56,314 nt of DNA. Origin: Clostridia bacterium (GTDB taxonomy: Bacteria; Bacillota; Clostridia; Oscillospirales; Acutalibacteraceae). Every line of letters begins with the position of its first letter. Position 1 is the stretch's first letter. The stretch lies in contig JAFXLD010000095.1 in the NCBI GenBank assembly GCA_017531385.1, positions 1-56,314 of the forward strand, read 5' to 3'. This document shows positions 1 through 56,314 of this stretch, piece by piece. Below the pieces are notes generated by a model. That model saw only the letters and a list, made by a program, of their open reading frames with translations, was not told where the DNA came from and ran no database searches. A program made the translations under genes and the position numbers.

Positions 1-115
1 AGATGACCTTTTATCTTTTGTTGTTGATTTAATCAATAACAGACCAAGAAAACGATTTGGTTTTAAATCTCCTGCTGAGATTCTTACTCTTGAATTATTA
101 AAGTGTTGCACTTAA
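1..115 (+). mobile_element. 3' end of an IS30-type transposase (partial)
   Basis: An open frame entering from the left edge (first full codon at 2) encodes about 37 residues and stops with TAA at 113-115. It reads DDLLSFVVDLINNRPRK, followed by FGFKSPAEIL. An 'NNRPRK..G..sP.E.l' ending is typical of the C-terminus of IS30-family transposases, just after the last acidic catalytic residue. Only the tail is present, so activity cannot be judged. The stop is followed by CTTGACAATCTAT, probably the terminal inverted repeat, after which the hairpin-rich repeat begins. The opposite end of the window carries a transposase start with unrelated flanking sequence, so these are probably two different elements. 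Confidence 0.72.
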
Positions 116-130
116 CTTGACAATCTATCA

Positions 131-232
131 TTCGCAATTGATGAAGGGGTTTCACCCCTTACCCCATTTATAATGGTTCAAAAGGCAAAGCCTTTTCCGA
201 AATTGCGCTTTGCTAATTGCTAATTGCCAATT
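131..232. repeat. Hairpin-rich intergenic repeat, copy 1
   Basis: The stretch begins with TTCGCAATTG and ends in a run of AATTGC/CAATTG words. Inside are two perfect hairpins: GGGGT-TTC-ACCCC (146-158) and AAAAGGC-AAA-GCCTTTT (180-196). Positions 171-208 align without gaps to 17121-17158 in copy 2 (31 of 38 identical by eye), and one stem base pair changes in a compensatory way (A-T to G-C). It looks like a small non-autonomous palindromic element rather than coding sequence. Confidence 0.6.
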
Positions 233-233
233 G

Positions 234-266
234 AAACAATAATTTAGCTCCGCTAAATTATTGTTT
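234..266 (-). terminator. Terminator of the symporter/acyl-CoA ligase operon
   Basis: A perfect 15-bp stem (234-248 with 252-266) with a 3-nt loop overlaps the stop codon of the acyl-CoA ligase. Both arms are AT-rich, with GC pairs next to the loop and a T-rich 3' side on either strand. It could stop transcription from the operon and also from the insertion sequence on the left. Confidence 0.7.
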
Positions 267-1905
267 AATTCGTCGTCTGTGCTTCAACAAGTCTTTCACC
301 GCAGTAAATCTCACGGAGCTTCGGCTTTTCGATCTTACCTGTGGGATTTCTGGGAACAGAAGCAAAGATAATTTTCTTGGGTCTCTTGTATCTGGGAAGA
401 TCACCGCAGAATTCATAGATTTCGTCTTCGGTGCAGGTCATATCGGGCTTGATTTCGATAATTGCCGCTGCAATTTCGCCAAGACGCTTATCAGGAAGAC
501 CGATAACAGCAACGTCCTTGATTTTATCGTAAGCTCTGAGATAATCTTCAATCTGAACGGGGTAAAGATTTTCACCACCGCTGATGATAACGTCTTTTTT
601 ACGGTCAACGAGGTAAATAAAGCCGTCTTCGTCCATTTTAGCCATATCGCCTGTAAGAAGCCAACCGTCACTTGTCAGAACTTCTGCAGATGCTTCGGGG
701 TTCTTATAGTAACACTTCATGACACCTGCACCTTTGACAGCAAGTTCACCCACTTCGCCCTGTGCCACTTCATTTCTGTGCTCGTCAACGATCTTTGTCT
801 GCCAGCCGTAGCCTGCAACACCGATTGCGCCAACCTTATGGATATTTTCAACACCGAGGTGAACACATCCGGGACCGATTGACTCAGAAAGTCCGTAGTT
901 TGTATCGTAATCGTGATTGGGAAATACAGTCTTCCAACGCTTGATAAGGCTGGGAGGAACAGGCTGTGCACCGACATGCATAAGTCTCCACTGTGCTATT
1001 CTGTAATCATCAAGATTTATCTCGCCTCTGTCAATTGAGTCGAGAATATCCTGAGCCCATGGCACAAGAAGCCACACGATAGTTGCTTTTTCTTCTGAAA
1101 CTGCCTGAAGCACCCATTCAGGCTTGACACCTCTGAGAAGAACAGCCTTACTGCCTGACAAGAGACTGCCGAACCAGTGCATTTTCGCACCAGTATGATA
1201 AAGAGGAGGAATGCAAAGGAAAACGTCATCTCTTGTCTGTGAATGGTGGTTCTGTTCAGCCTTACATGAGTGAACAAGAGCCGCATGAGTATGTAAAATA
1301 GCCTTGGGGAAGCCTGTTGTACCCGATGAAAAATAGATTGCCGCATAGTCATCATCACTGATTTCAACGGGAGGAACGATTGTGGAGCAGTAGTATGTCA
1401 TCTCTGCGTAATTGTCTGCATAATCGGGAGTTTCGTCATGCTTACCCACAAAGAAATAGTCGTCGATCTTCATTTCATCTCTGACTGCAGTCACACGTTC
1501 TGTGAATTCGGGTCCGAAAACGAGCATTCTGACATCTGCAAGGTCTGCACAGTATTTTATTTCGTCTGCCGCATAACGGTAGTTCATGGGCACGGCAAGA
1601 GCACCTGTTTTGAGAATACCGAAGTAAATCGGGAGCCACTCAAGACAGTTCATAAGAAGAATTGCAACCTTGTCGCCCTTTCTGATGCCTCTAGTGAAAA
1701 GGAAATTGGCAAAACGGTTTGCTTTGACATCAAATTCACGCCATGTCATTTCACGGCGGTATTTTTCAGGCTCCGATGCTTCGATGAGGTTATACTCTCT
1801 CCATGTGATATTTCTTTCGGGCTGATTTGCGGGATTTATCTCAACAAGGCTCACATCGTTGGGATAAAGCCTTGCATTTCTTTCGAGAAATTCTGTAATA
1901 GGCAT
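265..1905 (-). CDS. AMP-dependent acyl-CoA synthetase (acyl-CoA ligase)
   Basis: A 546-aa class I adenylate-forming enzyme that should activate a carboxylic acid with ATP and transfer it to CoA in the cytoplasm. Visible motifs are the phosphate-binding loop SSGTTGFPK at residues 193-201, the hinge and ADP/AMP-binding block GDMAKMDEDGF...DRKKDVIISGGENLYP, and the C-terminal catalytic lysine in PTGKIEKPKLRE. Near the N-terminus (33-57) the sequence contains TWREY and TWREF about 20 residues apart, a local near-duplication. Start: ATG at 1905 with AAGGAG at good spacing. It lies 22 bp downstream of the symporter gene, so the two form one operon. The acid substrate is not evident from sequence; medium-chain or aromatic acids are both possible. 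Confidence 0.88.
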   Translation of the reverse strand: MPITEFLERNARLYPNDVSLVEINPANQPERNITWREYNLIEASEPEKYRREMTWREFDVKANRFANFLFTRGIRKGDKVAILLMNCLEWLPIYFGILKTGALAVPMNYRYAADEIKYCADLADVRMLVFGPEFTERVTAVRDEMKIDDYFFVGKHDETPDYADNYAEMTYYCSTIVPPVEISDDDYAAIYFSSGTTGFPKAILHTHAALVHSCKAEQNHHSQTRDDVFLCIPPLYHTGAKMHWFGSLLSGSKAVLLRGVKPEWVLQAVSEEKATIVWLLVPWAQDILDSIDRGEINLDDYRIAQWRLMHVGAQPVPPSLIKRWKTVFPNHDYDTNYGLSESIGPGCVHLGVENIHKVGAIGVAGYGWQTKIVDEHRNEVAQGEVGELAVKGAGVMKCYYKNPEASAEVLTSDGWLLTGDMAKMDEDGFIYLVDRKKDVIISGGENLYPVQIEDYLRAYDKIKDVAVIGLPDKRLGEIAAAIIEIKPDMTCTEDEIYEFCGDLPRYKRPKKIIFASVPRNPTGKIEKPKLREIYCGERLVEAQTTN

Positions 1906-1927
1906 TTAAAAACTCCTTAAATATGTA

Positions 1928-3511
1928 TTATTTTTCTTCCAGAGTTTCCTTGACGGAAACAAGAACTTTTTTATCATAACATACGAACTTTTCTTCGACT
2001 TCTTCTTTTTTCATTTTAGGTGTAACAAAGCTTACTGCGGGAACGATTACAAGTCCGCCTACCATTGCAAGAACACCGCTTCTGATGGACGATGCAAAGA
2101 GGTATGACAGCACGGGTGTGGTGAAAGTAATCACACCGAAAGACACAAGAAGCTGAATGAGTGTGATAAGTATGCCGAATGCATAACATGTCCAGACTGA
2201 TGCCTTTGTTGTGCCTTTCCAGTAAAGACCGTAAAGGAACGGTGCAAGGAAAGCACCTGCAAGAGCACCCCATGAAACGCCCATCATCTGTGCGATGAAT
2301 GTAAATCCGAACATATCTTTCACAATGGCAATTGCTGCTGAAACGATAACGAAGAAGGCTATAAAAATTCTCATAACGAGAAGTTTTTTCTTTTCTGTCA
2401 TCTTCTCTTTTCTGTTGATGACATCAAGAGTAAGAGTTGAGCTTGATGTGAGAACAAGAGAAGAAAGTGTTGACATCGATGCTGCAAGAACAAGAACAAT
2501 AACAACAGCAATAACTATGTCACCCCAGGAAAACTGTGAAAGTGTACTGAGCATTGAGGGGATGATTTTATCAAAAGCTACAACACCTGCATCTGAAACA
2601 ATACCGGGCAGACCGCCGTAAAGTCTTGCAAAACCGCCGAGGAAGTAACATCCTCCTGCAACAATAAGTGCAAATGCAGTTGAAATTATAGTACCTTTTT
2701 TGATTGAATCTTCACTCTTGATGGCATAGAATTTGCCGACCATCTGAGGAAGTCCCCATGTGCCCAGAGAAGTCAGCACAACAACAAACAGCAATGAAAG
2801 AGGGTCTGCACCGAAGAATGAAGTGAATGAACCGCTCATTTCGGAAACGGGATTTTCAATCTGAGAAAGTGCCGTAACAGCTTCTGTAAATCCGCCGTTT
2901 GATTTAAGAACGGCAAGAACAACAGCAACGATCCCCACAAGCATTATGATTCCCTGAACGAAGTCGTTGATCGCCGTTGCCATGTATCCGCCGAAAACAA
3001 CGTATACACATGTCAGCAGAGCCATTACTATTATACACACATAATACGGAATGTCAAATGCCATATTGAAAAGACTTGAAAGCCCGTTGTAAAGTGATGC
3101 TGTGTAAGGAATCAGGAATATAAAAACAATCACCGATGCGGCAATTTTAAGTGAATCCGAATTAAAACGCTTGCCGAAGAAATCGGGCATTGTTCTTGAA
3201 TCAATGTGCTGTGTCATGACTCTTGTTCTTCTGCCGAGAATGATCCATGCAAGAAGTGAGCCGATGAAAGCATTGCCCAGACCAATCCATGTGGATGCAA
3301 GACCGAAATTCCATCCGAACTGACCTGCATAGCCGATAAAAATAACTGCAGAAAAATATGATGTACCGAAAGCAAAAGCCGTAAGCCAGGGACCGACACT
3401 TCTGCCGCCGAGAACAAATCCGTTAACGTCTGTGGCATTCTTACGGCAATATATGCCGATACCTATCATACTTGCAAAAAATACAACTAAAAGAATAACT
3501 TTGATTGCCAC
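1928..3511 (-). CDS. Solute:sodium symporter (SSS family)
   Basis: A 527-aa polytopic membrane protein with about 13 hydrophobic segments, typical of sodium/proline, pantothenate and monocarboxylate symporters. It has the family's early block around GTSYFSAVIFIGYAG and RTMPDFFGKRF, and a central GGYMATAINDFVQGIIMLVG segment. The C-terminal tail is charged and cytoplasmic. Start: ATG at 3511 behind AAAGGAGAG. A perfect TTGACA-N17-TATAAT promoter lies upstream, and the acyl-CoA ligase follows 22 bp downstream. The pairing suggests that a carboxylate is imported with sodium and then activated to its CoA ester. The substrate is inferred from context only. Confidence 0.85.
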   Translation of the reverse strand: MAIKVILLVVFFASMIGIGIYCRKNATDVNGFVLGGRSVGPWLTAFAFGTSYFSAVIFIGYAGQFGWNFGLASTWIGLGNAFIGSLLAWIILGRRTRVMTQHIDSRTMPDFFGKRFNSDSLKIAASVIVFIFLIPYTASLYNGLSSLFNMAFDIPYYVCIIVMALLTCVYVVFGGYMATAINDFVQGIIMLVGIVAVVLAVLKSNGGFTEAVTALSQIENPVSEMSGSFTSFFGADPLSLLFVVVLTSLGTWGLPQMVGKFYAIKSEDSIKKGTIISTAFALIVAGGCYFLGGFARLYGGLPGIVSDAGVVAFDKIIPSMLSTLSQFSWGDIVIAVVIVLVLAASMSTLSSLVLTSSSTLTLDVINRKEKMTEKKKLLVMRIFIAFFVIVSAAIAIVKDMFGFTFIAQMMGVSWGALAGAFLAPFLYGLYWKGTTKASVWTCYAFGILITLIQLLVSFGVITFTTPVLSYLFASSIRSGVLAMVGGLVIVPAVSFVTPKMKKEEVEEKFVCYDKKVLVSVKETLEEK

Positions 3512-3567
3512 ATTTATCTCTCCTTTATTATGTCATTACTTTAAAGCAATGAAGAAAATTTACCGAT

Positions 3568-3596
3568 ATTATATATCATCATTTTGTATTTGTCAA
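3568..3596 (-). promoter_or_regulatory. Sigma-A promoter of the symporter/acyl-CoA ligase operon
   Basis: On the minus strand, TTGACA (3596-3591) and TATAAT (3573-3568) are separated by exactly 17 nt. Both hexamers match consensus perfectly. It sits about 57 nt upstream of the symporter start codon. Confidence 0.8.
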
Positions 3597-3607
3597 TACT
3601 TTAACAC

Positions 3608-3639
3608 AAAAAAACAGACACTTTCTTTTGGAAAGTGCC
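3608..3639 (-). terminator. Rho-independent terminator after araB
   Basis: The minus strand reads GGCACTTTC, loop, GAAAGTGTC, then TGTTTTTTT: a 9-bp stem with one G-U pair and a U7 tail. It lies just past the ribulokinase stop and upstream of the symporter promoter, separating the two operons. Confidence 0.85.
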
Positions 3640-3655
3640 TGCATGTGTTTATGTT

Positions 3656-5323
3656 TTACTTTCTCTGTTCTATTTTGATTTTCTTAAGGCGTTTCATGAC
3701 ATCATTTTCGCCTTTTCCGAAGTAATCGTGAAGAATCTTATATTCTGCAAAAAGTTTGTCATAAACTTCTGTATTCTCTTTTATGGGCTCGTAAACGACA
3801 TTCTTGACCTGTCCCATTGCTCTTGCGGCATCAAAAACATTGTCCCAACCGCCCTTTTCTGCACCTGCTGCAACAGCACCGAAGATAGCACTTCCGAGTG
3901 CGGGACCCTGCATTGAGCCTGCGATTTTAACGGGGATACCCAGAACGTCTGCATAGATCTGCATTGTCATGGGGTCTTTCTGGCTGATACCGCCCGAAGC
4001 ATAGAATTCCTCAACGGGAACACCGTTTCTGCGGTAATTTTCAATAATTTCTCTTGTGCCGTATGCTGTTGCTTCAATAAGTGCTCTGTAGATTTCCTCG
4101 GGCTTTGTTGCAAGTGTCATACCGACCATCATACCTGTAAGGTCCACGTCAACGAGAACACTTCTGTTGCCGTTCCACCAGTCAAGTGCAACGAGTCCGC
4201 TTTCGCCGGGTTTCTGCACTTCAGCCTTTGAACGGAGGTACTTATGAATGTTCATACCTTCTTTTTCTGCGGCATCATAATATTCCTTGGGAAGACAGTT
4301 ATCGATAAACCATGCAAAGTGGTCGCCAACACAGCTCTGACCTGCTTCATAGCCGTAGAATCCGGGCATGATGCCGTCTGCAACAACACCGCACATACCG
4401 GGAACCTGAAGTTCTTCTTCACCCATGAGCATATGACAGGTTGAAGTACCCATGATAGCAAGAACCTTGCCGGGACCGTCAATACCCACTGCAGGAACGC
4501 ATACGTGAGCGTCAACATTACCAACTGCAACGGCTGTACCCACTTTAAGACCTGTGAGTGCAGCTGCCTTTTCGTTGATTTCGCCTGCCTTTGAGCCAAG
4601 AGGCATGATTTCTGTGCCGAGCTTATCTTCAACCACATTTTCAAGTCTTTCGTCAAGTGCCTTAAAGAAATCCTTTGAGGGATAGCCTGTTGTCTTGTTC
4701 CAGAGTTCTTTATAACCTGCTGTACAGGAGTTTCTTGTCACGTTTCCGCAAAGCTGCCAAACAATCCAGTCTGCAGCTTCGATAAACATATCTGCGGCAT
4801 TGTAGATTTCTTCTTTTTCGTCAAGAACCTGCCAGATTTTCGGAATAGCCCATTCTGATGAAATCTTTCCGCCGTAGTTATTGAGCCATTTTTCTTTTCT
4901 CTGCTCTGCAATCTCATTGAGCTTGTTTGCCTTATCCTGTGCTGCATGATGCTTCCAGAGTTTTACATAAGCATGAGGTTCGTGCTCATATTCGGGCAGA
5001 AAGCAAAGAGGTGTACCGTCTGCCTTGACGGGAATAAGTGTACAGGCTGTGAAGTCTGTACCCACACCGATAACATCTTCTGCACTGATTCCGCTTTCTT
5101 TGAGAACTGCAGGAATTGTGTTTGCAAGGACATCAAGATAGTCCTGAGGATGCTGCAATGCCCAGTCTGTGCCGAGTCTTGTGCCGTCGGGCAATGTTTC
5201 ATCCATAACAGCATGGGGATATTCATAAACGGCACTTGCCTTTTCTTCACCCGTTTTTGCATCTGCAATAACAGCTCTGCCTGAAAGTGTACCGTAGTCA
5301 ACACCGATAACATATTTACTCAT
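3656..5323 (-). CDS. araB: Ribulokinase (FGGY carbohydrate kinase)
   Basis: A 555-aa FGGY-family kinase of ribulokinase length, predicted to phosphorylate L-ribulose with ATP. The N-terminal FGGY domain begins with [13 protein letters not shown] and includes [10 protein letters not shown]. The C-terminal domain has GTSTCHM and the signature [19 protein letters not shown]. Start: ATG at 5323 is preceded by GAGGTG at 6-nt spacing. The GTG three codons upstream (5332) lies inside this ribosome binding site and is unlikely to be used. The gene lies 18 bp downstream of the LTA-synthase-like gene with no terminator between them. No araA or araD is in the window, which is unusual for an arabinose catabolic gene, so another ketose substrate is possible. 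Confidence 0.85.
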
Positions 5324-5341
5324 TTCAAACACCTCATTATA

Positions 5342-7219
5342 TTAATAGTATGTAACATTCTTGTTCTCAAAGGGAGCGTTGTCACCTGAAAGAATATTGT
5401 CAATATAGAACTTACTGCCGACTTCAAACATTGAGCTTATTTCCTTCCAACCTTCTTCACCACCGTTTTCTTCAAACAATGTGGGAACATCAGAAAACAG
5501 ATTTGTGCCAAGTCCCAGTCGTTCACCCTCAATTTTTACACCGATACTTGCAAGAATGGTCGGGAACATATCACCGTTGAAATACCATCTGTTCTGTCTT
5601 CTTTCTGCAGGAATTTCAAGAAGCCCCGGTGCGGGATTAAGAATGAGATTGAAAGTTGTTCTGATATATTCACTGTCAAAATCTTCAAAGAATTTCTTAT
5701 CCATACTGTTATGATCGCCAATCATAACGATTGTTGTGTTTTCATAGAAAGGTTGTTCCTGTATCCAGCGTACAAACTTCTCTACTTCCGATGCACTGTA
5801 TGCAATAACATTTGCATACTGACTTTCTCTTGTCATAGGAGTATTGGGACTGACATATCCGTCAGGGAAATGTGTATCGGCTGTTTCCATTACAAAATTG
5901 AAAGGCTTTCCGGTTTCATAAAGACGTGTCAGCTCATTTTTTGCAAATTCAAAGAGCTTGTCGTCTTCATAACCCCACCATTCATAGTAATCTTCCGGAA
6001 TCCAACCTTTTTCCTTTGCCGCGTCATAGTCAAGTATATTGAAATTACCGTGGCTTTCATAGAAGAAGTTGAGACCGCCGAATTTTGCCGTTGCACCGAA
6101 CATCAAAGACTGCTCATAGCCCTGTGCTTCAAGAATATCACCTATTGTTACAGCACCGGGAAGGAAGTTTCCGGGAGTTCCGTAGCTGTTTCCGTCAACA
6201 GGAACTTTCATGGGAAGACCTGTATTCATATTAACCATAGATGCTACAGACCATGTACAACCGGCTGTCGCAACAGGACCACCGAAGCCTTTGTCACGAT
6301 GTGAAAAACTGATACCTTCTTTTGCGAGTTCTGTAAGCGGTTTCATAAGGTTTTCACCAAGATAACCACCCTGAGCAACTGAGAGATAAGAGTTTTCCAC
6401 AGACTCAAGATAAATATGAATAAGATTTCGTTTTTCTTTCGGAAACTGCATCTTCACTTCTCTCGGATCTGCAAACTTTTCTTCAATAAATTTTCCGTCT
6501 ATTGCATACATCTTATAGAGCTTGACAAGTTCAAATTTTACAATTCCGTATGCTGCACCACCAACCAGAACTGCTAATGCAAGAACGATGCTTACAATTC
6601 TTCTTGCAACAGCAGGAAAAATACAGTATTCCTTTTCACCCTTGCGGAAATTGAGCACACGTGATGAAAAAACAAAAAGAATATACGCAACAGTTGCTGC
6701 AAAAGTCTGCAAAACAGGACCTGTCCAAAGCGTTATCATTACATCGTCACTTGTTCCTTCTTTCGGTGTGAACAGATTGACAATCATCTGGTCCGTTGAA
6801 ATATCTCCGAAAGTTCCTTTTCCCCAGATTGTACCTGTAAATGCCGCAACACCAAGCGCAAACAACAAAACAGAAACAATTTTCAATACATAATACTTTT
6901 TCTTGCTCTGTTCACCTTTTGTGTAAAACAGTTTACCGTCTATTACTGCGAAAATAAATGACCACACAACACCTACAAACAAAACTATTGCAAAATATAT
7001 GTACGGAAAATTTGCCGAACGCTCAGAAACAGGAAAAAGTGTTTCTCCGTTGACATATTTCAGTAATATATCTGCAATTATCATTGCAATAAAATTACTG
7101 CAAAGCCCATCAGCAATCATAACAAAAAACAGTTTTATGAATTTTTTTTCTTTCTGAAAAACAAAAGCATCAATAATGCCTACAATCACACCTGCAAGTA
7201 CTGCCATTATAATAAACAT
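5342..7219 (-). CDS. LTA synthase / phosphoglycerol transferase-like membrane sulfatase-fold protein
   Basis: A 625-aa protein with about five N-terminal membrane helices (roughly 1-225) and an extracytoplasmic sulfatase-fold domain. LtaS and MdoB/OpgB use this design to move glycerol-phosphate from phosphatidylglycerol onto a polymer. The metal site is visible: Glu in IYLESVENS (about 272), the nucleophile Thr322 in AGCTWSVASM, DTHFPDGY, and the distal MIGDHNS. Start: ATG at 7219 behind AAGGAGAGG. An upstream in-frame Met at 7273 overlaps the promoter -10 and is rejected. It is the first gene of a transcript that also carries araB. Whether it makes LTA, or decorates another glycan with phosphoglycerol, cannot be decided. 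The GCTWS block is closer to MdoB-type enzymes. Confidence 0.82.
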   Translation of the reverse strand: MFIIMAVLAGVIVGIIDAFVFQKEKKFIKLFFVMIADGLCSNFIAMIIADILLKYVNGETLFPVSERSANFPYIYFAIVLFVGVVWSFIFAVIDGKLFYTKGEQSKKKYYVLKIVSVLLFALGVAAFTGTIWGKGTFGDISTDQMIVNLFTPKEGTSDDVMITLWTGPVLQTFAATVAYILFVFSSRVLNFRKGEKEYCIFPAVARRIVSIVLALAVLVGGAAYGIVKFELVKLYKMYAIDGKFIEEKFADPREVKMQFPKEKRNLIHIYLESVENSYLSVAQGGYLGENLMKPLTELAKEGISFSHRDKGFGGPVATAGCTWSVASMVNMNTGLPMKVPVDGNSYGTPGNFLPGAVTIGDILEAQGYEQSLMFGATAKFGGLNFFYESHGNFNILDYDAAKEKGWIPEDYYEWWGYEDDKLFEFAKNELTRLYETGKPFNFVMETADTHFPDGYVSPNTPMTRESQYANVIAYSASEVEKFVRWIQEQPFYENTTIVMIGDHNSMDKKFFEDFDSEYIRTTFNLILNPAPGLLEIPAERRQNRWYFNGDMFPTILASIGVKIEGERLGLGTNLFSDVPTLFEENGGEEGWKEISSMFEVGSKFYIDNILSGDNAPFENKNVTYY

Positions 7220-7252
7220 CCAAAGCCTCTCCTTCCGGATAATTACCATAAA

Positions 7253-7281
7253 ATTATAACAAAAATAAAACAATATTGCAA
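7253..7281 (-). promoter_or_regulatory. Promoter of the LTA-synthase-like gene/araB
   Basis: The minus strand has TTGCAA (7281-7276), a 17-nt spacer and TATAAT (7258-7253) with an extended -10 (TGT before TATAAT). The start site would fall some 25-30 nt before the chosen ATG. Confidence 0.65.
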
Positions 7282-7300
7282 TAGTTGTAAATATACTTTA

Positions 7301-7330
7301 TGAATAATTAATAATACGGTTCACAAAATA
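7301..7330 (+). promoter_or_regulatory. Possible forespore-type (SigG/SigF-like) promoter before spoVAD
   Basis: TGAATA (7301-7306), 17 nt, CAAAATA (7324-7330) resembles the forespore sigma consensus (TGAATA...CATACTA). Against it, the predicted start site (about 7337) would fall within the GGTGA ribosome binding site, leaving almost no leader. No better sigma-A promoter was seen. Confidence 0.28.
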
Positions 7331-7345
7331 CAAACGGTGATTAAA

Positions 7346-8359
7346 ATGCAACGAATCGGAAGATATACATTAAAACTTTCAGGCAGTACGGGAATAATCG
7401 GCAGTGCAGGAGTTGGTTCAAAAACAGAAGGAGAAGGACCTCTCGGGAATGATTTTAATTTTCTTTATCCCGATGACGGAATCGGACAGTCCACATGGGA
7501 AAAGGCAGAAAGTGAGCTTCACAAAAAAGCAGTTACTCTTGCAACGGAATACGCAGGAAAAACACCTGCTGACATTGATGCGATTTTTGCAGGTGATCTG
7601 CTTAACCAATGTACAGGCTCAACCTTCGGAATAAGGGAGATGAACATTCCGTATGTGGGAATGTACGGAGCATGTTCAACCATGGTTCTGTCCCTTGCTA
7701 CAGCTTCGGTTTTTGTTGATTCGGGAGCTGCGAACACGGCAATAGCCTCGACTTCATCGCACTTCTGTTCAGCAGAAAAGCAGTTCCGTTTTCCTCTTGA
7801 ATACGGTGGTCAGAGAACACCCACAGCACAAAGGACAGCAACAGCGGCAGGCGCTGCAGTGCTTGAATACGGACAGCAAAACGGTATTATTATTGATAAA
7901 GTAATGTTCGGAAGAATTCAGGATCTTGGCATAACCGACCCGAACAACATGGGTGCGGCAATGGCACCTGCCGCAGCAAGAACTATAAAAGATTTTCTGA
8001 CGGACACAAACACCACACAGAATGATTATGATTTAATTCTGACAGGTGATCTGGGCTATGTGGGAACGGAACTTCTTCTTGAACTTCTGAAAACACGTGA
8101 AAATGTTGACATTTCAAAAGTTCACAATGACTGCGGTATGATGATTTATGACAGGGAAAAACAGGATGTTCATGCAGGCGGTTCGGGTTGCGGATGCTGT
8201 GCGAGTGTGCTGTGCTCTCACATTTTCAAAAAAATGAAAAAGAAAGAGCTCAAACGTATTCTCGTTGTTGCAACGGGTGCTCTTCTCTCTCCCATATCCT
8301 CACTTCAGAACGAATCGATTCCGGGAATTGCACATGCAGTTGAAATAATTTACAGATAA
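7346..8359 (+). CDS. spoVAD: Stage V sporulation protein AD
   Basis: A 337-aa thiolase-fold protein. In Bacillus, SpoVAD is part of the SpoVA channel in the spore inner membrane and binds dipicolinic acid for uptake into the forespore. Recognisable blocks are SAGVGSKTEGEGPLG, AGDLLNQCT, YGACSTMVLSL, EYGGQRTPTAQRTATAAGA, the near-universal GITDPNNMGAAMAPAAA, HNDCGMMIYD, GGSGCGCCA, and VVATGALLSP followed by ESIPGIAHAV. Start: ATG at 7346 with GGTGA just upstream; the GTG at 7337 overlaps that site. The gene stands alone, without the spoVAC and spoVAE partners seen in Bacillus and most Clostridia, which may lie elsewhere. It supports an endospore-forming host. Confidence 0.95.
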   Translation: MQRIGRYTLKLSGSTGIIGSAGVGSKTEGEGPLGNDFNFLYPDDGIGQSTWEKAESELHKKAVTLATEYAGKTPADIDAIFAGDLLNQCTGSTFGIREMNIPYVGMYGACSTMVLSLATASVFVDSGAANTAIASTSSHFCSAEKQFRFPLEYGGQRTPTAQRTATAAGAAVLEYGQQNGIIIDKVMFGRIQDLGITDPNNMGAAMAPAAARTIKDFLTDTNTTQNDYDLILTGDLGYVGTELLLELLKTRENVDISKVHNDCGMMIYDREKQDVHAGGSGCGCCASVLCSHIFKKMKKKELKRILVVATGALLSPISSLQNESIPGIAHAVEIIYR

Positions 8360-8365
8360 GAAAAA

Positions 8366-8396
8366 GACCGGAGCAGAGTTTTCTCCTGCTGCGGTC
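8366..8396. terminator. Hairpin after spoVAD, abutting the next promoter
   Basis: GACCG...CGGTC encloses AGCAG...CTGCT with small mismatches, giving a two-part stem. There is an A-tract on its left but no U-tract on the plus strand, so it is a weak or factor-assisted terminator for spoVAD. Its right arm ends two bases before the -35 of the alarmone synthetase promoter. Confidence 0.45.
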
Positions 8397-8397
8397 A

Positions 8398-8427
8398 TTG
8401 ACAATATATGACGAAAAATGATATAAT
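8398..8427 (+). promoter_or_regulatory. Consensus sigma-A promoter of the alarmone synthetase
   Basis: TTGACA (8398-8403), an 18-nt spacer and TATAAT (8422-8427). Both hexamers match consensus. It shows that the first in-frame ATG (8408) lies upstream of transcription start, so translation must begin at 8450. Confidence 0.8.
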
Positions 8428-8449
8428 AAATAAACTAAGGACTGATAAT

Positions 8450-9073
8450 ATGAACAAACATTTTGAACTGCAATCAAATACATTCAAAACTCTTATGGCA
8501 TATTTCCGTTGCGCCATAATGGAAATTGAAACAAAATTCAACGTTCTCAACGAAGAATTTTCACTTCAGCACGACAGAAACCCCATTGCCGATGTAAAAA
8601 GCAGACTTAAATCCGTTGAAAGCATTAAAGACAAGCTGAGAAGAAAAAATCTGCCCATAACGTGTGAATCTATCGAAAAAAACATCAACGATGTTGCAGG
8701 AATCCGTGTAATCTGCACTTTTATTGATGATGTTTACATGCTTGCAGATGCATTTCTGAGTCAGGATGACATCACGCTTATACAGAAAAAAGACTACATA
8801 GAAAACCCAAAGCCAAACGGTTACAGAAGCCTGCATCTTATAGTTGAAGTGCCGATTTTCCTTGCAGAAGAAAAAAAATTTATGCGTGTTGAAATACAAC
8901 TGAGAACAATTGCGATGGATTTCTGGGCAAGTCTTGAACACCAGCTGAATTATAAAAAAAATATCTCAAATGCTGATATGATTCAGCAGGAGCTGAAAAA
9001 CTGCGCAGAGGTCAATGCAGAACTCGACAGAAGAATGTCTGAAATTAAAAAAAATATTGCAGGAATGCAGTAA
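8450..9073 (+). CDS. relQ: Small alarmone synthetase (RelA/SpoT synthetase domain, RelQ/YjbM type)
   Basis: A 207-aa single-domain (p)ppGpp synthetase, the usual size of RelQ/YjbM-type enzymes, which transfer pyrophosphate from ATP to GTP or GDP. Family blocks are visible: SRLKSVESIKDKLRRK (ATP binding), NINDVAGIRVICTF, NPKPNGYRSLHLIVEVP, and VEIQLRTIAMDFWASLEH. There is no hydrolase HD domain and no TGS/ACT region, so it is not a bifunctional Rel. Start: ATG at 8450 with AAGGA at 8-nt spacing. Earlier in-frame codons precede the promoter start site. The gene is monocistronic between a strong promoter and a strong terminator, so it can act as an independent stress output. RelQ versus RelP/YwaC cannot be settled by eye. 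Confidence 0.88.
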   Translation: MNKHFELQSNTFKTLMAYFRCAIMEIETKFNVLNEEFSLQHDRNPIADVKSRLKSVESIKDKLRRKNLPITCESIEKNINDVAGIRVICTFIDDVYMLADAFLSQDDITLIQKKDYIENPKPNGYRSLHLIVEVPIFLAEEKKFMRVEIQLRTIAMDFWASLEHQLNYKKNISNADMIQQELKNCAEVNAELDRRMSEIKKNIAGMQ

Positions 9074-9083
9074 AAGCAACAAT

Positions 9084-9113
9084 CCCCGATTCAATGAATC
9101 GGGGAATTTTTTT
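9084..9113 (+). terminator. Terminator of the alarmone synthetase gene
   Basis: CCCCGATTC-AAT-GAATCGGGG (9084-9104) is a perfect 9-bp GC-rich stem followed by AATTTTTTT. The U-tract touches the stop codon of the convergent dockerin gene. Confidence 0.92.
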
Positions 9114-10674
9114 ATTCAAGTTTTGCGGAAATTCTGAGAATTTTTCTGGCATCGGCTGCTGTGAGTTTGCCGTCCTGGTTGATATCACCAACCAGAAGTG
9201 CATATTCAGTCATTTCATCTAATTTAGCAGATATTCGCAATGCCATTCTCGCATCGGCTGCAGTTACTTTTCCATCCATGTTCATATCTCCCCAATAGTA
9301 AACGGGATATCCACAGATGTCACACGAACAGCTGAAATCACTGTCAACATGGTCGTGGTCAAGTGCATCTTCTGAAATCTTTGCACACAGGTCGCAGATA
9401 CTGTCAGAGTTTGCATCAACATGTTTATGATCGGCATTGACATTCAGAGTTTCCATAATATTGAACTCAATAACCTGTGTATTTTCACCTTCACCGATAT
9501 GAGCATATGCACGGATAATTTCAGGCAGTTCAAAATCATCTTCCAGTATGGTGAACACTTTCTGGTCGATGATATACACACCGTCTTCTGTTATTGTATC
9601 AAGCTGTTCACTCAGATCCAACTGAACATAACCGGATTCAACATTATCATCAACAACAAGTTTTATATCATTTTTGTTATAAGAATACTGAGCAAAAAGA
9701 TAATTGAAATCCACTGACATATTTGCAGTTGTAAAAACATAAAGTTTGTTGTCCATTTTCATGGCAGTCAGCTGTATACCATCCTGTGCAACATTGAACG
9801 CCATACCGCAAGTGTCGCATACATCATCAAAATCAGCTTCCCTGTGAGGCGCAGTTTTTCCGTATTCCTGAGAACAGACTTCACAGACAGCTTTGCGGTC
9901 ACAGGTTGCAGTTCCGCCTGTATGTGGTGCTGTATCACCATATTCATCACCGCATAATTCACAGAGAGCCTTTGCAGAGCATGTTGCTGTGCCGCCTGAA
10001 TGATTGCACAGACTTGCAACCATACCGTCATTAATCTCAACAAAGAATATCGTCGGTGCCTTGATATCTTCAGGCTTCACACCCTCATTTATTGTAAAAT
10101 CATATCTTACATATTCACAATCAAAGCTGTAACCGCCGGGCACATTTATACAAAGAAGCATACCTTCTTCAATAAGACAATATGACTCCATGTCTGTCAG
10201 TGGTATATCATAGGCTAATTTAAATGTCAACTGTGTCGGGTCAAACTTAATAATATGCATATAATTTTCAATTCTGTAGCCGTCAAGATCAGTAGCAGCT
10301 GAAGTTATGCTGTATATATTGCCTGACAAATCATGCTTGAAACTGAATTTTGACTCAAGTTCTCTGTCAATATTTCCGTTGAGTTTTGCATTGATGTCGT
10401 AAACTCTGGGAGCAGATACAGCACTATACCTGTCATCTTTTGAAACAGCAAGATATGAAAACAACATTTTATCATTTTCATCCTCTCTGCCGTCTCCATT
10501 GATATCGTACTTGTTATTTTCAATATCACCGTATCTGAACTCATACACATCACGGGAAGACACCACACCGTCACCATTAATGTCGCCATTGTTGAATTCC
10601 GCCGCAAATGCTGCCACAGGACACACCGAAACAAGCATCAGAACCGCAACGATAGCCGAAACAAGATTTTTCAT
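9112..10674 (-). CDS. Secreted protein with N- and C-terminal dockerin modules and Cys-rich repeats
   Basis: A 520-aa protein with a clear signal peptide (about 1-24, ending AAFAA). Residues 29-75 contain GDINGDGVVSSRD and YDINGDGREDEND, a dockerin-like pair of calcium loops. The last 60 residues are a canonical type I dockerin: GDMNMDGKVTAADAR, then GDINQDGKLTAADAR. Between them (about 222-292) is a Cys-rich tandem repeat with the period GGTATC..KA.CE.C..EYG, and another CDLC/CDICG pair precedes the C-terminal dockerin. No catalytic domain is recognisable. Dockerins bind cohesins on scaffoldins or the cell surface, so this is probably a surface-assembled adaptor. Start: ATG at 10674 behind AAGGAG. 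Confidence 0.85.
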   Translation of the reverse strand: MKNLVSAIVAVLMLVSVCPVAAFAAEFNNGDINGDGVVSSRDVYEFRYGDIENNKYDINGDGREDENDKMLFSYLAVSKDDRYSAVSAPRVYDINAKLNGNIDRELESKFSFKHDLSGNIYSITSAATDLDGYRIENYMHIIKFDPTQLTFKLAYDIPLTDMESYCLIEEGMLLCINVPGGYSFDCEYVRYDFTINEGVKPEDIKAPTIFFVEINDGMVASLCNHSGGTATCSAKALCELCGDEYGDTAPHTGGTATCDRKAVCEVCSQEYGKTAPHREADFDDVCDTCGMAFNVAQDGIQLTAMKMDNKLYVFTTANMSVDFNYLFAQYSYNKNDIKLVVDDNVESGYVQLDLSEQLDTITEDGVYIIDQKVFTILEDDFELPEIIRAYAHIGEGENTQVIEFNIMETLNVNADHKHVDANSDSICDLCAKISEDALDHDHVDSDFSCSCDICGYPVYYWGDMNMDGKVTAADARMALRISAKLDEMTEYALLVGDINQDGKLTAADARKILRISAKLE

Positions 10675-10706
10675 AATAATTACTCCTTAATATTGTTACT
10701 AATTAC

Positions 10707-10735
10707 ATTTTACATCACAACATACTATTTTGCAA
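10707..10735 (-). promoter_or_regulatory. Promoter of the double-dockerin gene
   Basis: The minus strand has TTGCAA (10735-10730), a 17-nt spacer and TAAAAT (10712-10707), about 33 nt upstream of the start codon. Confidence 0.55.
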
Positions 10736-10757
10736 GGGATTTTTCCTTCATATATGT

Positions 10758-10786
10758 AAAAAGACCTTGCCCGATATGGACAAGGT
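10758..10786 (-). terminator. Terminator of the envelope-sugar operon
   Basis: The minus strand reads ACCTTGTCC, loop ATATC, GGGCAAGGT, then CTTTTT: a 9-bp stem with one G-U pair and a U-tail. It lies directly after the GT2 stop codon. Confidence 0.85.
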
Positions 10787-10794
10787 TTTATGGT

Positions 10795-11790
10795 TTATAC
10801 TGTTATTTCGTCTTTTGATTCTTCGGGTTGTTTTATGACTTTGCCCTGTTTATCTGTGTCGAAATTGAGTCTTTCTGCTTCGATAACAAGCGGTCGTTTC
10901 ATGATTCGTTTATTGATATTGAGAACATATTCGCCGATAAAGCCGATAAAGAACAGCTGAACTGCACCGAGGAACAGCATTCCGAGAAGAATGGGTGCTG
11001 TACCTGCGGGGAATCTTTCCCAATACATAAGCTTGAGAATGAAATAAATAACACCGAGAACAAAGCTTAAACCGCCGATTCCAATACCTGCAAATGTTGC
11101 AAGACGAAGACCGATCTTGGTATAAGATGTGATGGAAAGCATTGCTGCATCATAGAGTGAGTAGAAATTGTTGTGTGTCTTTCCTGCTCTTCTCTTGGGC
11201 TGTTCGTAAGGAATTTCTTTTCTCTCAAAGCCCAGTTCTGCAACGATACCACGCATGAAGGGAATGGGGTCATCAAGGTCACGGAGAACTTCAATAAACG
11301 CTCTGTCATAAAGTCCCGAACCTGTAAAATGCTCGATCTGTTCAACGTCGGACATCTTCTTGATAACCTTATAATAACAGGTACGAAGGAAACGCATAAC
11401 CTTGCTTTCCTTACTGCTTGTCTTGATACCGATAACGATTTTATAGCCGTTTTCCCACTCTTTTACATACTGAGGGATAAGCTCAACGGGATCCTGGAAG
11501 TCACAGCACATCTGAATAACACAGTCACCTGTAACCTGAAGAACTCCGTAGTAGGGAGAATTGAACTGACCGAAGTTTTTGGCATTGAAAATTGCCTTGA
11601 TTTTCGGATTATTTGCACAGATTGCTCTTAAAATATCTCTTGTGCCGTCCTTTGAATCGTTATCAATAAAAACGAGTTCATAGTCATACTGAGGAAGATT
11701 CTGTGTCATCATTTCGACAATTGCTTCACTCATGGGACCGACATTTTCTTTTTCGTTATAACACGGAATAAGAATACTTATCTTTTTCAT
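10795..11790 (-). CDS. Membrane-anchored glycosyltransferase family 2 (GtrB/CsbB/DPM1-like)
   Basis: A 331-aa polyprenyl-phosphate glycosyltransferase. The GT-A domain starts SILIPCYNEKENV and carries the acidic metal site in IQMCCDFQDP. It is followed by FTGSGLYDR and two C-terminal membrane helices (about 230-255 and 265-290), the usual GtrB/CsbB layout. Such enzymes load a sugar from a nucleotide donor onto undecaprenyl phosphate at the inner face of the membrane. Start: ATG at 11790 with AAAGGAG. It overlaps the TGA of the preceding SDR gene (ATGA), implying translational coupling. As the last gene of the rfb operon, it is the likely user of the CDP-sugar made upstream, with YfhO as the outer-face partner. 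No GtrA-type flippase was seen here. Confidence 0.85.
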   Translation of the reverse strand: MKKISILIPCYNEKENVGPMSEAIVEMMTQNLPQYDYELVFIDNDSKDGTRDILRAICANNPKIKAIFNAKNFGQFNSPYYGVLQVTGDCVIQMCCDFQDPVELIPQYVKEWENGYKIVIGIKTSSKESKVMRFLRTCYYKVIKKMSDVEQIEHFTGSGLYDRAFIEVLRDLDDPIPFMRGIVAELGFERKEIPYEQPKRRAGKTHNNFYSLYDAAMLSITSYTKIGLRLATFAGIGIGGLSFVLGVIYFILKLMYWERFPAGTAPILLGMLFLGAVQLFFIGFIGEYVLNINKRIMKRPLVIEAERLNFDTDKQGKVIKQPEESKDEITV

Positions 11791-12707
11791 TTTCGCACTC
11801 CTTTCATCCATTCGGCTGTACGCATTATTGATTCTTCAAATGTAAGCTCGGGCACAAAACCCGTGTCACTTGTCAGCTGAGTTATGTCTGCACAAAGGTA
11901 CATAACCTGACCTTCATTATAAGGCAGATCGCCTATACCAACCTTTAAATCGGGGTTTATGCAGTCACGCATAGCCGTTATATAATCGGCAAGAAGCCTT
12001 GTTTTTCCGCTGCCGAGTGGGTAAACCGCACCGTGCTTGCCTTTTTCACCGATAAGATAAAAGGCTGTCGCTGCATCGTCGCAATGGAGGAAATCCCACT
12101 GCTGTTCGCCCTTCGTGAAAGAAGTATACTCTCCTTTGAGCATTTTGTCAAGGCTCGACATTATGATAGAATTCGGGTTGCCTTTCTGCCCGAAAACGCT
12201 TAAAATACGTACCCAGCAGTGTCTGAGACCAAGCTGTTCAGCATACATACGGCTGAATTTACCAGCGGTAAATTTTGCAATTCCGTAGCCTGTTTCGGGA
12301 TTGCAGGGAGTTTCTGCCGTGAGTTTTTCGGTTGTTCTGCCGTACTCTGCCTGTGAACCTGCACTGACAAAACATTCACAACCTGTGTCAGCGGCAAGTT
12401 TTACCGCATCGAGTGTGTATTTTATATTCTCTGTCTGAGCATATGTGTCATTTCTGACATTTCCGAATGTTCCGAGCCATGCAAAATGGTAAAGCACATC
12501 GCATTTTTTTGGGAGTTTTGCAGATAAATCGGCATATTCCGAAATATCCGCATCAATGGCAGTCACAAAAGGACTTCTGAAGAATTCATCGTCCTTGCTG
12601 TCTTCTTTTCTGCAAAGTGCAATGACTTCAACATTTTCTTTGACTAATTTTCTGATAAGCGCAGAGGCAATCATGCCCGTTGCACCTGTTACAATGGCTC
12701 TTTTCAT
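11787..12707 (-). CDS. NAD(P)-dependent nucleotide-sugar epimerase/reductase (extended SDR)
   Basis: A 306-aa extended short-chain dehydrogenase/reductase. It has the Rossmann signature VTGATGMIAS near residues 6-15 and a YGIAK active-site pair (YxxxK). SAGSQAEYG supplies the usual upstream Ser region. In CDP-3,6-dideoxyhexose clusters a protein of this type performs the final 4-keto reduction or epimerisation (for example abequose or paratose synthase, or the reductase of yersiniose pathways). The position directly after the TPP enzyme suits a ketoreductase acting on the condensed branched sugar; that is inference. Start: ATG at 12707 with GGAG, 15 bp after the TPP gene. Its stop overlaps the GT2 start. 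Confidence 0.8.
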   Translation of the reverse strand: MKRAIVTGATGMIASALIRKLVKENVEVIALCRKEDSKDDEFFRSPFVTAIDADISEYADLSAKLPKKCDVLYHFAWLGTFGNVRNDTYAQTENIKYTLDAVKLAADTGCECFVSAGSQAEYGRTTEKLTAETPCNPETGYGIAKFTAGKFSRMYAEQLGLRHCWVRILSVFGQKGNPNSIIMSSLDKMLKGEYTSFTKGEQQWDFLHCDDAATAFYLIGEKGKHGAVYPLGSGKTRLLADYITAMRDCINPDLKVGIGDLPYNEGQVMYLCADITQLTSDTGFVPELTFEESIMRTAEWMKGVRK

Positions 12708-12722
12708 CTGAAATACTCCGTT

Positions 12723-14534
12723 TTATTCAGTAATAAGGGGGATAAACATGATTTTTTCAAGTTCTTCACGGGAAAGGAAAGGTGCAAGGTCCTCGAGAGG
12801 AGCAGAAACAAGTGAACCGTCGGGCAGTTTCTTTGTTGCCGATTTGGGTTCAAACTTCTGATCGGGGTCAACAATGATTTCACAGAATGCGTAACCCTTT
12901 ATTGCAAGTGTTTCTTCGATTTTTGCACCGAGATCTGCCGTTTTCTCAATTCTTACATAAGGAATACCGTATGCGGGAATGAGCTTTGACATATCGGGGA
13001 AGCTCAGATCATGGCTGTCCTGACCGACACCAACAAGGGGTTCACCGAAGAAATTCATCTGCGACTGTCTGATTGAATGATAACCGCCGTTGTTTATCAT
13101 AAAAATTTTAATGGGTAATTTATTCTGAACGATTGTCTGAAGCTCCTGAAGATTCATCTGAATACTTCCGTCACCTGTCACATTGATTATATCCTGTGTG
13201 TGGTCGCAAACGCAAGCGCCAATTGCTGCCGGAAGATCATATCCCATGGAAGCGATGGCAGAATTTATGATAAAACGCTGATCTTTTTTGATAACATATC
13301 CGTGACTGCCGACAACACACGCAGAACCGTTACCAACAACGGTGATCTGTCCCTCATTGAGTCTTGAACTGAGCTCCTTTATAAATGCGTAAACATTTAC
13401 GGGCTCGGTCTGTTCATAATGCTTGGGAAGAACTACGGGATAATCCTTTTTCCAGTTTCTACAGGTTTCGTTCCAGTTTTCCTTACTGAAAAGCTTTTCA
13501 TCGCCTAACAGCTCATTCATTCTCTTAAGGAATGCCTTTGCATCTGCACAGATAGGCATATCGGGGTTGACTGTGGGCTTTTTGAGCTCTTCTGCATCAA
13601 CATCAACAACGATTTTCTTTGCAGCTCTTGCCCATGACTTATAGTTATAGCCAACCTGTCTGATACTGAGTCTGCTGCCGACGGAGAAGAACACATCTGA
13701 ATTTTGAACGGCAAAGTTACCGGGTCTGTCGCCCATGATACCTGCTCTGCCCACATAAAGATCATGTTCATCTTCAATAAGATCGATACTGTCCCAGCCC
13801 GTTACAACGGGAATATTCAGCTTTTCGATAACACTTCTGAATTCCTCGAAAGCTCCTGCGATTCTGATGCCGTTACCTGCATTGAAAACAGGTCTTTCGG
13901 CATTTTTTATCATGTCGATAACTTCAAGAATCACATCATCAGAGGGCACTTCTGGAAGAGTTTCATCACCCTCGCCGTCATAAGGATAAAGGTCGTCTGT
14001 ATCAACATATGAGCCCTGAATGTCAAGAGGAATATCAAGCCAGCAGGGACCGGGTCTGCCCTGCTGAGAAAGCTTGAGTGCCTTCTCAAGGCAGTATCTG
14101 ATTTTATTCTTATCTGTCACCATTTCACAGTATTTTGTCATACAGTCAATGGCTTTTGTGATTTCAAATTCCTGGTCACCCATTGCTCTAATGCCGAGAC
14201 CTGACCAGCGTGCAGTTGTGTCATAACGCACCTGTCCCGATATAACAAGCATCGGGATAGAGTCAAGCCAACCGCCCACAACACCTGTTATGGCATTTGT
14301 TCCGCCGGGGCCTGTTGTAACAACACAAGCCGCAATTTTGTTGTGGATTCTCGCATAGCTTTCTGCCGCGATGGCACAAGCCTGCTCATGGTGGTTATAA
14401 ACACAATGCATACCTTCCTGATGGCCGAATGCATCGTTAAGGTGCATCGCACCGCCGCCTGTTACGGTGAAAGCGGTGTCAATACCGTGGTCAACAAGAA
14501 ACTGCGATATATAATTGGAAACTTTTATTTTCAT
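12723..14534 (-). CDS. TPP-dependent enzyme of the acetolactate-synthase fold, YerE-like by context
   Basis: A 603-aa three-domain thiamine-pyrophosphate enzyme. The catalytic Glu50 lies in NHHEQACAIAAESYAR, TTGPGGTNAITG follows, and the cofactor motif VTGDGSIQMN ends at INN about 28 residues later. By fold alone it would be annotated acetolactate synthase large subunit. Its neighbours argue otherwise: it overlaps the rfbH stop by ATGA and sits between rfbH and a sugar SDR. In Yersinia, YerE is a TPP/FAD enzyme that adds a two-carbon unit from pyruvate to CDP-3,6-dideoxy-4-keto-glucose. I therefore infer a branched-chain sugar synthase. The weak point is that ALS-fold enzymes with other 2-keto-acid chemistry look the same at this resolution. 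Confidence 0.78.
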   Translation of the reverse strand: MKIKVSNYISQFLVDHGIDTAFTVTGGGAMHLNDAFGHQEGMHCVYNHHEQACAIAAESYARIHNKIAACVVTTGPGGTNAITGVVGGWLDSIPMLVISGQVRYDTTARWSGLGIRAMGDQEFEITKAIDCMTKYCEMVTDKNKIRYCLEKALKLSQQGRPGPCWLDIPLDIQGSYVDTDDLYPYDGEGDETLPEVPSDDVILEVIDMIKNAERPVFNAGNGIRIAGAFEEFRSVIEKLNIPVVTGWDSIDLIEDEHDLYVGRAGIMGDRPGNFAVQNSDVFFSVGSRLSIRQVGYNYKSWARAAKKIVVDVDAEELKKPTVNPDMPICADAKAFLKRMNELLGDEKLFSKENWNETCRNWKKDYPVVLPKHYEQTEPVNVYAFIKELSSRLNEGQITVVGNGSACVVGSHGYVIKKDQRFIINSAIASMGYDLPAAIGACVCDHTQDIINVTGDGSIQMNLQELQTIVQNKLPIKIFMINNGGYHSIRQSQMNFFGEPLVGVGQDSHDLSFPDMSKLIPAYGIPYVRIEKTADLGAKIEETLAIKGYAFCEIIVDPDQKFEPKSATKKLPDGSLVSAPLEDLAPFLSREELEKIMFIPLITE

Positions 14535-15865
14535 TTAGCTTCAACTGCCTCAATTATTGTTTTTGCCATGTAATCAATCATTTCGTCGGTCATTCCGGGA
14601 TAAACGCCTACCCAGAATGTGTCGTTCATGATTCTGTCTGTATTGTTAAGCTCGCCTACAATTCTGTAGCCCTTGCCGCTTGCTCTCATTTCATCGAAAC
14701 AGGGATGCTTTGTAAGGTTGCCTGCGAAAAGCATTCTTGTCTGAACACCCTTTGCTTCAACATATTTTACAACATCAGTTCTGTTTACACCTTCGTTACA
14801 GGTGATAAGGAAACCGAACCATGAGGGATCGCCGTTTTCAACTGCTTCGGGAAGAACAACTTTGTCTGCAATGGAAGCAAGACCTGCTTTAAGACGTGCA
14901 AAGTTGTGCTTTCTTCTCTCAACAAATGAGGGGAATTTTTCAAGCTGTGCACAGCCAACAGCTGCCTGAAGGTCTGTTGCCTTAAGGTTGTAGCCGAAGT
15001 GTGAATATACATATTTATGGTCATAGCCGAAAGGAAGCTCGCCGTACTGACCGTCAAAACGGTGACCGCAGAGGTTGTCCTGACCTGAGTTACATACGCA
15101 GTCTCTGCCCCAGTCACGTATTGAACGGCTGATTCTTGCAAGAAGAGGATTATCGGTATAAACTGCACCGCCCTCACCCATTGTCATGTGATGAGGAGGA
15201 TAGAATGATGATGTGCCGATATCACCGATTGTGCCTGTGAATTTCTTTTCGCCGTCGATTGTGTACTGTGAACCGAGAGCATCACAGTTGTCTTCGATAA
15301 GCCAGATATCGTGCTTTGTGCAGAAATCCTTGACAGCCTTAAGGTCAAAGGGATTGCCGAGTGTGTGGGCAATCATAACTGCCTTTGTCTTTTCTGAATA
15401 AGCTTCTTCGAGCTTTGTAACGTCGATATTGTACTGAGGAATTGTAACATCAACAAAAACAGGTACTGCGCCGTACTGAATGATGGGAGTTACAGTTGTG
15501 GGGAAACCTGCGGCAACTGTGATAACCTCGTCACCGGGAAAAACTCTCTTGTCACCGAGAAGAGGTGAAGTGAGAGTCATGAATGCAAGAAGATTTGCGC
15601 TTGAACCTGAGTTTACAAGTGCACATGAACGCACACCGAGATATTTAGCAAGTTTTTTTTCGAATTCGTCTGTGTATCTGCCTGCTGTGAGCCAGAATTC
15701 CAATGCACTGTCAACGAGATTTACGGCTTCGTTGCTGTCATAAACTCTTGATGCGTAAGGGATTCTCTGTCCCTCGGCAAAATCTTTCTTTACATTGTGA
15801 TATTTTTCAAAATACTCTGCAACAGCAGAGAGTATGGCTTGTTTATCCTGTTCCTGATTGCTCAT
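14531..15865 (-). CDS. rfbH: CDP-4-keto-6-deoxy-D-glucose 3-dehydrase (E1, RfbH/DdhC)
   Basis: A 444-aa DegT/aminotransferase-fold protein matching the PMP- and [2Fe-2S]-dependent C3 dehydrase of 3,6-dideoxyhexose synthesis. Where aminotransferases have the PLP lysine it has histidine (SFYPPHHMTMGEGGA, about 225/226), the hallmark of E1. Candidate cluster ligands are C194 (IEDNCDALG), C256, C258 and C266 (RDCVCNSGQDNLC). The C-X1-C-X7-C spacing matches the pattern known for E1. A fourth local Cys present in many homologues is Gln here, but it is not one of the known ligands. Start: ATG at 15865 with AAAGGA. It lies 22 bp after rfbG and overlaps the TPP gene by 4 nt. Its reductase partner (E3, DdhD type) is not in the window. 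Confidence 0.93.
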   Translation of the reverse strand: MSNQEQDKQAILSAVAEYFEKYHNVKKDFAEGQRIPYASRVYDSNEAVNLVDSALEFWLTAGRYTDEFEKKLAKYLGVRSCALVNSGSSANLLAFMTLTSPLLGDKRVFPGDEVITVAAGFPTTVTPIIQYGAVPVFVDVTIPQYNIDVTKLEEAYSEKTKAVMIAHTLGNPFDLKAVKDFCTKHDIWLIEDNCDALGSQYTIDGEKKFTGTIGDIGTSSFYPPHHMTMGEGGAVYTDNPLLARISRSIRDWGRDCVCNSGQDNLCGHRFDGQYGELPFGYDHKYVYSHFGYNLKATDLQAAVGCAQLEKFPSFVERRKHNFARLKAGLASIADKVVLPEAVENGDPSWFGFLITCNEGVNRTDVVKYVEAKGVQTRMLFAGNLTKHPCFDEMRASGKGYRIVGELNNTDRIMNDTFWVGVYPGMTDEMIDYMAKTIIEAVEAK

Positions 15866-15887
15866 GTTTACATTCCTTTCAGATTGT

Positions 15888-16937
15888 TTATATATTAAAA
15901 AATTCTTTTATCTGTTTTTCCGTAATTGCGGGTACATCATCGTTTGCAGCAAAAACCTTTGTCCATTCAACTGTCTTTTCAACAGCTTCGGTTGCTGACC
16001 ATGTGGGCTTCCAGCCGAATGTTGTCTTGAGAAGTGAACAGTCGAGTTTAAGGAAGTTTGCTTCGTGAGGTCCGTCTTTTTTAAGACACTCAAATGTCTG
16101 TCCTTCACCCCATGCACTGCAGAAAATCGTTGCAAGCTGACCTGTTGTAAGACAGTCTCTTTCATCGGGACCTACATTATAATAACCCTGATATTTTATA
16201 TCTTCATACTGAGCCGCAGCTATCATAAGATATGCATTCAGAGGCTCAAGCACGTGCTGATAAGGTCTTGTGGAGTTGGGATTTCTGACGATGACAGGCT
16301 TTTTGTCCATTGCCGCACGTACACAGTCGGGAATGATACGGTTATCTGCAAAGTCACCGCCGCCGATAACGTTACCTGCTCTTGCAGTTGAAACTGCAAC
16401 GCCTGTATTGTCAAAGAAAGATGCTTTGTAACTGTGAGTCACAAGCTCGGAGCATGATTTTGAGTTTGAATAAGGATCAAAACCGTCAAGAGGCTCGTTT
16501 TCACGGTAACCCCAGCACCATTCGTTATTCTTATAAACCTTGTCAGTTGTTACGTTAAGAACTGATTTGACAGAGGGTGTAAGTCTTACACATTCAAGAA
16601 TATTAACGGTACCCATGACATTTGTTTCGTATGTGTACTTTGGCTGTTCATAGGAAGTGATAACAATCGGCTGAGCCGCAAGATGGAACACGATTTCAGG
16701 CTGAACTTCATCAAACACAGCCTTAAGGTGGTCATAATCCCTGATATCACCGATAACGGATTTCATTTTTCCGTCAAGACCTGCAACGGAGAAAAGATTC
16801 GGATTTGTAGGCGGTTCAAGCGAATAACCCGTTACATCTGCACCTGCCATAACAAGGATTTTTGAAAGCCATGAGCCTTTGAAACCTGTATGACCTGTCA
16901 GAAGAACTTTTTTGCCTTTATAAAAATCAAGATTCAT
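15888..16937 (-). CDS. rfbG: CDP-glucose 4,6-dehydratase
   Basis: A 349-aa extended SDR that converts CDP-D-glucose to CDP-4-keto-6-deoxy-D-glucose. The NAD-binding motif is LLTGHTGFKGSWL (about 12-24). Substrate and active-site blocks VFHLAAQPIV, NVTTDKVYKN and FDPYSNSKSCSE (YxxxK equivalent YSNSK) match RfbG/DdhB. ARAGNVIGGGDFADNRIIPD and RPYQHVLEPL are also characteristic. Start: ATG at 16937 behind AAAGGA; the in-frame TTG at 16952 overlaps that site. Upstream, a 252-bp gap containing a hairpin repeat separates it from rfbF, whereas all later genes in the operon nearly touch. Confidence 0.93.
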   Translation of the reverse strand: MNLDFYKGKKVLLTGHTGFKGSWLSKILVMAGADVTGYSLEPPTNPNLFSVAGLDGKMKSVIGDIRDYDHLKAVFDEVQPEIVFHLAAQPIVITSYEQPKYTYETNVMGTVNILECVRLTPSVKSVLNVTTDKVYKNNEWCWGYRENEPLDGFDPYSNSKSCSELVTHSYKASFFDNTGVAVSTARAGNVIGGGDFADNRIIPDCVRAAMDKKPVIVRNPNSTRPYQHVLEPLNAYLMIAAAQYEDIKYQGYYNVGPDERDCLTTGQLATIFCSAWGEGQTFECLKKDGPHEANFLKLDCSLLKTTFGWKPTWSATEAVEKTVEWTKVFAANDDVPAITEKQIKEFFNI

Positions 16938-17012
16938 AAGATATCCTTTCAATCTACAATTATTGAAGATTTTAGTTATATATTTTCAATACATTTTATA
17001 AAACTACTAACT

Positions 17013-17181
17013 TTCAATTCGCAATTGAAAATTCGCAATTCGCAATGTCGGAACACCTGACGGTGTTGATCTTATAAGGACCTGACTTCGTCAGAACCTT
17101 GTTTTTCGCTTTACTCATAATAATGAGTCAAAGGGCAACGCCCTTTCCTTAATTGCGCATTGAGAATTGAGCATTGTGAAT
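17013..17181. repeat. Hairpin-rich intergenic repeat, copy 2, inside the rfb operon
   Basis: Bounded by AATTCGCAATTG words on the left and AATTGCGCATTGAGAATTG words on the right. It contains three hairpins: AACACC-TGAC-GGTGTT (17052-17067), CTGAC-TTC-GTCAG (about 17082-17094) and AAAGGGC-AAC-GCCCTTT (17130-17146). Positions 17121-17158 align gaplessly with 171-208 of copy 1. It occupies most of the gap between rfbF and rfbG and has no open frame of note. It may affect transcript stability or partial termination between the two genes. Confidence 0.62.
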
Positions 17182-17189
17182 TATCTATC

Positions 17190-17963
17190 TTACCAAACCT
17201 TCCAAGGAGCCTCATTATCTGCCCAGAGTTTTTCAAGATAATTCTTATCACGGAGAGTATCCATACACTGCCAGAAACCGTCGTGAGGATAAGCCATAAG
17301 CTCGCCTCTTCTTGCAGCCTCTTCAAGAGGATACTTTTCAAATACTGTTGAGTCACCTTCGATAAGGTCGAGAATTTCGGGCTGAAGAACCATAAAACCA
17401 CCGTTGATAACACCGCCGTCCTGCTGTGTCTTTTCACGGAACTGCTGTATGCAACCGTCTTCGTTTATATCAAGCACGCCGAAACGGGCTGTGATTTTTA
17501 TAGCTGTAAGAGTTGCCATTCTGCCGTGTGATTTGTGGAACTCAAGAAGCTTGTTTATATCAACATCTGAAACGCCGTCACCGTATGTAAGGAAGAAAGG
17601 CTCGTCACCGAGATATTCCCTGACTCTCTTGACTCTGCCGCCTGTCATTGTGTTGAGACCTGTGTCAACAAGTGTTACTTTCCAGGGCTCGGAGAAGTTT
17701 GTGTGAACAGTCATTTCGCCATTGTCTGAGAAATCGAATGTAATATCACTTCTGTGAAGATAGTAATCTGCAAAAAATTCCTTGATGACATGCTGTTTGT
17801 ATCCGCAACAGATAACAAACTCATTAAAGCCGTAATATGAATACTGTTTCATGATGTGCCAGAGAATGGGCATATCACCGATCTGAATCATAGGCTTGGG
17901 AATAAGATGGCTTTCTTCACTGATTCTGGTTCCGAATCCGCCTGCAAGAATTACAACTTTCAT
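17190..17963 (-). CDS. rfbF: Glucose-1-phosphate cytidylyltransferase
   Basis: A 257-aa nucleotidyltransferase, the standard length for RfbF/DdhA, which makes CDP-glucose from CTP and glucose-1-phosphate. The N-terminal nucleotide-binding block VVILAGGFGTRISEES and the following IPKPMIQIGDMPILWHIM are diagnostic. FVICCGYKQHVIKEFF, FLTYGDGVSDV (metal Asp) and NGGFMVLQPEILD are also present. Start: ATG at 17963 behind AAAGGAA, 16 bp after the YfhO stop. It is the committed first step of the CDP-sugar route in this operon. Confidence 0.94.
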   Translation of the reverse strand: MKVVILAGGFGTRISEESHLIPKPMIQIGDMPILWHIMKQYSYYGFNEFVICCGYKQHVIKEFFADYYLHRSDITFDFSDNGEMTVHTNFSEPWKVTLVDTGLNTMTGGRVKRVREYLGDEPFFLTYGDGVSDVDINKLLEFHKSHGRMATLTAIKITARFGVLDINEDGCIQQFREKTQQDGGVINGGFMVLQPEILDLIEGDSTVFEKYPLEEAARRGELMAYPHDGFWQCMDTLRDKNYLEKLWADNEAPWKVW

Positions 17964-17979
17964 TTTGATGTTCCTTTCT

Positions 17980-20697
17980 TTATTTAACGATATTGTTATA
18001 GATTGTAAAGATAACGGGGATTATGTATACTATCGCTCCGGCACAGAACATGCCTGCGTAATAGATTTTTTCAAAGATTTTCAGGAATCCGTTAGATGCT
18101 TCCTGAGCAAAAGGCTTTTTCTTTTCTATTATATAGATAGCCGCAACTATGAGAATTGTTATGACGGTTATAAGAGCACCGAGCATCATACCGTAGGGCA
18201 GATAGTTCATTTCTATAACATTTTCGCCCTTGTGAAGTTTAATTGCCATAAAAGAACTCATTGCGATATCAATATTCTGCTTTTCACCGTTGACCTTACA
18301 GCTCCAGCCTTCGTCATATGTAACGGGCAGGAACATATATGTGCCGTCTTCATCACTTGTGACGGTTGCGCTCACACTTTTCGGTCCTGTTGAAACTGTG
18401 GCATGATTATCCTTGTTCATTTCGCACAGAGCTTCAAGCTTGGTATAATCAAAATAGCCTACGGTAACTTTGATATCATCGCCGATATCTTTAAGTGCAA
18501 AAATGAAAATATCAATATCTTCATCAGTAACAACACCAAGGTCAATAAGCTCATTATGGAAATTGTTGGGATAATTATAGTTTATATCACTGCCGAAATA
18601 ACGTAAGTTTGCTTTCTTTCCGTTTATAAGTATTGTAACGGCGCCTCTGTTTTTAGTCGTGTTTTCAATATCAACATGAAGATATACATGCTTTGTACCG
18701 TCTACATGAACTGTCTGTGCAAAATCTTCATCGCTGTTCATTGAAAATACATCAGTTGTGCAAAGATCACTTTCATCGCCTGTCAATGCGGTGTAAAGCT
18801 CATTGTTGGATTTAAATACATCATTGTTTTCAACAATATCAATATCCATGAACTTCTGATCAACAAGAAGTCCCACGGGAAGAGTCATTTTATTGCTGTA
18901 AAGGTGAGCAGAGCCGATATCGTGCATATATGTATACTCGCTCTCATCAAGCTCACGTTCACTGAATGTATATTTCATGTTAAGAAGTGCATCGGAAAGA
19001 AGTGTTCCCACACTGTCAATAACACGTGTATAAATCTGAGAGTAGCCCAGAGCCTCCATTGTGGAAGTCATATCTGATGAAACAAGATGCGTAAAGTTTG
19101 AAAGTGACGGATAGCCGAAGAACATGGGGAAATTGCTGTTAAGCCTTACATTCATATCCTTTATTCTTGACAGATTATCATTTTCAAGCCCCAGATCCTC
19201 TGCCATTTCAAGCGAATCCTCAACAAAATCAAGGCTGTACATACTTGTTCTGTCTGATGTATCGGAATTCATGCCGAATGACACATTTGCAAGCAGTCCG
19301 ATTTCCGTCAGCATAACACCCGCAATCATTACATATGCAACTTTTTTAAAGCCCACAAAGAGTGTCATGACATAGAACAATGCAAGAAGAACAAACGCAC
19401 CAAACATCCATGCGTCACAATCCTCAATGACAAGCTTGTTGTATTTCAGTCCGTTTACGGTAGAAACCCTTGCGTAAACTCTTGTCACAAGAAGGAAAAT
19501 TCCGGCAGCCGCACTGATTATTGCAGGAATGATTACGGCTACGGCTTTCTTCCCTTTTATGGAAAAGACCACATCCTTCATATTCTGCAGTACATATGCC
19601 GACATACAGACAAGAATGAATATGAGCATATACATATATCTCAAAGGGAATCCGACGTATGAACCAAGATGCCATATGAGATTTATGTTTTCAAAAAATA
19701 CAGGCAGAACAAGAAGAAGTGCCGTTATTCCGAAAAACGCACACGCTTTCTTATGCTGTTTATAATTTACAAACAGCATAACAAGGAATGCCATGAAAAT
19801 TGCCGTGCAGAAAAGAACTATTGTAAGTTTTGTCGTTGAATAAGTGGTCGATGTATTAAGTATTTTAAGCAACGAGCCGACTTCAGTTTCTTCACTTTTT
19901 ATTGTATACCGTGTAGAACGGAACATATAGTAAACGGACGGAAGATTTATTATTGCAGAACCGAATATTGCAAGAACGGAAGTAACGCCGAAACGGATAA
20001 TCGACATTTTTCTTGTTTCTTTTGGTTGAATGATTGCAAGATACAGAAAACCTGCAAAAAGAAGAAACATGAACACCATGTATGAAATATAGATGGAAAG
20101 CAGGAGTGTATAAGTCAGGAACAGGAAATACGGAAGCCACTTGCCTGTTCTGAACATATGCAGAAGAGTAACAATCAGAATCGGGAACATGAATGCGGCA
20201 TCAATCCATCCCATATTCGTGTAATAAATAAGAATAAAAGCACTGCAACTGTATGAAAGTCCGAGAATAACCTGCCAGAACGGATCAATCTTAAACTCTT
20301 TTCTGAGAAAAAAGACCATAGACAGTGTTGCCATTGTCATTTTGAAAATAATCAGGAACGGGATTCCACTAACAATTGCATCACGGCTGCAAAGCAGGGT
20401 AAAAATTATTTCCCAGGGTTTCAAAATATAAAAACCTGTAGTAAGCACCTGTGCACCTGCTGCCGTCTGCCAGTTGAGCAACAAGGATTTGTCTCCTCCT
20501 GAATGAAGATAATCCCAGAAATATGTATAATTGGAAATTGTCTGCTGTACCATGTCATCACAGACCACACTTCCCGTTCCGAATGGATATATTCCGTTTA
20601 CGGCATATATCACCAGAACCACCGCAACAGTCGAAATTGCGGCAATTGCATAAGGCAATATACTCATTATATTGACTTTTTTCTTCGCCAGTTTCAA
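17980..20697 (-). CDS. YfhO-family GT-C membrane glycosyltransferase
   Basis: A 905-aa polytopic protein with about 12-14 membrane helices, a periplasm-facing loop region (about 480-820) and a final helix pair. The early segment YPFGTGSVVCDDMVQQ and the C-terminal pattern YDEGWSCKVNGEKQNI...KLHKGENVIEMNYLP are hallmarks of the YfhO family. In B. subtilis and Listeria, YfhO-type proteins glycosylate teichoic acids from an undecaprenyl-phosphate sugar made by a CsbB/GtrB-like GT2. The present operon also ends in such a GT2. The start is TTG at 20697 with CGGAG about 10 nt upstream. The nearby ATG (20706) is in another frame and too close to the same site. First gene of the operon. Confidence 0.83.
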   Translation of the reverse strand: MKLAKKKVNIMSILPYAIAAISTVAVVLVIYAVNGIYPFGTGSVVCDDMVQQTISNYTYFWDYLHSGGDKSLLLNWQTAAGAQVLTTGFYILKPWEIIFTLLCSRDAIVSGIPFLIIFKMTMATLSMVFFLRKEFKIDPFWQVILGLSYSCSAFILIYYTNMGWIDAAFMFPILIVTLLHMFRTGKWLPYFLFLTYTLLLSIYISYMVFMFLLFAGFLYLAIIQPKETRKMSIIRFGVTSVLAIFGSAIINLPSVYYMFRSTRYTIKSEETEVGSLLKILNTSTTYSTTKLTIVLFCTAIFMAFLVMLFVNYKQHKKACAFFGITALLLVLPVFFENINLIWHLGSYVGFPLRYMYMLIFILVCMSAYVLQNMKDVVFSIKGKKAVAVIIPAIISAAAGIFLLVTRVYARVSTVNGLKYNKLVIEDCDAWMFGAFVLLALFYVMTLFVGFKKVAYVMIAGVMLTEIGLLANVSFGMNSDTSDRTSMYSLDFVEDSLEMAEDLGLENDNLSRIKDMNVRLNSNFPMFFGYPSLSNFTHLVSSDMTSTMEALGYSQIYTRVIDSVGTLLSDALLNMKYTFSERELDESEYTYMHDIGSAHLYSNKMTLPVGLLVDQKFMDIDIVENNDVFKSNNELYTALTGDESDLCTTDVFSMNSDEDFAQTVHVDGTKHVYLHVDIENTTKNRGAVTILINGKKANLRYFGSDINYNYPNNFHNELIDLGVVTDEDIDIFIFALKDIGDDIKVTVGYFDYTKLEALCEMNKDNHATVSTGPKSVSATVTSDEDGTYMFLPVTYDEGWSCKVNGEKQNIDIAMSSFMAIKLHKGENVIEMNYLPYGMMLGALITVITILIVAAIYIIEKKKPFAQEASNGFLKIFEKIYYAGMFCAGAIVYIIPVIFTIYNNIVK

Positions 20698-20742
20698 AAA
20701 ATTTCATCTCCGAACAAGTGATAGTTATAAATATACATATAC

Positions 20743-20771
20743 AGAATACCACAATCGACTCTTTTAGTCAA
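20743..20771 (-). promoter_or_regulatory. Promoter of the yfhO-rfb operon
   Basis: The minus strand has TTGACT (20771-20766), a 17-nt spacer and TATTCT (20748-20743) with a TGG extended -10. It would yield a leader of about 35-40 nt before the TTG start of yfhO. Confidence 0.62.
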
Positions 20772-20803
20772 TAAAAAGATATTTTATATTTATTTTTTTA
20801 CTA

Positions 20804-20832
20804 TTGATTTTAATTTACATTTATGGTAAATT
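20804..20832 (+). promoter_or_regulatory. Candidate promoter for the polytopic membrane protein
   Basis: TTGATT (20804-20809), 17 nt, TAAATT (20827-20832). The -10 match is moderate. It is divergent from the yfhO promoter within the same 196-bp intergenic region. Confidence 0.4.
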
Positions 20833-20893
20833 AAAGTGTAAACATGGGTTATCACATTATAGTCCCGAAAAAACCCGGAAAGGTGAAAAATAA

Positions 20894-22414
20894 ATGAAAA
20901 AGAAAATATTGTTTTTAGTCATTACCACTGCAACAATTTTTTCATCAGCGATAACAGGATTTGCCGAATCTGTGACAAATCCGCAGGTTGCTCAGAATGG
21001 TTTCAGTTTTAAATTCATGTTGAAAAGTTTTTTTGAATCCGATTCTGCCGTTATTATGGCTTCTGCAGTTCTTGTTCTGTTTCTGCTCCTTCTGATTTTC
21101 AGAAAAAAACTGAAAAGAAAACTGGATAATTCAACAGCATCTCAGCTTATCAACATTTTTATCCTGTTTTTCTCAGTAAGCGGAATTGCTTGTCTGGCAA
21201 TGGCTTTTGCAACAGACGGTGCAACATGGTCAAATATGATGCACATAAATCCCGAAGTAAAACATGGATTCACTCAGTTCGAGGATTATATTCTGAATCT
21301 GCAGAGTGCCGGTTCACAGCAGTTTTATGAAACCGCCGCAACAAACACACCTTTTTCACATCTGATTTATTTTATACTTGCCCAGTTTTTGCCTCCTGAT
21401 TTAGTTCTCAGTGATGCACTTGTATCATACAGCCAGATCCTGCATGATCAGACATTCATGTATCTGTATCTTATTCTTATAATGTTCTGCATTGTTCTTC
21501 TGTACAGAATGAACCGTTCTGTGCTCAGAAATAACGGACTGAATATGCGTGACGAAGTTGTTGCATTCCTTTTTGCAGTATCATATCCTGCGATTTTCTG
21601 CATTGAAAAAGGCAATATCACAAGTTTCAGCATCGTTCTTGTGATGATTTTTATCATATTACGTAATTCAGAAAAAAGTCTCATCAAAGAAGCATCATTA
21701 CTGGCAATAGCCGCCGCAGCTGCAATAACACCCGCCACACTGATATTCTCTCTGCTTCTGTTTGACGAAAAAAACAAACAGGCTGCACTGAAATTCGCAA
21801 GAATGTTTTCTTATTTCCTTATCATGTTTATAACTCCTGCTGTTTTTACAGGTTTCGGCAATCTTCTGACATATGCAAAAGCTTTTGTCTCCGTTTCGGC
21901 AGACGGCTTTATTCCGGGAAATATGAGTATTGTAAATCTTCTTCATTTCTTCGGAATTTCCAACACAATTGTTATTTATGCAATAATTCTTCTCACCGAT
22001 GCTATCGCTGTTCTTGCAATGATAATGTTGCCTGAAATGTGGCAGAAAACAGCCGCAGCGGCATACATCATACTTAATGTGTTTGCTTTTTCAGATGCAT
22101 CGGCTGTAATGTTTGTTTTTATTCCTCTTATTTTTCTGTTCGCACAGAAAGAGCACAGAGCTTCAGGCTGGGTATATATGTTCACATTTGCGCTTCTTAT
22201 CACCCCGTTCCCCGAATGGTTCAGATCCGATATCAACCGATTCACAATATTCCTCTCATCTTTCGGAATATCTGACATACAGAATGCAAACAATCTTATT
22301 TCACTGGCAGCAACACAATTCATACTGGTCATTCTGTTCTACCAGATAATCAGCAAGATGAAATCAAAAAAGCTGGCAAAACAGGAATCACCGGCTGAAC
22401 AGGTATCAGAATAA
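20894..22414 (+). CDS. Polytopic membrane protein, possibly a GT87/DUF2029-like GT-C glycosyltransferase
   Basis: A 506-aa protein with a signal-like first segment (MKKKILFLVITTATIF...TGFAES) and roughly eleven more hydrophobic helices. The segment FAVSYPAIFCIEKGNITSFSIVLVMIF, followed by AAAAAITPATLIFSLLLF, resembles the conserved region of GT87/DUF2029 mannosyltransferase-like proteins. The first loop (about 105-150) is extracytoplasmic and could hold an acceptor site, as in GT-C enzymes. The match is structural in feel only. I do not see a definitive motif, and flippase-like or O-antigen-ligase-like alternatives remain. Start: ATG at 20894 with AAAGGTG. It is divergent from the envelope-sugar operon, which hints at a shared envelope role. 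Confidence 0.5.
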   Translation: MKKKILFLVITTATIFSSAITGFAESVTNPQVAQNGFSFKFMLKSFFESDSAVIMASAVLVLFLLLLIFRKKLKRKLDNSTASQLINIFILFFSVSGIACLAMAFATDGATWSNMMHINPEVKHGFTQFEDYILNLQSAGSQQFYETAATNTPFSHLIYFILAQFLPPDLVLSDALVSYSQILHDQTFMYLYLILIMFCIVLLYRMNRSVLRNNGLNMRDEVVAFLFAVSYPAIFCIEKGNITSFSIVLVMIFIILRNSEKSLIKEASLLAIAAAAAITPATLIFSLLLFDEKNKQAALKFARMFSYFLIMFITPAVFTGFGNLLTYAKAFVSVSADGFIPGNMSIVNLLHFFGISNTIVIYAIILLTDAIAVLAMIMLPEMWQKTAAAAYIILNVFAFSDASAVMFVFIPLIFLFAQKEHRASGWVYMFTFALLITPFPEWFRSDINRFTIFLSSFGISDIQNANNLISLAATQFILVILFYQIISKMKSKKLAKQESPAEQVSE

Positions 22415-22446
22415 TTAAATATTTATTAAATTATCCCCGTATTCTA

Positions 22447-22475
22447 TTGCATTTTGACAAATGCAATGGTATAAT
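22447..22475 (+). promoter_or_regulatory. Promoter with embedded palindromic operator, secreted ceramidase-like gene
   Basis: TATAAT (22470-22475) is preceded by TGG (extended -10), with TTGCAT 17 nt upstream as -35. A perfect inverted repeat, TTGCATTT-TGAC-AAATGCAA (22447-22466), spans the -35 and most of the spacer. The position is right for a repressor or activator site. Confidence 0.62.
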
Positions 22476-22518
22476 AAATTGCAATTCCAAAATTTTTCAG
22501 ACAGGTAGGTAATGAAAA

Positions 22519-24228
22519 ATGAAAAAAAGATCAAAGGCTTTACTTTCTATTGCACTTTGCGTAACACTTCTTTTCACATCAGTTACAGGTGTATCCGCAG
22601 CTGCAGTAGCAGAAGAATCAACAGGTAATGCATTTATGGAATCTTTTGCAAACACACTCAACACAGTATTCAACAAAGTTGTTGACAGCCTTCTCAATCT
22701 AATCGTTAAGTTCTTCCCTGCAACAGTTCTTATCAAGGACAAGTCCGAATATAAGAGCGAAAACTTCATGGAAGGCACAGAAGATTTCATCGATGAGCCT
22801 GCAGAAGACGCAAAATGGAATCTCGGTTATGCTCAGGCTTCAATCGTTCCCGAGGATTTTGACGAAGTCAAATATTACAAGGGCGGTTATGACCTTAACC
22901 TCAAGCTCACAGAAATGATCGACGACCTCAAGGTAAGAGTTGTTACTCTTAACGACGGCAGTGACAGAGGTACAACAGCTATCATCGCAATCGATTGTCT
23001 CGGTCTTGCAAACAGTGACGTAAGACTTATCAGAGCAGCTCTTGCAGATTATGCAAAAGCTAACAACATCGTAAGTATCAACGTTTCTGCAACTCACGTT
23101 CACAGCGGTATTGATACTCAGGGTATTTACACAGATCTTTTCACAAAGATTATCAAAAACCTTGCAGGTGCTATCACAAAATCAGATAATCTTGCTCCCG
23201 CAATCGACAATGACTTCCGTCAGGTTATCATTGACAAGTCAGTTGAATGTGTCAAGGCAGCTTTTGAAGGTATGACAGAAGGTACACTTACATACGCCAA
23301 GACAGATGCTTCTGATTATTCCCGTGACCGTACTCCTCCCGACATCATGATCGAAGAGCTTTACAGATTCATGTTCACTCCCGATGACGGATCAATGGGC
23401 ACAATCATTTCAAACTACGGTGTTCATCCCGAATGTATCGGTTTCGGCACAAAAGTAGGTACAGCTGACTTTGTTTACTATACAGAAAAGGTTGTTAACG
23501 AAGGCGGTTACAACTTCATCTTCCTTCAGGGTGCAGTCGGTACATACACAGAAGATATGGGCGCATCAGATGACGGTCTTGAGCTCGACAGAATCGAATC
23601 AACAATCCGTTACGGTGAAGAGCTCGGTTATATCCTTCTCGGTATGACAATGACTCCTGATGAAAGACTTGCTCTCGTTGACGAAGAAAGAGAAGCAATT
23701 GCAAAAGACAACGAGAACTACACTCCCTGGTACGACAGAGAAACTGTTACTGAAAGAGAAGTAGCTCCCGTTCTCAATGTTGCACATAACGAATATCTTG
23801 CTCCCGTTGACAACGGTGTATATGAACTTTTCGGCAAGCTTTCACTTGCTAACAACACAATGGTAACAGACGAAAACGGCAATTACTATGCTGTTACAGA
23901 AGTTGGTTACATGGAACTCGGCGATATCAAGCTTATCCTTTGCCCCGGTGAAACATACGCAGAGCTTATCAAGGGCGGCGAAAATATGGCAAACTTCCAG
24001 TTTGCTCCTGCATACGAAATCCTCGGTTCAGAAGATGTTATCGTATGTGACCTTGTAAACGATGCTCTCGGTTACATCATGCCTGACGATTTCTTCACAT
24101 ATGCAACAATCAGATATGAAGACGATACAATCACAATAGACAGCAGCTGGGGTCTTACATCACTCGGTGATCATGCAGCATCAAACATCTACGGTGCAAT
24201 TTACGAACTTATCGACGAAGTAAGATAA
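22519..24228 (+). CDS. Secreted neutral/alkaline ceramidase-like protein
   Basis: A 569-aa protein with a signal peptide (about 1-27), then an amphipathic segment (38-66) and a neutral-ceramidase-type domain. The zinc-site motif ATHVHSGIDTQG (His193, His195) fits the family's THTHSGPGG block. A further histidine lies in NYGVHPE, FLQGAVGTYTED occupies the NLGDVSPN region, CPGETYAEL supplies the usual Glu, and DALGYIMPDDFF the C-terminal Tyr. Neutral ceramidases cleave the N-acyl amide of ceramide. The substrate here is unknown and could be another N-acyl compound. The codons are noticeably biased (many CTC, CGT, AAC), as in highly expressed genes. A cytoplasmic paralogue lies at 49508. Start: ATG at 22519 behind AGGTAGGTAATG-type sequence. 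Confidence 0.75.
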   Translation: MKKRSKALLSIALCVTLLFTSVTGVSAAAVAEESTGNAFMESFANTLNTVFNKVVDSLLNLIVKFFPATVLIKDKSEYKSENFMEGTEDFIDEPAEDAKWNLGYAQASIVPEDFDEVKYYKGGYDLNLKLTEMIDDLKVRVVTLNDGSDRGTTAIIAIDCLGLANSDVRLIRAALADYAKANNIVSINVSATHVHSGIDTQGIYTDLFTKIIKNLAGAITKSDNLAPAIDNDFRQVIIDKSVECVKAAFEGMTEGTLTYAKTDASDYSRDRTPPDIMIEELYRFMFTPDDGSMGTIISNYGVHPECIGFGTKVGTADFVYYTEKVVNEGGYNFIFLQGAVGTYTEDMGASDDGLELDRIESTIRYGEELGYILLGMTMTPDERLALVDEEREAIAKDNENYTPWYDRETVTEREVAPVLNVAHNEYLAPVDNGVYELFGKLSLANNTMVTDENGNYYAVTEVGYMELGDIKLILCPGETYAELIKGGENMANFQFAPAYEILGSEDVIVCDLVNDALGYIMPDDFFTYATIRYEDDTITIDSSWGLTSLGDHAASNIYGAIYELIDEVR

Positions 24229-24270
24229 ATAAAGAGCGAAGACCTAAAGAAACAGAATAAACAAAAAATG

Positions 24271-24308
24271 CGGATTGCAGAGATTTTTTCTTTGCAATCC
24301 GTTTTAAT
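24271..24308 (+). terminator. Terminator of the secreted ceramidase-like gene
   Basis: CGGATTGCA (24271-24279) pairs with TGCAATCCG (24293-24301), followed by TTTTAATTT. The right arm CTTTGCAATCCG is the exact complement of 12 nt at 56157-56168, downstream of the other secreted hydrolase. Confidence 0.82.
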
Positions 24309-24393
24309 TTATTCAAAAAATAAAATCTTATGTTTTAATGTTTCTTTTTATCCGTTTTCTTCATCTTATTGAGACAGCCTTTTCATTATTTTA

Positions 24394-24422
24394 TTGATTT
24401 CGACAAAAAGCTGTGTTATAAT
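24394..24422 (+). promoter_or_regulatory. Promoter of the MBOAT-SGNH pair
   Basis: TTGATT (24394-24399), 17 nt, TATAAT (24417-24422) with TGT extended -10. The start codon follows about 40 nt downstream. Confidence 0.72.
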
Positions 24423-24462
24423 GTAATGTGATAAAGTAGTACAGATTGTAAGGTTTTTTATT

Positions 24463-25965
24463 ATGCAGTTTAATTCTATTCATTTTCTTATATTCTTCCC
24501 TGTAGTGCTTGCGGTGTATTTTATTATACCGAAGAAGCTTCGCTATTTGTGGCTTCTTGCATCAAGCTACTATTTTTACATGAGCTGGAATGCAAAATAT
24601 GCCGTTCTCATCGGATTTTCAACTGTGGTTACATATCTGACGGGGATACTGATCGAGCAGATCTCCTTTGAAGAAGGTAAACTATGGCTGAGGCTCAAAA
24701 AATTCACACTGTTTCTGGGTATTGCTGCAAACCTTGCTCTTCTTTTCATGTTCAAATATCTTGATTTTGCCGTTGATAACATTAATACATTGCTTGAAAG
24801 TTTCGGTTTCAGCATTATTGAGAATGAGTTTGATCTGCTTCTGCCTGTCGGTATATCTTTTTACACTTTCCAGGCTCTGGGATATGTTATTGATGTTTAC
24901 AGAAAAAATATTGATGCAGAGTACAATCTGTTCAGATATGCACTTTTCGTATCGTTCTTCCCTCAGCTTGTGGCAGGTCCTATAGAGCGTTCAGGCAATC
25001 TCATAAAACAGCTTAACAATGCAGATAAAATCAATCTGTGGGACTATGAACGCATCGTCAGAGGCTTCATGATAATGATGTGGGGCTTCTTTATGAAAGT
25101 CGTTATCGCAGACAGAGCCGCATCGGTTGTCAATAATGTTTTTGACAATTATTACATGATGAATACATCAGCGCTTATAATGGGTGCTGTATTTTTTGCA
25201 GTACAGATTTACTGCGACTTTGCAAGCTATTCAACAATAGCAATCGGTGCTGCACAGATAATGGGATTCAAACTCATGGACAACTTCAATACTCCTTATT
25301 TTGCAATGTCCATAAAAGAATTCTGGAGCAGATGGCATATTTCACTTTCCACATGGTTCAGAGATTATCTCTACATTCCTCTTGGCGGAAACCGTAAAGG
25401 TAAATTCAGAAAATACCTTAACCAGATGATAGTTTTTCTTGTAAGCGGACTCTGGCACGGTGCAAACTGGACATTCATCGTCTGGGGTGGTCTGCACGGT
25501 GCATATCAGATAATCGGTGATATAACAAAACCTGCAAAGAAAAAACTGGAAACACTCCTTAAAGTAAACACACAGGCAACATCATACAAGCTCGTCAAGG
25601 TTGCGATTACTTTTGCGCTCACCTGTTTTGCCTGGATATTCTTCAGAGCTGACTCAATCTCTATTGCACTCACATACATTGAGCGTATGTTCACCTGTCC
25701 CGATCCGTGGGCTCTCACAACAGGTCTTCTTTACTCCATAGGTCTTGACAGACAGGAAATGAATATTCTTATTATTTCCATCGGTGTTCTCCTGTTTGTT
25801 GATGTAATGAAACGCAAAAAAAATATCCGAATTGAAAACATTGCAGATAATCAGAATTTCTGGGTAAGAGGCATGATAATTTTTGTGCTGATATTTGTAG
25901 TTATCGTTTTTGGTGCCTACGGATACAGTTTTGATGCTCAGCAGTTTATTTATTTCCAATTCTAA
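24463..25965 (+). CDS. MBOAT O-acyltransferase (AlgI/DltB/PatA-like)
   Basis: A 500-aa membrane-bound O-acyltransferase with about ten helices. The family starts with the INxxHFLIFFPVVLAVYF-like segment and PKKLRYLWLLASSYYFYMSW. The catalytic histidine is His332 in SGLWHGANWTF, and EFWSRWHISLSTWFRDYLYIP carries the conserved second block. Such proteins pass acyl (usually acetyl) groups across the membrane for modification of exopolysaccharide, peptidoglycan or teichoic acid. The next gene, 13 bp downstream, is an SGNH-fold partner, as in AlgI/AlgJ-X and DltB/DltD pairs. Start: ATG at 24463 with AAGG. No DltA/DltC carrier genes are nearby, so O-acetylation is more likely than D-alanylation. 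Confidence 0.9.
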   Translation: MQFNSIHFLIFFPVVLAVYFIIPKKLRYLWLLASSYYFYMSWNAKYAVLIGFSTVVTYLTGILIEQISFEEGKLWLRLKKFTLFLGIAANLALLFMFKYLDFAVDNINTLLESFGFSIIENEFDLLLPVGISFYTFQALGYVIDVYRKNIDAEYNLFRYALFVSFFPQLVAGPIERSGNLIKQLNNADKINLWDYERIVRGFMIMMWGFFMKVVIADRAASVVNNVFDNYYMMNTSALIMGAVFFAVQIYCDFASYSTIAIGAAQIMGFKLMDNFNTPYFAMSIKEFWSRWHISLSTWFRDYLYIPLGGNRKGKFRKYLNQMIVFLVSGLWHGANWTFIVWGGLHGAYQIIGDITKPAKKKLETLLKVNTQATSYKLVKVAITFALTCFAWIFFRADSISIALTYIERMFTCPDPWALTTGLLYSIGLDRQEMNILIISIGVLLFVDVMKRKKNIRIENIADNQNFWVRGMIIFVLIFVVIVFGAYGYSFDAQQFIYFQF

Positions 25966-25978
25966 GGTGACAGTAATA

Positions 25979-27457
25979 ATGAAGAAAAAGAATGTTCTAA
26001 AAATAATATCATTCCTGCTGGCATTTGTGCTGACCTTTGCAGGAATAGTCCATGTTCTTGATTTTAAATATCTTGACAGCATTTTCAAGGTTGATTCTTT
26101 CTATGAGCTGGAAGATAACACAGTTGATGTGCTTGTTATCGGTTCAAGCCATGCATATCAGGGAATAAACACAGCCGTGCTCTGGAAAGATTTCGGCATT
26201 GCTGCATTCAATTTCTGCGGTGCAGCTCAACCCATATGGAACACATATTATTATCTTGAGGAAGCATTAAAAACGCAGACTCCGAAAGCTATCATTCTTG
26301 ACACATATTATGTTCACATGTCAGATGACTACACCGATGAAAGCACTGCTATCAAAAACACCTACGGTCTTAAATATTCAAGCACAAAAGGTGAAGCAAT
26401 AAAAGCAAGTTTCAACACAGAAAAATCAGGAAATCAGTATTTTTTCAGTATTCTGCAATATCACTCACGATATTCAGATCTTAACAAAGCGGATTTTTAT
26501 CCCTATCAGGCAAATGAGGCTATGTATAAAAATCACAAAGGTTTTTACTGCTACTTCCATAGTGATGCTGTCCCTGAAAGAGATCTGACCGAAATTGAAT
26601 ATTACAACACCTTTACCGAAAAAATAGATTATTATTACAGAAAGATTTTTGAGCTTGCAAACAGCAAAAATATACCTCTTATTCCGATCGCAATTCCTTT
26701 TAATGCAGAAAACTATCATCAGGGGTTCTTCAACACTGCAAAATATGTTGCTGAAGAAGAATACGGAGTGAAATTCTATAACTTCATAACCGATTATAAA
26801 TCTGCAATAGGACTTGACTACACAACTGATTTTGCAGACAAGCAACACCTTAATCACCTCGGCAACACCAAACTCACAACTTTTTTAGGCAATCTTCTGA
26901 AAAATGAATATAAAGTTCCTGACAGAAGAGGAGATGAAAAATACGAATCCTGGGAAGCTGATGCCGAAGTTTATTACAAACAGCTGGAAAATCATCAGGT
27001 TACAAAAATATCCAATCTGACTGATTATGCGAAAGTTTTCAAAAACAATCGGTATAAAATCATTATGACTTCATCCTTTCCCGATTATGAAGAACTGCCT
27101 GAAGCTTCAAAATTATATTTAGAAATTTTAGGCAAGGCTCTTGGAATAACCACTGAAGAACAAAAAACGGGCGGTATGTGGATTTTTGAAAACGGAAAAA
27201 AAACATATTATAATGACTGCTCACAGAAGAATTTCACTAAAGCTGTAAAATTAGGGCAGTATGGTGGAATTGAAATAAGACATACTGAAAAAATGTTTGA
27301 TGAAACTGAAACATTTTTTGTAAACAGCATTCATGATAACAAAAAAGAGGTTACAGTTGCTTCTTACGGACTGAATATTTATGTTTATGACAATTTCACT
27401 CAGTCAAAAGTTGACATGGTTGCACTGAAATACTCTGACAGCACTTTTTACAGATAA
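25979..27457 (+). CDS. Membrane-anchored SGNH-type acyltransferase partner of the MBOAT
   Basis: A 492-aa protein with an N-terminal membrane anchor (about 8-26) and an extracytoplasmic SGNH/DltD-AlgX-like domain. The nucleophile block is VLVIGSSHAYQGI (Ser56/57), and the Asp/His block is DFADKQHLNHLGN (around 280-292). In pairs of this type the MBOAT delivers the acyl group and the SGNH protein transfers it to the polymer. Start: ATG at 25979 with AAGGTGA, 13 bp after the MBOAT stop. An in-frame upstream Met at 25910 lies inside the MBOAT gene and has no ribosome binding site. A region of about 120 residues at the C-terminus has no recognised motif and may bind the acceptor. Confidence 0.8.
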   Translation: MKKKNVLKIISFLLAFVLTFAGIVHVLDFKYLDSIFKVDSFYELEDNTVDVLVIGSSHAYQGINTAVLWKDFGIAAFNFCGAAQPIWNTYYYLEEALKTQTPKAIILDTYYVHMSDDYTDESTAIKNTYGLKYSSTKGEAIKASFNTEKSGNQYFFSILQYHSRYSDLNKADFYPYQANEAMYKNHKGFYCYFHSDAVPERDLTEIEYYNTFTEKIDYYYRKIFELANSKNIPLIPIAIPFNAENYHQGFFNTAKYVAEEEYGVKFYNFITDYKSAIGLDYTTDFADKQHLNHLGNTKLTTFLGNLLKNEYKVPDRRGDEKYESWEADAEVYYKQLENHQVTKISNLTDYAKVFKNNRYKIIMTSSFPDYEELPEASKLYLEILGKALGITTEEQKTGGMWIFENGKKTYYNDCSQKNFTKAVKLGQYGGIEIRHTEKMFDETETFFVNSIHDNKKEVTVASYGLNIYVYDNFTQSKVDMVALKYSDSTFYR

Positions 27458-27462
27458 AAATT

Positions 27463-27497
27463 AAGACCGCAGCATTTCTGCTTCGGTCTTTGTTTTT
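27463..27497. terminator. Bidirectional terminator between the SGNH and PfkB genes
   Basis: AAGACCG pairs with CGGTCTT, with an inner AGCA-TTTC-TGCT stem. TGTTTTT follows on the plus strand and TTAATTTTTA on the minus strand, so it can serve both convergent genes. Confidence 0.82.
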
Positions 27498-28389
27498 AGT
27501 CATTATAAAATTCTGCTATATAGTTTTCAACATCTTCTCTCGTTCCTCTGAACGGACCGGGTGTTTCCATTTTAAGTGAAACCGTAGCCGTTGCATAAAG
27601 CAATGAATCTTCCATATTGTGAGTAAGTCTTTCATTTATATATGCGGCAAAAGTCGTATCTCCCCTGCCTGTTCTTCCGCTAAGATTTCTTGACTTTATC
27701 GGGCATGAACAGAATTTTTCACCGTCATAAGCAATAACCTCTGAGTTATGGGTTATAACAACCTCTTTTGCACCCCATGAATGAAGAAGTTTTGCGGCTT
27801 CATATCTGTCCTCAAGTCCTGTAAGGATTTCAGCCTCAGCAGCGTCTGTTTTCAGGAAATGAATATAGGGTATCATTTCCATTTTATCTTTCCAGTCCTC
27901 AAAATACATACTTCCGCCGTCTTCAAGGTCAACATGACGCAGACAGGTCTGAACATCAACGGCTACCTTGCCACGCTTTGATGCTTCCTTTATCATATCA
28001 TTTGTAAAGTCACCGTAAACAAGACCTGCAAAGTGGAAAATATCTGCAGTTATATCATCGGGGATATCCTCTGCTTCAAAAGGTGTTCCGACCGATGTGC
28101 AGACACACTTTCTTCTCTCCTTATCGGGAGTAAAATAACGATTGTACATATTTGATGAGCTTTCACAATCAATACATAAAATATTCTCTTTCGGAAGAGT
28201 GAAAGCAGAAAGTCGGTCCTGATCGGATTTTGCAACTTTTGTGACAGCCAGTACATTATGACCGAGTGCATAAGCAGATGCTGAAGAAAATATTACAGCT
28301 CCGCCGGGACTTCTTATTTCATTATCAAGATGGTCAACATTCCTGTCCATTGTAATGTGACCTATTATAACTGATGAATAATGTTTCAT
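27496..28389 (-). CDS. PfkB-family carbohydrate/nucleoside kinase
   Basis: A 297-aa ribokinase-fold kinase. The N-terminal region has SPGGAVIFSSASAYALG (the GG sugar-binding element), and the C-terminal signature is GRTGRGDTTFAAYI with the catalytic Asp in GRGDT. This is typical of PfkB kinases that phosphorylate sugars, nucleosides or sugar acids. The substrate is not identifiable. Start: ATG at 28389 with AAAGGAGC at 6-nt spacing; the ORF extends 11 codons further, but those lie upstream of the ribosome binding site. It has its own promoter (28421-28449) and terminator, so it is probably a single-gene unit. Confidence 0.85.
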   Translation of the reverse strand: MKHYSSVIIGHITMDRNVDHLDNEIRSPGGAVIFSSASAYALGHNVLAVTKVAKSDQDRLSAFTLPKENILCIDCESSSNMYNRYFTPDKERRKCVCTSVGTPFEAEDIPDDITADIFHFAGLVYGDFTNDMIKEASKRGKVAVDVQTCLRHVDLEDGGSMYFEDWKDKMEMIPYIHFLKTDAAEAEILTGLEDRYEAAKLLHSWGAKEVVITHNSEVIAYDGEKFCSCPIKSRNLSGRTGRGDTTFAAYINERLTHNMEDSLLYATATVSLKMETPGPFRGTREDVENYIAEFYND

Positions 28390-28420
28390 ATCTTTGCTCC
28401 TTTTTGAACAATATATTATC

Positions 28421-28449
28421 ATTATACACCTTTATTGATTTTTATACAA
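28421..28449 (-). promoter_or_regulatory. Promoter of the PfkB kinase
   Basis: The minus strand has TTGTAT (28449-28444), a 17-nt spacer and a consensus TATAAT (28426-28421), about 32 nt upstream of the chosen ATG. Confidence 0.65.
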
Positions 28450-28465
28450 GCGTTTTTCAGAACAA

Positions 28466-28496
28466 ATGAAAACTGCCACAGAAAAATCTGTGGCAG
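28466..28496 (-). terminator. Terminator of the Gfo/Idh oxidoreductase
   Basis: The minus strand reads CTGCCACAG-ATTTTT-CTGTGGCAG followed by TTTTCATTTG: a perfect 9-bp stem with a short U-tail, a few bases past the stop codon. Confidence 0.85.
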
Positions 28497-28508
28497 ATAA
28501 ACTTTATC

Positions 28509-29663
28509 TTATATTTCAGGAATTTCAACTGTAACTTCTTTTCCTTCTCTTGCTGAACGGACAATTCCGTCGATAATAGCCTGATTGTAGATAATCTGGC
28601 TTGAAGGAACAGGAGCAGGAAGTCCGTATTTGACTGCGTCGATGAATGAACGGATCTTCTTGTCGAAGTTGTCAGCATCGTTATTCTTCTCGGGAATGAC
28701 CGTTTCAACCTTTTCGCCTGCAACATCGTGATAAATCTTGAGAGGACCGCCGATTGAGCCGTTCCAGCACTCAGTTGAGGGAATACGGAGTGAACCCTTT
28801 GTGCCCATGATGATTGTATCACCGGGAGTGTCAAGATGCATATCCCATGCAATTCTGAAATCCAGGATTATGCCGCCTTCAAGACGGATGAAACCTGCAC
28901 CGAAATCGTCAACGCTGAACTTCTCAGCATATTCGGGATGATTGGGATATGTGGCAGGATTCTTGCCGAAGAAATCTGACATATAACCTGAAACTGTAAG
29001 TGGCTTCGGATAACCGACTGCATTGAGGACCATATCAAGTGAATAGCAACCGATATCTGCAAGAGCGCCGATACCTGCTGTTTCGTCTTCAATGAAAGAT
29101 GTGCCGTAAGGAGTGGGGATACCCTTTCTTCTTCCACCGCCTGTCTGGATGTAATAAATCTGACCGAGTTCGCCTGATTCAACAACCTTTTTAACCATCT
29201 TCATGTTCTCGTCAAATCTGGGCTGGAAGCCGATTGAAAGAACCTTACCGCTTGCCTTTTCAGCTCTGCAGATAGCAACAGCTTCTTCTGTTGTAACGCA
29301 CATGGGCTTTTCAAGAAGAACGTTTACTCCGTTTTCAAGAGCATAGATTGTACAGGGAGCATGCTGTCTGTTGTATGTACAGACGCTGACTGCATCAATG
29401 TCTTTTTCATTATCGATAAGTTCACGGTCACTGTTATAGATGCGAGCACCCTCAATGCCGTTGTCCTTTGCGAACTTTTCAGCCTTGCCGGGAATGATGT
29501 CTGCAAGTGCAACGATTTCAACATCAGGACATCTCTTGTAGCAAGCTGCATGAGCTTCTGCAATCCAGCCTGTACCGATGATACCTACTTTTACTTTTTT
29601 GGAAGCATCGACCACTTGCTCCTCAGTGTCTGTTTTGAAACGGTCAAGAATATTGTCTGCCAT
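28509..29663 (-). CDS. Gfo/Idh/MocA-family NAD(P)-dependent sugar oxidoreductase
   Basis: A 384-aa two-domain dehydrogenase. The Rossmann dinucleotide motif is VGIIGTGWIAEAHA (about 24-37), and the family hallmark EKPMCVTTEEAV follows around residue 115. The C-terminal alpha/beta substrate domain contains GGGRRKGIPTPYG and the DIGCYSLDMVLNAVG block with a catalytic-type Asp/His region. Members act on myo-inositol, glucose-fructose and other sugars or nucleotide sugars. This one cannot be assigned further. Start: ATG at 29663 with GGAGGT at 7-nt spacing; the 30 codons upstream in frame contain the leader. It appears monocistronic. Confidence 0.85.
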   Translation of the reverse strand: MADNILDRFKTDTEEQVVDASKKVKVGIIGTGWIAEAHAACYKRCPDVEIVALADIIPGKAEKFAKDNGIEGARIYNSDRELIDNEKDIDAVSVCTYNRQHAPCTIYALENGVNVLLEKPMCVTTEEAVAICRAEKASGKVLSIGFQPRFDENMKMVKKVVESGELGQIYYIQTGGGRRKGIPTPYGTSFIEDETAGIGALADIGCYSLDMVLNAVGYPKPLTVSGYMSDFFGKNPATYPNHPEYAEKFSVDDFGAGFIRLEGGIILDFRIAWDMHLDTPGDTIIMGTKGSLRIPSTECWNGSIGGPLKIYHDVAGEKVETVIPEKNNDADNFDKKIRSFIDAVKYGLPAPVPSSQIIYNQAIIDGIVRSAREGKEVTVEIPEI

Positions 29664-29697
29664 AATAAATACCTCCGCAGATATTAATTTCATAGTT

Positions 29698-29726
29698 ATA
29701 TTATCATAAATATACAAGAAATACAA
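29698..29726 (-). promoter_or_regulatory. Possible promoter of the Gfo/Idh gene
   Basis: The minus strand has TTGTAT (29726-29721), a 17-nt spacer and TAATAT (29703-29698). The -10 is a partial match. Confidence 0.33.
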
Positions 29727-29751
29727 GCTAAAATTTAGGAATATTGTAAAC

Positions 29752-29782
29752 AAAAAAATCCCGCTTCAAAAAGAAACGGGAT
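29752..29782 (-). terminator. Terminator of the two-component/HtrA operon
   Basis: The minus strand reads ATCCCGTTTC-TTTTT-GAAGCGGGAT followed by TTTTTTG. The 10-bp stem has one G-U pair. It lies right after the HtrA stop codon. Confidence 0.88.
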
Positions 29783-29797
29783 GTCATATTATGCTTA

Positions 29798-31450
29798 TTA
29801 ATAACCGAAGAAATCTTTGTAATATTCAAACCAGTCCTGATAATAATCTTCATTGCCACTGAAAGGATTCTGGGGCACATTGCTGTTATCATTCTCCGTT
29901 GCAGGAGCAGATGTTCCTCTGTCCTCAACAAGAGTAACTTCGATTTCCTGCTCGGTCTGTGACCAGTTATCCGTATTGACTCTGACAATTGTGAGTGTAA
30001 GTGTATCGCCTGCTGACATATCTTCAATCATTTCAGAAAGCATGTCAGTATCTGTCATATCCTTACCGTTTACGGCTATAATCATATCGCCTTCTTTTAC
30101 ATCCTTATCGGCAAGGTCACTATCTTCACTGACAGATGCAATAACAATAGTACCTGTCGGCAAGCCCTTCATCTGAACATACATTGCATATGTCTGGCTA
30201 TAGTTTGACGGAGTCGCATACTGAATACCGAGCTTTGCTCTGCCTGCAACATAACCGTTTTCAATGATTGAATTGAACACTTCAATCATAACCAAAGACG
30301 GAACGGCAAAGCCCATGCCTTCATATTCGGTTGATGCAATTTTCATGGAATTTATACCGATGAGCTTACCTTCACCATTAACAAGTGCACCGCCTGAGTT
30401 GCCGGGATTTATGGCTGATGTATGCTGAATACATTCCATTTCATAGCCTGTACTTGAGCTTACAGGTCTGTCAATTGCGGAAATGATGCCGTTTGTAACT
30501 GAACCGAAAAATTCCGAACCGCCGGGATTTCCCACAGCATAAACCGTCTGACCGACAATAAGATTGTCTGAAGATGCTATTTCTGCTTTATCAAGTCCCG
30601 ATGCCTCAATTCTCACAACTGCGAGATCGGTTCTTGTATCCATTCCCACAAGGTCTGCAGGGTATTCGGTTCCGTCTTCCATAAGAACGGACAATGCAAC
30701 ATTGCTGTGATTCACAACATGAGCACAGGTAACGATATATGTGTACTTACCGTCGTTATCTTCTTTTATAACAACACCTGAGCCTTCAGTATAAAGTGAA
30801 TTTTTCTGATAAACAAGAATACCTACATTAAACTTTTTTGCAATATTTGCAACAGTTACAGCCTCACCTGCTGAATTAGAGCTTTCACTGGCCTGTATAT
30901 CGCCTACATTGCCGGTATCAAGTTTGTTTGTTGCATCTTCACCCGAAACAATTCCGTTATCCGGAACCGGAGAGGAAAATCCGCCATCATTATCATTCGC
31001 AAAAATTGCAACAATAAGCAAAACAGCAAGAACAACGATAACTGCAATCAATGCAGTGAAAACTTTCATGCCTGAATTACCCTTTTTGGGCGGTTTGCCA
31101 GAGAATTGGGGATTCTGCTGATATCCGTTTCCATGTGGCTGAGAATATCCTTGCTGATTATAATTATTCCCCTGATTCTGCCATGAATAAGGCTGTTGCT
31201 GATTACCATAAGGTGGCTGATAATCTGTATTCTGCTGTCCGACCTGCTGATTGTACTGTTCCCTGTTATAATGATATTCACCTACGGGAGCAGACTCTGT
31301 CGGTGTATCTAATTGCTCTGAAACAGCACCATCATTCACCGGTGCCGTGTTTTCGTCTTTATTTTCAAACAATTCGTTATCTGAACCGGCATTATTCAAC
31401 GGTTGGTTGTTCTCGGGTGTGCTGTTACCGCCGAAAAATTCATTATCCAT
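29798..31450 (-). CDS. htrA: HtrA/DegP-type membrane-anchored serine protease with PDZ domain
   Basis: A 550-aa protein. Residues 1-127 form a cytoplasmic low-complexity tail rich in Asn, Gln, Tyr and Pro. One membrane helix follows (129-151), then an extracytoplasmic trypsin-like domain with the triad His244 (VTCAHVVNHS), Asp275 (DTRTDLAVV) and Ser352 (AINPGNSGGAL). A PDZ domain lies at about 400-505 (GDMIIAVNGKDMTDTDML). HtrA proteases degrade misfolded envelope proteins. The gene lies 36 bp after the histidine kinase gene and is followed by a terminator, so it is the likely effector of that two-component system. Start: ATG at 31450 with CGGAGGA. The long Gln/Asn tail is unusual in length for HtrA. 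Confidence 0.92.
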   Translation of the reverse strand: MDNEFFGGNSTPENNQPLNNAGSDNELFENKDENTAPVNDGAVSEQLDTPTESAPVGEYHYNREQYNQQVGQQNTDYQPPYGNQQQPYSWQNQGNNYNQQGYSQPHGNGYQQNPQFSGKPPKKGNSGMKVFTALIAVIVVLAVLLIVAIFANDNDGGFSSPVPDNGIVSGEDATNKLDTGNVGDIQASESSNSAGEAVTVANIAKKFNVGILVYQKNSLYTEGSGVVIKEDNDGKYTYIVTCAHVVNHSNVALSVLMEDGTEYPADLVGMDTRTDLAVVRIEASGLDKAEIASSDNLIVGQTVYAVGNPGGSEFFGSVTNGIISAIDRPVSSSTGYEMECIQHTSAINPGNSGGALVNGEGKLIGINSMKIASTEYEGMGFAVPSLVMIEVFNSIIENGYVAGRAKLGIQYATPSNYSQTYAMYVQMKGLPTGTIVIASVSEDSDLADKDVKEGDMIIAVNGKDMTDTDMLSEMIEDMSAGDTLTLTIVRVNTDNWSQTEQEIEVTLVEDRGTSAPATENDNSNVPQNPFSGNEDYYQDWFEYYKDFFGY

Positions 31451-31486
31451 TCTGTATCCTCCGAATATTCAAATATATATCTTCTT

Positions 31487-33001
31487 TTAATCATCACTGA
31501 AGTTTATTTTAAGGGACACGGTAAATTGCGTGTACTTATCTTCAACATTACTTACAGAAATTTCGCCGCCATGAAGTTCAACGATATTTTTAACGATAAA
31601 CAAACCGAGTCCTGCACTTTTTGCATCAAGACCTCTTGATTTGTCACCTTTATAAAATCGCTCAAACACATGATCAAGATCTTCGTCTTTTATACCTTTT
31701 CCTGTATTTCTGATATGAACGATAACATTATTTTCTTGAATGTACATTGAAAGAAGAATATTACCGCCGGGCTGAGTGAATTTCACAGCATTATCTATAA
31801 GATTATAAAAGACCTGGTTTATCATATCAGGATCGGCTTCAATATAAACCTTTGAAAGCGAATCAAGACCTTCCACATTTATTTTCTTGATATTTATCTT
31901 CTGTTCAAATCCGATAAAAATACCGACTATCTGACGGGTAAGATCAAATTCAGACGGATTTATTTTCAGTTCCCCTGCCTCCATTTTGGACATATTGAGC
32001 ATGGAAACCACAAGACGGGAAAGTCTTTTAACCTCGTCTGAAACGATCTGCAGATAATAATCCCTGTCTTCATCTCTGATCGTTCCGTCAAGAATACCGT
32101 CAATAAAACCGCCGATAGTTGTCATGGGGGTTTTCAGTTCATGTGACACATTTGCAACAAAATTTGCTCTTGAATTTTCAAGCTGTTCAAGACTTTCCGC
32201 CATTGAATTGATTTCTGCTGAAAGCTCGTCAAACTCCCTTACCGATCTTCTGTCCTGCATCCTGATACGGTAAGAAAAATCCCCTTTTGAGTATCTTTTT
32301 GCAGCCTCTGCCATATCTCTTATAACTTCAACCAGATTATATGTCAACAGATAAACAACAAGACCTGTTATTGCAATGAATCCTATTGCCGCCAGAACAT
32401 AAATTCTTATAAAGTTCGCTCTGTGCGGAGCAAGACCTGTTTTGTAATTCTGCGTTGCAAAAACGATGGCATCGGCATCGGAATCATAACTCTGACGCGA
32501 AACACAAGCGGCAATAAAACAGTCCTCTTCAAAATATCCGCCGGGGTTTCCGATAGTTGCCATCATTCCGTCTGTAATTATACCTGTCGTGATCTCACCG
32601 GGAATCTGCATTCCGGAATGTTCCTGACAAGTCATACTCAGATTCTGCATATCATTATTCTCTGCCATATGACCGCAAAAAATAACATTCCCCGATACAT
32701 TTGCAATAAAAATATCTGCTTTTGATGCTTTCGATGCACTTCCGACGGCATAACACAGCATTGAAAAAGCATTGGCATCATCAGCAGATTGAGCATGAAT
32801 ATATTCCTGATAAACCTGCGCTATATTCTGAGTATAATCATAAAGTTTCTGCTTTTGTTCATCTTCCCACAGTGTGTTCAGAAAAAACGGCATAAGAATT
32901 CCGAAAACAACAAGGCTGATAATCTCGGCAGAGAAAAATATTCTGATATATCTTGTGTAAAGACTACCGGCCTTGTGAGTTCTTTTTTTTAATATTGACA
33001 T
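31487..33001 (-). CDS. Sensor histidine kinase (HAMP-HisKA-HATPase)
   Basis: A 504-aa sensor. Membrane helix 1 is at about 22-42 and helix 2 at about 197-221, with an extracytoplasmic sensing domain of some 155 residues that contains several cysteines. HAMP follows (222-275). The phosphoacceptor is His287 in FVANVSHELKTPMTT. The ATPase domain has N-box NQVFYNLIDNAVKFT, GKGIKDEDLDHVFERFYKGD, and AGLGLFIVKNIVELHGG. Start: ATG at 33001 behind AAAGG, 17 bp after the response regulator. The order RR-HK-HtrA recalls envelope-stress systems such as CssRS and LiaRS-type units, but the N-terminal sensor is not recognised. Confidence 0.92.
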   Translation of the reverse strand: MSILKKRTHKAGSLYTRYIRIFFSAEIISLVVFGILMPFFLNTLWEDEQKQKLYDYTQNIAQVYQEYIHAQSADDANAFSMLCYAVGSASKASKADIFIANVSGNVIFCGHMAENNDMQNLSMTCQEHSGMQIPGEITTGIITDGMMATIGNPGGYFEEDCFIAACVSRQSYDSDADAIVFATQNYKTGLAPHRANFIRIYVLAAIGFIAITGLVVYLLTYNLVEVIRDMAEAAKRYSKGDFSYRIRMQDRRSVREFDELSAEINSMAESLEQLENSRANFVANVSHELKTPMTTIGGFIDGILDGTIRDEDRDYYLQIVSDEVKRLSRLVVSMLNMSKMEAGELKINPSEFDLTRQIVGIFIGFEQKINIKKINVEGLDSLSKVYIEADPDMINQVFYNLIDNAVKFTQPGGNILLSMYIQENNVIVHIRNTGKGIKDEDLDHVFERFYKGDKSRGLDAKSAGLGLFIVKNIVELHGGEISVSNVEDKYTQFTVSLKINFSDD

Positions 33002-33018
33002 AAGGCGTCAACCTTTCA

Positions 33019-33708
33019 TCAATCTTTTGTTTCGAACTTGTATCCGACACTCCAGACTGTTTTAAGATCCCATTTGTCGGACACACCCTCAAGTTTTTCA
33101 CGCAGTCTCTTTACATGTACGTCAACTGTTCTTGAGTCACCGTAATAATCAAATCCCCATACTTCATCAAGCAGCTGATCTCTTGTGAAAACTCTGTTGG
33201 GGTTGCTTGCAAGATGGAAAATAAGCTCAAGCTCTTTAGGAGGAGTATCAACCTGTACCCCGCCTACTTTAAGCTCATAATTTGTAAGATTTATTGAAAG
33301 ATTGTCGTAATGAACTTCCTTTATCTGCTCTGCTGCCAATGACACAGATCTTCTCAGAACAGCCTTTATGCGGGCAAGGACTTCCTTTGTTTCAAAAGGT
33401 TTTACGATGTAATCATCTGCACCCAGTTCAAGTCCGAGCACCTTGTCAAATGTTTCACCCTTTGCAGAAAGCATGATGACGGGCACATTTGAAGTGTTTC
33501 TGATTTTTCTGCAGACCTGCCAGCCGTCAAGACCGGGAAGCATGACATCAAGCAGAATGAGATCAGGTTTGATTTCAGCAAAAGTATTTACTGCTTCAAG
33601 TCCGTCATTGATAATAACCGTTTCGTATTTTTCTTTTTCAAGATAAAGTCTGAGAAGTTCACATATGTTGACATCATCATCAACAATCATAATTCTTTCA
33701 TTTGCCAT
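33019..33708 (-). CDS. OmpR/PhoB-family response regulator
   Basis: A 229-aa regulator. The receiver domain has the acidic pocket at 10-12 (MIVDDDVN), the phospho-accepting Asp54 (ILLDVMLPGLDG) and a conserved Lys in DDYIVKPF. A winged-helix C-terminal domain follows, with the characteristic FTRDQLLDEVWGFDYYGDSRTVDVHVKRLREKL region broken over two helices. Start: ATG at 33708 behind GAGAGGA; the 13 codons upstream in frame lie before this site. It is followed closely by its kinase. The 97-bp gap upstream to the unknown anchored protein contains no clear terminator, so read-through is possible. Confidence 0.93.
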   Translation of the reverse strand: MANERIMIVDDDVNICELLRLYLEKEKYETVIINDGLEAVNTFAEIKPDLILLDVMLPGLDGWQVCRKIRNTSNVPVIMLSAKGETFDKVLGLELGADDYIVKPFETKEVLARIKAVLRRSVSLAAEQIKEVHYDNLSINLTNYELKVGGVQVDTPPKELELIFHLASNPNRVFTRDQLLDEVWGFDYYGDSRTVDVHVKRLREKLEGVSDKWDLKTVWSVGYKFETKD

Positions 33709-33805
33709 TTTTATCCTCTCCCGTTTCACAAACAGCAAAATTTCCATTTACCGATACTAAAACTAAATTCCTTTTTATGATTTTTGCTGTTCAATTTTTT
33801 CAATT

Positions 33806-35665
33806 TTATTTTTTCTTCTGCTTATTGTTTTTTGCTCCCAAAAGCTTCATAAACAGTCCGAGACAAGCTCCGAATATAACTACCAATGCGATTATAAACA
33901 ATACAACGCTTGTTGTATTACTCATAAGTTCTTCAAACCAGTTGCCTTCATCCGTTACAGGCAATTCTGTCGGATATTTATTACCGTCATCAGGAAGAAC
34001 AACAGTATCAGCAGGTTTTATGGTCGGTGTTCCGTTACTCATATTGAAATCAAGATTTCCGATATTAAGATTACCGAAATCCATACTCTGGGTTGAGTTA
34101 CCCGATTGACCGAAAGCATCAAGTCCGCCTACACCGCCGATGTTATCCGTATTGACGTTTGAATCATTATCCTTTGAATAACCGAAAATCTGTGAAAGAA
34201 ATGCTCCGATTCCGAGAGAATTGCCGTCAAACTTCGGCAACAGAAGTGTAGTGATGCTGAGAATTCTCTGGGGAATTTCAAAAGGTATTTTGCTGATAAT
34301 ATCGGCAAAGGATGAATCCATACCCATATCACCGAGCACTTTGTCAACAAAATCCGTAACGCTTCCGAATGCATCGGAAATCGTGCTGCCCTGAACAGCC
34401 TCTGTTTTTCCCTGGAATATGTTCAGCTTGTAAGACGATGATATTTTCGCACCCGTTTTATCCGTATATTCAACGGTTATTATTACGGGGACGTTTTCGG
34501 CATCTTTGTCAATTGCAACATCAACATAATAGTTTTCTCTGACATCTTTATCGTTGATAAAAACATTGACCTTAGTACCCTCTGACTCGCTTGTCACACC
34601 GATTGTCTGAGGATAAAGCCATATTGTGTCACGCTTGTATTTGAGCTGAACATCATATTCATAGATATCGGCGTAAAATTCACCTTCCTCAAGATTGAAG
34701 TATGTTGTGTTTTTACTCACAATATCAAATGCTGTTTCATAGGACACCGAATCTCTGACCGTGACGCCGTTTTCCTTACCTATAAGCTGCAGAAGATAAA
34801 AAGCCAGATTGTCATTTTTTACAGCATTGTCAAATCCCTTGGGATCAATTGAAACATCGTAAATCTTACACATAACAGCACAAAGATATTTATTCTTTAT
34901 CTCCTCAAATGTTGCAGTCGACGAGTCAATGGATATTCCCTGTGCCCTGATTGTCATTATGGCAATCAGCCTGTAAACTTCTTCTTCTGGTGTATCTTTT
35001 GTTACGTTATAACCTGCACTGTAAAGCATATATTTACAGGCAGCCACAACATATTCCTTAAGATCAGACATATCAGCATCTTTATCGAATCTGATAATCA
35101 TATCAATATTGACACCGAGTATCTGAGATATGTAAGCCGTGAATGCCTGATAAAGTCCCGTACCTCTTTTTACAACATAGCCTTCATCTTTTGTTATAAT
35201 TGAGAAAAATGCTCTGGCAATGATCTTTGTTTCTTCGCTTTCTTCAGACGGGTAAACTATTCCGAGGCTTTCCAGATATGAACGGATAAATTCGTCCGAA
35301 TAGCTTTTGTCCGTTGCGTTTGCAAAGCTGAGTGTAAGTTCAAGCATGTAAAGATAAATTACATTTGCCATGTTCTCATCAAGAGTATAAATTGCCTGAT
35401 AATTTGCGACTTCTTCCTTGAAAGTTTCCGCTGTGGCACTGTACGGATACTGCGCCTTTGCAACGAGTGTATTGCGCTGAGACATACCGTCAACAGATTT
35501 CATATCCTCCTTGACGATAATATCTTTCAGCCACGAAAGGTTCGGTGAATCATATGTATACTGCGTTTCTGCCATTACAAGTGCATAAGCACTCATACCG
35601 CAGGACAGGGCAGTAAACAGCATGACCACCGTCATAAAAACTGCTGTGAGTTTTTTTAATTTCAT
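33806..35665 (-). CDS. Secreted, C-terminally anchored protein of unknown function
   Basis: A 619-aa protein with a signal peptide (about 1-28), a large helical extracytoplasmic region (30-330) and a beta-rich segment (about 345-445: YDVQLKYKRDTIWLYP...SYKLNIFQG) that resembles cadherin-like or Ig-like sandwich domains. A Gly/Asn-rich linker (about 505-560) precedes a single membrane helix (581-605) and a basic tail, NNKQKKK. I do not recognise the family. The topology (large outside domain, one C-terminal anchor) and its place upstream of RR-HK-HtrA suggest an envelope protein, perhaps a sensor input or client of that system. Start: ATG at 35665 with GGAGG. It has its own consensus promoter. 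Confidence 0.8.
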   Translation of the reverse strand: MKLKKLTAVFMTVVMLFTALSCGMSAYALVMAETQYTYDSPNLSWLKDIIVKEDMKSVDGMSQRNTLVAKAQYPYSATAETFKEEVANYQAIYTLDENMANVIYLYMLELTLSFANATDKSYSDEFIRSYLESLGIVYPSEESEETKIIARAFFSIITKDEGYVVKRGTGLYQAFTAYISQILGVNIDMIIRFDKDADMSDLKEYVVAACKYMLYSAGYNVTKDTPEEEVYRLIAIMTIRAQGISIDSSTATFEEIKNKYLCAVMCKIYDVSIDPKGFDNAVKNDNLAFYLLQLIGKENGVTVRDSVSYETAFDIVSKNTTYFNLEEGEFYADIYEYDVQLKYKRDTIWLYPQTIGVTSESEGTKVNVFINDKDVRENYYVDVAIDKDAENVPVIITVEYTDKTGAKISSSYKLNIFQGKTEAVQGSTISDAFGSVTDFVDKVLGDMGMDSSFADIISKIPFEIPQRILSITTLLLPKFDGNSLGIGAFLSQIFGYSKDNDSNVNTDNIGGVGGLDAFGQSGNSTQSMDFGNLNIGNLDFNMSNGTPTIKPADTVVLPDDGNKYPTELPVTDEGNWFEELMSNTTSVVLFIIALVVIFGACLGLFMKLLGAKNNKQKKK

Positions 35666-35736
35666 TATGTTTCCTCCGAATTAAACTCTTCCCATATAAA
35701 ACTTTGTTCTGCTGATATTTATTCCTATTCATAATA

Positions 35737-35765
35737 ATAATATCTTTTTTTTAAATAGATGTCAA
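35737..35765 (-). promoter_or_regulatory. Promoter of the anchored unknown protein (and perhaps RR-HK-HtrA)
   Basis: The minus strand has consensus TTGACA (35765-35760), a 17-nt spacer and TATTAT (35742-35737). It is divergent from the cotH promoter in the same intergenic region. Confidence 0.72.
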
Positions 35766-35811
35766 GGCTTTACCATATATTTGTATAAAACTATATCATA
35801 CTGATACACTA

Positions 35812-35841
35812 TTGAAATTGTGCACCGTCATATGGTATAAT
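35812..35841 (+). promoter_or_regulatory. Promoter of the CotH-like gene
   Basis: TTGAAA (35812-35817), 18 nt, TATAAT (35836-35841) with TGG extended -10. The in-frame TTG at 35812 is therefore part of the -35 and not a start codon. Confidence 0.75.
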
Positions 35842-35862
35842 ACAAAAAAAAGGAGTGGGATC

Positions 35863-37866
35863 ATGAAAAATAAAGTTAAAATTCTTTTCTCTGCAATTAT
35901 CCTTATATTGCTCGTTACAACTCTTTTTATAACAGCTTCGGCAGCAGACAATAAGATAACAGAATTTACCGTCAATGCTCAATCAGCAGAAAACGGGCTT
36001 GATCTCGGTGCTGTTGACTGGTATAAGGGTGTCGACGGGGTTTATTACATATTCCTGCCCTCAAATGCAGACAAAAATAACCTTACCGTATGGTTCACGG
36101 CAGATGCAGATGTAATGTGCGATGAAACAAAGCTTGTAAACGGTGAAGAAACCGATGTTTTTGCAAACGGAGATTCTTTTACTCTCACCTGCGGTGCATC
36201 GGCATACAATGTGAAATTTCTGCAGGCAAACGGAGTCGGATCCGTATATGTAAACACAGATTCAGGCAACATGGATGCCGTTCATGCCGACAAAGAATAC
36301 AAAGAACCGGGCAACATCCTCATTCTTGACAAAAACGGTGACGTTCAGTATGACGGAGCGCTTGAATACATCAAGGGAAGAGGAAATTCAACCTGGACTC
36401 TTGCAAAAAAGCCTTACAACATAAAGCTTGATAAAAAAGCTGACCTGTTTGAAATGGGAAAACACAAAAGCTGGTGTCTTCTTGCAAATGCAAGTGACTG
36501 GTCAATGATCAAGAATCAGCTTTCATACGACCTTGCAAGAAAACTCGGCATTTTCACAACATCAGATACATATCATGTAAATCTTTATCTCAACGGCGAA
36601 TACGCAGGTCTTTATATGCTTACGGAAAAGGTTGATATAGGCGAAAACCGTGTTGATATCTATGACCTTGAAGGAAATACCGAAGATGTAAACGACAAGG
36701 ACCTTGACGAATATCCCCTTGCAGGTAAGCAGAATTCAAGAGAGTTCGGTTCAATAAAATATGCCGACATTCCCAACAATCCCGACGAAATCACAGGCGG
36801 ATATCTGCTTGAACTTGAAAAAATTTACCGTTATGTTAACGAAGCATCGGGATTCATTTCGGATATCGGTCAGGCTGTTGTTGTAAAAACACCCGAATAT
36901 GCAAGTAAAGCTCAGGTTGAATATATCAGCTCATACTATCAGGATTTTGAAGATGCTCTCTATTCTGCAACAGGCTACAACTCAAAGGGCAAGCATTATT
37001 CAGATTATATTGATGTGGATTCCCTTGCAAGAATGTATATCATATATGAGTTCACATCAAACTTTGACGGTTGCAGCTCCAGTTTCTATCTGTGGAAAGA
37101 TGTTGACGACAAGCTTACTGCAGGTCCTTTGTGGGACTTTGACCTGACTCTCGGTCATGTTCAGCCCAACGACCTTATCAACCATGTGCCCAATGTAGGC
37201 GATCCGAATCTGCTTTATGTGCAGACCTGCTTCATCGGTAACCATGCGGAAAACAAAAAAGCTCTGCTTGCACAGGCTTTCACTCACGATGATTTCCAGG
37301 AAAAGGTAGAACAGCTCTGGAAAGATGATTTTGAATCATACTATCCGTTTTTCTACGAAAACATTGAGCTGTTCAAAAATGAAGTCCGGTCTTCTGTTGT
37401 AATGAATTCAATAAGATGGAATACCTACGGCACAACGGATACAGCGGAAATAACCGCGCATCATGACAGACAGGTTGATGTTATCAAAAATTTTGTCAAT
37501 ATAAGACATCCTTTCCTTCAGAATGTATTTGACGATGACACTTATTTTGTAAAATACGATATCGGCAAATACGGCAAAGCACTTGTTCACGACAGGACCG
37601 TTTACAAATCAGGTGACACGGCAACTGTTCTTTCAGCTCCCGCATCGACATCAACAAGCAGAATGTTTGTATGCTGGTCAACAAATCCCGAAGGAACGGG
37701 CGACATTTATGTTGCAGGCAACGAGTTGACTGTTACTGAAAACATCACTCTTTATGCACAGTGGGAAAAGAAAGAAACCGTAAAATCCGTAGTTGAAGAA
37801 TTCTTTAGAAAATTATCAGACTTCTTCTCACCCATCATTGAATTTTTTACAAAACTCTTTAAATAA
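35863..37866 (+). CDS. Secreted CotH-kinase-family protein with InlB-type B-repeat
   Basis: A 667-aa protein with a signal peptide (about 1-29), an N-terminal beta-rich region and a CotH domain. The CotH domain begins ILILDKNGDVQYDG and includes IKGRGNSTW, KPYNIKLDKK, GKHKSWCLLANASDWSMIKN, LYLNGEYAGLYMLTEKVD and the acidic GPLWDFDLTLG site. Spore-coat CotH is an atypical protein kinase. In gut Clostridia the domain is also common in surface proteins. A B-repeat-like module lies near the C-terminus (MFVCWSTNPEGTGDIY...LYAQW), followed by an amphipathic tail FFRKLSDFFSP. Start: ATG at 35863 with AAGGAGTGG. Kinase activity is inferred from the family, and a non-sporulation surface role is equally possible. 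Confidence 0.85.
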   Translation: MKNKVKILFSAIILILLVTTLFITASAADNKITEFTVNAQSAENGLDLGAVDWYKGVDGVYYIFLPSNADKNNLTVWFTADADVMCDETKLVNGEETDVFANGDSFTLTCGASAYNVKFLQANGVGSVYVNTDSGNMDAVHADKEYKEPGNILILDKNGDVQYDGALEYIKGRGNSTWTLAKKPYNIKLDKKADLFEMGKHKSWCLLANASDWSMIKNQLSYDLARKLGIFTTSDTYHVNLYLNGEYAGLYMLTEKVDIGENRVDIYDLEGNTEDVNDKDLDEYPLAGKQNSREFGSIKYADIPNNPDEITGGYLLELEKIYRYVNEASGFISDIGQAVVVKTPEYASKAQVEYISSYYQDFEDALYSATGYNSKGKHYSDYIDVDSLARMYIIYEFTSNFDGCSSSFYLWKDVDDKLTAGPLWDFDLTLGHVQPNDLINHVPNVGDPNLLYVQTCFIGNHAENKKALLAQAFTHDDFQEKVEQLWKDDFESYYPFFYENIELFKNEVRSSVVMNSIRWNTYGTTDTAEITAHHDRQVDVIKNFVNIRHPFLQNVFDDDTYFVKYDIGKYGKALVHDRTVYKSGDTATVLSAPASTSTSRMFVCWSTNPEGTGDIYVAGNELTVTENITLYAQWEKKETVKSVVEEFFRKLSDFFSPIIEFFTKLFK

Positions 37867-37897
37867 ACAGCTTTTCAACACGAAAGGATACAGAAAT

Positions 37898-38542
37898 ATG
37901 CTCATTTCTCCATCAATTCTCGCAAGTGATTTTTCACGTCTTGCCGAAGAAGTTAAATCCATAGAAAATGCAGGTGCAGACCTCGTTCATATAGATGTTA
38001 TGGACGGAATGTTCGTGCCGAATATCACTCTCGGAGCACCTGTCATCAAGTGCCTTAAAGGAAAAACCAAACTCCCCTTTGACGTTCATCTGATGATTGA
38101 AGAGCCTGTAAGATATATTGACGATTTTGCTTCAGCCGGTGCAGATATCATCACATTCCACATCGAAGCGGCAAAAGATGTGAAAGCAACCATTGATAAA
38201 ATAAAAGAAGCAGGCTGTAAACCTGCAATTTCAATAAAACCCGCCACTCCTGCCGATGTTGTTTTTCCATATCTGGACGAACTTTACATGGTGCTTGTCA
38301 TGACAGTTGAGCCGGGCTTCGGCGGTCAGTCTTTTATGAGAGAAACCATGCCGAAAGTCAGAGCAATAAGAGATGAAGCAACCAAACGAAACATTGACCT
38401 GAAAATACAGGTGGACGGCGGAATTGACGACAAAACCGTCACCGAAGCCACCGAAAACGGTGCTGATGTTCTTGTGGCAGGCAGTTACATTTTCAAAGCA
38501 CATGACAGAAAATCAGCAATCGAAAAATTAAGAAACACATAA
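37898..38542 (+). CDS. rpe: Ribulose-phosphate 3-epimerase
   Basis: A 214-aa TIM-barrel enzyme, standard length for Rpe, which interconverts ribulose-5-phosphate and xylulose-5-phosphate. Diagnostic blocks are ISPSILASDFSRL, HIDVMDGMFVPN (metal Asp/His), PFDVHLMIEEP, MTVEPGFGGQSF and IQVDGGIDD, ending with GADVLVAGSYIF (phosphate site). Start: ATG at 37898 with GAAAGGA; the ORF extends back into the CotH gene but has no ribosome binding site there. It lies 31 bp after the CotH stop with no terminator between, so it is co-transcribed from the cotH promoter, which is odd for a central metabolic gene. Confidence 0.95.
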   Translation: MLISPSILASDFSRLAEEVKSIENAGADLVHIDVMDGMFVPNITLGAPVIKCLKGKTKLPFDVHLMIEEPVRYIDDFASAGADIITFHIEAAKDVKATIDKIKEAGCKPAISIKPATPADVVFPYLDELYMVLVMTVEPGFGGQSFMRETMPKVRAIRDEATKRNIDLKIQVDGGIDDKTVTEATENGADVLVAGSYIFKAHDRKSAIEKLRNT

Positions 38543-38548
38543 CAAGAA

Positions 38549-38581
38549 AGAGCTGTCGCAATAAGACAGCTCTGTTTTTTT
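38549..38581 (+). terminator. Terminator of the cotH-rpe operon
   Basis: AGAGCTGTC-GCAATAA-GACAGCTCT (38549-38573) followed by GTTTTTTT: a perfect 9-bp stem. The U-tract overlaps the stop of the convergent kinase gene. Confidence 0.92.
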
Positions 38582-39323
38582 ATCTGACACTGATCACCAT
38601 GTCACATTGTTCTTTTATATTCATTGCGGAAAAATATTCCCTTTCAAGGGGTATCCATTCATTGAAAAACCGTTCTGCCAAGGACGGAGTATTCCTCTGT
38701 GTTATCCGTTTTTTCTGCAGTTCAGGAGAAATATCCAGAAAAACAGAAAAATCATAATACGATGCAAGTTCGGGATGCATGGAGTATGCACCTTCGGTAA
38801 CAATCAGTTTTTTCGGCATGACCGTTACACTTTCACCTAAACTCATGGATGAACAATCAAATTTACGGTAGCTGAACGGTTCACCTATGCTTAGCGGCTG
38901 TAACACTTCCGACAAAAAACGCTCTCTGTCAACATTTCCGCCGGGCTCGGCAAAACGTTCCGGTGTCCGTTGCTCGGGACGCAGAAAAAAATCATCCATA
39001 TGAAAAACCGTGCAATCATAGATATCCGAAAGCATTCTGCCGAGGGTTGTTTTTCCGCTGCCGCTTCCGCCTTCAATTGCGACCTTTACCTGCCCTTCGG
39101 CAAGCCGTTTATCAAGCTCCGCAAAAAGTGGCAGAAAGGGTATAAATTCATTTGAAATCACACTGCAATATCCTCCGTCAAGCTGTTCGACAATCGTTTC
39201 ACTTCCGTAACAGATGTTATCATTTTCCTTGCCGATAAAAGCTGTTACGGCTTCGGGTTGCATCTGTAATCGGGGGTATTTCTGATAATGTTTGGTCAGC
39301 AACTCCCGTGTGTTTCTGATCAT
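38580..39323 (-). CDS. Uridine-kinase-like P-loop kinase
   Basis: A 247-aa kinase of the uridine kinase/phosphoribulokinase/pantothenate kinase superfamily. An N-terminal region of about 80 residues precedes the P-loop (GGSGSGKTT, 85-93). VFHMDDFFLRPEQRTPER carries the acidic catalytic/Mg site, and a lid-like segment ending RITQRN follows. The substrate is open: nucleosides, pantothenate-like compounds and sugars are all phosphorylated by relatives. Start: ATG at 39323 with AGGAGAG. It lies 13 bp after the ECF S-component, so a transport-and-trap arrangement is likely. Confidence 0.8.
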   Translation of the reverse strand: MIRNTRELLTKHYQKYPRLQMQPEAVTAFIGKENDNICYGSETIVEQLDGGYCSVISNEFIPFLPLFAELDKRLAEGQVKVAIEGGSGSGKTTLGRMLSDIYDCTVFHMDDFFLRPEQRTPERFAEPGGNVDRERFLSEVLQPLSIGEPFSYRKFDCSSMSLGESVTVMPKKLIVTEGAYSMHPELASYYDFSVFLDISPELQKKRITQRNTPSLAERFFNEWIPLEREYFSAMNIKEQCDMVISVR

Positions 39324-39336
39324 AGCACTCTCCTGT

Positions 39337-39876
39337 TCAATCTCTCAGATTTATTACTTTCGGATTATCAAGAATCATTACAAGCACCGGAATCAGAACA
39401 ATCTGAACAATGATGCCCGGAATTGCGTTGGTAATTGCGCCTGCAAGAAAAGCTGCAAAGGTAAAACTGCCACCACTTACACCCATACATACGAACATTG
39501 CGGCACCCCAGACCAATCTGCCGATAATCATTGCAGTGAGCAAAGAACAATAAATATAAGGCTTTTTACGGGGAAGTTTTCTGTGCATCAGTCCTGCAAC
39601 AAATCCGTAAGCGGCAAGCTCAAACGCCATACAGACAGCTGTCGGAAAAAGCACAGGCATACCGAGTGTAATAGAACGGAACAACGGTGCAACAAATCCC
39701 AAAACAAGTCCCCAGGGCCAGCCGCAGATAAATCCGCAAAGCAGAACAGGTATATGTAACGGGCAGAGCATTGCACCGATTTCGGGAATCTGTCCTGTCA
39801 GAAACGGCAGAACATAGGCAAGTGCAAGAAACAATGCCGCAAGAATCATTTTTAACAAACTGCTGTGATTTTTCAT
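39337..39876 (-). CDS. ECF transporter S-component (vitamin/precursor binding protein)
   Basis: A 179-aa, six-helix integral membrane protein of the size and helix pattern of ECF S-components. It starts KMILAALFLALAYVLPFLTGQ, with an AAL-A motif of the kind that contacts the ECF T-subunit. The loop CPLHIPVLLCGFICGWPWGL and following VAPLFRS resemble the pfam12822-type group. EcfA and EcfT are not here, as expected for a group II system with a shared module. No riboswitch is visible in the short leader. The substrate is unknown; the kinase downstream suggests a compound that is phosphorylated on entry. Start: ATG at 39876; the AGGAG is about 14 nt away, a weak spacing. Confidence 0.8.
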   Translation of the reverse strand: MKNHSSLLKMILAALFLALAYVLPFLTGQIPEIGAMLCPLHIPVLLCGFICGWPWGLVLGFVAPLFRSITLGMPVLFPTAVCMAFELAAYGFVAGLMHRKLPRKKPYIYCSLLTAMIIGRLVWGAAMFVCMGVSGGSFTFAAFLAGAITNAIPGIIVQIVLIPVLVMILDNPKVINLRD

Positions 39877-39915
39877 AATAAAACTTCAGTCTCCTGAATA
39901 TAAACGGTAATTATT

Positions 39916-39944
39916 ATTATAGCACAAAATACAAAAGCAATCAA
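39916..39944 (-). promoter_or_regulatory. Promoter of the ECF S-component/kinase pair
   Basis: The minus strand has TTGATT (39944-39939), a 17-nt spacer and TATAAT (39921-39916) with TGC extended -10. The leader is only about 30 nt, too short for a riboswitch. Confidence 0.72.
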
Positions 39945-39959
39945 GTGCTTTGACTATCA

Positions 39960-40262
39960 GCGTGGCAACAATGCTAATATGTAAAAATTTTTACTCCGAA
40001 TGTTCGGGAGGATAATTTTCCAGCAGGCGGATTTTTGGCAAGCCAAGGCACAAAACGCAGCAAATCCTGACGGATTTGCGAGTATTTTAACAAAGGATTG
40101 ACGAAAATCAGCCTGTAAAAAACAGGTTCGAATTATTCCTGTCACCCTACGGTTGCGCAAAACTGAGAATGACAGAAATGTCTGTTCTCGGAAAAACAAA
40201 ATAACCAAAATTACACATCCTTGTATCCGGCAATACCGTTTACAAGGAGGATTGTGTTTTTT
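39960..40262. other. Non-coding stretch with a series of stem-loops
   Basis: No convincing open frame on either strand. Perfect or near-perfect stems in order: GTAAAAATTTTTAC (39981-39994), GCAAATCC-TGAC-GGATTTGC (40060-40079), CCTGT-AAAAA-ACAGG (40112-40126), a GAGAA/ACAGA...TCTGT/TCTC hairpin (40165-40189), and TCCTTGTA...TACAAGGA (40218-40248) with an inner CGG/CCG pair. The last is followed on the plus strand by TGTGTTTTTT, so it looks like a terminator. TTGACT (39949-39954) with a weak TAATAT downstream could be a plus-strand promoter. Either a structured RNA on the plus strand or a dispersed palindromic repeat; I cannot tell which. Confidence 0.4.
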
Positions 40263-40288
40263 GGTGTGTGAACTTCCCGCTAATCGAA

Positions 40289-40417
40289 TCACATAGAGCC
40301 GAGTTGTCTTTTTATTTCTTCCTTAGTCAGAACTTCATTCCACATCCAGGAGTAAACGGGATAATATTTATTGTCAGTAATTAAAAATTTGCTGATATAA
40401 AAAATATTTCTTCTCAT
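40289..40417 (-). CDS. Small protein of 42 aa, immediately after the AraC gene
   Basis: An ATG at 40417 starts 2 nt after the AraC stop codon. The AAAGGA that forms the AraC gene's last codons serves as ribosome binding site at suitable spacing. The protein begins MRRNIFYISKFLITD, contains YYPVYSWMWNEVLTKEEIK, and ends QLGSM. It is rich in aromatic residues and has a plausible charged helix at the end. It has no match I recognise. The tight coupling to AraC supports translation. It could also be chance, as the frame is short. Confidence 0.42.
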   Translation of the reverse strand: MRRNIFYISKFLITDNKYYPVYSWMWNEVLTKEEIKRQLGSM

Positions 40418-40419
40418 TT

Positions 40420-41229
40420 CTACCCGTTTCCTTTCTTCTGCACTTTTTTAGGTGAAACACCGTACACTTCTTTGAATTTTTTTGAGAAATAATTGCTGTC
40501 CTCAAAACCGCATTTTTCTGCAATCCGGGTAATATTTTTTTCATCAGCAGTTTTCAGAAGCTGTTCGGCATACTGCAATCTCAATGAATTAAGATACTTT
40601 GAAAAGCCCAATCCCGTCTCTTTTTTGAACATTCTTGAAAAATGTTCGGGACTGACGGAAAACTTTTTTGCAAGAGCCGAAAGTGTTATATCCGATGCGA
40701 ATTTTTCTCTTATATATGCCACAGCCTGTTCAATGACTTTGTTGCCGTTATCTACTGCCAGGCAGGAATCAGCATTCCTCGCAAGAAGATAAAACAGAGA
40801 ATGTGTATGACAAGAAATAATCTCATCCGAAAGTACATCTCTCAGTCTGTACTCATTTTCAATTCTCCCTAAAATTTTTCTTACTTCATCGGTCACAAAA
40901 GGATTTCTGTAAAGATATGTTCCGAAAGATCTGCCTGAAATCAGCGATTCGGGAATATATTTATAGGAACAATTGATAAGAATTCTCGAATGATCTATAT
41001 CATCGTATTTTGTATGATGAATTATTCCGTCAGGGATTATCACGATATCACCCGACCGGACATTGTAAACCTTGTTGTCAATTATATAGGTACAGTTACC
41101 CTCAAGCATAAAATATATTTCAAACAATCCGTGATAATGAGGCCAGGAAGTGCCTGTTTCCTTGACTCTTTTGCTCATACCGTGGTGAAAATAGAATTCT
41201 TCATCGGGATCAAATTTGATAAACCCCAT
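40420..41229 (-). CDS. AraC-family transcriptional regulator with cupin domain
   Basis: A 269-aa regulator with an N-terminal AraC-type cupin (HYHGLFEIYFMLEGNCTYIID, SGDIVIIPDGIIHHTKYDD) for ligand binding. The C-terminal two-HTH DNA-binding domain is at about 165-262 (ITLSALAKKFSVSPEHFSRMFKKETG, then ITRIAEKCGFEDSNYFSKKFKEVYGVSPKK). Start: ATG at 41229 behind AAGGAGGTG. It is divergent from the phosphoesterase/sugar-transport locus starting at 41377 and is its likely regulator. A palindrome overlaps its own -10, suggesting autoregulation. Confidence 0.92.
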   Translation of the reverse strand: MGFIKFDPDEEFYFHHGMSKRVKETGTSWPHYHGLFEIYFMLEGNCTYIIDNKVYNVRSGDIVIIPDGIIHHTKYDDIDHSRILINCSYKYIPESLISGRSFGTYLYRNPFVTDEVRKILGRIENEYRLRDVLSDEIISCHTHSLFYLLARNADSCLAVDNGNKVIEQAVAYIREKFASDITLSALAKKFSVSPEHFSRMFKKETGLGFSKYLNSLRLQYAEQLLKTADEKNITRIAEKCGFEDSNYFSKKFKEVYGVSPKKVQKKGNG

Positions 41230-41251
41230 AACACACCTCCTTGTTGTTCTG

Positions 41252-41285
41252 ATCTGATAATAACATCAGATATCAAAAAAGTCAA
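41252..41285 (-). promoter_or_regulatory. araC-type gene promoter with palindromic operator
   Basis: The minus strand has TTGACT (41285-41280), 17 nt, TATTAT (41262-41257) with TGT extended -10. A perfect inverted repeat, ATCTGAT-AATAAC-ATCAGAT (41252-41271), covers the -10 and start region. Confidence 0.72.
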
Positions 41286-41376
41286 GAAAACTGCTTTAAT
41301 CAGTCAAAATATTTAAGGAAATATAATAAATTAGATGTTACTATATGATTGAGTAATTATAAAGGATTTGGTGTGT

Positions 41377-42465
41377 ATGAAAAAAGGTGTAAAAATATTG
41401 CTTTCCGTCCTGCTTGTTGCAGTAATCGGTCTTGGCGGTTTTTTGATTTTCAAAAGCACTCAGGGCATTTCCTATGACATCACAACAGTCACAAAAATGA
41501 ATAACGATGTGGAAATTGTTGCAGAGGACACAGACAGCGTTACACTTAAAAAGACAGTTGACGGTGAATTTAAGGTTCTGATGTTTACCGACACACACCT
41601 TAACGGTAAAAAAGAAAAGGACAACCTGACAGTTTCATACATAGTGAAGAATATAACTGAGCAAAAACCTGATCTTGTGATTTTCGGCGGTGACAATGTT
41701 TCATCGGGCTTCAACAAGAAGAGAACAACCGAATTTGCAGAGCTTATGGAAAGCCTCGGCGTTTACTGGGCTGCAGTTCTCGGCAACCATGAAGGTAAAG
41801 GCTTCCTTGCTGTTTCAAGAGAAGAAAACGTTGAAATTTTCTCTTCTTACAATTATTGCCTTATGCGTCAGGGTAAAAAAGACATTGACGGCAATGGCAA
41901 CTATGCCATCACTATTCTGAACAATGACGATTCAATTAAAGAGGTATTTTTCTTTATGGATTCGGGAAGTTATATGACCGATGAAGCAAAAGCAGAGTAC
42001 GGCGTTACAGACGATGGCGAAGTTTATGACGGTGTAAAGACTTCACAAGTGGAATGGTACAAGGCAAAGCACGATGCCACAGAAGCTGAGTACGGCAAAT
42101 TCAAGTCCGTAACAGTTGTACATATTCCTCCTTATCAGGCAGAAAAGGAATATGCCGAAAGCGACTTCCTTTACGGAGAAAAAAGAGAAGGCGTTTGCGA
42201 ATCGGGCTTTGATTCAGGTCTTGTTGACGCTATGCTTGAAAAAGGCAGCGCTCAGGCTGTTTATTTCGGTCACGACCATGTAAACGATTTCGGTGTTATG
42301 TATGAAGATGTGCTTTTCTCCTATATTCAGACATCGGGTTACGGTGTTTACAATATGGAAACCAAATTCGAAGCACCAGAAAATGAATGGATTCAGGGCT
42401 GCACACTTCTGAATATAAAAGACGACGGCACTTATACTGCCGAGAGAATATATAACCATAAATAA
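41377..42465 (+). CDS. Membrane-anchored calcineurin-like metallophosphoesterase
   Basis: A 362-aa protein with an N-terminal signal anchor (about 5-27) and an extracytoplasmic binuclear phosphoesterase domain. All family motifs are present: MFTDTHL (DxH), IFGGDNV (GD), LGNHEGK (GNHE), TVVHIPPYQ and GHDHVNDFG (GHxH). It is in the purple-acid-phosphatase-like/Icc-like group. It probably releases phosphate from an organic phosphate outside the cell; the substrate is unknown. Start: ATG at 41377, with AAAGGA about 10 nt upstream. Earlier in-frame TTG/GTG codons are too close to that site. First gene of the AraC-linked locus. Confidence 0.87.
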   Translation: MKKGVKILLSVLLVAVIGLGGFLIFKSTQGISYDITTVTKMNNDVEIVAEDTDSVTLKKTVDGEFKVLMFTDTHLNGKKEKDNLTVSYIVKNITEQKPDLVIFGGDNVSSGFNKKRTTEFAELMESLGVYWAAVLGNHEGKGFLAVSREENVEIFSSYNYCLMRQGKKDIDGNGNYAITILNNDDSIKEVFFFMDSGSYMTDEAKAEYGVTDDGEVYDGVKTSQVEWYKAKHDATEAEYGKFKSVTVVHIPPYQAEKEYAESDFLYGEKREGVCESGFDSGLVDAMLEKGSAQAVYFGHDHVNDFGVMYEDVLFSYIQTSGYGVYNMETKFEAPENEWIQGCTLLNIKDDGTYTAERIYNHK

Positions 42466-42478
42466 TGATGTGTTTTTT

Positions 42479-43159
42479 ATGAAAATATTACCTTTGATTT
42501 TCGCCTTGATTTCTTCGCTGATGCCCGTGATAACTCAGAAAACCGGGCTTTCATCGAAGTACGGATTTAAAATAAAAATGCTGTGTGCATTTATGTATCT
42601 TGTCACGGGTGTTATTTCTGTTGCGGCGATTTACTCTGTGACTCAATATTCATTTTTTATTCTCGGCGCACTTGTTTCCGGCGTCCTCGGTGACTTTTTT
42701 CTGAGCTACAAAGAAGATAAATACTTCCCTGTCGGAGTTTTGTTTTTCGCACTCGGGCATATAGTTTACAGCGTCACTTTCCTTCTTGTCGGTGAAATTA
42801 AAGCAATTGATTATATAGTCCCCGTTCTTATTCTGACGGTGATTATGTTCATTCCTGTCATTTACATAATAAAAGTAAAAATCAATCTGGGCAAAATGGA
42901 AATCCCCCTTCTCATTTATGGTTTGTTGCTGCTGTTTTCCTTTGCATGCGGTGTTGCAAAGGGTGTGCTTGCAATAAAAAACGGAATTATTTCCTTGGGA
43001 TTGTGTATAATTTCGGGTGCAGTCCTTTTTGTTATATCAGATATTATGCTGGGACTGAAATCGGGCGGAATGAAACTGCCGAAGTTTCTTCGTCACGCAG
43101 TAACCTACACATATTTTCCTGCGCAGACGCTTTTTGCGCTGAGTATCTGTTTTCAGTAA
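42479..43159 (+). CDS. YhhN-family membrane protein (lysoplasmalogenase-like)
   Basis: A 226-aa protein with about eight membrane helices and the YhhN/TMEM86 pattern: an acidic residue in LVSGVLGDFFLSYK, then GVLFFALGHIVYSVTF and the distal ISDIMLGLK. Mammalian TMEM86B hydrolyses the vinyl-ether bond of lysoplasmalogens. Bacterial roles are less clear, though plasmalogens occur in anaerobic Clostridia. Start: ATG at 42479; no good ribosome binding site is visible. It follows the preceding stop by only 13 nt, so coupling is likely. GTG at 42470 is an alternative. Confidence 0.8.
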   Translation: MKILPLIFALISSLMPVITQKTGLSSKYGFKIKMLCAFMYLVTGVISVAAIYSVTQYSFFILGALVSGVLGDFFLSYKEDKYFPVGVLFFALGHIVYSVTFLLVGEIKAIDYIVPVLILTVIMFIPVIYIIKVKINLGKMEIPLLIYGLLLLFSFACGVAKGVLAIKNGIISLGLCIISGAVLFVISDIMLGLKSGGMKLPKFLRHAVTYTYFPAQTLFALSICFQ

Positions 43160-43171
43160 TGGGGTGAAAGT

Positions 43172-44374
43172 ATGAAAAATGAATTTTTACCCGTTATGCG
43201 TTTTGCAGTATGCAGTGACTCACATATTGAGGGTGTCGGTTCATCGGGATACAGAAGACTGAAAAAGGCAGTTGACCTCTCTTTTGCATTTTCACAAAAA
43301 GATGAATTTTATAAAAATCTGGATGCTTTTCTTATTGCAGGTGACATCACCGACAAGGGCAGAAAAGAGGAGTTCGACGCTTTTAAACTTATTTATGACT
43401 ATGCAACCGAAAAAGGTACGGAAGTTCTTTGTGTTGTTGCAAAGGGACACGATTCGATAAGTATGGGTAAAAAATCTCTGTCGTATTATAAATCCCTTAC
43501 AAATCAGCCCACGGATTTTCATATTTGTATCGGCGGATATCACTTTATCGGCCTTTCAACCTGCAGATTACCCGAGATATACTACACCCCGATGCAGAAA
43601 AAATGGCTTATAAATGAGCTTGACAAGGCTGTAAAAAATACACCCGACAAGCCTGTTTTTCTGATGCATCACGAACACGTCAAATACACCGTTTATGGAA
43701 GCGGTGAAATTGACGGCTGGGGACACGATTTTTTTACTCCGATATTAAAAAAATATCCGAATGCGGTTGATTTTTCGGGACATTCGCATTATCCTTTAAA
43801 TGACCCCCGATCGCTGTGGCAGAATGAATATACGGCAATCGGTACGGGCTCGCTGAAATACACGGAGCTTACCGTTGACGGTGAAAGAAAAATCCACCCC
43901 GAAAACAGAAGTGACTGCGGTACTTTCTGGATTGTTGAAATTGATAAAGACAACAATCTCCGTCTTATCGGTATTGATTGTGAAGCAGAAGAAGTTCTTT
44001 GTGAGTATTTTCTGAAAAATCCTGCCGATAAAACCAACAGAGAATACACCGAAGAAAAACAAAGGCTCAGAAGCAAGCCTCCCGTTTTCTTGGATAATGC
44101 AGAAATTACGCTAAAAGACGGTTATGTTGAATATCCGAAAGCCGAAAGCACAGACGGTATGCCTGTTTTTATTTACAGAGTATCTGTTTACGATAAAGAC
44201 GGTAATGAAATTGCAAAAGGAAAAACACTTGAGTCATATTATCTTTATAAAACCGAAGACAAACTTAAAACTCACATCGGAACTCTTCAAAAAGGCGAGT
44301 ATAAAGTCAGCATAAAGGCTGAAACCGCTTACGGTGTGCAGTCTGAACCGATAAATAAAATGATTGAAATCTAA
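43172..44374 (+). CDS. Cytoplasmic metallophosphoesterase with C-terminal beta domain
   Basis: A 400-aa protein without signal peptide. The N-terminal phosphoesterase domain has CSDSHIE (Asp16/His18), LIAGDITDKG, MHHEHVKY and FSGHSHYP. The normally invariant GNH[DE] motif reads AKGHD (91-94), so the metal-ligand Asn is replaced by Gly. The last 110 residues form a beta-rich region (DNAEITLKDGYVEYP...YKVSIKAETAYGVQSEP) like a fibronectin/Ig-type module. Start: ATG at 43172 with GGGGTGAAAG, 12 bp after yhhN. It lies in the same transcript as the sugar transporter. Activity may be altered by the motif change. Confidence 0.8.
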   Translation: MKNEFLPVMRFAVCSDSHIEGVGSSGYRRLKKAVDLSFAFSQKDEFYKNLDAFLIAGDITDKGRKEEFDAFKLIYDYATEKGTEVLCVVAKGHDSISMGKKSLSYYKSLTNQPTDFHICIGGYHFIGLSTCRLPEIYYTPMQKKWLINELDKAVKNTPDKPVFLMHHEHVKYTVYGSGEIDGWGHDFFTPILKKYPNAVDFSGHSHYPLNDPRSLWQNEYTAIGTGSLKYTELTVDGERKIHPENRSDCGTFWIVEIDKDNNLRLIGIDCEAEEVLCEYFLKNPADKTNREYTEEKQRLRSKPPVFLDNAEITLKDGYVEYPKAESTDGMPVFIYRVSVYDKDGNEIAKGKTLESYYLYKTEDKLKTHIGTLQKGEYKVSIKAETAYGVQSEPINKMIEI

Positions 44375-44386
44375 GGAGAAGTTAAA

Positions 44387-45850
44387 ATGGGAAAATTTAA
44401 AGAAAAATTCAATGAATTCAAAAACAATCCTGATGTTGCTTTAAAAGAACAGGTCGGATACGTTTCCGGCGTATTCGGAAACTGCATGGGACAGGATTCG
44501 GTCAGCACATATACCGACCAGTTCATGTATGACTACATGGGACTTGACTCAAAACAAGTTGTCTCAATGAAGTCGGCAACAACTTTCGTGAATATATTTA
44601 TTGCTCCCATTATCGGTGCAATGCTTGACGGCAACCGTTCAAAAAAAGGTAACGCAAGAACATTTATGAGGGCTTCAGCAATCCCCTTTACACTCGCATC
44701 GGTTCTCCTCTTTGTTGTTCCTTCATCATCAATAATGTTCAATTTCATATGGAGCTTTATACTCTTCCTTACTTTCAACATTGCAGATACATTCTTTGAT
44801 GTTGCACTTTCAACTCTTTCCGTCAGAATGACACCCAATGCAAAGTCAAGAAAAAACTTCTACACCGTAGCTCAGGTGGCATCCACTCTCGGATCAATGC
44901 TTCCCGGCGGTGTTGTGCCCATTATCATTGATATGATGGACGGCGACTACAATTCCGAAAAATGGGCATTCTTCTCCGTTGCTCTGTTTTTCGGCATACT
45001 CGGTCTTTTCTCAATGCTTGTGCCTTGTTTTACACTTAAAGAGAGAAATCTTGTTCTTCCCCCGAAAGATAATAAAAAAGTGAAAATTGACTATAAACTC
45101 ATTCTTCTCAACAGACCTCTTCTTCTCCTTTCACTCAGTTCATGTATTGAATCAATCAGACAGGTCTGCTACAATTCTCTTCCTTTCTTCTATAAACAGA
45201 CACTTAATAACTACGGAATGAAAACATACGTTGAAATTGCAAGTTCTGCACTTTCATACGGCGGACTTTTCTCCGTTCCGTTCATCGGCAAAAAACTTTC
45301 ATCAAGAGATATTGTTGTTCTCGGTTATTTACATACGGCAATCTGCTATATTCTCCTCTTTATCTGCGGCTACAAGAACCTCTGGATTGCAGGTATACTT
45401 ATTGCTCTCGGAGGACTTCCCAATGCGGGTGCATCTGCCGCAAAACGGATTCTTCTTGCAGACTCAACAGACTATATGGAATGGAAAAGTTACAAGAAAT
45501 ACGGCATTGCACAGCGTAATGAGGGTATGGTTTTTGCTTTCAATACTATGGTTTCAAGAATTACTGCACTCTGGAAAGAGTTGCTTGTCAACGGAGGTCT
45601 TGCACTTATCGGTTATCAGAGTGCACAGAATATCGGTGGACAGCTTGTTGAAGCTGTTCAGACTCCCGAAACATTGCATGGCATTTTTCTGCTTGTAGCA
45701 ATTCCCGGAATCATAGGTAACCTTATACCTGCCATTGTTATGATGTTTGACAACTTCACAGGCAAGCGCAAGGAGAAAATCATGGCTGAACTTGAAGAAA
45801 TCAGAGCCGAAGCAAAGGCAAAACTCGAAGTTGAAGCAGGAGAAATATAA
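44387..45850 (+). CDS. GPH-family (MFS) sugar:cation symporter
   Basis: A 487-aa protein with 12 predicted membrane helices and the layout of the glycoside-pentoside-hexuronide transporters (MelB/XylP type). It has an early YDYMGLDSKQVVSMKSATTFVNIFIAPIIGAMLDG segment carrying the acidic cation-site helix, the interdomain DTFFDVALSTLSVRMTPN helix, and a C-terminal charged tail rich in Glu/Ala/Lys. It probably imports an oligosaccharide or glycoside with Na+ or H+. Start: ATG at 44387 behind AAGGAGA, 12 bp after the phosphoesterase. The two glycan-active enzymes downstream should process its cargo. Confidence 0.87.
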   Translation: MGKFKEKFNEFKNNPDVALKEQVGYVSGVFGNCMGQDSVSTYTDQFMYDYMGLDSKQVVSMKSATTFVNIFIAPIIGAMLDGNRSKKGNARTFMRASAIPFTLASVLLFVVPSSSIMFNFIWSFILFLTFNIADTFFDVALSTLSVRMTPNAKSRKNFYTVAQVASTLGSMLPGGVVPIIIDMMDGDYNSEKWAFFSVALFFGILGLFSMLVPCFTLKERNLVLPPKDNKKVKIDYKLILLNRPLLLLSLSSCIESIRQVCYNSLPFFYKQTLNNYGMKTYVEIASSALSYGGLFSVPFIGKKLSSRDIVVLGYLHTAICYILLFICGYKNLWIAGILIALGGLPNAGASAAKRILLADSTDYMEWKSYKKYGIAQRNEGMVFAFNTMVSRITALWKELLVNGGLALIGYQSAQNIGGQLVEAVQTPETLHGIFLLVAIPGIIGNLIPAIVMMFDNFTGKRKEKIMAELEEIRAEAKAKLEVEAGEI

Positions 45851-47527
45851 ATGATACCTACAAAATGGGGACAAGGACAGCTTTTTGCATTCTCTGCCCT
45901 TGACGGTGAATCCCTTTTCAGTGATGATTTCACGGGTACTCTTTCGGGTGACAAAATCGGCGTGATATTCCATACAAATTGCCGCAGAACACTTTTCTTC
46001 GGTGATATGAGTAAAGATATTACACCCAAATTCAGTTGTGTCACATCGGATATGATTAATATTAACACGCTTGCAGGCAATTTCAGTATAATTTTTGCAG
46101 AAAGGCATCTTGTTGTGGGTGAATATGCCTCAGAAACAGGTGTTTTCGTCAACCTCGGCTGTGAATGTGAAACCATCAGAAAAGATGATACAGAAATACA
46201 TAACACCCGTGACGGTGAGTATACTGCACTTCTGAAAAAAGAGGGTAAATTCGCTTTTGCTTACGGAAAAAGTGAAGATGATGTAATTTCCCTTTGCGAA
46301 AAAGGAATATACCTTGAATTTGAAGAATTAAAAGCAAAAAAGATTAAGCCTTATGAGAACAAGATTGATAACAAATACGCTGCTTTGTACGCAAAATGCA
46401 TAAGCGTGATGAGAAGTCAGTTATATTCTCCCGAAGGCAATATAAAAAGAGTATGGTCAACACCCGACCGTCTGCCTCACAGAAATATGTGGCTGTGGGA
46501 TTCAGTTTTTCACGCCATCGGTCACAGACACCTTGACACGGCTGTTGCACAAAGTCTTATCCTTTCTCTCTTTGATGTTCAGAAAGAAGACGGATTTATT
46601 CCGCATATGGCAAGACCTGATTATATATCAGATATAACTCAGCCTCCTGTTATCGCTTGGGGTGCATGGATTGTCTATGAAAAAAGCCGTGACAAAGAGT
46701 TCCTTAAAACCGTTCTTGAAAAGAACAAAGCCTTTCTTCTCTGGTGCCATAAAAACAGAAGAAAAACAGAAAAGGAGCTGTATTCATGGCACACTAATCC
46801 CGAAAAAAACAACCGTTGTGATGAATCGGGAATGGACAACTCACCGAGATTTGACACGGAAAGTGACCTTTTTGCCGTTGACATTTCAAGCTATATGGCA
46901 AATGAGACACGATTTATGAAAAAGATCGCCGATGAACTCGGTGACAAAGAAAACTCTGACTTTTTCTCACTCTGGTACAAAAAAATAAAAGCCGACATAA
47001 ACAACACTCTGTGGTGCGAAGAAGACGGCTTTTATTATGACTTTGATATAACTGATAACTGTTTCAGCAAGGTGAAATCTGTTGCCTCGTTTTTACCGGT
47101 TTTTGCAGGTATATGCGATGAAGAACAATGCAGAAAACTCATTGCTTATCTTAAAAATCCCGATGACTTCGGCACTCAGTTCCCGATACCGAGCATTTCA
47201 AAAAAAGACAGAACTTTCGGCTCAGATATGTGGAGAGGTCCCGTATGGATAAATTATAACTATATGATTTCAAAGGGACTTTATGATTACGGCTACAATG
47301 ATTTGTCCCGAAAAATCAAGGAGAAAACGCTAATCGTCATCAATGAATGGTATAACCGTACAGGTACGGTCTATGAGTTCTATGACAGCGAAAATAAAAT
47401 ACCGCCTTTCTGTTTCAACAGAAAAGGAGAAGTTTTTGAACCCTATGATTTCAGGGTAAAATATCAGTCAATCAGGGATTACGGATGGAGTATTACGCTT
47501 GCATTTGATATACTGAATGAATACTGA
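45851..47527 (+). CDS. GH63/GH37-like (alpha/alpha)6-barrel glycoside hydrolase
   Basis: A 558-aa intracellular enzyme. An N-terminal beta-rich domain (1-150) precedes an (alpha/alpha)6-barrel. RNMWLWDSVFHAIG (211-224), DGFIPHMARPDYISD, and the catalytic-type CDESGMDNSPRFD (Asp329 as likely general acid) are typical of trehalase-clan families GH37/GH63, including mannosylglycerate hydrolases and alpha-glucosidases. RGPVWINYNYMISKGL and a late WSITLAF segment complete the active site. Start: ATG at 45851, directly after the transporter stop, with AGGAGA. No signal peptide, so it acts on imported glycoside. Precise specificity cannot be read. The adjacent GH130 hints at mannose-containing glycans. 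Confidence 0.78.
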   Translation: MIPTKWGQGQLFAFSALDGESLFSDDFTGTLSGDKIGVIFHTNCRRTLFFGDMSKDITPKFSCVTSDMININTLAGNFSIIFAERHLVVGEYASETGVFVNLGCECETIRKDDTEIHNTRDGEYTALLKKEGKFAFAYGKSEDDVISLCEKGIYLEFEELKAKKIKPYENKIDNKYAALYAKCISVMRSQLYSPEGNIKRVWSTPDRLPHRNMWLWDSVFHAIGHRHLDTAVAQSLILSLFDVQKEDGFIPHMARPDYISDITQPPVIAWGAWIVYEKSRDKEFLKTVLEKNKAFLLWCHKNRRKTEKELYSWHTNPEKNNRCDESGMDNSPRFDTESDLFAVDISSYMANETRFMKKIADELGDKENSDFFSLWYKKIKADINNTLWCEEDGFYYDFDITDNCFSKVKSVASFLPVFAGICDEEQCRKLIAYLKNPDDFGTQFPIPSISKKDRTFGSDMWRGPVWINYNYMISKGLYDYGYNDLSRKIKEKTLIVINEWYNRTGTVYEFYDSENKIPPFCFNRKGEVFEPYDFRVKYQSIRDYGWSITLAFDILNEY

Positions 47528-47571
47528 ACAAATCAAGTCAAAATTATTAAGAAAAACTTAACAAAACGGAT

Positions 47572-47588
47572 GTATAATTAAGTTATAC
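47572..47588 (+). promoter_or_regulatory. Possible internal promoter/operator before GH130
   Basis: A consensus TATAAT (47573-47578) lies within an inverted repeat, GTATAA-TTAAG-TTATAC. No good -35 is found at 16-18 nt. The 105-bp gap before GH130 is the only large one in this operon. Confidence 0.3.
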
Positions 47589-47632
47589 AGCGGAAGATTC
47601 GAAAAAAAATACATTAGAAATGAGATGGTATT

Positions 47633-48649
47633 ATGAGTATTTTACAGCCTGAACTCCACAGTGCAGAATGTATCAGAAAAATTGAAAAGCCAGTTCTTAC
47701 AAAGGATGATATTCCCTATGATGCATCGCTGATTTTCAATGCCGGTGTTGCAAAGTATAAGGGGAAATATGTTATGGTTTTTCGTAATGATTACGGTCCA
47801 ACGGAAAGAACTTATCCTGAGGTTCGTTTCAACACCTCTCTCGGATTTGCCATAAGCGACGACGGCATCAACTGGACCGTAAGAAAAAAAACCATCTTTG
47901 ACAACAAAAATCTTCTGCCCGATGATGAAATAAAAAGGCTTTATGACCCGAGAATTACTGTTATAGATGACAAGCCTTATCTTTGTATGGCTATGGATAC
48001 GCGACATGGTATAAGGGGTTGTATTGCTGAAATTGATGATAATTTTGAAAAGATAAATATTATCAGTGCTTCTGCACCGGACAATCGGAATATGGTTCTC
48101 TTTCCTGAAAAAATAGGCGGCAGGTATGTCCGTCTTGAAAGACCGTTTCCTGTTTATTCAAGAGGCGGTAAAGACAGATTTGACCTCTGGCTTTCAGTTT
48201 CTCCCGACCTTGTATTCTGGGGAGAAACCGAACTTGTACTTGCGGTTGAGGATGTTCCTTATGCAAACGATAAAATAGGTCCTGCAGCACCGCCGATTAA
48301 AACCGATAAGGGCTGGCTTACAATTTTTCATGCAGTGGATAAAGATGAAAGCAGAGAAAAAAACGGTTGGGAAACAGCATGGAAGAAAAGATACTGCGCA
48401 GGTATTATGCTTCTTGACCTGAACGACCCGACAAAAATCGTGGGCATGAGTAAGCTTCCTCTTATTGCACCTGAAACTTACCACGAAACACAATCAGGTT
48501 TTCGTCAGCATGTAATTTTCCCGGGCGGTATGATTCTTGAAGATGACGGAGAAGTGAAGATTTATTATGGTGCTTCAGATACGGTTGAATGTCTGGCTAC
48601 AGCGAGAGTGGAAGACCTGATTGCACTTTGTACTGAAAAACGCAACTAA
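47633..48649 (+). CDS. GH130 family phosphorylase/hydrolase (beta-mannoside-active)
   Basis: A 338-aa five-bladed beta-propeller enzyme. The catalytic Asp105 is in LYDPRITVIDDKPYL, preceded by FNAGVAKYKGKYVMVFRND. FPEKIGGRYVRLERP and GPAAPPIKTDKGWLTIFHAVD supply the Lys/Arg/His residues that bind phosphate in GH130 phosphorylases. FPGGMILEDDGEVKIYYGASDT is the usual closing block. GH130 members phosphorolyse beta-1,4-mannosyl-glucose or -GlcNAc or mannan, and some hydrolyse beta-1,2-mannosides. The subfamily cannot be fixed by eye. Start: ATG at 47633 with a weak GAGATGG site. Last gene of the AraC-linked locus. Confidence 0.9.
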   Translation: MSILQPELHSAECIRKIEKPVLTKDDIPYDASLIFNAGVAKYKGKYVMVFRNDYGPTERTYPEVRFNTSLGFAISDDGINWTVRKKTIFDNKNLLPDDEIKRLYDPRITVIDDKPYLCMAMDTRHGIRGCIAEIDDNFEKINIISASAPDNRNMVLFPEKIGGRYVRLERPFPVYSRGGKDRFDLWLSVSPDLVFWGETELVLAVEDVPYANDKIGPAAPPIKTDKGWLTIFHAVDKDESREKNGWETAWKKRYCAGIMLLDLNDPTKIVGMSKLPLIAPETYHETQSGFRQHVIFPGGMILEDDGEVKIYYGASDTVECLATARVEDLIALCTEKRN

Positions 48650-48685
48650 AAAACTGCCCTCATAGGCATGAGGGCAGTTTTTTTT
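48647..48685. terminator. Bidirectional terminator between GH130 and GNAT
   Basis: AACTGCCCTCAT-AGGC-ATGAGGGCAGTT (48652-48679) is a perfect 12-bp stem with T8 on the plus side and an A6 on the other, so it works in both directions. Confidence 0.92.
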
Positions 48686-48706
48686 GACGAACAAACAATC
48701 CGATGT

Positions 48707-48808
48707 TCAGTTATGCTCCGTATTCATCTGTTCCCCGGCTGCAGATTCAAGTGCCTCTGTATCACCGTTTGAGCAGCAACAAGTGTTTTCCTGAAACTCA
48801 GGAAAATC
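48707..48808 (-). other. In-frame coding-like extension beyond the GNAT stop codon
   Basis: After the TAG at 48811-48809, the same frame stays open for 33 codons to a TGA at 48709-48707. It encodes a hydrophilic peptide beginning DFPEFQENTCCCSNGD and ending NTEHN. A perfect 9-bp hairpin (48786-48794 with 48798-48806, loop AAC) starts 2 nt after the TAG. It could be a lost C-terminal tail, occasional read-through, or chance. Confidence 0.35.
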
Positions 48809-49363
48809 CTATATAAGTTTCATTCCGAATGCAACATCAGTGTCATATATTTCAAGTTGTTCAAATCCGTACTTTTTATAAAAACTGCCTGCATTCAGAT
48901 TTTCTGTACCTGCCGTAAGCATAACACCTTTTATGCCTTTTTCACGAAGATGGTCAAACAGTGCTGTCAGGAGTTTTCCTCCAAAGCCATGACGATGATA
49001 TGCGGGAAGAATATCAATATGCATATGGGCAGGATAGTCTGCTTTATATTTATTCTGCAGAATAGTTGATTCCAGAGCCCATTTATATCTTTCTTCACCG
49101 AGAGGTTTTATAAGAGGCAGATATTCTTTATCAAAAATTTCTTTGTAATCGTCATAATTTTCAGTGCAGATTATATATCCCACAGCTTTTCCGTCATCAT
49201 CAAGAACAAAACAATTTTCAGGTTCGTGTTCAATATAGTAATCGCAATAGGTGCGCAGTATAAATTCACTGACTATCGGATCATATTCTTCACCTGTACT
49301 GTTAAGACATGCAAATCTGACACCGTCAAAGTCTTTTTTTTCGTATTTTCTGACACTTATCAT
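48809..49363 (-). CDS. GNAT-family N-acetyltransferase
   Basis: A 184-aa acetyltransferase. The acetyl-CoA binding motif A is ILPAYHRHGFGGKLLTAL (a Q/RxxGxG/A-type loop), preceded by AVGYIICTENYDDY. Motif B contains GTENLNAGSFYKKYGFEQLEIY. The substrate is unknown; the group includes acetyltransferases of small molecules and protein N-termini. Start: ATG at 49363 behind AGAGGAA. It is convergent with GH130 and divergent from the GlcNAc operon. The frame remains open past the TAG stop for another 33 codons (see the separate entry). Confidence 0.87.
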   Translation of the reverse strand: MISVRKYEKKDFDGVRFACLNSTGEEYDPIVSEFILRTYCDYYIEHEPENCFVLDDDGKAVGYIICTENYDDYKEIFDKEYLPLIKPLGEERYKWALESTILQNKYKADYPAHMHIDILPAYHRHGFGGKLLTALFDHLREKGIKGVMLTAGTENLNAGSFYKKYGFEQLEIYDTDVAFGMKLI

Positions 49364-49457
49364 TTATGTATTCCTCTTCCGTGGATAATTATTAACAATA
49401 TGATATAAAATAATTTAATAAAAATCAATATTTTTATTAAAATTCACAATATTATAA

Positions 49458-49485
49458 TTGAAAAAATAAAAATAATGTGTATAAT
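49458..49485 (+). promoter_or_regulatory. Promoter of the GlcNAc-glycan operon
   Basis: TTGAAA (49458-49463), 16 nt, TATAAT (49480-49485), with a strong GGGAGG ribosome binding site starting at 49493. Confidence 0.62.
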
Positions 49486-49507
49486 TTCTAATGGGAGGTA
49501 ATGCTCT

Positions 49508-50977
49508 ATGAACACTGACAGAATCATAAGCAATGCAATCGGAAAGCTTTCAGAGCTTATAATTTCGTGTATGCCCCGCAGTTATTTTACCGATGAAAAA
49601 AAAGCAAATAAATATATGCTCACGGGAGACGAAAAATTCACCGATAAAAAAGGGGAATATTTCACCTGCGGTTTCGGAAAGGCGGTTCTGACACCTGATG
49701 ATGCAGCAGAGGGTAAATATTTTATCGCAGGCTACGATTCAAATAATCCCGCGACCGGTGTGCTCGATGATATGTATGCAAGAGCAGTTTATCTTGATGA
49801 TAATACAGGCTCGGGCGGTGTTATCATGTGTGCTGTCGATGCAGTCGGCATAAGCCGTAAAGATATCAACAAAATAAGAAAAAAAGTCATAAAAAGCGGC
49901 AGAATACCGAACCTTAAATCAATAAATATCTGCGCCACCCATTCCCACTCTGCCATAGACACTCAGGGGTTGTGGGGTGAGAAAATCTATAAAAGCGGCA
50001 GAGATGATGATTTCATGGAGCATCTGCATGACCTTACGGCTCAGGCAATAATCGATGCTTATGAAAACAGAGCAGACGGCAGACTTTTCTATGCAGTCAG
50101 AAAGACAGAGGATTTACAGTTTGATTGCCGTACACCCGATACATATGACAGCAATCTTACAAAAATCCGTTTTGAATCCTTTGACGGCAAAAAGCAAATC
50201 TGTATGGTCAATTTTGCTTCACACGCAGAACTTCTGGGCAGTGAAACAAAAAAAGTGAGTGCTGATTTCCCTGCATATATGATAAAGGAAATCGAAGCTC
50301 AGAATGAAAACTGTGATGCGGTTTTTTATAACGGTGCTATCGGTGGCATGATTTCGGCAAAAGAAATCAAAAAGGTATACAGAAATGAAATTGACTGTGA
50401 AGAATACACCATGCAATTCGGCAAACAGCTTGGTGAAATGGTGAACTCCATGCAGGAAGAAACCGAACTCGTTCCTATAATCAATATAAAATCCGTACCT
50501 GTCAGCATAAAAGCATCCAATTATGTGCTGATTCTGGCAAGGCTTCTCAAAGTTCTCAATAACGATATATCACGCAACAGAAAACTCAGAGAGGCTTACA
50601 TATATACCGAAATCGGTTATCTTGAGCTGGGCAATGCGGATATAGGCATGTTCCTTATACCCGGTGAGCTTTTTCCCGAACTTTTTACGGGTGAATTTCT
50701 GACGGAAGAAAATTCTGCCAACGGAACAAAGGCTGAATATAAAATACTTAAAGATCAGGGAAATGCAAAACACAAATTTGTTGCAGGTTTGTGTAACGAC
50801 GAGCTCGGTTACATAATTCCCGAAAATGATTTCTTTCTTAATGAGCGTCTGCCCTATATCAATGCAGGTAATGACAGGTTTGACAGAAACCACTACGAGG
50901 AAACCAACTCAACAGGCCCAAAAACAGCAGCTACCCTTCTTGATGCAATGGATGATCTCATTTCTTCAGTAAAATAA
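49508..50977 (+). CDS. Cytoplasmic neutral-ceramidase-like protein
   Basis: A 489-aa protein of the neutral/alkaline ceramidase fold without a signal peptide or membrane anchor. The zinc motif is ICATHSHSAIDTQG (His145, His147). NFASHAELLG gives a further His, IPGELFPELFTGEF a Glu, and NDELGYIIPENDFF the C-terminal Tyr region. It shares TH.HS.IDTQG, DxRTPD and LGYI.P..DFF with the secreted paralogue at 22519. Start: ATG at 49508 with GGGAGG. First gene of an operon with a GlcNAc-type kinase, an SIS protein and GH84. This suggests the natural substrate is an N-acylated amino sugar derivative inside the cell rather than ceramide; that is inference. Confidence 0.75.
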   Translation: MNTDRIISNAIGKLSELIISCMPRSYFTDEKKANKYMLTGDEKFTDKKGEYFTCGFGKAVLTPDDAAEGKYFIAGYDSNNPATGVLDDMYARAVYLDDNTGSGGVIMCAVDAVGISRKDINKIRKKVIKSGRIPNLKSINICATHSHSAIDTQGLWGEKIYKSGRDDDFMEHLHDLTAQAIIDAYENRADGRLFYAVRKTEDLQFDCRTPDTYDSNLTKIRFESFDGKKQICMVNFASHAELLGSETKKVSADFPAYMIKEIEAQNENCDAVFYNGAIGGMISAKEIKKVYRNEIDCEEYTMQFGKQLGEMVNSMQEETELVPIINIKSVPVSIKASNYVLILARLLKVLNNDISRNRKLREAYIYTEIGYLELGNADIGMFLIPGELFPELFTGEFLTEENSANGTKAEYKILKDQGNAKHKFVAGLCNDELGYIIPENDFFLNERLPYINAGNDRFDRNHYEETNSTGPKTAATLLDAMDDLISSVK

Positions 50978-50997
50978 CAGAAAGTGCAGACAGAATT

Positions 50998-51894
50998 ATG
51001 AAATATTACCTTGGTATAGACGGTGGTGGTACGAAAACTACTGCTGCCGTATCGGATGAAAACGGCAATATCCTTTTAAAACAAGTAGGCAAAAGCATAA
51101 ACTTCTATTCCGTAGGAATGGATTCTGCCAGATTTAATCTCGAAACCATAATCGTTGAAATAGACGCAGCACTGGGTATCAATGAGTATGAAAGCGCATT
51201 TATCGGTTGCTCCGCATTGGACGATGAGGCTGATGAGGAGCTTACAGCAAAACTGTGCGGCGGAATTCTGAACGCAAAAAAAATCAAGATGCACAGCGAT
51301 GTTTATATTGCACTGAAATCCGTAAAGGATGCAAAATGCCCCTGCGTTGCCATATGTGGTACCGGGTCAATCGCAGCAGGTGAAGATGAGTATGGAAATA
51401 TTTATGTCACAGGCGGTTGGGGACATATCTTAGGTGATGAAGGCTCTGCATATTCAATTGCAGTGACAGCTCTGAAAAGCTGCTGTACTCTCATCGACAG
51501 AGGTGAAGACGGAGCAATACTTGAAGCAGCAAATGAGTTTTTCGGCGTCACTGATTTCAGAAAAGCCATAGACATTATCTATTCTCCTGACATGACAAAA
51601 GACAAGCTTGCCCGTTTTGCTTCGGTTGTAGGAAAACTTGCCGATGAAGGTGATGAACTTGCAGTCGGAATTATGGGACATGAAGCACTGTTTTTTGATG
51701 CACCTGTACACTATCTTCTGCAGAAGGTGAAAAATTGCGATATTCTCGGTCTTTACGGCGGGGTTTTTCAGAACAATAAAATTTTCAGGGAAAAATTCTG
51801 TGAACTTGTAAGCCACGGACACCCCGGACTTACAATAAAACTCATTGAAACACCGCCCGAAGAAACTGCAGCTTTACTTGCGAGGAATCTGTGA
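50998..51894 (+). CDS. N-acetylglucosamine kinase-like protein (BadF/BadG/BcrA/BcrD ATPase family)
   Basis: A 298-aa ASKHA-fold kinase. The phosphate-1 motif YLGIDGGGTKTTAAV is at 4-18, with a second block AICGTGSIAAG and the strongly conserved GGWGHILGDEGSAYSIA of NAGK-type kinases. A late GLYGGVFQNN matches the adenosine motif. It should phosphorylate GlcNAc or a related amino sugar (MurNAc or glucosamine) with ATP. Start: ATG at 50998; the ribosome binding site is weak (AGAAAG). It lies 20 bp after the ceramidase-like gene. Its stop overlaps the next start (TGATG). Confidence 0.85.
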   Translation: MKYYLGIDGGGTKTTAAVSDENGNILLKQVGKSINFYSVGMDSARFNLETIIVEIDAALGINEYESAFIGCSALDDEADEELTAKLCGGILNAKKIKMHSDVYIALKSVKDAKCPCVAICGTGSIAAGEDEYGNIYVTGGWGHILGDEGSAYSIAVTALKSCCTLIDRGEDGAILEAANEFFGVTDFRKAIDIIYSPDMTKDKLARFASVVGKLADEGDELAVGIMGHEALFFDAPVHYLLQKVKNCDILGLYGGVFQNNKIFREKFCELVSHGHPGLTIKLIETPPEETAALLARNL

Positions 51895-52631
51895 TGAAAA
51901 AATATCTTGAATACATAGAAAATGTTAAAACAATAATTGAAAAAATCGAAAAAGACGAAAACGGCAGTATAATAAAAACAGCCGAAATCTTTGCTGACAC
52001 GCTTATAAACGACCGTCGGATTTTTCTTTTCGGTACGGGGCATTCCCACATGCTTGCAGAAGAACTTTTTTACAGGGCAGGCGGTCTTGTGAATATTCAC
52101 CCCGTGCTTATAGACTCACTGATGCTTCATATTTCAGCTTCAGGAAGCACAGTTGCAGAGCGTGAAGAAGGCATGGCAAAAAAAATATTCACCGACTATT
52201 CGATGAAAGAAAACGACACCATTGTTATTATTTCAAACTCGGGCAGAAACGGTGTTGTTGTGAATATGGCTTTGCTTTGCAAAGAAAAAGGGCTTAATGT
52301 TATTGCACTTACGAATCTTGAACATACTTTTGCGGGTGCATCACGGCACAAAAGCGGCAAGCGACTTTGCGAAATTGCCGATATTGTGCTTGATAATGGA
52401 GGATGCGTGGGTGATGCCTGCATAGAAATTGAAAATATCGAAGGCAGAATCTGTCCCACATCAACTGTATGCGGTGCACTTATACTCAATGCAGTTGTTG
52501 CCGAAGCTGTCCATATATGTGCAAAGCAAGGTTTTCATCCCGACCATTTCGCAAGTTCAAATATAGACGGTGGAGACGAAATAAACAACAGATTCGTGGA
52601 AAAATACAAAAAGGAGATAAAACATCTGTGA
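51894..52631 (+). CDS. SIS-domain sugar-phosphate protein (UPF0309-like)
   Basis: A 245-aa single SIS-domain protein. The phosphosugar fold is indicated by FLFGTGHSHMLAEELFYRAGG, VIISNSGRNGVVVNMAL (Ser-rich sugar-phosphate loop) and IVLDNGGCVGDACIEI. It resembles the UPF0309/YckG group and is related to MurQ and to isomerase domains of amino-sugar enzymes. Following a GlcNAc kinase, it probably acts on GlcNAc-6-P or MurNAc-6-P (isomerase, etherase or binding role). Start: ATG at 51894 with GAGGA, overlapping the kinase stop by one nucleotide. The in-frame GTG at 51891 is less likely. Confidence 0.83.
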   Translation: MKKYLEYIENVKTIIEKIEKDENGSIIKTAEIFADTLINDRRIFLFGTGHSHMLAEELFYRAGGLVNIHPVLIDSLMLHISASGSTVAEREEGMAKKIFTDYSMKENDTIVIISNSGRNGVVVNMALLCKEKGLNVIALTNLEHTFAGASRHKSGKRLCEIADIVLDNGGCVGDACIEIENIEGRICPTSTVCGALILNAVVAEAVHICAKQGFHPDHFASSNIDGGDEINNRFVEKYKKEIKHL

Positions 52632-54268
52632 TTTATCCTGTACCTCAGAAAAATAATCTCTCGGGCTCACCTGTTCACATATCAGCAGTAAATATTGATG
52701 GTGAATATAAATACACGGCAGAAAAAATACTTTCAGACTACGGAATTTCCTGTACGGGCGACTTCCCTGCCCGTATAATCGTATGTGACAGCAGAAAAAC
52801 AACATATATCGAAGAGCTTGCAAGGCTCAGCGATGAAAAATATTTCATAACCGTATCTGATGACGGAATCCTCATTGAAGCATCATGCCGAAGAGGTGTT
52901 TTCCGTGCCGTTCATACACTTGCAAAGCTTATCAGAAAAAATGAACTCAGAACAGGAACACTGGAAGATTATCCTTTGTTTTCTCGAAGAGGCTATATCG
53001 AAGGTTTTTACGGTCACACATGGAAACAGGAAAAACGTCTTTCCGTTATGCGCCTTATGGCAGCAAACGGCATGAACTGTTTTTACTATGCACCCAAAGA
53101 TGACGAATATCACAGGGCAAAATGGCGTGAACCCTACCCCGAAAAAGAACTTTCAGAGCTGAAAAACCTTTTTGATACAGCGGCAGAAAATGAACTGGAA
53201 GTCTGCTGGTGTGTAGGTCCAGGTCTCACATATAAATATACAAGTGACGCCGATTTTGACGTACTTATTGCAAAATATATGAATGTGTATTCCGTAGGTG
53301 TCAGAAATTTCGGTCTGCTTCTTGATGATATTCCCTCTGATTTTCAGTATACGGAAGATTCCGAAGCTTATGACAGCGTTGTCGATGCACATATCGCACT
53401 TATTAATAAAGCTTTCAGCACTCTGAAAAATATCGATTCCGATATAACTCTCACCGTTTGCCCAACACAGTATTGTGGTGAATGTAATGATTATTATATA
53501 AGCAGATTCGGCAAAGGATTGCCTTCTGAAATAAAGATATTCTGGACGGGCAGACAGATATGTTCATCATTCCTCACCTGCCGTGAAGCAGATGATTTTG
53601 AAAGGGCAACAGGTCACATGCCTCTTTACTGGGACAACTACCCCGTAAACGATGCTGAAATGTTTCAGGAAATGCATCTGGGGCCTGTAAAAGGCAGGGA
53701 CAGAGAGCTGTATCGTCACAGCGAAGGCATTATTGCAAATGTTATGGAATATGCAGAATGTTCCAAAATTCCGCTTATGACAATTGCAGATTATCTCTGG
53801 AATCCTTCGGCGTATGACAGCGAAAAATCCCTTGAAAATGCTCACAGGGAAATACTCGGAGACAAGGCTGAAATCTTTAAGTATATTGCTGACCATCTTT
53901 GCGTGTCCTGTGTTTCCCGTTACGGCTCAGAGCTTATGAGTGAAATTCTGTCGCATCTGAGTTTTCTTATGGCAACAGGTGAAAAGGAAAAGGCAATATG
54001 CGAGTTCAAAGAATACATCGTAAAAATGCGTGAATGTCTTGCCACTGTGAGTGACACATCCGTAGAGCTTTTTGCAGAGATGCAGAAATGGGTCGGAAAA
54101 TTCTCAATGTGCTGTGATGTGCTTGATGCGATTCTTGCCGTGTGGGAAGACAATACACCCGACAACAAAGAAAAACTCGCAGTACTTATTGACAGATACA
54201 ATTCCGATGCTGTTGTGCTTACAGGTTTCTGTCTGAGAGAAACTGCAGAAAAAACACTTGAATTATAA
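52628..54268 (+). CDS. GH84 beta-N-acetylglucosaminidase (cytoplasmic)
   Basis: A 546-aa family 84 glycoside hydrolase. An N-terminal alpha/beta domain (1-110) precedes the TIM barrel with RGYIEGFYGHTWK, YYAPKDDEYHRAKWRE, the twin catalytic aspartates Asp233-Asp234 (LLLDDIPSDF), IFWTGRQICS and YWDNYPVND. These match NagJ/O-GlcNAcase enzymes, which use substrate-assisted catalysis on terminal beta-GlcNAc. No signal peptide, unlike most clostridial GH84 hyaluronidase-type proteins. Start: GTG at 52628 overlapping the SIS stop (GTGA), with AAGGAG 11 nt upstream. The in-frame ATG at 52469 lies deep inside the SIS gene and is rejected. The last 150 residues are helical. Confidence 0.9.
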   Translation: MIYPVPQKNNLSGSPVHISAVNIDGEYKYTAEKILSDYGISCTGDFPARIIVCDSRKTTYIEELARLSDEKYFITVSDDGILIEASCRRGVFRAVHTLAKLIRKNELRTGTLEDYPLFSRRGYIEGFYGHTWKQEKRLSVMRLMAANGMNCFYYAPKDDEYHRAKWREPYPEKELSELKNLFDTAAENELEVCWCVGPGLTYKYTSDADFDVLIAKYMNVYSVGVRNFGLLLDDIPSDFQYTEDSEAYDSVVDAHIALINKAFSTLKNIDSDITLTVCPTQYCGECNDYYISRFGKGLPSEIKIFWTGRQICSSFLTCREADDFERATGHMPLYWDNYPVNDAEMFQEMHLGPVKGRDRELYRHSEGIIANVMEYAECSKIPLMTIADYLWNPSAYDSEKSLENAHREILGDKAEIFKYIADHLCVSCVSRYGSELMSEILSHLSFLMATGEKEKAICEFKEYIVKMRECLATVSDTSVELFAEMQKWVGKFSMCCDVLDAILAVWEDNTPDNKEKLAVLIDRYNSDAVVLTGFCLRETAEKTLEL

Positions 54269-54320
54269 ATAAAATTATGGTAAAAAATATATAACAGAAA
54301 CTGAAAAGGTGGTTTTACCC

Positions 54321-56126
54321 ATGAAAAAATTAATTTCATGTATTCTTGCGGTTGTGATTGCATTCAGCATGTTTTCAATATGTGCTTTTGCAGAAACAAA
54401 AACAGAATGCGACGGGAACTGTGACACATGTCCTGCAATTGTTGTTCCCGGTATAGGACAGTCAAATGTATGGGCACTCGACAAAAACGGGGATTATCTT
54501 TTGGATGACAACGGCAACAGAATCAGTTGCTTCCCTGCTGTACTGGATGTGGGTGCAATCGTTCCCAAGGTGCTTTTCCCTGTACTCATGACACTTTTTT
54601 CACAGAAAGACATAGGTCTTTCAAAGGCTCTGTGTGCTGTGGTCCGTGATGCATTTGCAGTAAATATGTGTGATGAAAACGGCAAGAATACAGGTAATAT
54701 CGAAGTTGAAAAATACCTTTATTCCGTTGCAGAATGTTCCGAATATGAAAAGCAACAGATTTACAACAATATTCCTCTTCAGAATTTTGCTGAAATGGCA
54801 GGCGAAGATCATCTTTACTACTTCGCATACAATTCATTCGGAAACAACTATGACACTGTAGCAGAACTTTATGACTATATTCAGATGGTCAAGGCTGAAA
54901 CAGGTCACGACAAGGTAAACATCGTACCCATAAGCATGGGTGGTTCAATTGCAAACGGTCTGCTTGAATACTATCCTCAGGTTATGGACGATCTTGAAAA
55001 AGTTGTTTATATCGTTCCCGCACTCAACGGTTCATCAATCGTAGGCGACCTTTATACAAAGAATTTCACATTTTTCGACACAGACTTCCTCTATAACGGT
55101 TTTCTTGAAGCACTTATGGATGAAGAAGAAGCAAGAATGATTGAAGTTATTGCAAGAATCCTTCCTGATGAGGTGCTTGCATCCGTACTCAGAAATGTTG
55201 CGGACTGCCTTGTTGAAGATGTTGCGGCAAACGTAACAAGTCTCTGGGGACTTTGCCCGAAAGAGTTTTATTCTGAAGCATCTGAAGCTCTCCTCGGCTC
55301 AAAACCCAAAATAAAGCGTCAGACAGATATGTACTATCAGGCACAGCTTGATTCTCACAAGAACATTCAGACTCTTGTTGACAAGGGTGTAGAAGTTTTC
55401 AATATTGTAGATTACGATGTTCCTTTGTATCTTATAGGTAACTCATGGAACAACGATAATGCTGACGGTGTTATCCATCTTTCATCAACAGCAATGGGTG
55501 TGCACAGTGCACTCGTCGGTGAAACACTCGGCGAAGATTATATTCAGGCAAACACAGGCGAAAACTGTGCTGACCCCACACATAACCACATTTCACCCGA
55601 CAATGTTGTTGATGCGTCAACAGGTCTTCTGCCTGACCATACTTTCTATTTTGACGCACAGGGCCATGAGCAGACAGCAAGAAATGATGCTATCATTTCA
55701 CTTGCAACAAGACTGCTTGCAACAGACGATATAAAGGATGTTTACTCAACACCCGATTATCCTCAGTTCAATGCAAAAAGAGACCCCCGTGCACTTGTAA
55801 ACACTTATATTCCCGAGGCAAAGGCTGTTGACACTTCAGTTCTGAGTGCAGAAGATGCGGCAGAACTTGAAGCAGCACTTGCTGAGGCAGAAGCATTTGT
55901 AAACAGCACAGCTTGTTATGACGGTCAGCAGAAGGAAGTAGAAGACAGACTTGTAGGTATCCTTGTAAAGATCGGTGTGAGAGAACCCAATATTGAGGAA
56001 GAACCCCAGACATTATTTACTAACTTAAGCCTCTGGCTTTATGACAATTACGGCACAAACGGTATTTTTGAAACACCTGGTCTTATATTCAAAGTTTTCG
56101 TAAAGCTTATTGAGTTTGCTTTTTAA
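54321..56126 (+). CDS. Secreted alpha/beta-hydrolase (lipase-like)
   Basis: A 601-aa protein with a signal peptide (about 1-24) and a Cys-containing start (CDGNCDTCPAIVVPGIGQSN). The nucleophile elbow is KVNIVPISMGGSIANG with Ser205, where the usual first Gly of GxSxG is Pro. VPLYLIGNSWNNDNADGVIHLSS and a later DHTFYFDAQGHEQ could supply the Asp and His. A short helical segment (about 520-565) and an amphipathic C-terminus (LIFKVFVKLIEFAF) follow. It could be a lipase, esterase or acyl-glycan hydrolase. Start: ATG at 54321 with AAAGGTGG; the GTG at 54309 is inside that site. It lies 52 bp after GH84, so possibly in the same transcript. Confidence 0.75.
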   Translation: MKKLISCILAVVIAFSMFSICAFAETKTECDGNCDTCPAIVVPGIGQSNVWALDKNGDYLLDDNGNRISCFPAVLDVGAIVPKVLFPVLMTLFSQKDIGLSKALCAVVRDAFAVNMCDENGKNTGNIEVEKYLYSVAECSEYEKQQIYNNIPLQNFAEMAGEDHLYYFAYNSFGNNYDTVAELYDYIQMVKAETGHDKVNIVPISMGGSIANGLLEYYPQVMDDLEKVVYIVPALNGSSIVGDLYTKNFTFFDTDFLYNGFLEALMDEEEARMIEVIARILPDEVLASVLRNVADCLVEDVAANVTSLWGLCPKEFYSEASEALLGSKPKIKRQTDMYYQAQLDSHKNIQTLVDKGVEVFNIVDYDVPLYLIGNSWNNDNADGVIHLSSTAMGVHSALVGETLGEDYIQANTGENCADPTHNHISPDNVVDASTGLLPDHTFYFDAQGHEQTARNDAIISLATRLLATDDIKDVYSTPDYPQFNAKRDPRALVNTYIPEAKAVDTSVLSAEDAAELEAALAEAEAFVNSTACYDGQQKEVEDRLVGILVKIGVREPNIEEEPQTLFTNLSLWLYDNYGTNGIFETPGLIFKVFVKLIEFAF

Positions 56127-56156
56127 TAAAATACTTTCTTTTTAAGAAACAAAAAA

Positions 56157-56168
56157 CGGATTGCAAAG
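56157..56168 (+). terminator. Left arm of a terminator, apparently cut by an insertion element
   Basis: CGGATTGCAAAG follows an A6 run just past the hydrolase stop. It is exactly the complement of the right terminator arm at 24290-24301, but no partner arm follows within the window; transposon sequence begins instead. Confidence 0.42.
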
Positions 56169-56212
56169 TAATATGCACAAGTCCAGTAAAAACGGACAAT
56201 AGAAAAAAGAGA

Positions 56213-56249
56213 CCTCCTATGGTAGAATTAAAACAACTACCACAGGAGG
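56213..56249 (+). promoter_or_regulatory. Hairpin that occludes the transposase ribosome binding site, with internal -10
   Basis: CCTCCTATGGTAG (56213-56225) pairs with CTACCACAGGAGG (56237-56249), 12 of 13 positions, loop AATTAAAACAA. The AGGAGG ribosome binding site (56244-56249) is wholly in the stem. A TAGAAT box (56223-56228) would start transcripts inside the loop, giving RNAs that lack the left arm. Read-through RNA from outside would fold and be silent. Confidence 0.62.
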
Positions 56250-56256
56250 ATTTTTT

Positions 56257-56314
56257 ATGCCCAGAGAATACAGACACATAAAGCAATATGAGTATGAGAT
56301 ATTGCAATTAAAAT
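56257..56314 (+). CDS. Transposase N-terminus (partial)
   Basis: ATG at 56257, 7 nt after AGGAGG, opens a frame that runs off the window after 19 residues (MPREYRHIKQYEYEILQLK). This resembles the start of IS3-family OrfA proteins (an HTH-domain beginning MPR-Y-HI--Y--EI--LK). IS30-type is a less likely alternative. It is too short for certainty. Confidence 0.55.
   Translation, partial: MPREYRHIKQYEYEILQLK

Follow-up and report, generated by a model that had tools for sequence, protein, structure and literature searches.

A predicted Clostridia operon joining yersiniose-type sugar synthesis to YfhO-type transmembrane glycosylation

Results

Architecture of the operon

The window (the whole stretch of 56,314 nucleotides analysed here) carries an operon that probably makes a C4-branched 3,6-dideoxyhexose and exports it through a GT2/YfhO route, a reading drawn from sequence comparisons to which we assign a probability of roughly two in three. 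The seven genes (YfhO, rfbF, rfbG, rfbH, ThDP enzyme, SDR, and GT2) run on the minus strand from 20697 to 10795 (Table 1). The coordinates in an earlier note on this DNA were correct, but two details differ: the total is seven genes, and the gap between rfbF and rfbG is a dispersed repeat. The YfhO and rfbF genes are separated by 16 bp, rfbF and rfbG by 237 bp, and rfbG and rfbH by 22 bp (with the listed TTG start of rfbG at 16952, over which an ATG at 16937 is preferred). The ThDP gene overlaps rfbH by 4 bp and lies 15 bp from the SDR gene, which in turn overlaps the GT2 gene by 25 bp. The matches of the spacer repeat include the spacer itself, and many are partial; the corresponding gap between alignments is about 42 bases in locus L034 and about 29 in L036. 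Neither the promoter-like nor the terminator-like pattern is enriched in the region relative to shuffled sequences.

Table 1. Features of the operon, with the main support for each.
Feature	Position	Strand	Support
Terminator-like hairpin just 3' of GT2	10764..10786	-	Pattern match
GT2, GtrB/CsbB/PgfS type, proposed polyprenyl-phosphate sugar synthase	10795..11811	-	PF00535; PgfS best NCBIfam
SDR, proposed branch-ketone reductase (YerF position)	11787..12707	-	PF01370 E 5e-38; TGATGMIA and YGIAK motifs
YerE-like (JanthE-type) ThDP carboligase, 603 aa	12723..14534	-	8rph match; tree; Trp464 to Ser
rfbH (ddhC), CDP-4-keto-6-deoxyglucose C3 dehydrase	14531..15865	-	NF011936 719 bits, cut-off 423
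rfbG (ddhB), CDP-glucose 4,6-dehydratase	15888..16937	-	TIGR02622 446 bits, cut-off 278
rfbF-rfbG spacer (237 bp), dispersed repeat	16953..17189	-	43 matches in own genome
rfbF (ddhA), glucose-1-phosphate cytidylyltransferase	17190..17963	-	TIGR02623 407 bits, cut-off 300
YfhO-family protein, 905 aa, predicted GT-C glycosyltransferase	17980..20697	-	PF09586 E 7.9e-103
Promoter-like site upstream of YfhO	20743..20771	-	Pattern match

The ThDP enzyme

The ThDP enzyme possesses the three TPP domains, and its closest solved structure is the YerE-like enzyme JanthE (8rph, E 1.2e-121), with which it shares 36% identity over 600 columns, versus 31% with 5ahk, which we take to be PpYerE. In a phylogenetic tree, five AHAS sequences were separated with an SH-aLRT of 100 from the other 117 rows, among them the window enzyme, JanthE, and 5ahk. 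This was one quick tree without a mixture model, in which the split frame of locus L128 was left out, and an unrelated, very long row (own_C6_TPP) also fell on the non-AHAS side; the tree shows separation from AHAS more than it shows a group exclusive to YerE-like enzymes. The position of Trp464, presumably the acceptor tryptophan of AHAS, is Trp in all five AHAS and Ser in the window enzyme; all 113 relatives have Thr, Ser, or Gly there. The motifs HHEQA (at 48) and GDG (at 454, GDG-NN) are present, and the ThDP glutamate is kept in 111 of the 113 relatives, the other two having gaps. An aligned C-terminal tail is common to the window enzyme and JanthE, K564 of the former corresponding to K567 of the latter. 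The two differ in the cofactor motif, GDG instead of CDG, and in the FAD-linked residues Y268 and P293 of JanthE, replaced by M267 and R292; the arginine also occurs in 5ahk and the AHAS rows. We infer from these comparisons that the protein is a JanthE-like lyase of the YerE type, which would add a 2-oxo acid to a ketone.

If the enzyme were instead a diverged acetolactate synthase, the operon would produce a linear sugar alone. The ThDP domains are common to IlvB, and the top NCBIfam rows are IlvB families; nevertheless, the protein lies below every cut-off among the best 25 of 53 families, the top one, TIGR00118, scoring 348 bits against 538. Neither a position within the acetolactate synthases nor an IlvN partner, which the earlier note had named as counter-evidence to its reading, was observed: the tree and the serine at Trp464 speak against the former, the genes flanking the ThDP gene are rfbH and the SDR gene, with no IlvN adjoining, and a separate ilvB lies on contig C3 of the genome together with genes reading as ilvN and ilvC. 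Moreover, in 300 genomes of the same family, the ThDP enzyme was detected in 39 and RfbH in 46, and 38 of those 39 had both (Fisher p 4e-39, kinship ignored). We therefore rejected the acetolactate synthase reading, which we regard as very improbable. The listed matches in plasmid and phage collections, of about 28–38% identity, were either annotated as acetolactate synthases or unannotated and gave no further guidance. The description of the enzyme as YerE-like rather than of the IlvB kind thus holds, but since it is nearer to JanthE than to 5ahk, yersiniose is one candidate product and not an identification.

CDP-sugar genes

As the earlier note had proposed, rfbF, rfbG, and rfbH correspond at the sequence level to the route to a CDP-4-keto-3,6-dideoxyhexose, all three exceeding their NCBIfam cut-offs. 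The window RfbH contains the cysteine pattern C194-X61-C256-X1-C258-X7-C266 and a histidine replacing the PLP lysine (SFYPPHHMTMGEGG). Among RfbH relatives from the loci that reach 350 aa and 300 bits, 64 of 64 have both the C-x-C-x7-C pattern and the histidine; duplicate loci contribute four of these sequences. The spacing in Yersinia RfbH is, we assume, X57, unlike the X61 of the window RfbH; a fixed X57 is matched by 12 of the 64 relatives and not by the window protein.

The Yersinia pathway includes an RfbI/DdhD-type reductase, and none was found by a PF00175 search of five genomes or by a motif set applied to the loci. The former returned two proteins in each genome, and in three relatives that are 95–99% complete the open frames were at most 286 aa. 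The motif set gave no hit in 119 loci; as a control, the same set does detect a 401-aa reductase of the window's own genome. This protein, encoded on contig C106, has a C-terminal ferredoxin-like stretch and was considered as a partner of RfbH. Since a protein of this length occurs in just one of the four relatives (G190), the candidate was rejected as a shared partner. The missing RfbI/DdhD-like reductase weighs against our preferred explanation.

Conservation of the gene order

A search of other genomes for the same arrangement, as suggested in the earlier note, found the order rfbFGH-ThDP-SDR-GT2 in 22 of 114 distinct loci. The arrangement is therefore not due to chance. A GtrA gene lies within this order in five loci, confirmed by PF04138 in L048. 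The order count skips predicted membrane ORFs and unlabelled intervening genes, so it includes loci that lack strict contiguity, among them L056, L076, L077, and L100. To label neighbours, we used phmmer with single queries and thresholds of our own, together with a custom HMM for YfhO; many contigs stop within the locus. The 114-locus counts leave out L128 (split frame) and five of 80 named loci that share DNA with others (L074, L075, L087, L088, and L109); one list of relatives comprised the best 80 of 592. Three loci, L040–L042, speak against the preferred reading: to a distance of about 9 kb from their ThDP genes, no gene was labelled as rfb, SDR, or GT2, although these genomes do have rfbH elsewhere.

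The SDR could alternatively resemble an abequose or paratose synthase and reduce the C4 ketone directly to a plain 3,6-dideoxyhexose, the ThDP enzyme serving another or an alternative branch. SDRs of the same superfamily do produce abequose and paratose. In addition, JanthE accepts many donors and ketones, according to the available part of PMC12188165. On the other hand, the close spacing of rfbH, the ThDP gene, and the SDR gene and the presence of the SDR gene in 29 of 32 loci of the window's 33-row clade argue against this alternative, and two enzymes competing for one ketone within one operon would be hard to justify; we consider it rather unlikely. In the preferred reading, the SDR acts on the branched product. 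Aldolase-like genes occur in 1 of the 32 loci of the window clade versus 45 of 81 loci elsewhere (p 4e-8, kinship ignored), and their scarcity in the clade hints at pyruvate as the donor.

GT2 and YfhO proteins

The GT2 and YfhO genes, which the earlier note had linked to the sugar genes, do belong to the recurring operon. The GT2 protein matches PF00535; its best NCBIfam families are PgfS (171 bits, cut-off 500) and then ArnC (110 of 529), and two C-terminal hydrophobic stretches were recognized by eye. The YfhO protein, encoded by the first gene, matches PF09586 over its full length and scores 142 of 1500 and 120 of 1400 bits against the PgfM1/M2 models, below their cut-offs. Its D48 is invariant in 12 of 12 aligned YfhO sequences. 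In a Foldseek search of the PDB, the best matches of its AlphaFold model (pLDDT 74, pTM 0.77) were the GT-C glycosyltransferases AftD, PglB, and EmbA/B, with TM-scores by query length of at most 0.45 among rows with E up to 0.001. The protein is thus predicted to be a GT-C glycosyltransferase that would transfer the sugar from a lipid carrier to an outer acceptor. L048 encodes a non-YfhO membrane protein that is perhaps another GT-C enzyme, judging from an acidic motif seen by eye; its two-sequence model has a pLDDT of 39.9.

The branched CDP-sugar might instead be built by the GT2 into a cytoplasmic repeat unit (Wzx/Wzy or capsule), with YfhO handling a separate sugar and sharing merely the operon. 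YfhO was detected in only 17 of the 114 loci and not found in the other 97. In L100 (Oliverpabstia intestinalis), for instance, the stretch covered contains the GT2 gene but no YfhO gene. In L079, the GT2 gene is followed by one for a 753-aa tandem-GT2 protein instead of YfhO, an arrangement that, judged by ORF size, may also hold in L078, L080, L096, L142, and L145. Furthermore, in Salmonella and Yersinia pseudotuberculosis, dideoxyhexose genes are grouped with wzx and a gene for a DDH transferase (PMC3715488, in the part available). Against this alternative, the window operon contains no further glycosyltransferase, polymerase, or Wzx gene; the GT2 is of the GtrB/PgfS type; and GtrA lies within the gene order in the five related loci mentioned above. 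Outside the operon, a further YfhO is encoded in all four near-complete relatives, so the operon YfhO looks dedicated; in the window's own genome (83% complete), the operon copy is the only one found. We judge the cytoplasmic repeat unit to be unlikely, though less so than the plain dideoxyhexose, and favour the transmembrane route. GtrA proteins are encoded elsewhere in five of five genomes and not in the window operon.

Nothing points to the teichoic acid acceptor suggested in the earlier note; the nearest curated families, PgfS and PgfM1/M2, concern protein modification, and the matches to them are far below the cut-offs. A sulfatase-family protein of 676–695 aa, comparable in size to an LTA synthase, occurs in four of five genomes (not in G263) and PF04464 proteins in five of five, both identified by family only.

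Discussion

The families and the RfbH residues suggest that RfbF, RfbG, and RfbH would convert glucose-1-phosphate into CDP-4-keto-3,6-dideoxyglucose. The JanthE-like ThDP enzyme would decarboxylate a 2-oxo acid (pyruvate being the likeliest) and attach the two-carbon unit at the C4 ketone, and the SDR, to judge from gene order and family, may reduce the branch ketone to give a CDP-yersiniose-like octose. On the strength of the families and the recurring gene order, the GT2 would load undecaprenyl phosphate with the sugar from its CDP form at the inner membrane face. A GtrA-type protein whose gene lies elsewhere in the genome may flip the lipid-linked sugar, and YfhO, whose fold also fits, would pass it on to an acceptor on the outer side, the candidates being a secreted protein and a secondary wall polymer.

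In the known yersiniose cluster, yerE precedes yerF. Yersiniose A depends on ddhDABC-yerE-yerF in Yersinia pseudotuberculosis O:6, with homologues in Pseudomonas WCS417 (gene set in the accessible part of PMC4509608), and the order ddhDABC followed by sugar-specific genes appears in the available portion of PMC3715488. The yersiniose logic proposed in the earlier note is borne out at the sequence level for the CDP-glucose route, the YerE-like ThDP carboligase, and one further enzyme gene, the SDR that follows it. No counterpart of DdhD was found in the genomes and loci searched. The window operon also differs in its JanthE-like enzyme, its Clostridia host, and its GT2 and YfhO genes in place of dideoxyhexose transferase and Wzx genes. 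CsbB-GtcA-YfhO systems carry out transmembrane glycosylation of LTA or WTA, for which the part of PMC8035078 at hand tabulates Gal, GlcNAc, and Glc and two unknown pairs. These systems share a GtrB-type GT2 (GT-A), YfhO (GT-C), and GtrA-type proteins with the window's genome, whereas the operon described here includes CDP-sugar genes of its own and lacks GtrA. In the Pgf system of Streptococcus mutans, one epimerase and two membrane proteins participate in the modification of Cnm and WapA (PMC5856776, in part). Both operons combine a GT2 with membrane proteins and a sugar-nucleotide enzyme, and PgfS and PgfM are the best NCBIfam matches of the window GT2 and YfhO, yet far below the cut-offs.

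We judge the joining of yersiniose-type sugar synthesis to YfhO-type transmembrane glycosylation to be new as a variant, its parts being known. We know of no earlier GtrB/YfhO route that is supplied with a CDP-sugar. The novelty claimed in the earlier note stands in that no paper uniting yersiniose or YerE with YfhO was found in a literature search whose coverage lay mostly outside subscription journals; as a peculiarity of this genome it does not, as the combination recurs in other Clostridia. In the literature covered, YerE-like enzymes are known to branch sugars of Gram-negative O-antigens and the caryophyllose of Mycobacterium marinum (PMC12247030, partial text), and the available text of PMC4753412 describes similar octoses made through another enzyme type in antibiotic producers. 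An in silico survey of more than 200 YerE-like enzymes (Krug 2024, cited in the part of PMC12247030 seen) may include Clostridia.

More tentatively, with odds somewhat short of even, the surface of Clostridia may be decorated by way of a C4-branched dideoxysugar linked to undecaprenyl phosphate, which a GtrB-type enzyme would charge directly from a CDP-sugar. The branching would be modular, clades with an HMGL or HpcH aldolase (sometimes with a HAD phosphatase) making longer branches and the window clade a two-carbon branch, and the sugars would form a chemically unseen family. If the operon works as we read it, the Clostridia surface would join the sites of YerE-type branched sugars, and a large set of ketone-accepting ThDP enzymes would become available with a genomic hint to the donor.

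Organization of the operon

RfbF, RfbG, and RfbH passed their curated NCBIfam cut-offs, and the YfhO, ThDP, SDR, and GT2 proteins reached none among the matches listed (the models nearest to GT2 were PgfS and ArnC, both below cut-off). A PF09586 match spans the length of YfhO. The genes are tightly spaced except for the rfbF-rfbG gap, whose dispersed repeat is perhaps a MITE-like element; in L034 and L036, two loci from other genomes, this gap between alignments is approximately 42 and 29 bases, respectively. A hairpin 3' of GT2, the final gene, and a promoter-like site 5' of yfhO, the first, are pattern matches, which show no excess in the region compared to shuffles.

Features in and around the operon (positions in the window)
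Feature	Position	Size	Remarks
Sulfatase-family protein	5342-7273	643 aa	Weak match (65-67 bits); similar-scoring proteins in the relatives G190 and G080
Dockerin protein	9112-10674		Immediately downstream of operon; no second Pfam domain
Operon: yfhO, rfbF, rfbG, rfbH, ThDP enzyme, SDR, GT2	20697 to 10795		Seven genes, minus strand
Dispersed repeat	16953-17189	237 bp	rfbF-rfbG gap; 43 genome matches including itself, many partial, both strands
Membrane protein	20894-22414	506 aa	Divergent; no Pfam match
Protein	22519-24228	569 aa	No Pfam match; by eye recalls neutral ceramidases
MBOAT O-acyltransferase, then protein without Pfam match	24463-27457	515 aa (second protein)	Possible glycan acetylation pair

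The draft genome comprises 2.47 Mb (completeness 83%), the closest loci with a name place its host among the Clostridia, and a SpoVAD gene within the window fits a spore former. In L033 and L034, an ORF beside YfhO resembles the 506-aa membrane protein in size, hydrophobicity, and position. The 643-aa sulfatase-family protein might act on a surface polymer.

Class of the ThDP enzyme

The ThDP enzyme is 36% identical to JanthE and 31% to 5ahk, which we take to be PpYerE. The scores against 5ahk and a plant acetolactate synthase were 233 and 232 bits, respectively, and the best solved relative was 8rph (E 1.2e-121, 410 bits), which is named JanthE in PMC12188165 and classed as YerE-like in PMC12247030. 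A quick maximum-likelihood tree with 122 rows separated five acetolactate synthases from all others (SH-aLRT 100). Among the remaining rows, 5ahk branches first and JanthE lies near the base of the rest, but this deep order is unsure because several long branches surround the two and an unrelated TPP row of our own genome (own_C6, branch 5.5) also groups there. At the position of Trp464, the acceptor residue of AHAS, all five synthases have Trp, 5ahk has Phe, JanthE has Thr, and the window enzyme has Ser; its occupants in 113 relatives are Thr (101), Ser (11), and Gly (1). A separate ilvB on another contig of the genome (C3) adjoins genes read by eye as ilvN, ilvC, and leuB. The tree, the residue exchange, and this separate locus led us to reject an acetolactate synthase identity, which the earlier note had named, together with an IlvN partner, as a ground for refuting its reading.

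RfbH and a search for its reductase

RfbH of the window possesses Cys194, Cys256, Cys258, and Cys266, and a histidine at the PLP-lysine site of aminotransferases. The C-x-C-x7-C motif and the histidine are kept in all 64 RfbH sequences of the examined loci (length ≥350 aa, score ≥300 bits; four from duplicate loci), and this conservation supports its assignment as a true C3 dehydrase. The first cysteine spacing is X61 in the window and in 51 of the 64; X57, the spacing of the Yersinia RfbH-type enzyme, occurs among the others. No counterpart of the reductase serving RfbH in Yersinia was found with PF00175 in five genomes (our own and the near-complete relatives G263, G080, G108, and G190) or with a ferredoxin-reductase motif set, which matched none of 119 loci and does detect a 401-aa reductase of our own genome. 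PF00175 matched two proteins per genome; in G263, G080, and G108 (95-99% complete), the reading frames that hold them do not exceed 286 aa, and the stronger match of G263 sits in an apparent sulfite-reductase-type cluster, as read by eye.

Distribution and gene order

Among 300 same-family genomes, the ThDP enzyme (E ≤1e-100) is present in 39 and RfbH in 46, our own counting toward each total. The two occur together in 38 genomes, G008 has the ThDP enzyme alone, and eight have RfbH alone (Fisher p 4e-39, with related genomes counted as independent). The enzyme occurs in 12 of 398 genomes drawn from the phylum, again including our own. A genome-contig scan found at least 592 relatives; the best 80 of 592, five of which duplicate other loci in the set, belong by record titles to Bacillota, Spirochaetota, Bacteroidota, Pseudomonadota, Acidobacteriota, Verrucomicrobiota, and others.

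RfbH, GT2, and YfhO were detected in 64, 66, and 17 of 114 distinct loci, respectively. The gene order recurs: rfbF-rfbG-rfbH-(gtrA)-ThDP-SDR-GT2 was found in 22 of the 114, five with gtrA inside, when intervening predicted membrane ORFs and unlabelled genes are skipped. Five close relatives have YfhO ahead of the operon, and seven other loci have it behind GT2 (several genes separate the two in L077); the partnership has therefore survived a rearrangement or arisen twice. Counted against this are L040, L041, and L042 of one genus, where the ThDP gene (73-74% identity) has no labelled rfb, SDR, or GT2 nearby and rfbH lies elsewhere in the genome, and L079, where a 753-aa tandem-GT2 protein follows GT2. 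In L078, L079, L141, L142, and L096, a variant locus, ThDP is joined by GT2 and by two SDR labels, and an ORF about as large as the tandem-GT2 protein occurs in others of this variant.

Donor of the branch

An HMGL-like protein is encoded in 31 of 119 loci, an HpcH/HpaI-like protein in 18, and a HAD phosphatase in 11. HMGL/HpcH-type aldolases make products such as 4-hydroxy-2-oxobutanoate. Aldolase-like genes are found in one of 32 loci in the 33-row clade of the window versus 45 of 81 elsewhere (p 4e-8), a correlation on a tree, and genes may be missed where contigs end. For ErwE, which belongs to this enzyme class, a preference for donors such as 4-hydroxy-2-oxobutanoate is described (PMC12247030). 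The near absence of aldolase-like genes from the window clade hints at pyruvate, or some other 2-oxo acid from central metabolism, as the donor here; the predicted branch has two carbons. In L104, L106, L110, L113, and L120, the ThDP gene is followed by genes for a classical SDR and for a protein resembling 3-dehydroquinate synthase (by Pfam in L104 only), which suggests further branch chemistry.

Proposed export and acceptor

The YfhO model (12-sequence alignment; pLDDT 74, pTM 0.77) matched AftD best (E 1.5e-5, TM 0.45 by query length), followed by PglB and EmbA/B (E up to 0.001), with oligosaccharyltransferases just behind; AftD, STT3, and PglB-type enzymes are reviewed as structural homologues of the YfhO class (PMC8035078, section 8). 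Asp48, invariant in all 12 sequences, falls by its position in the first outer loop, where a GT-C acidic motif would be expected and where the model is of low confidence (residues 40-48 under pLDDT 50). All five genomes encode GtrA proteins elsewhere. The operon copy of YfhO looks dedicated, since each of the four near-complete relatives has an additional YfhO elsewhere; none was seen in our own genome at 83% completeness.

Yersiniose synthesis is described as requiring ddhA-ddhD, yerE, and yerF (PMC4509608), and in Yersinia pseudotuberculosis these genes are reported to lie alongside wzx and the gene of a DDH transferase (PMC3715488). The operon shares this plan but differs in its JanthE-type enzyme, its GT2 and YfhO, and the lack of a visible ddhD. 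Three-component systems tabulated in a review carry Gal, GlcNAc, and Glc, and two pairs have an unknown sugar (PMC8035078, section 8); among open-access papers, we found none combining YfhO with yersiniose or YerE.

The genes, their order, and the enzyme class reported in the earlier note are borne out by the sequences, which also show that the order recurs, and its interpretation is right in its core. The candidate product would be a branched sugar, presumably reduced by the SDR, transferred from CDP to a lipid, flipped, and finally passed to an acceptor. The proposed teichoic acceptor was too specific. A 676-695-aa sulfatase-family protein of LTA-synthase size is present in four of the five genomes and absent from G263, which carries the operon. 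By analogy with the pgf operon of S. mutans, as described in PMC5856776, protein modification would be an equal candidate.
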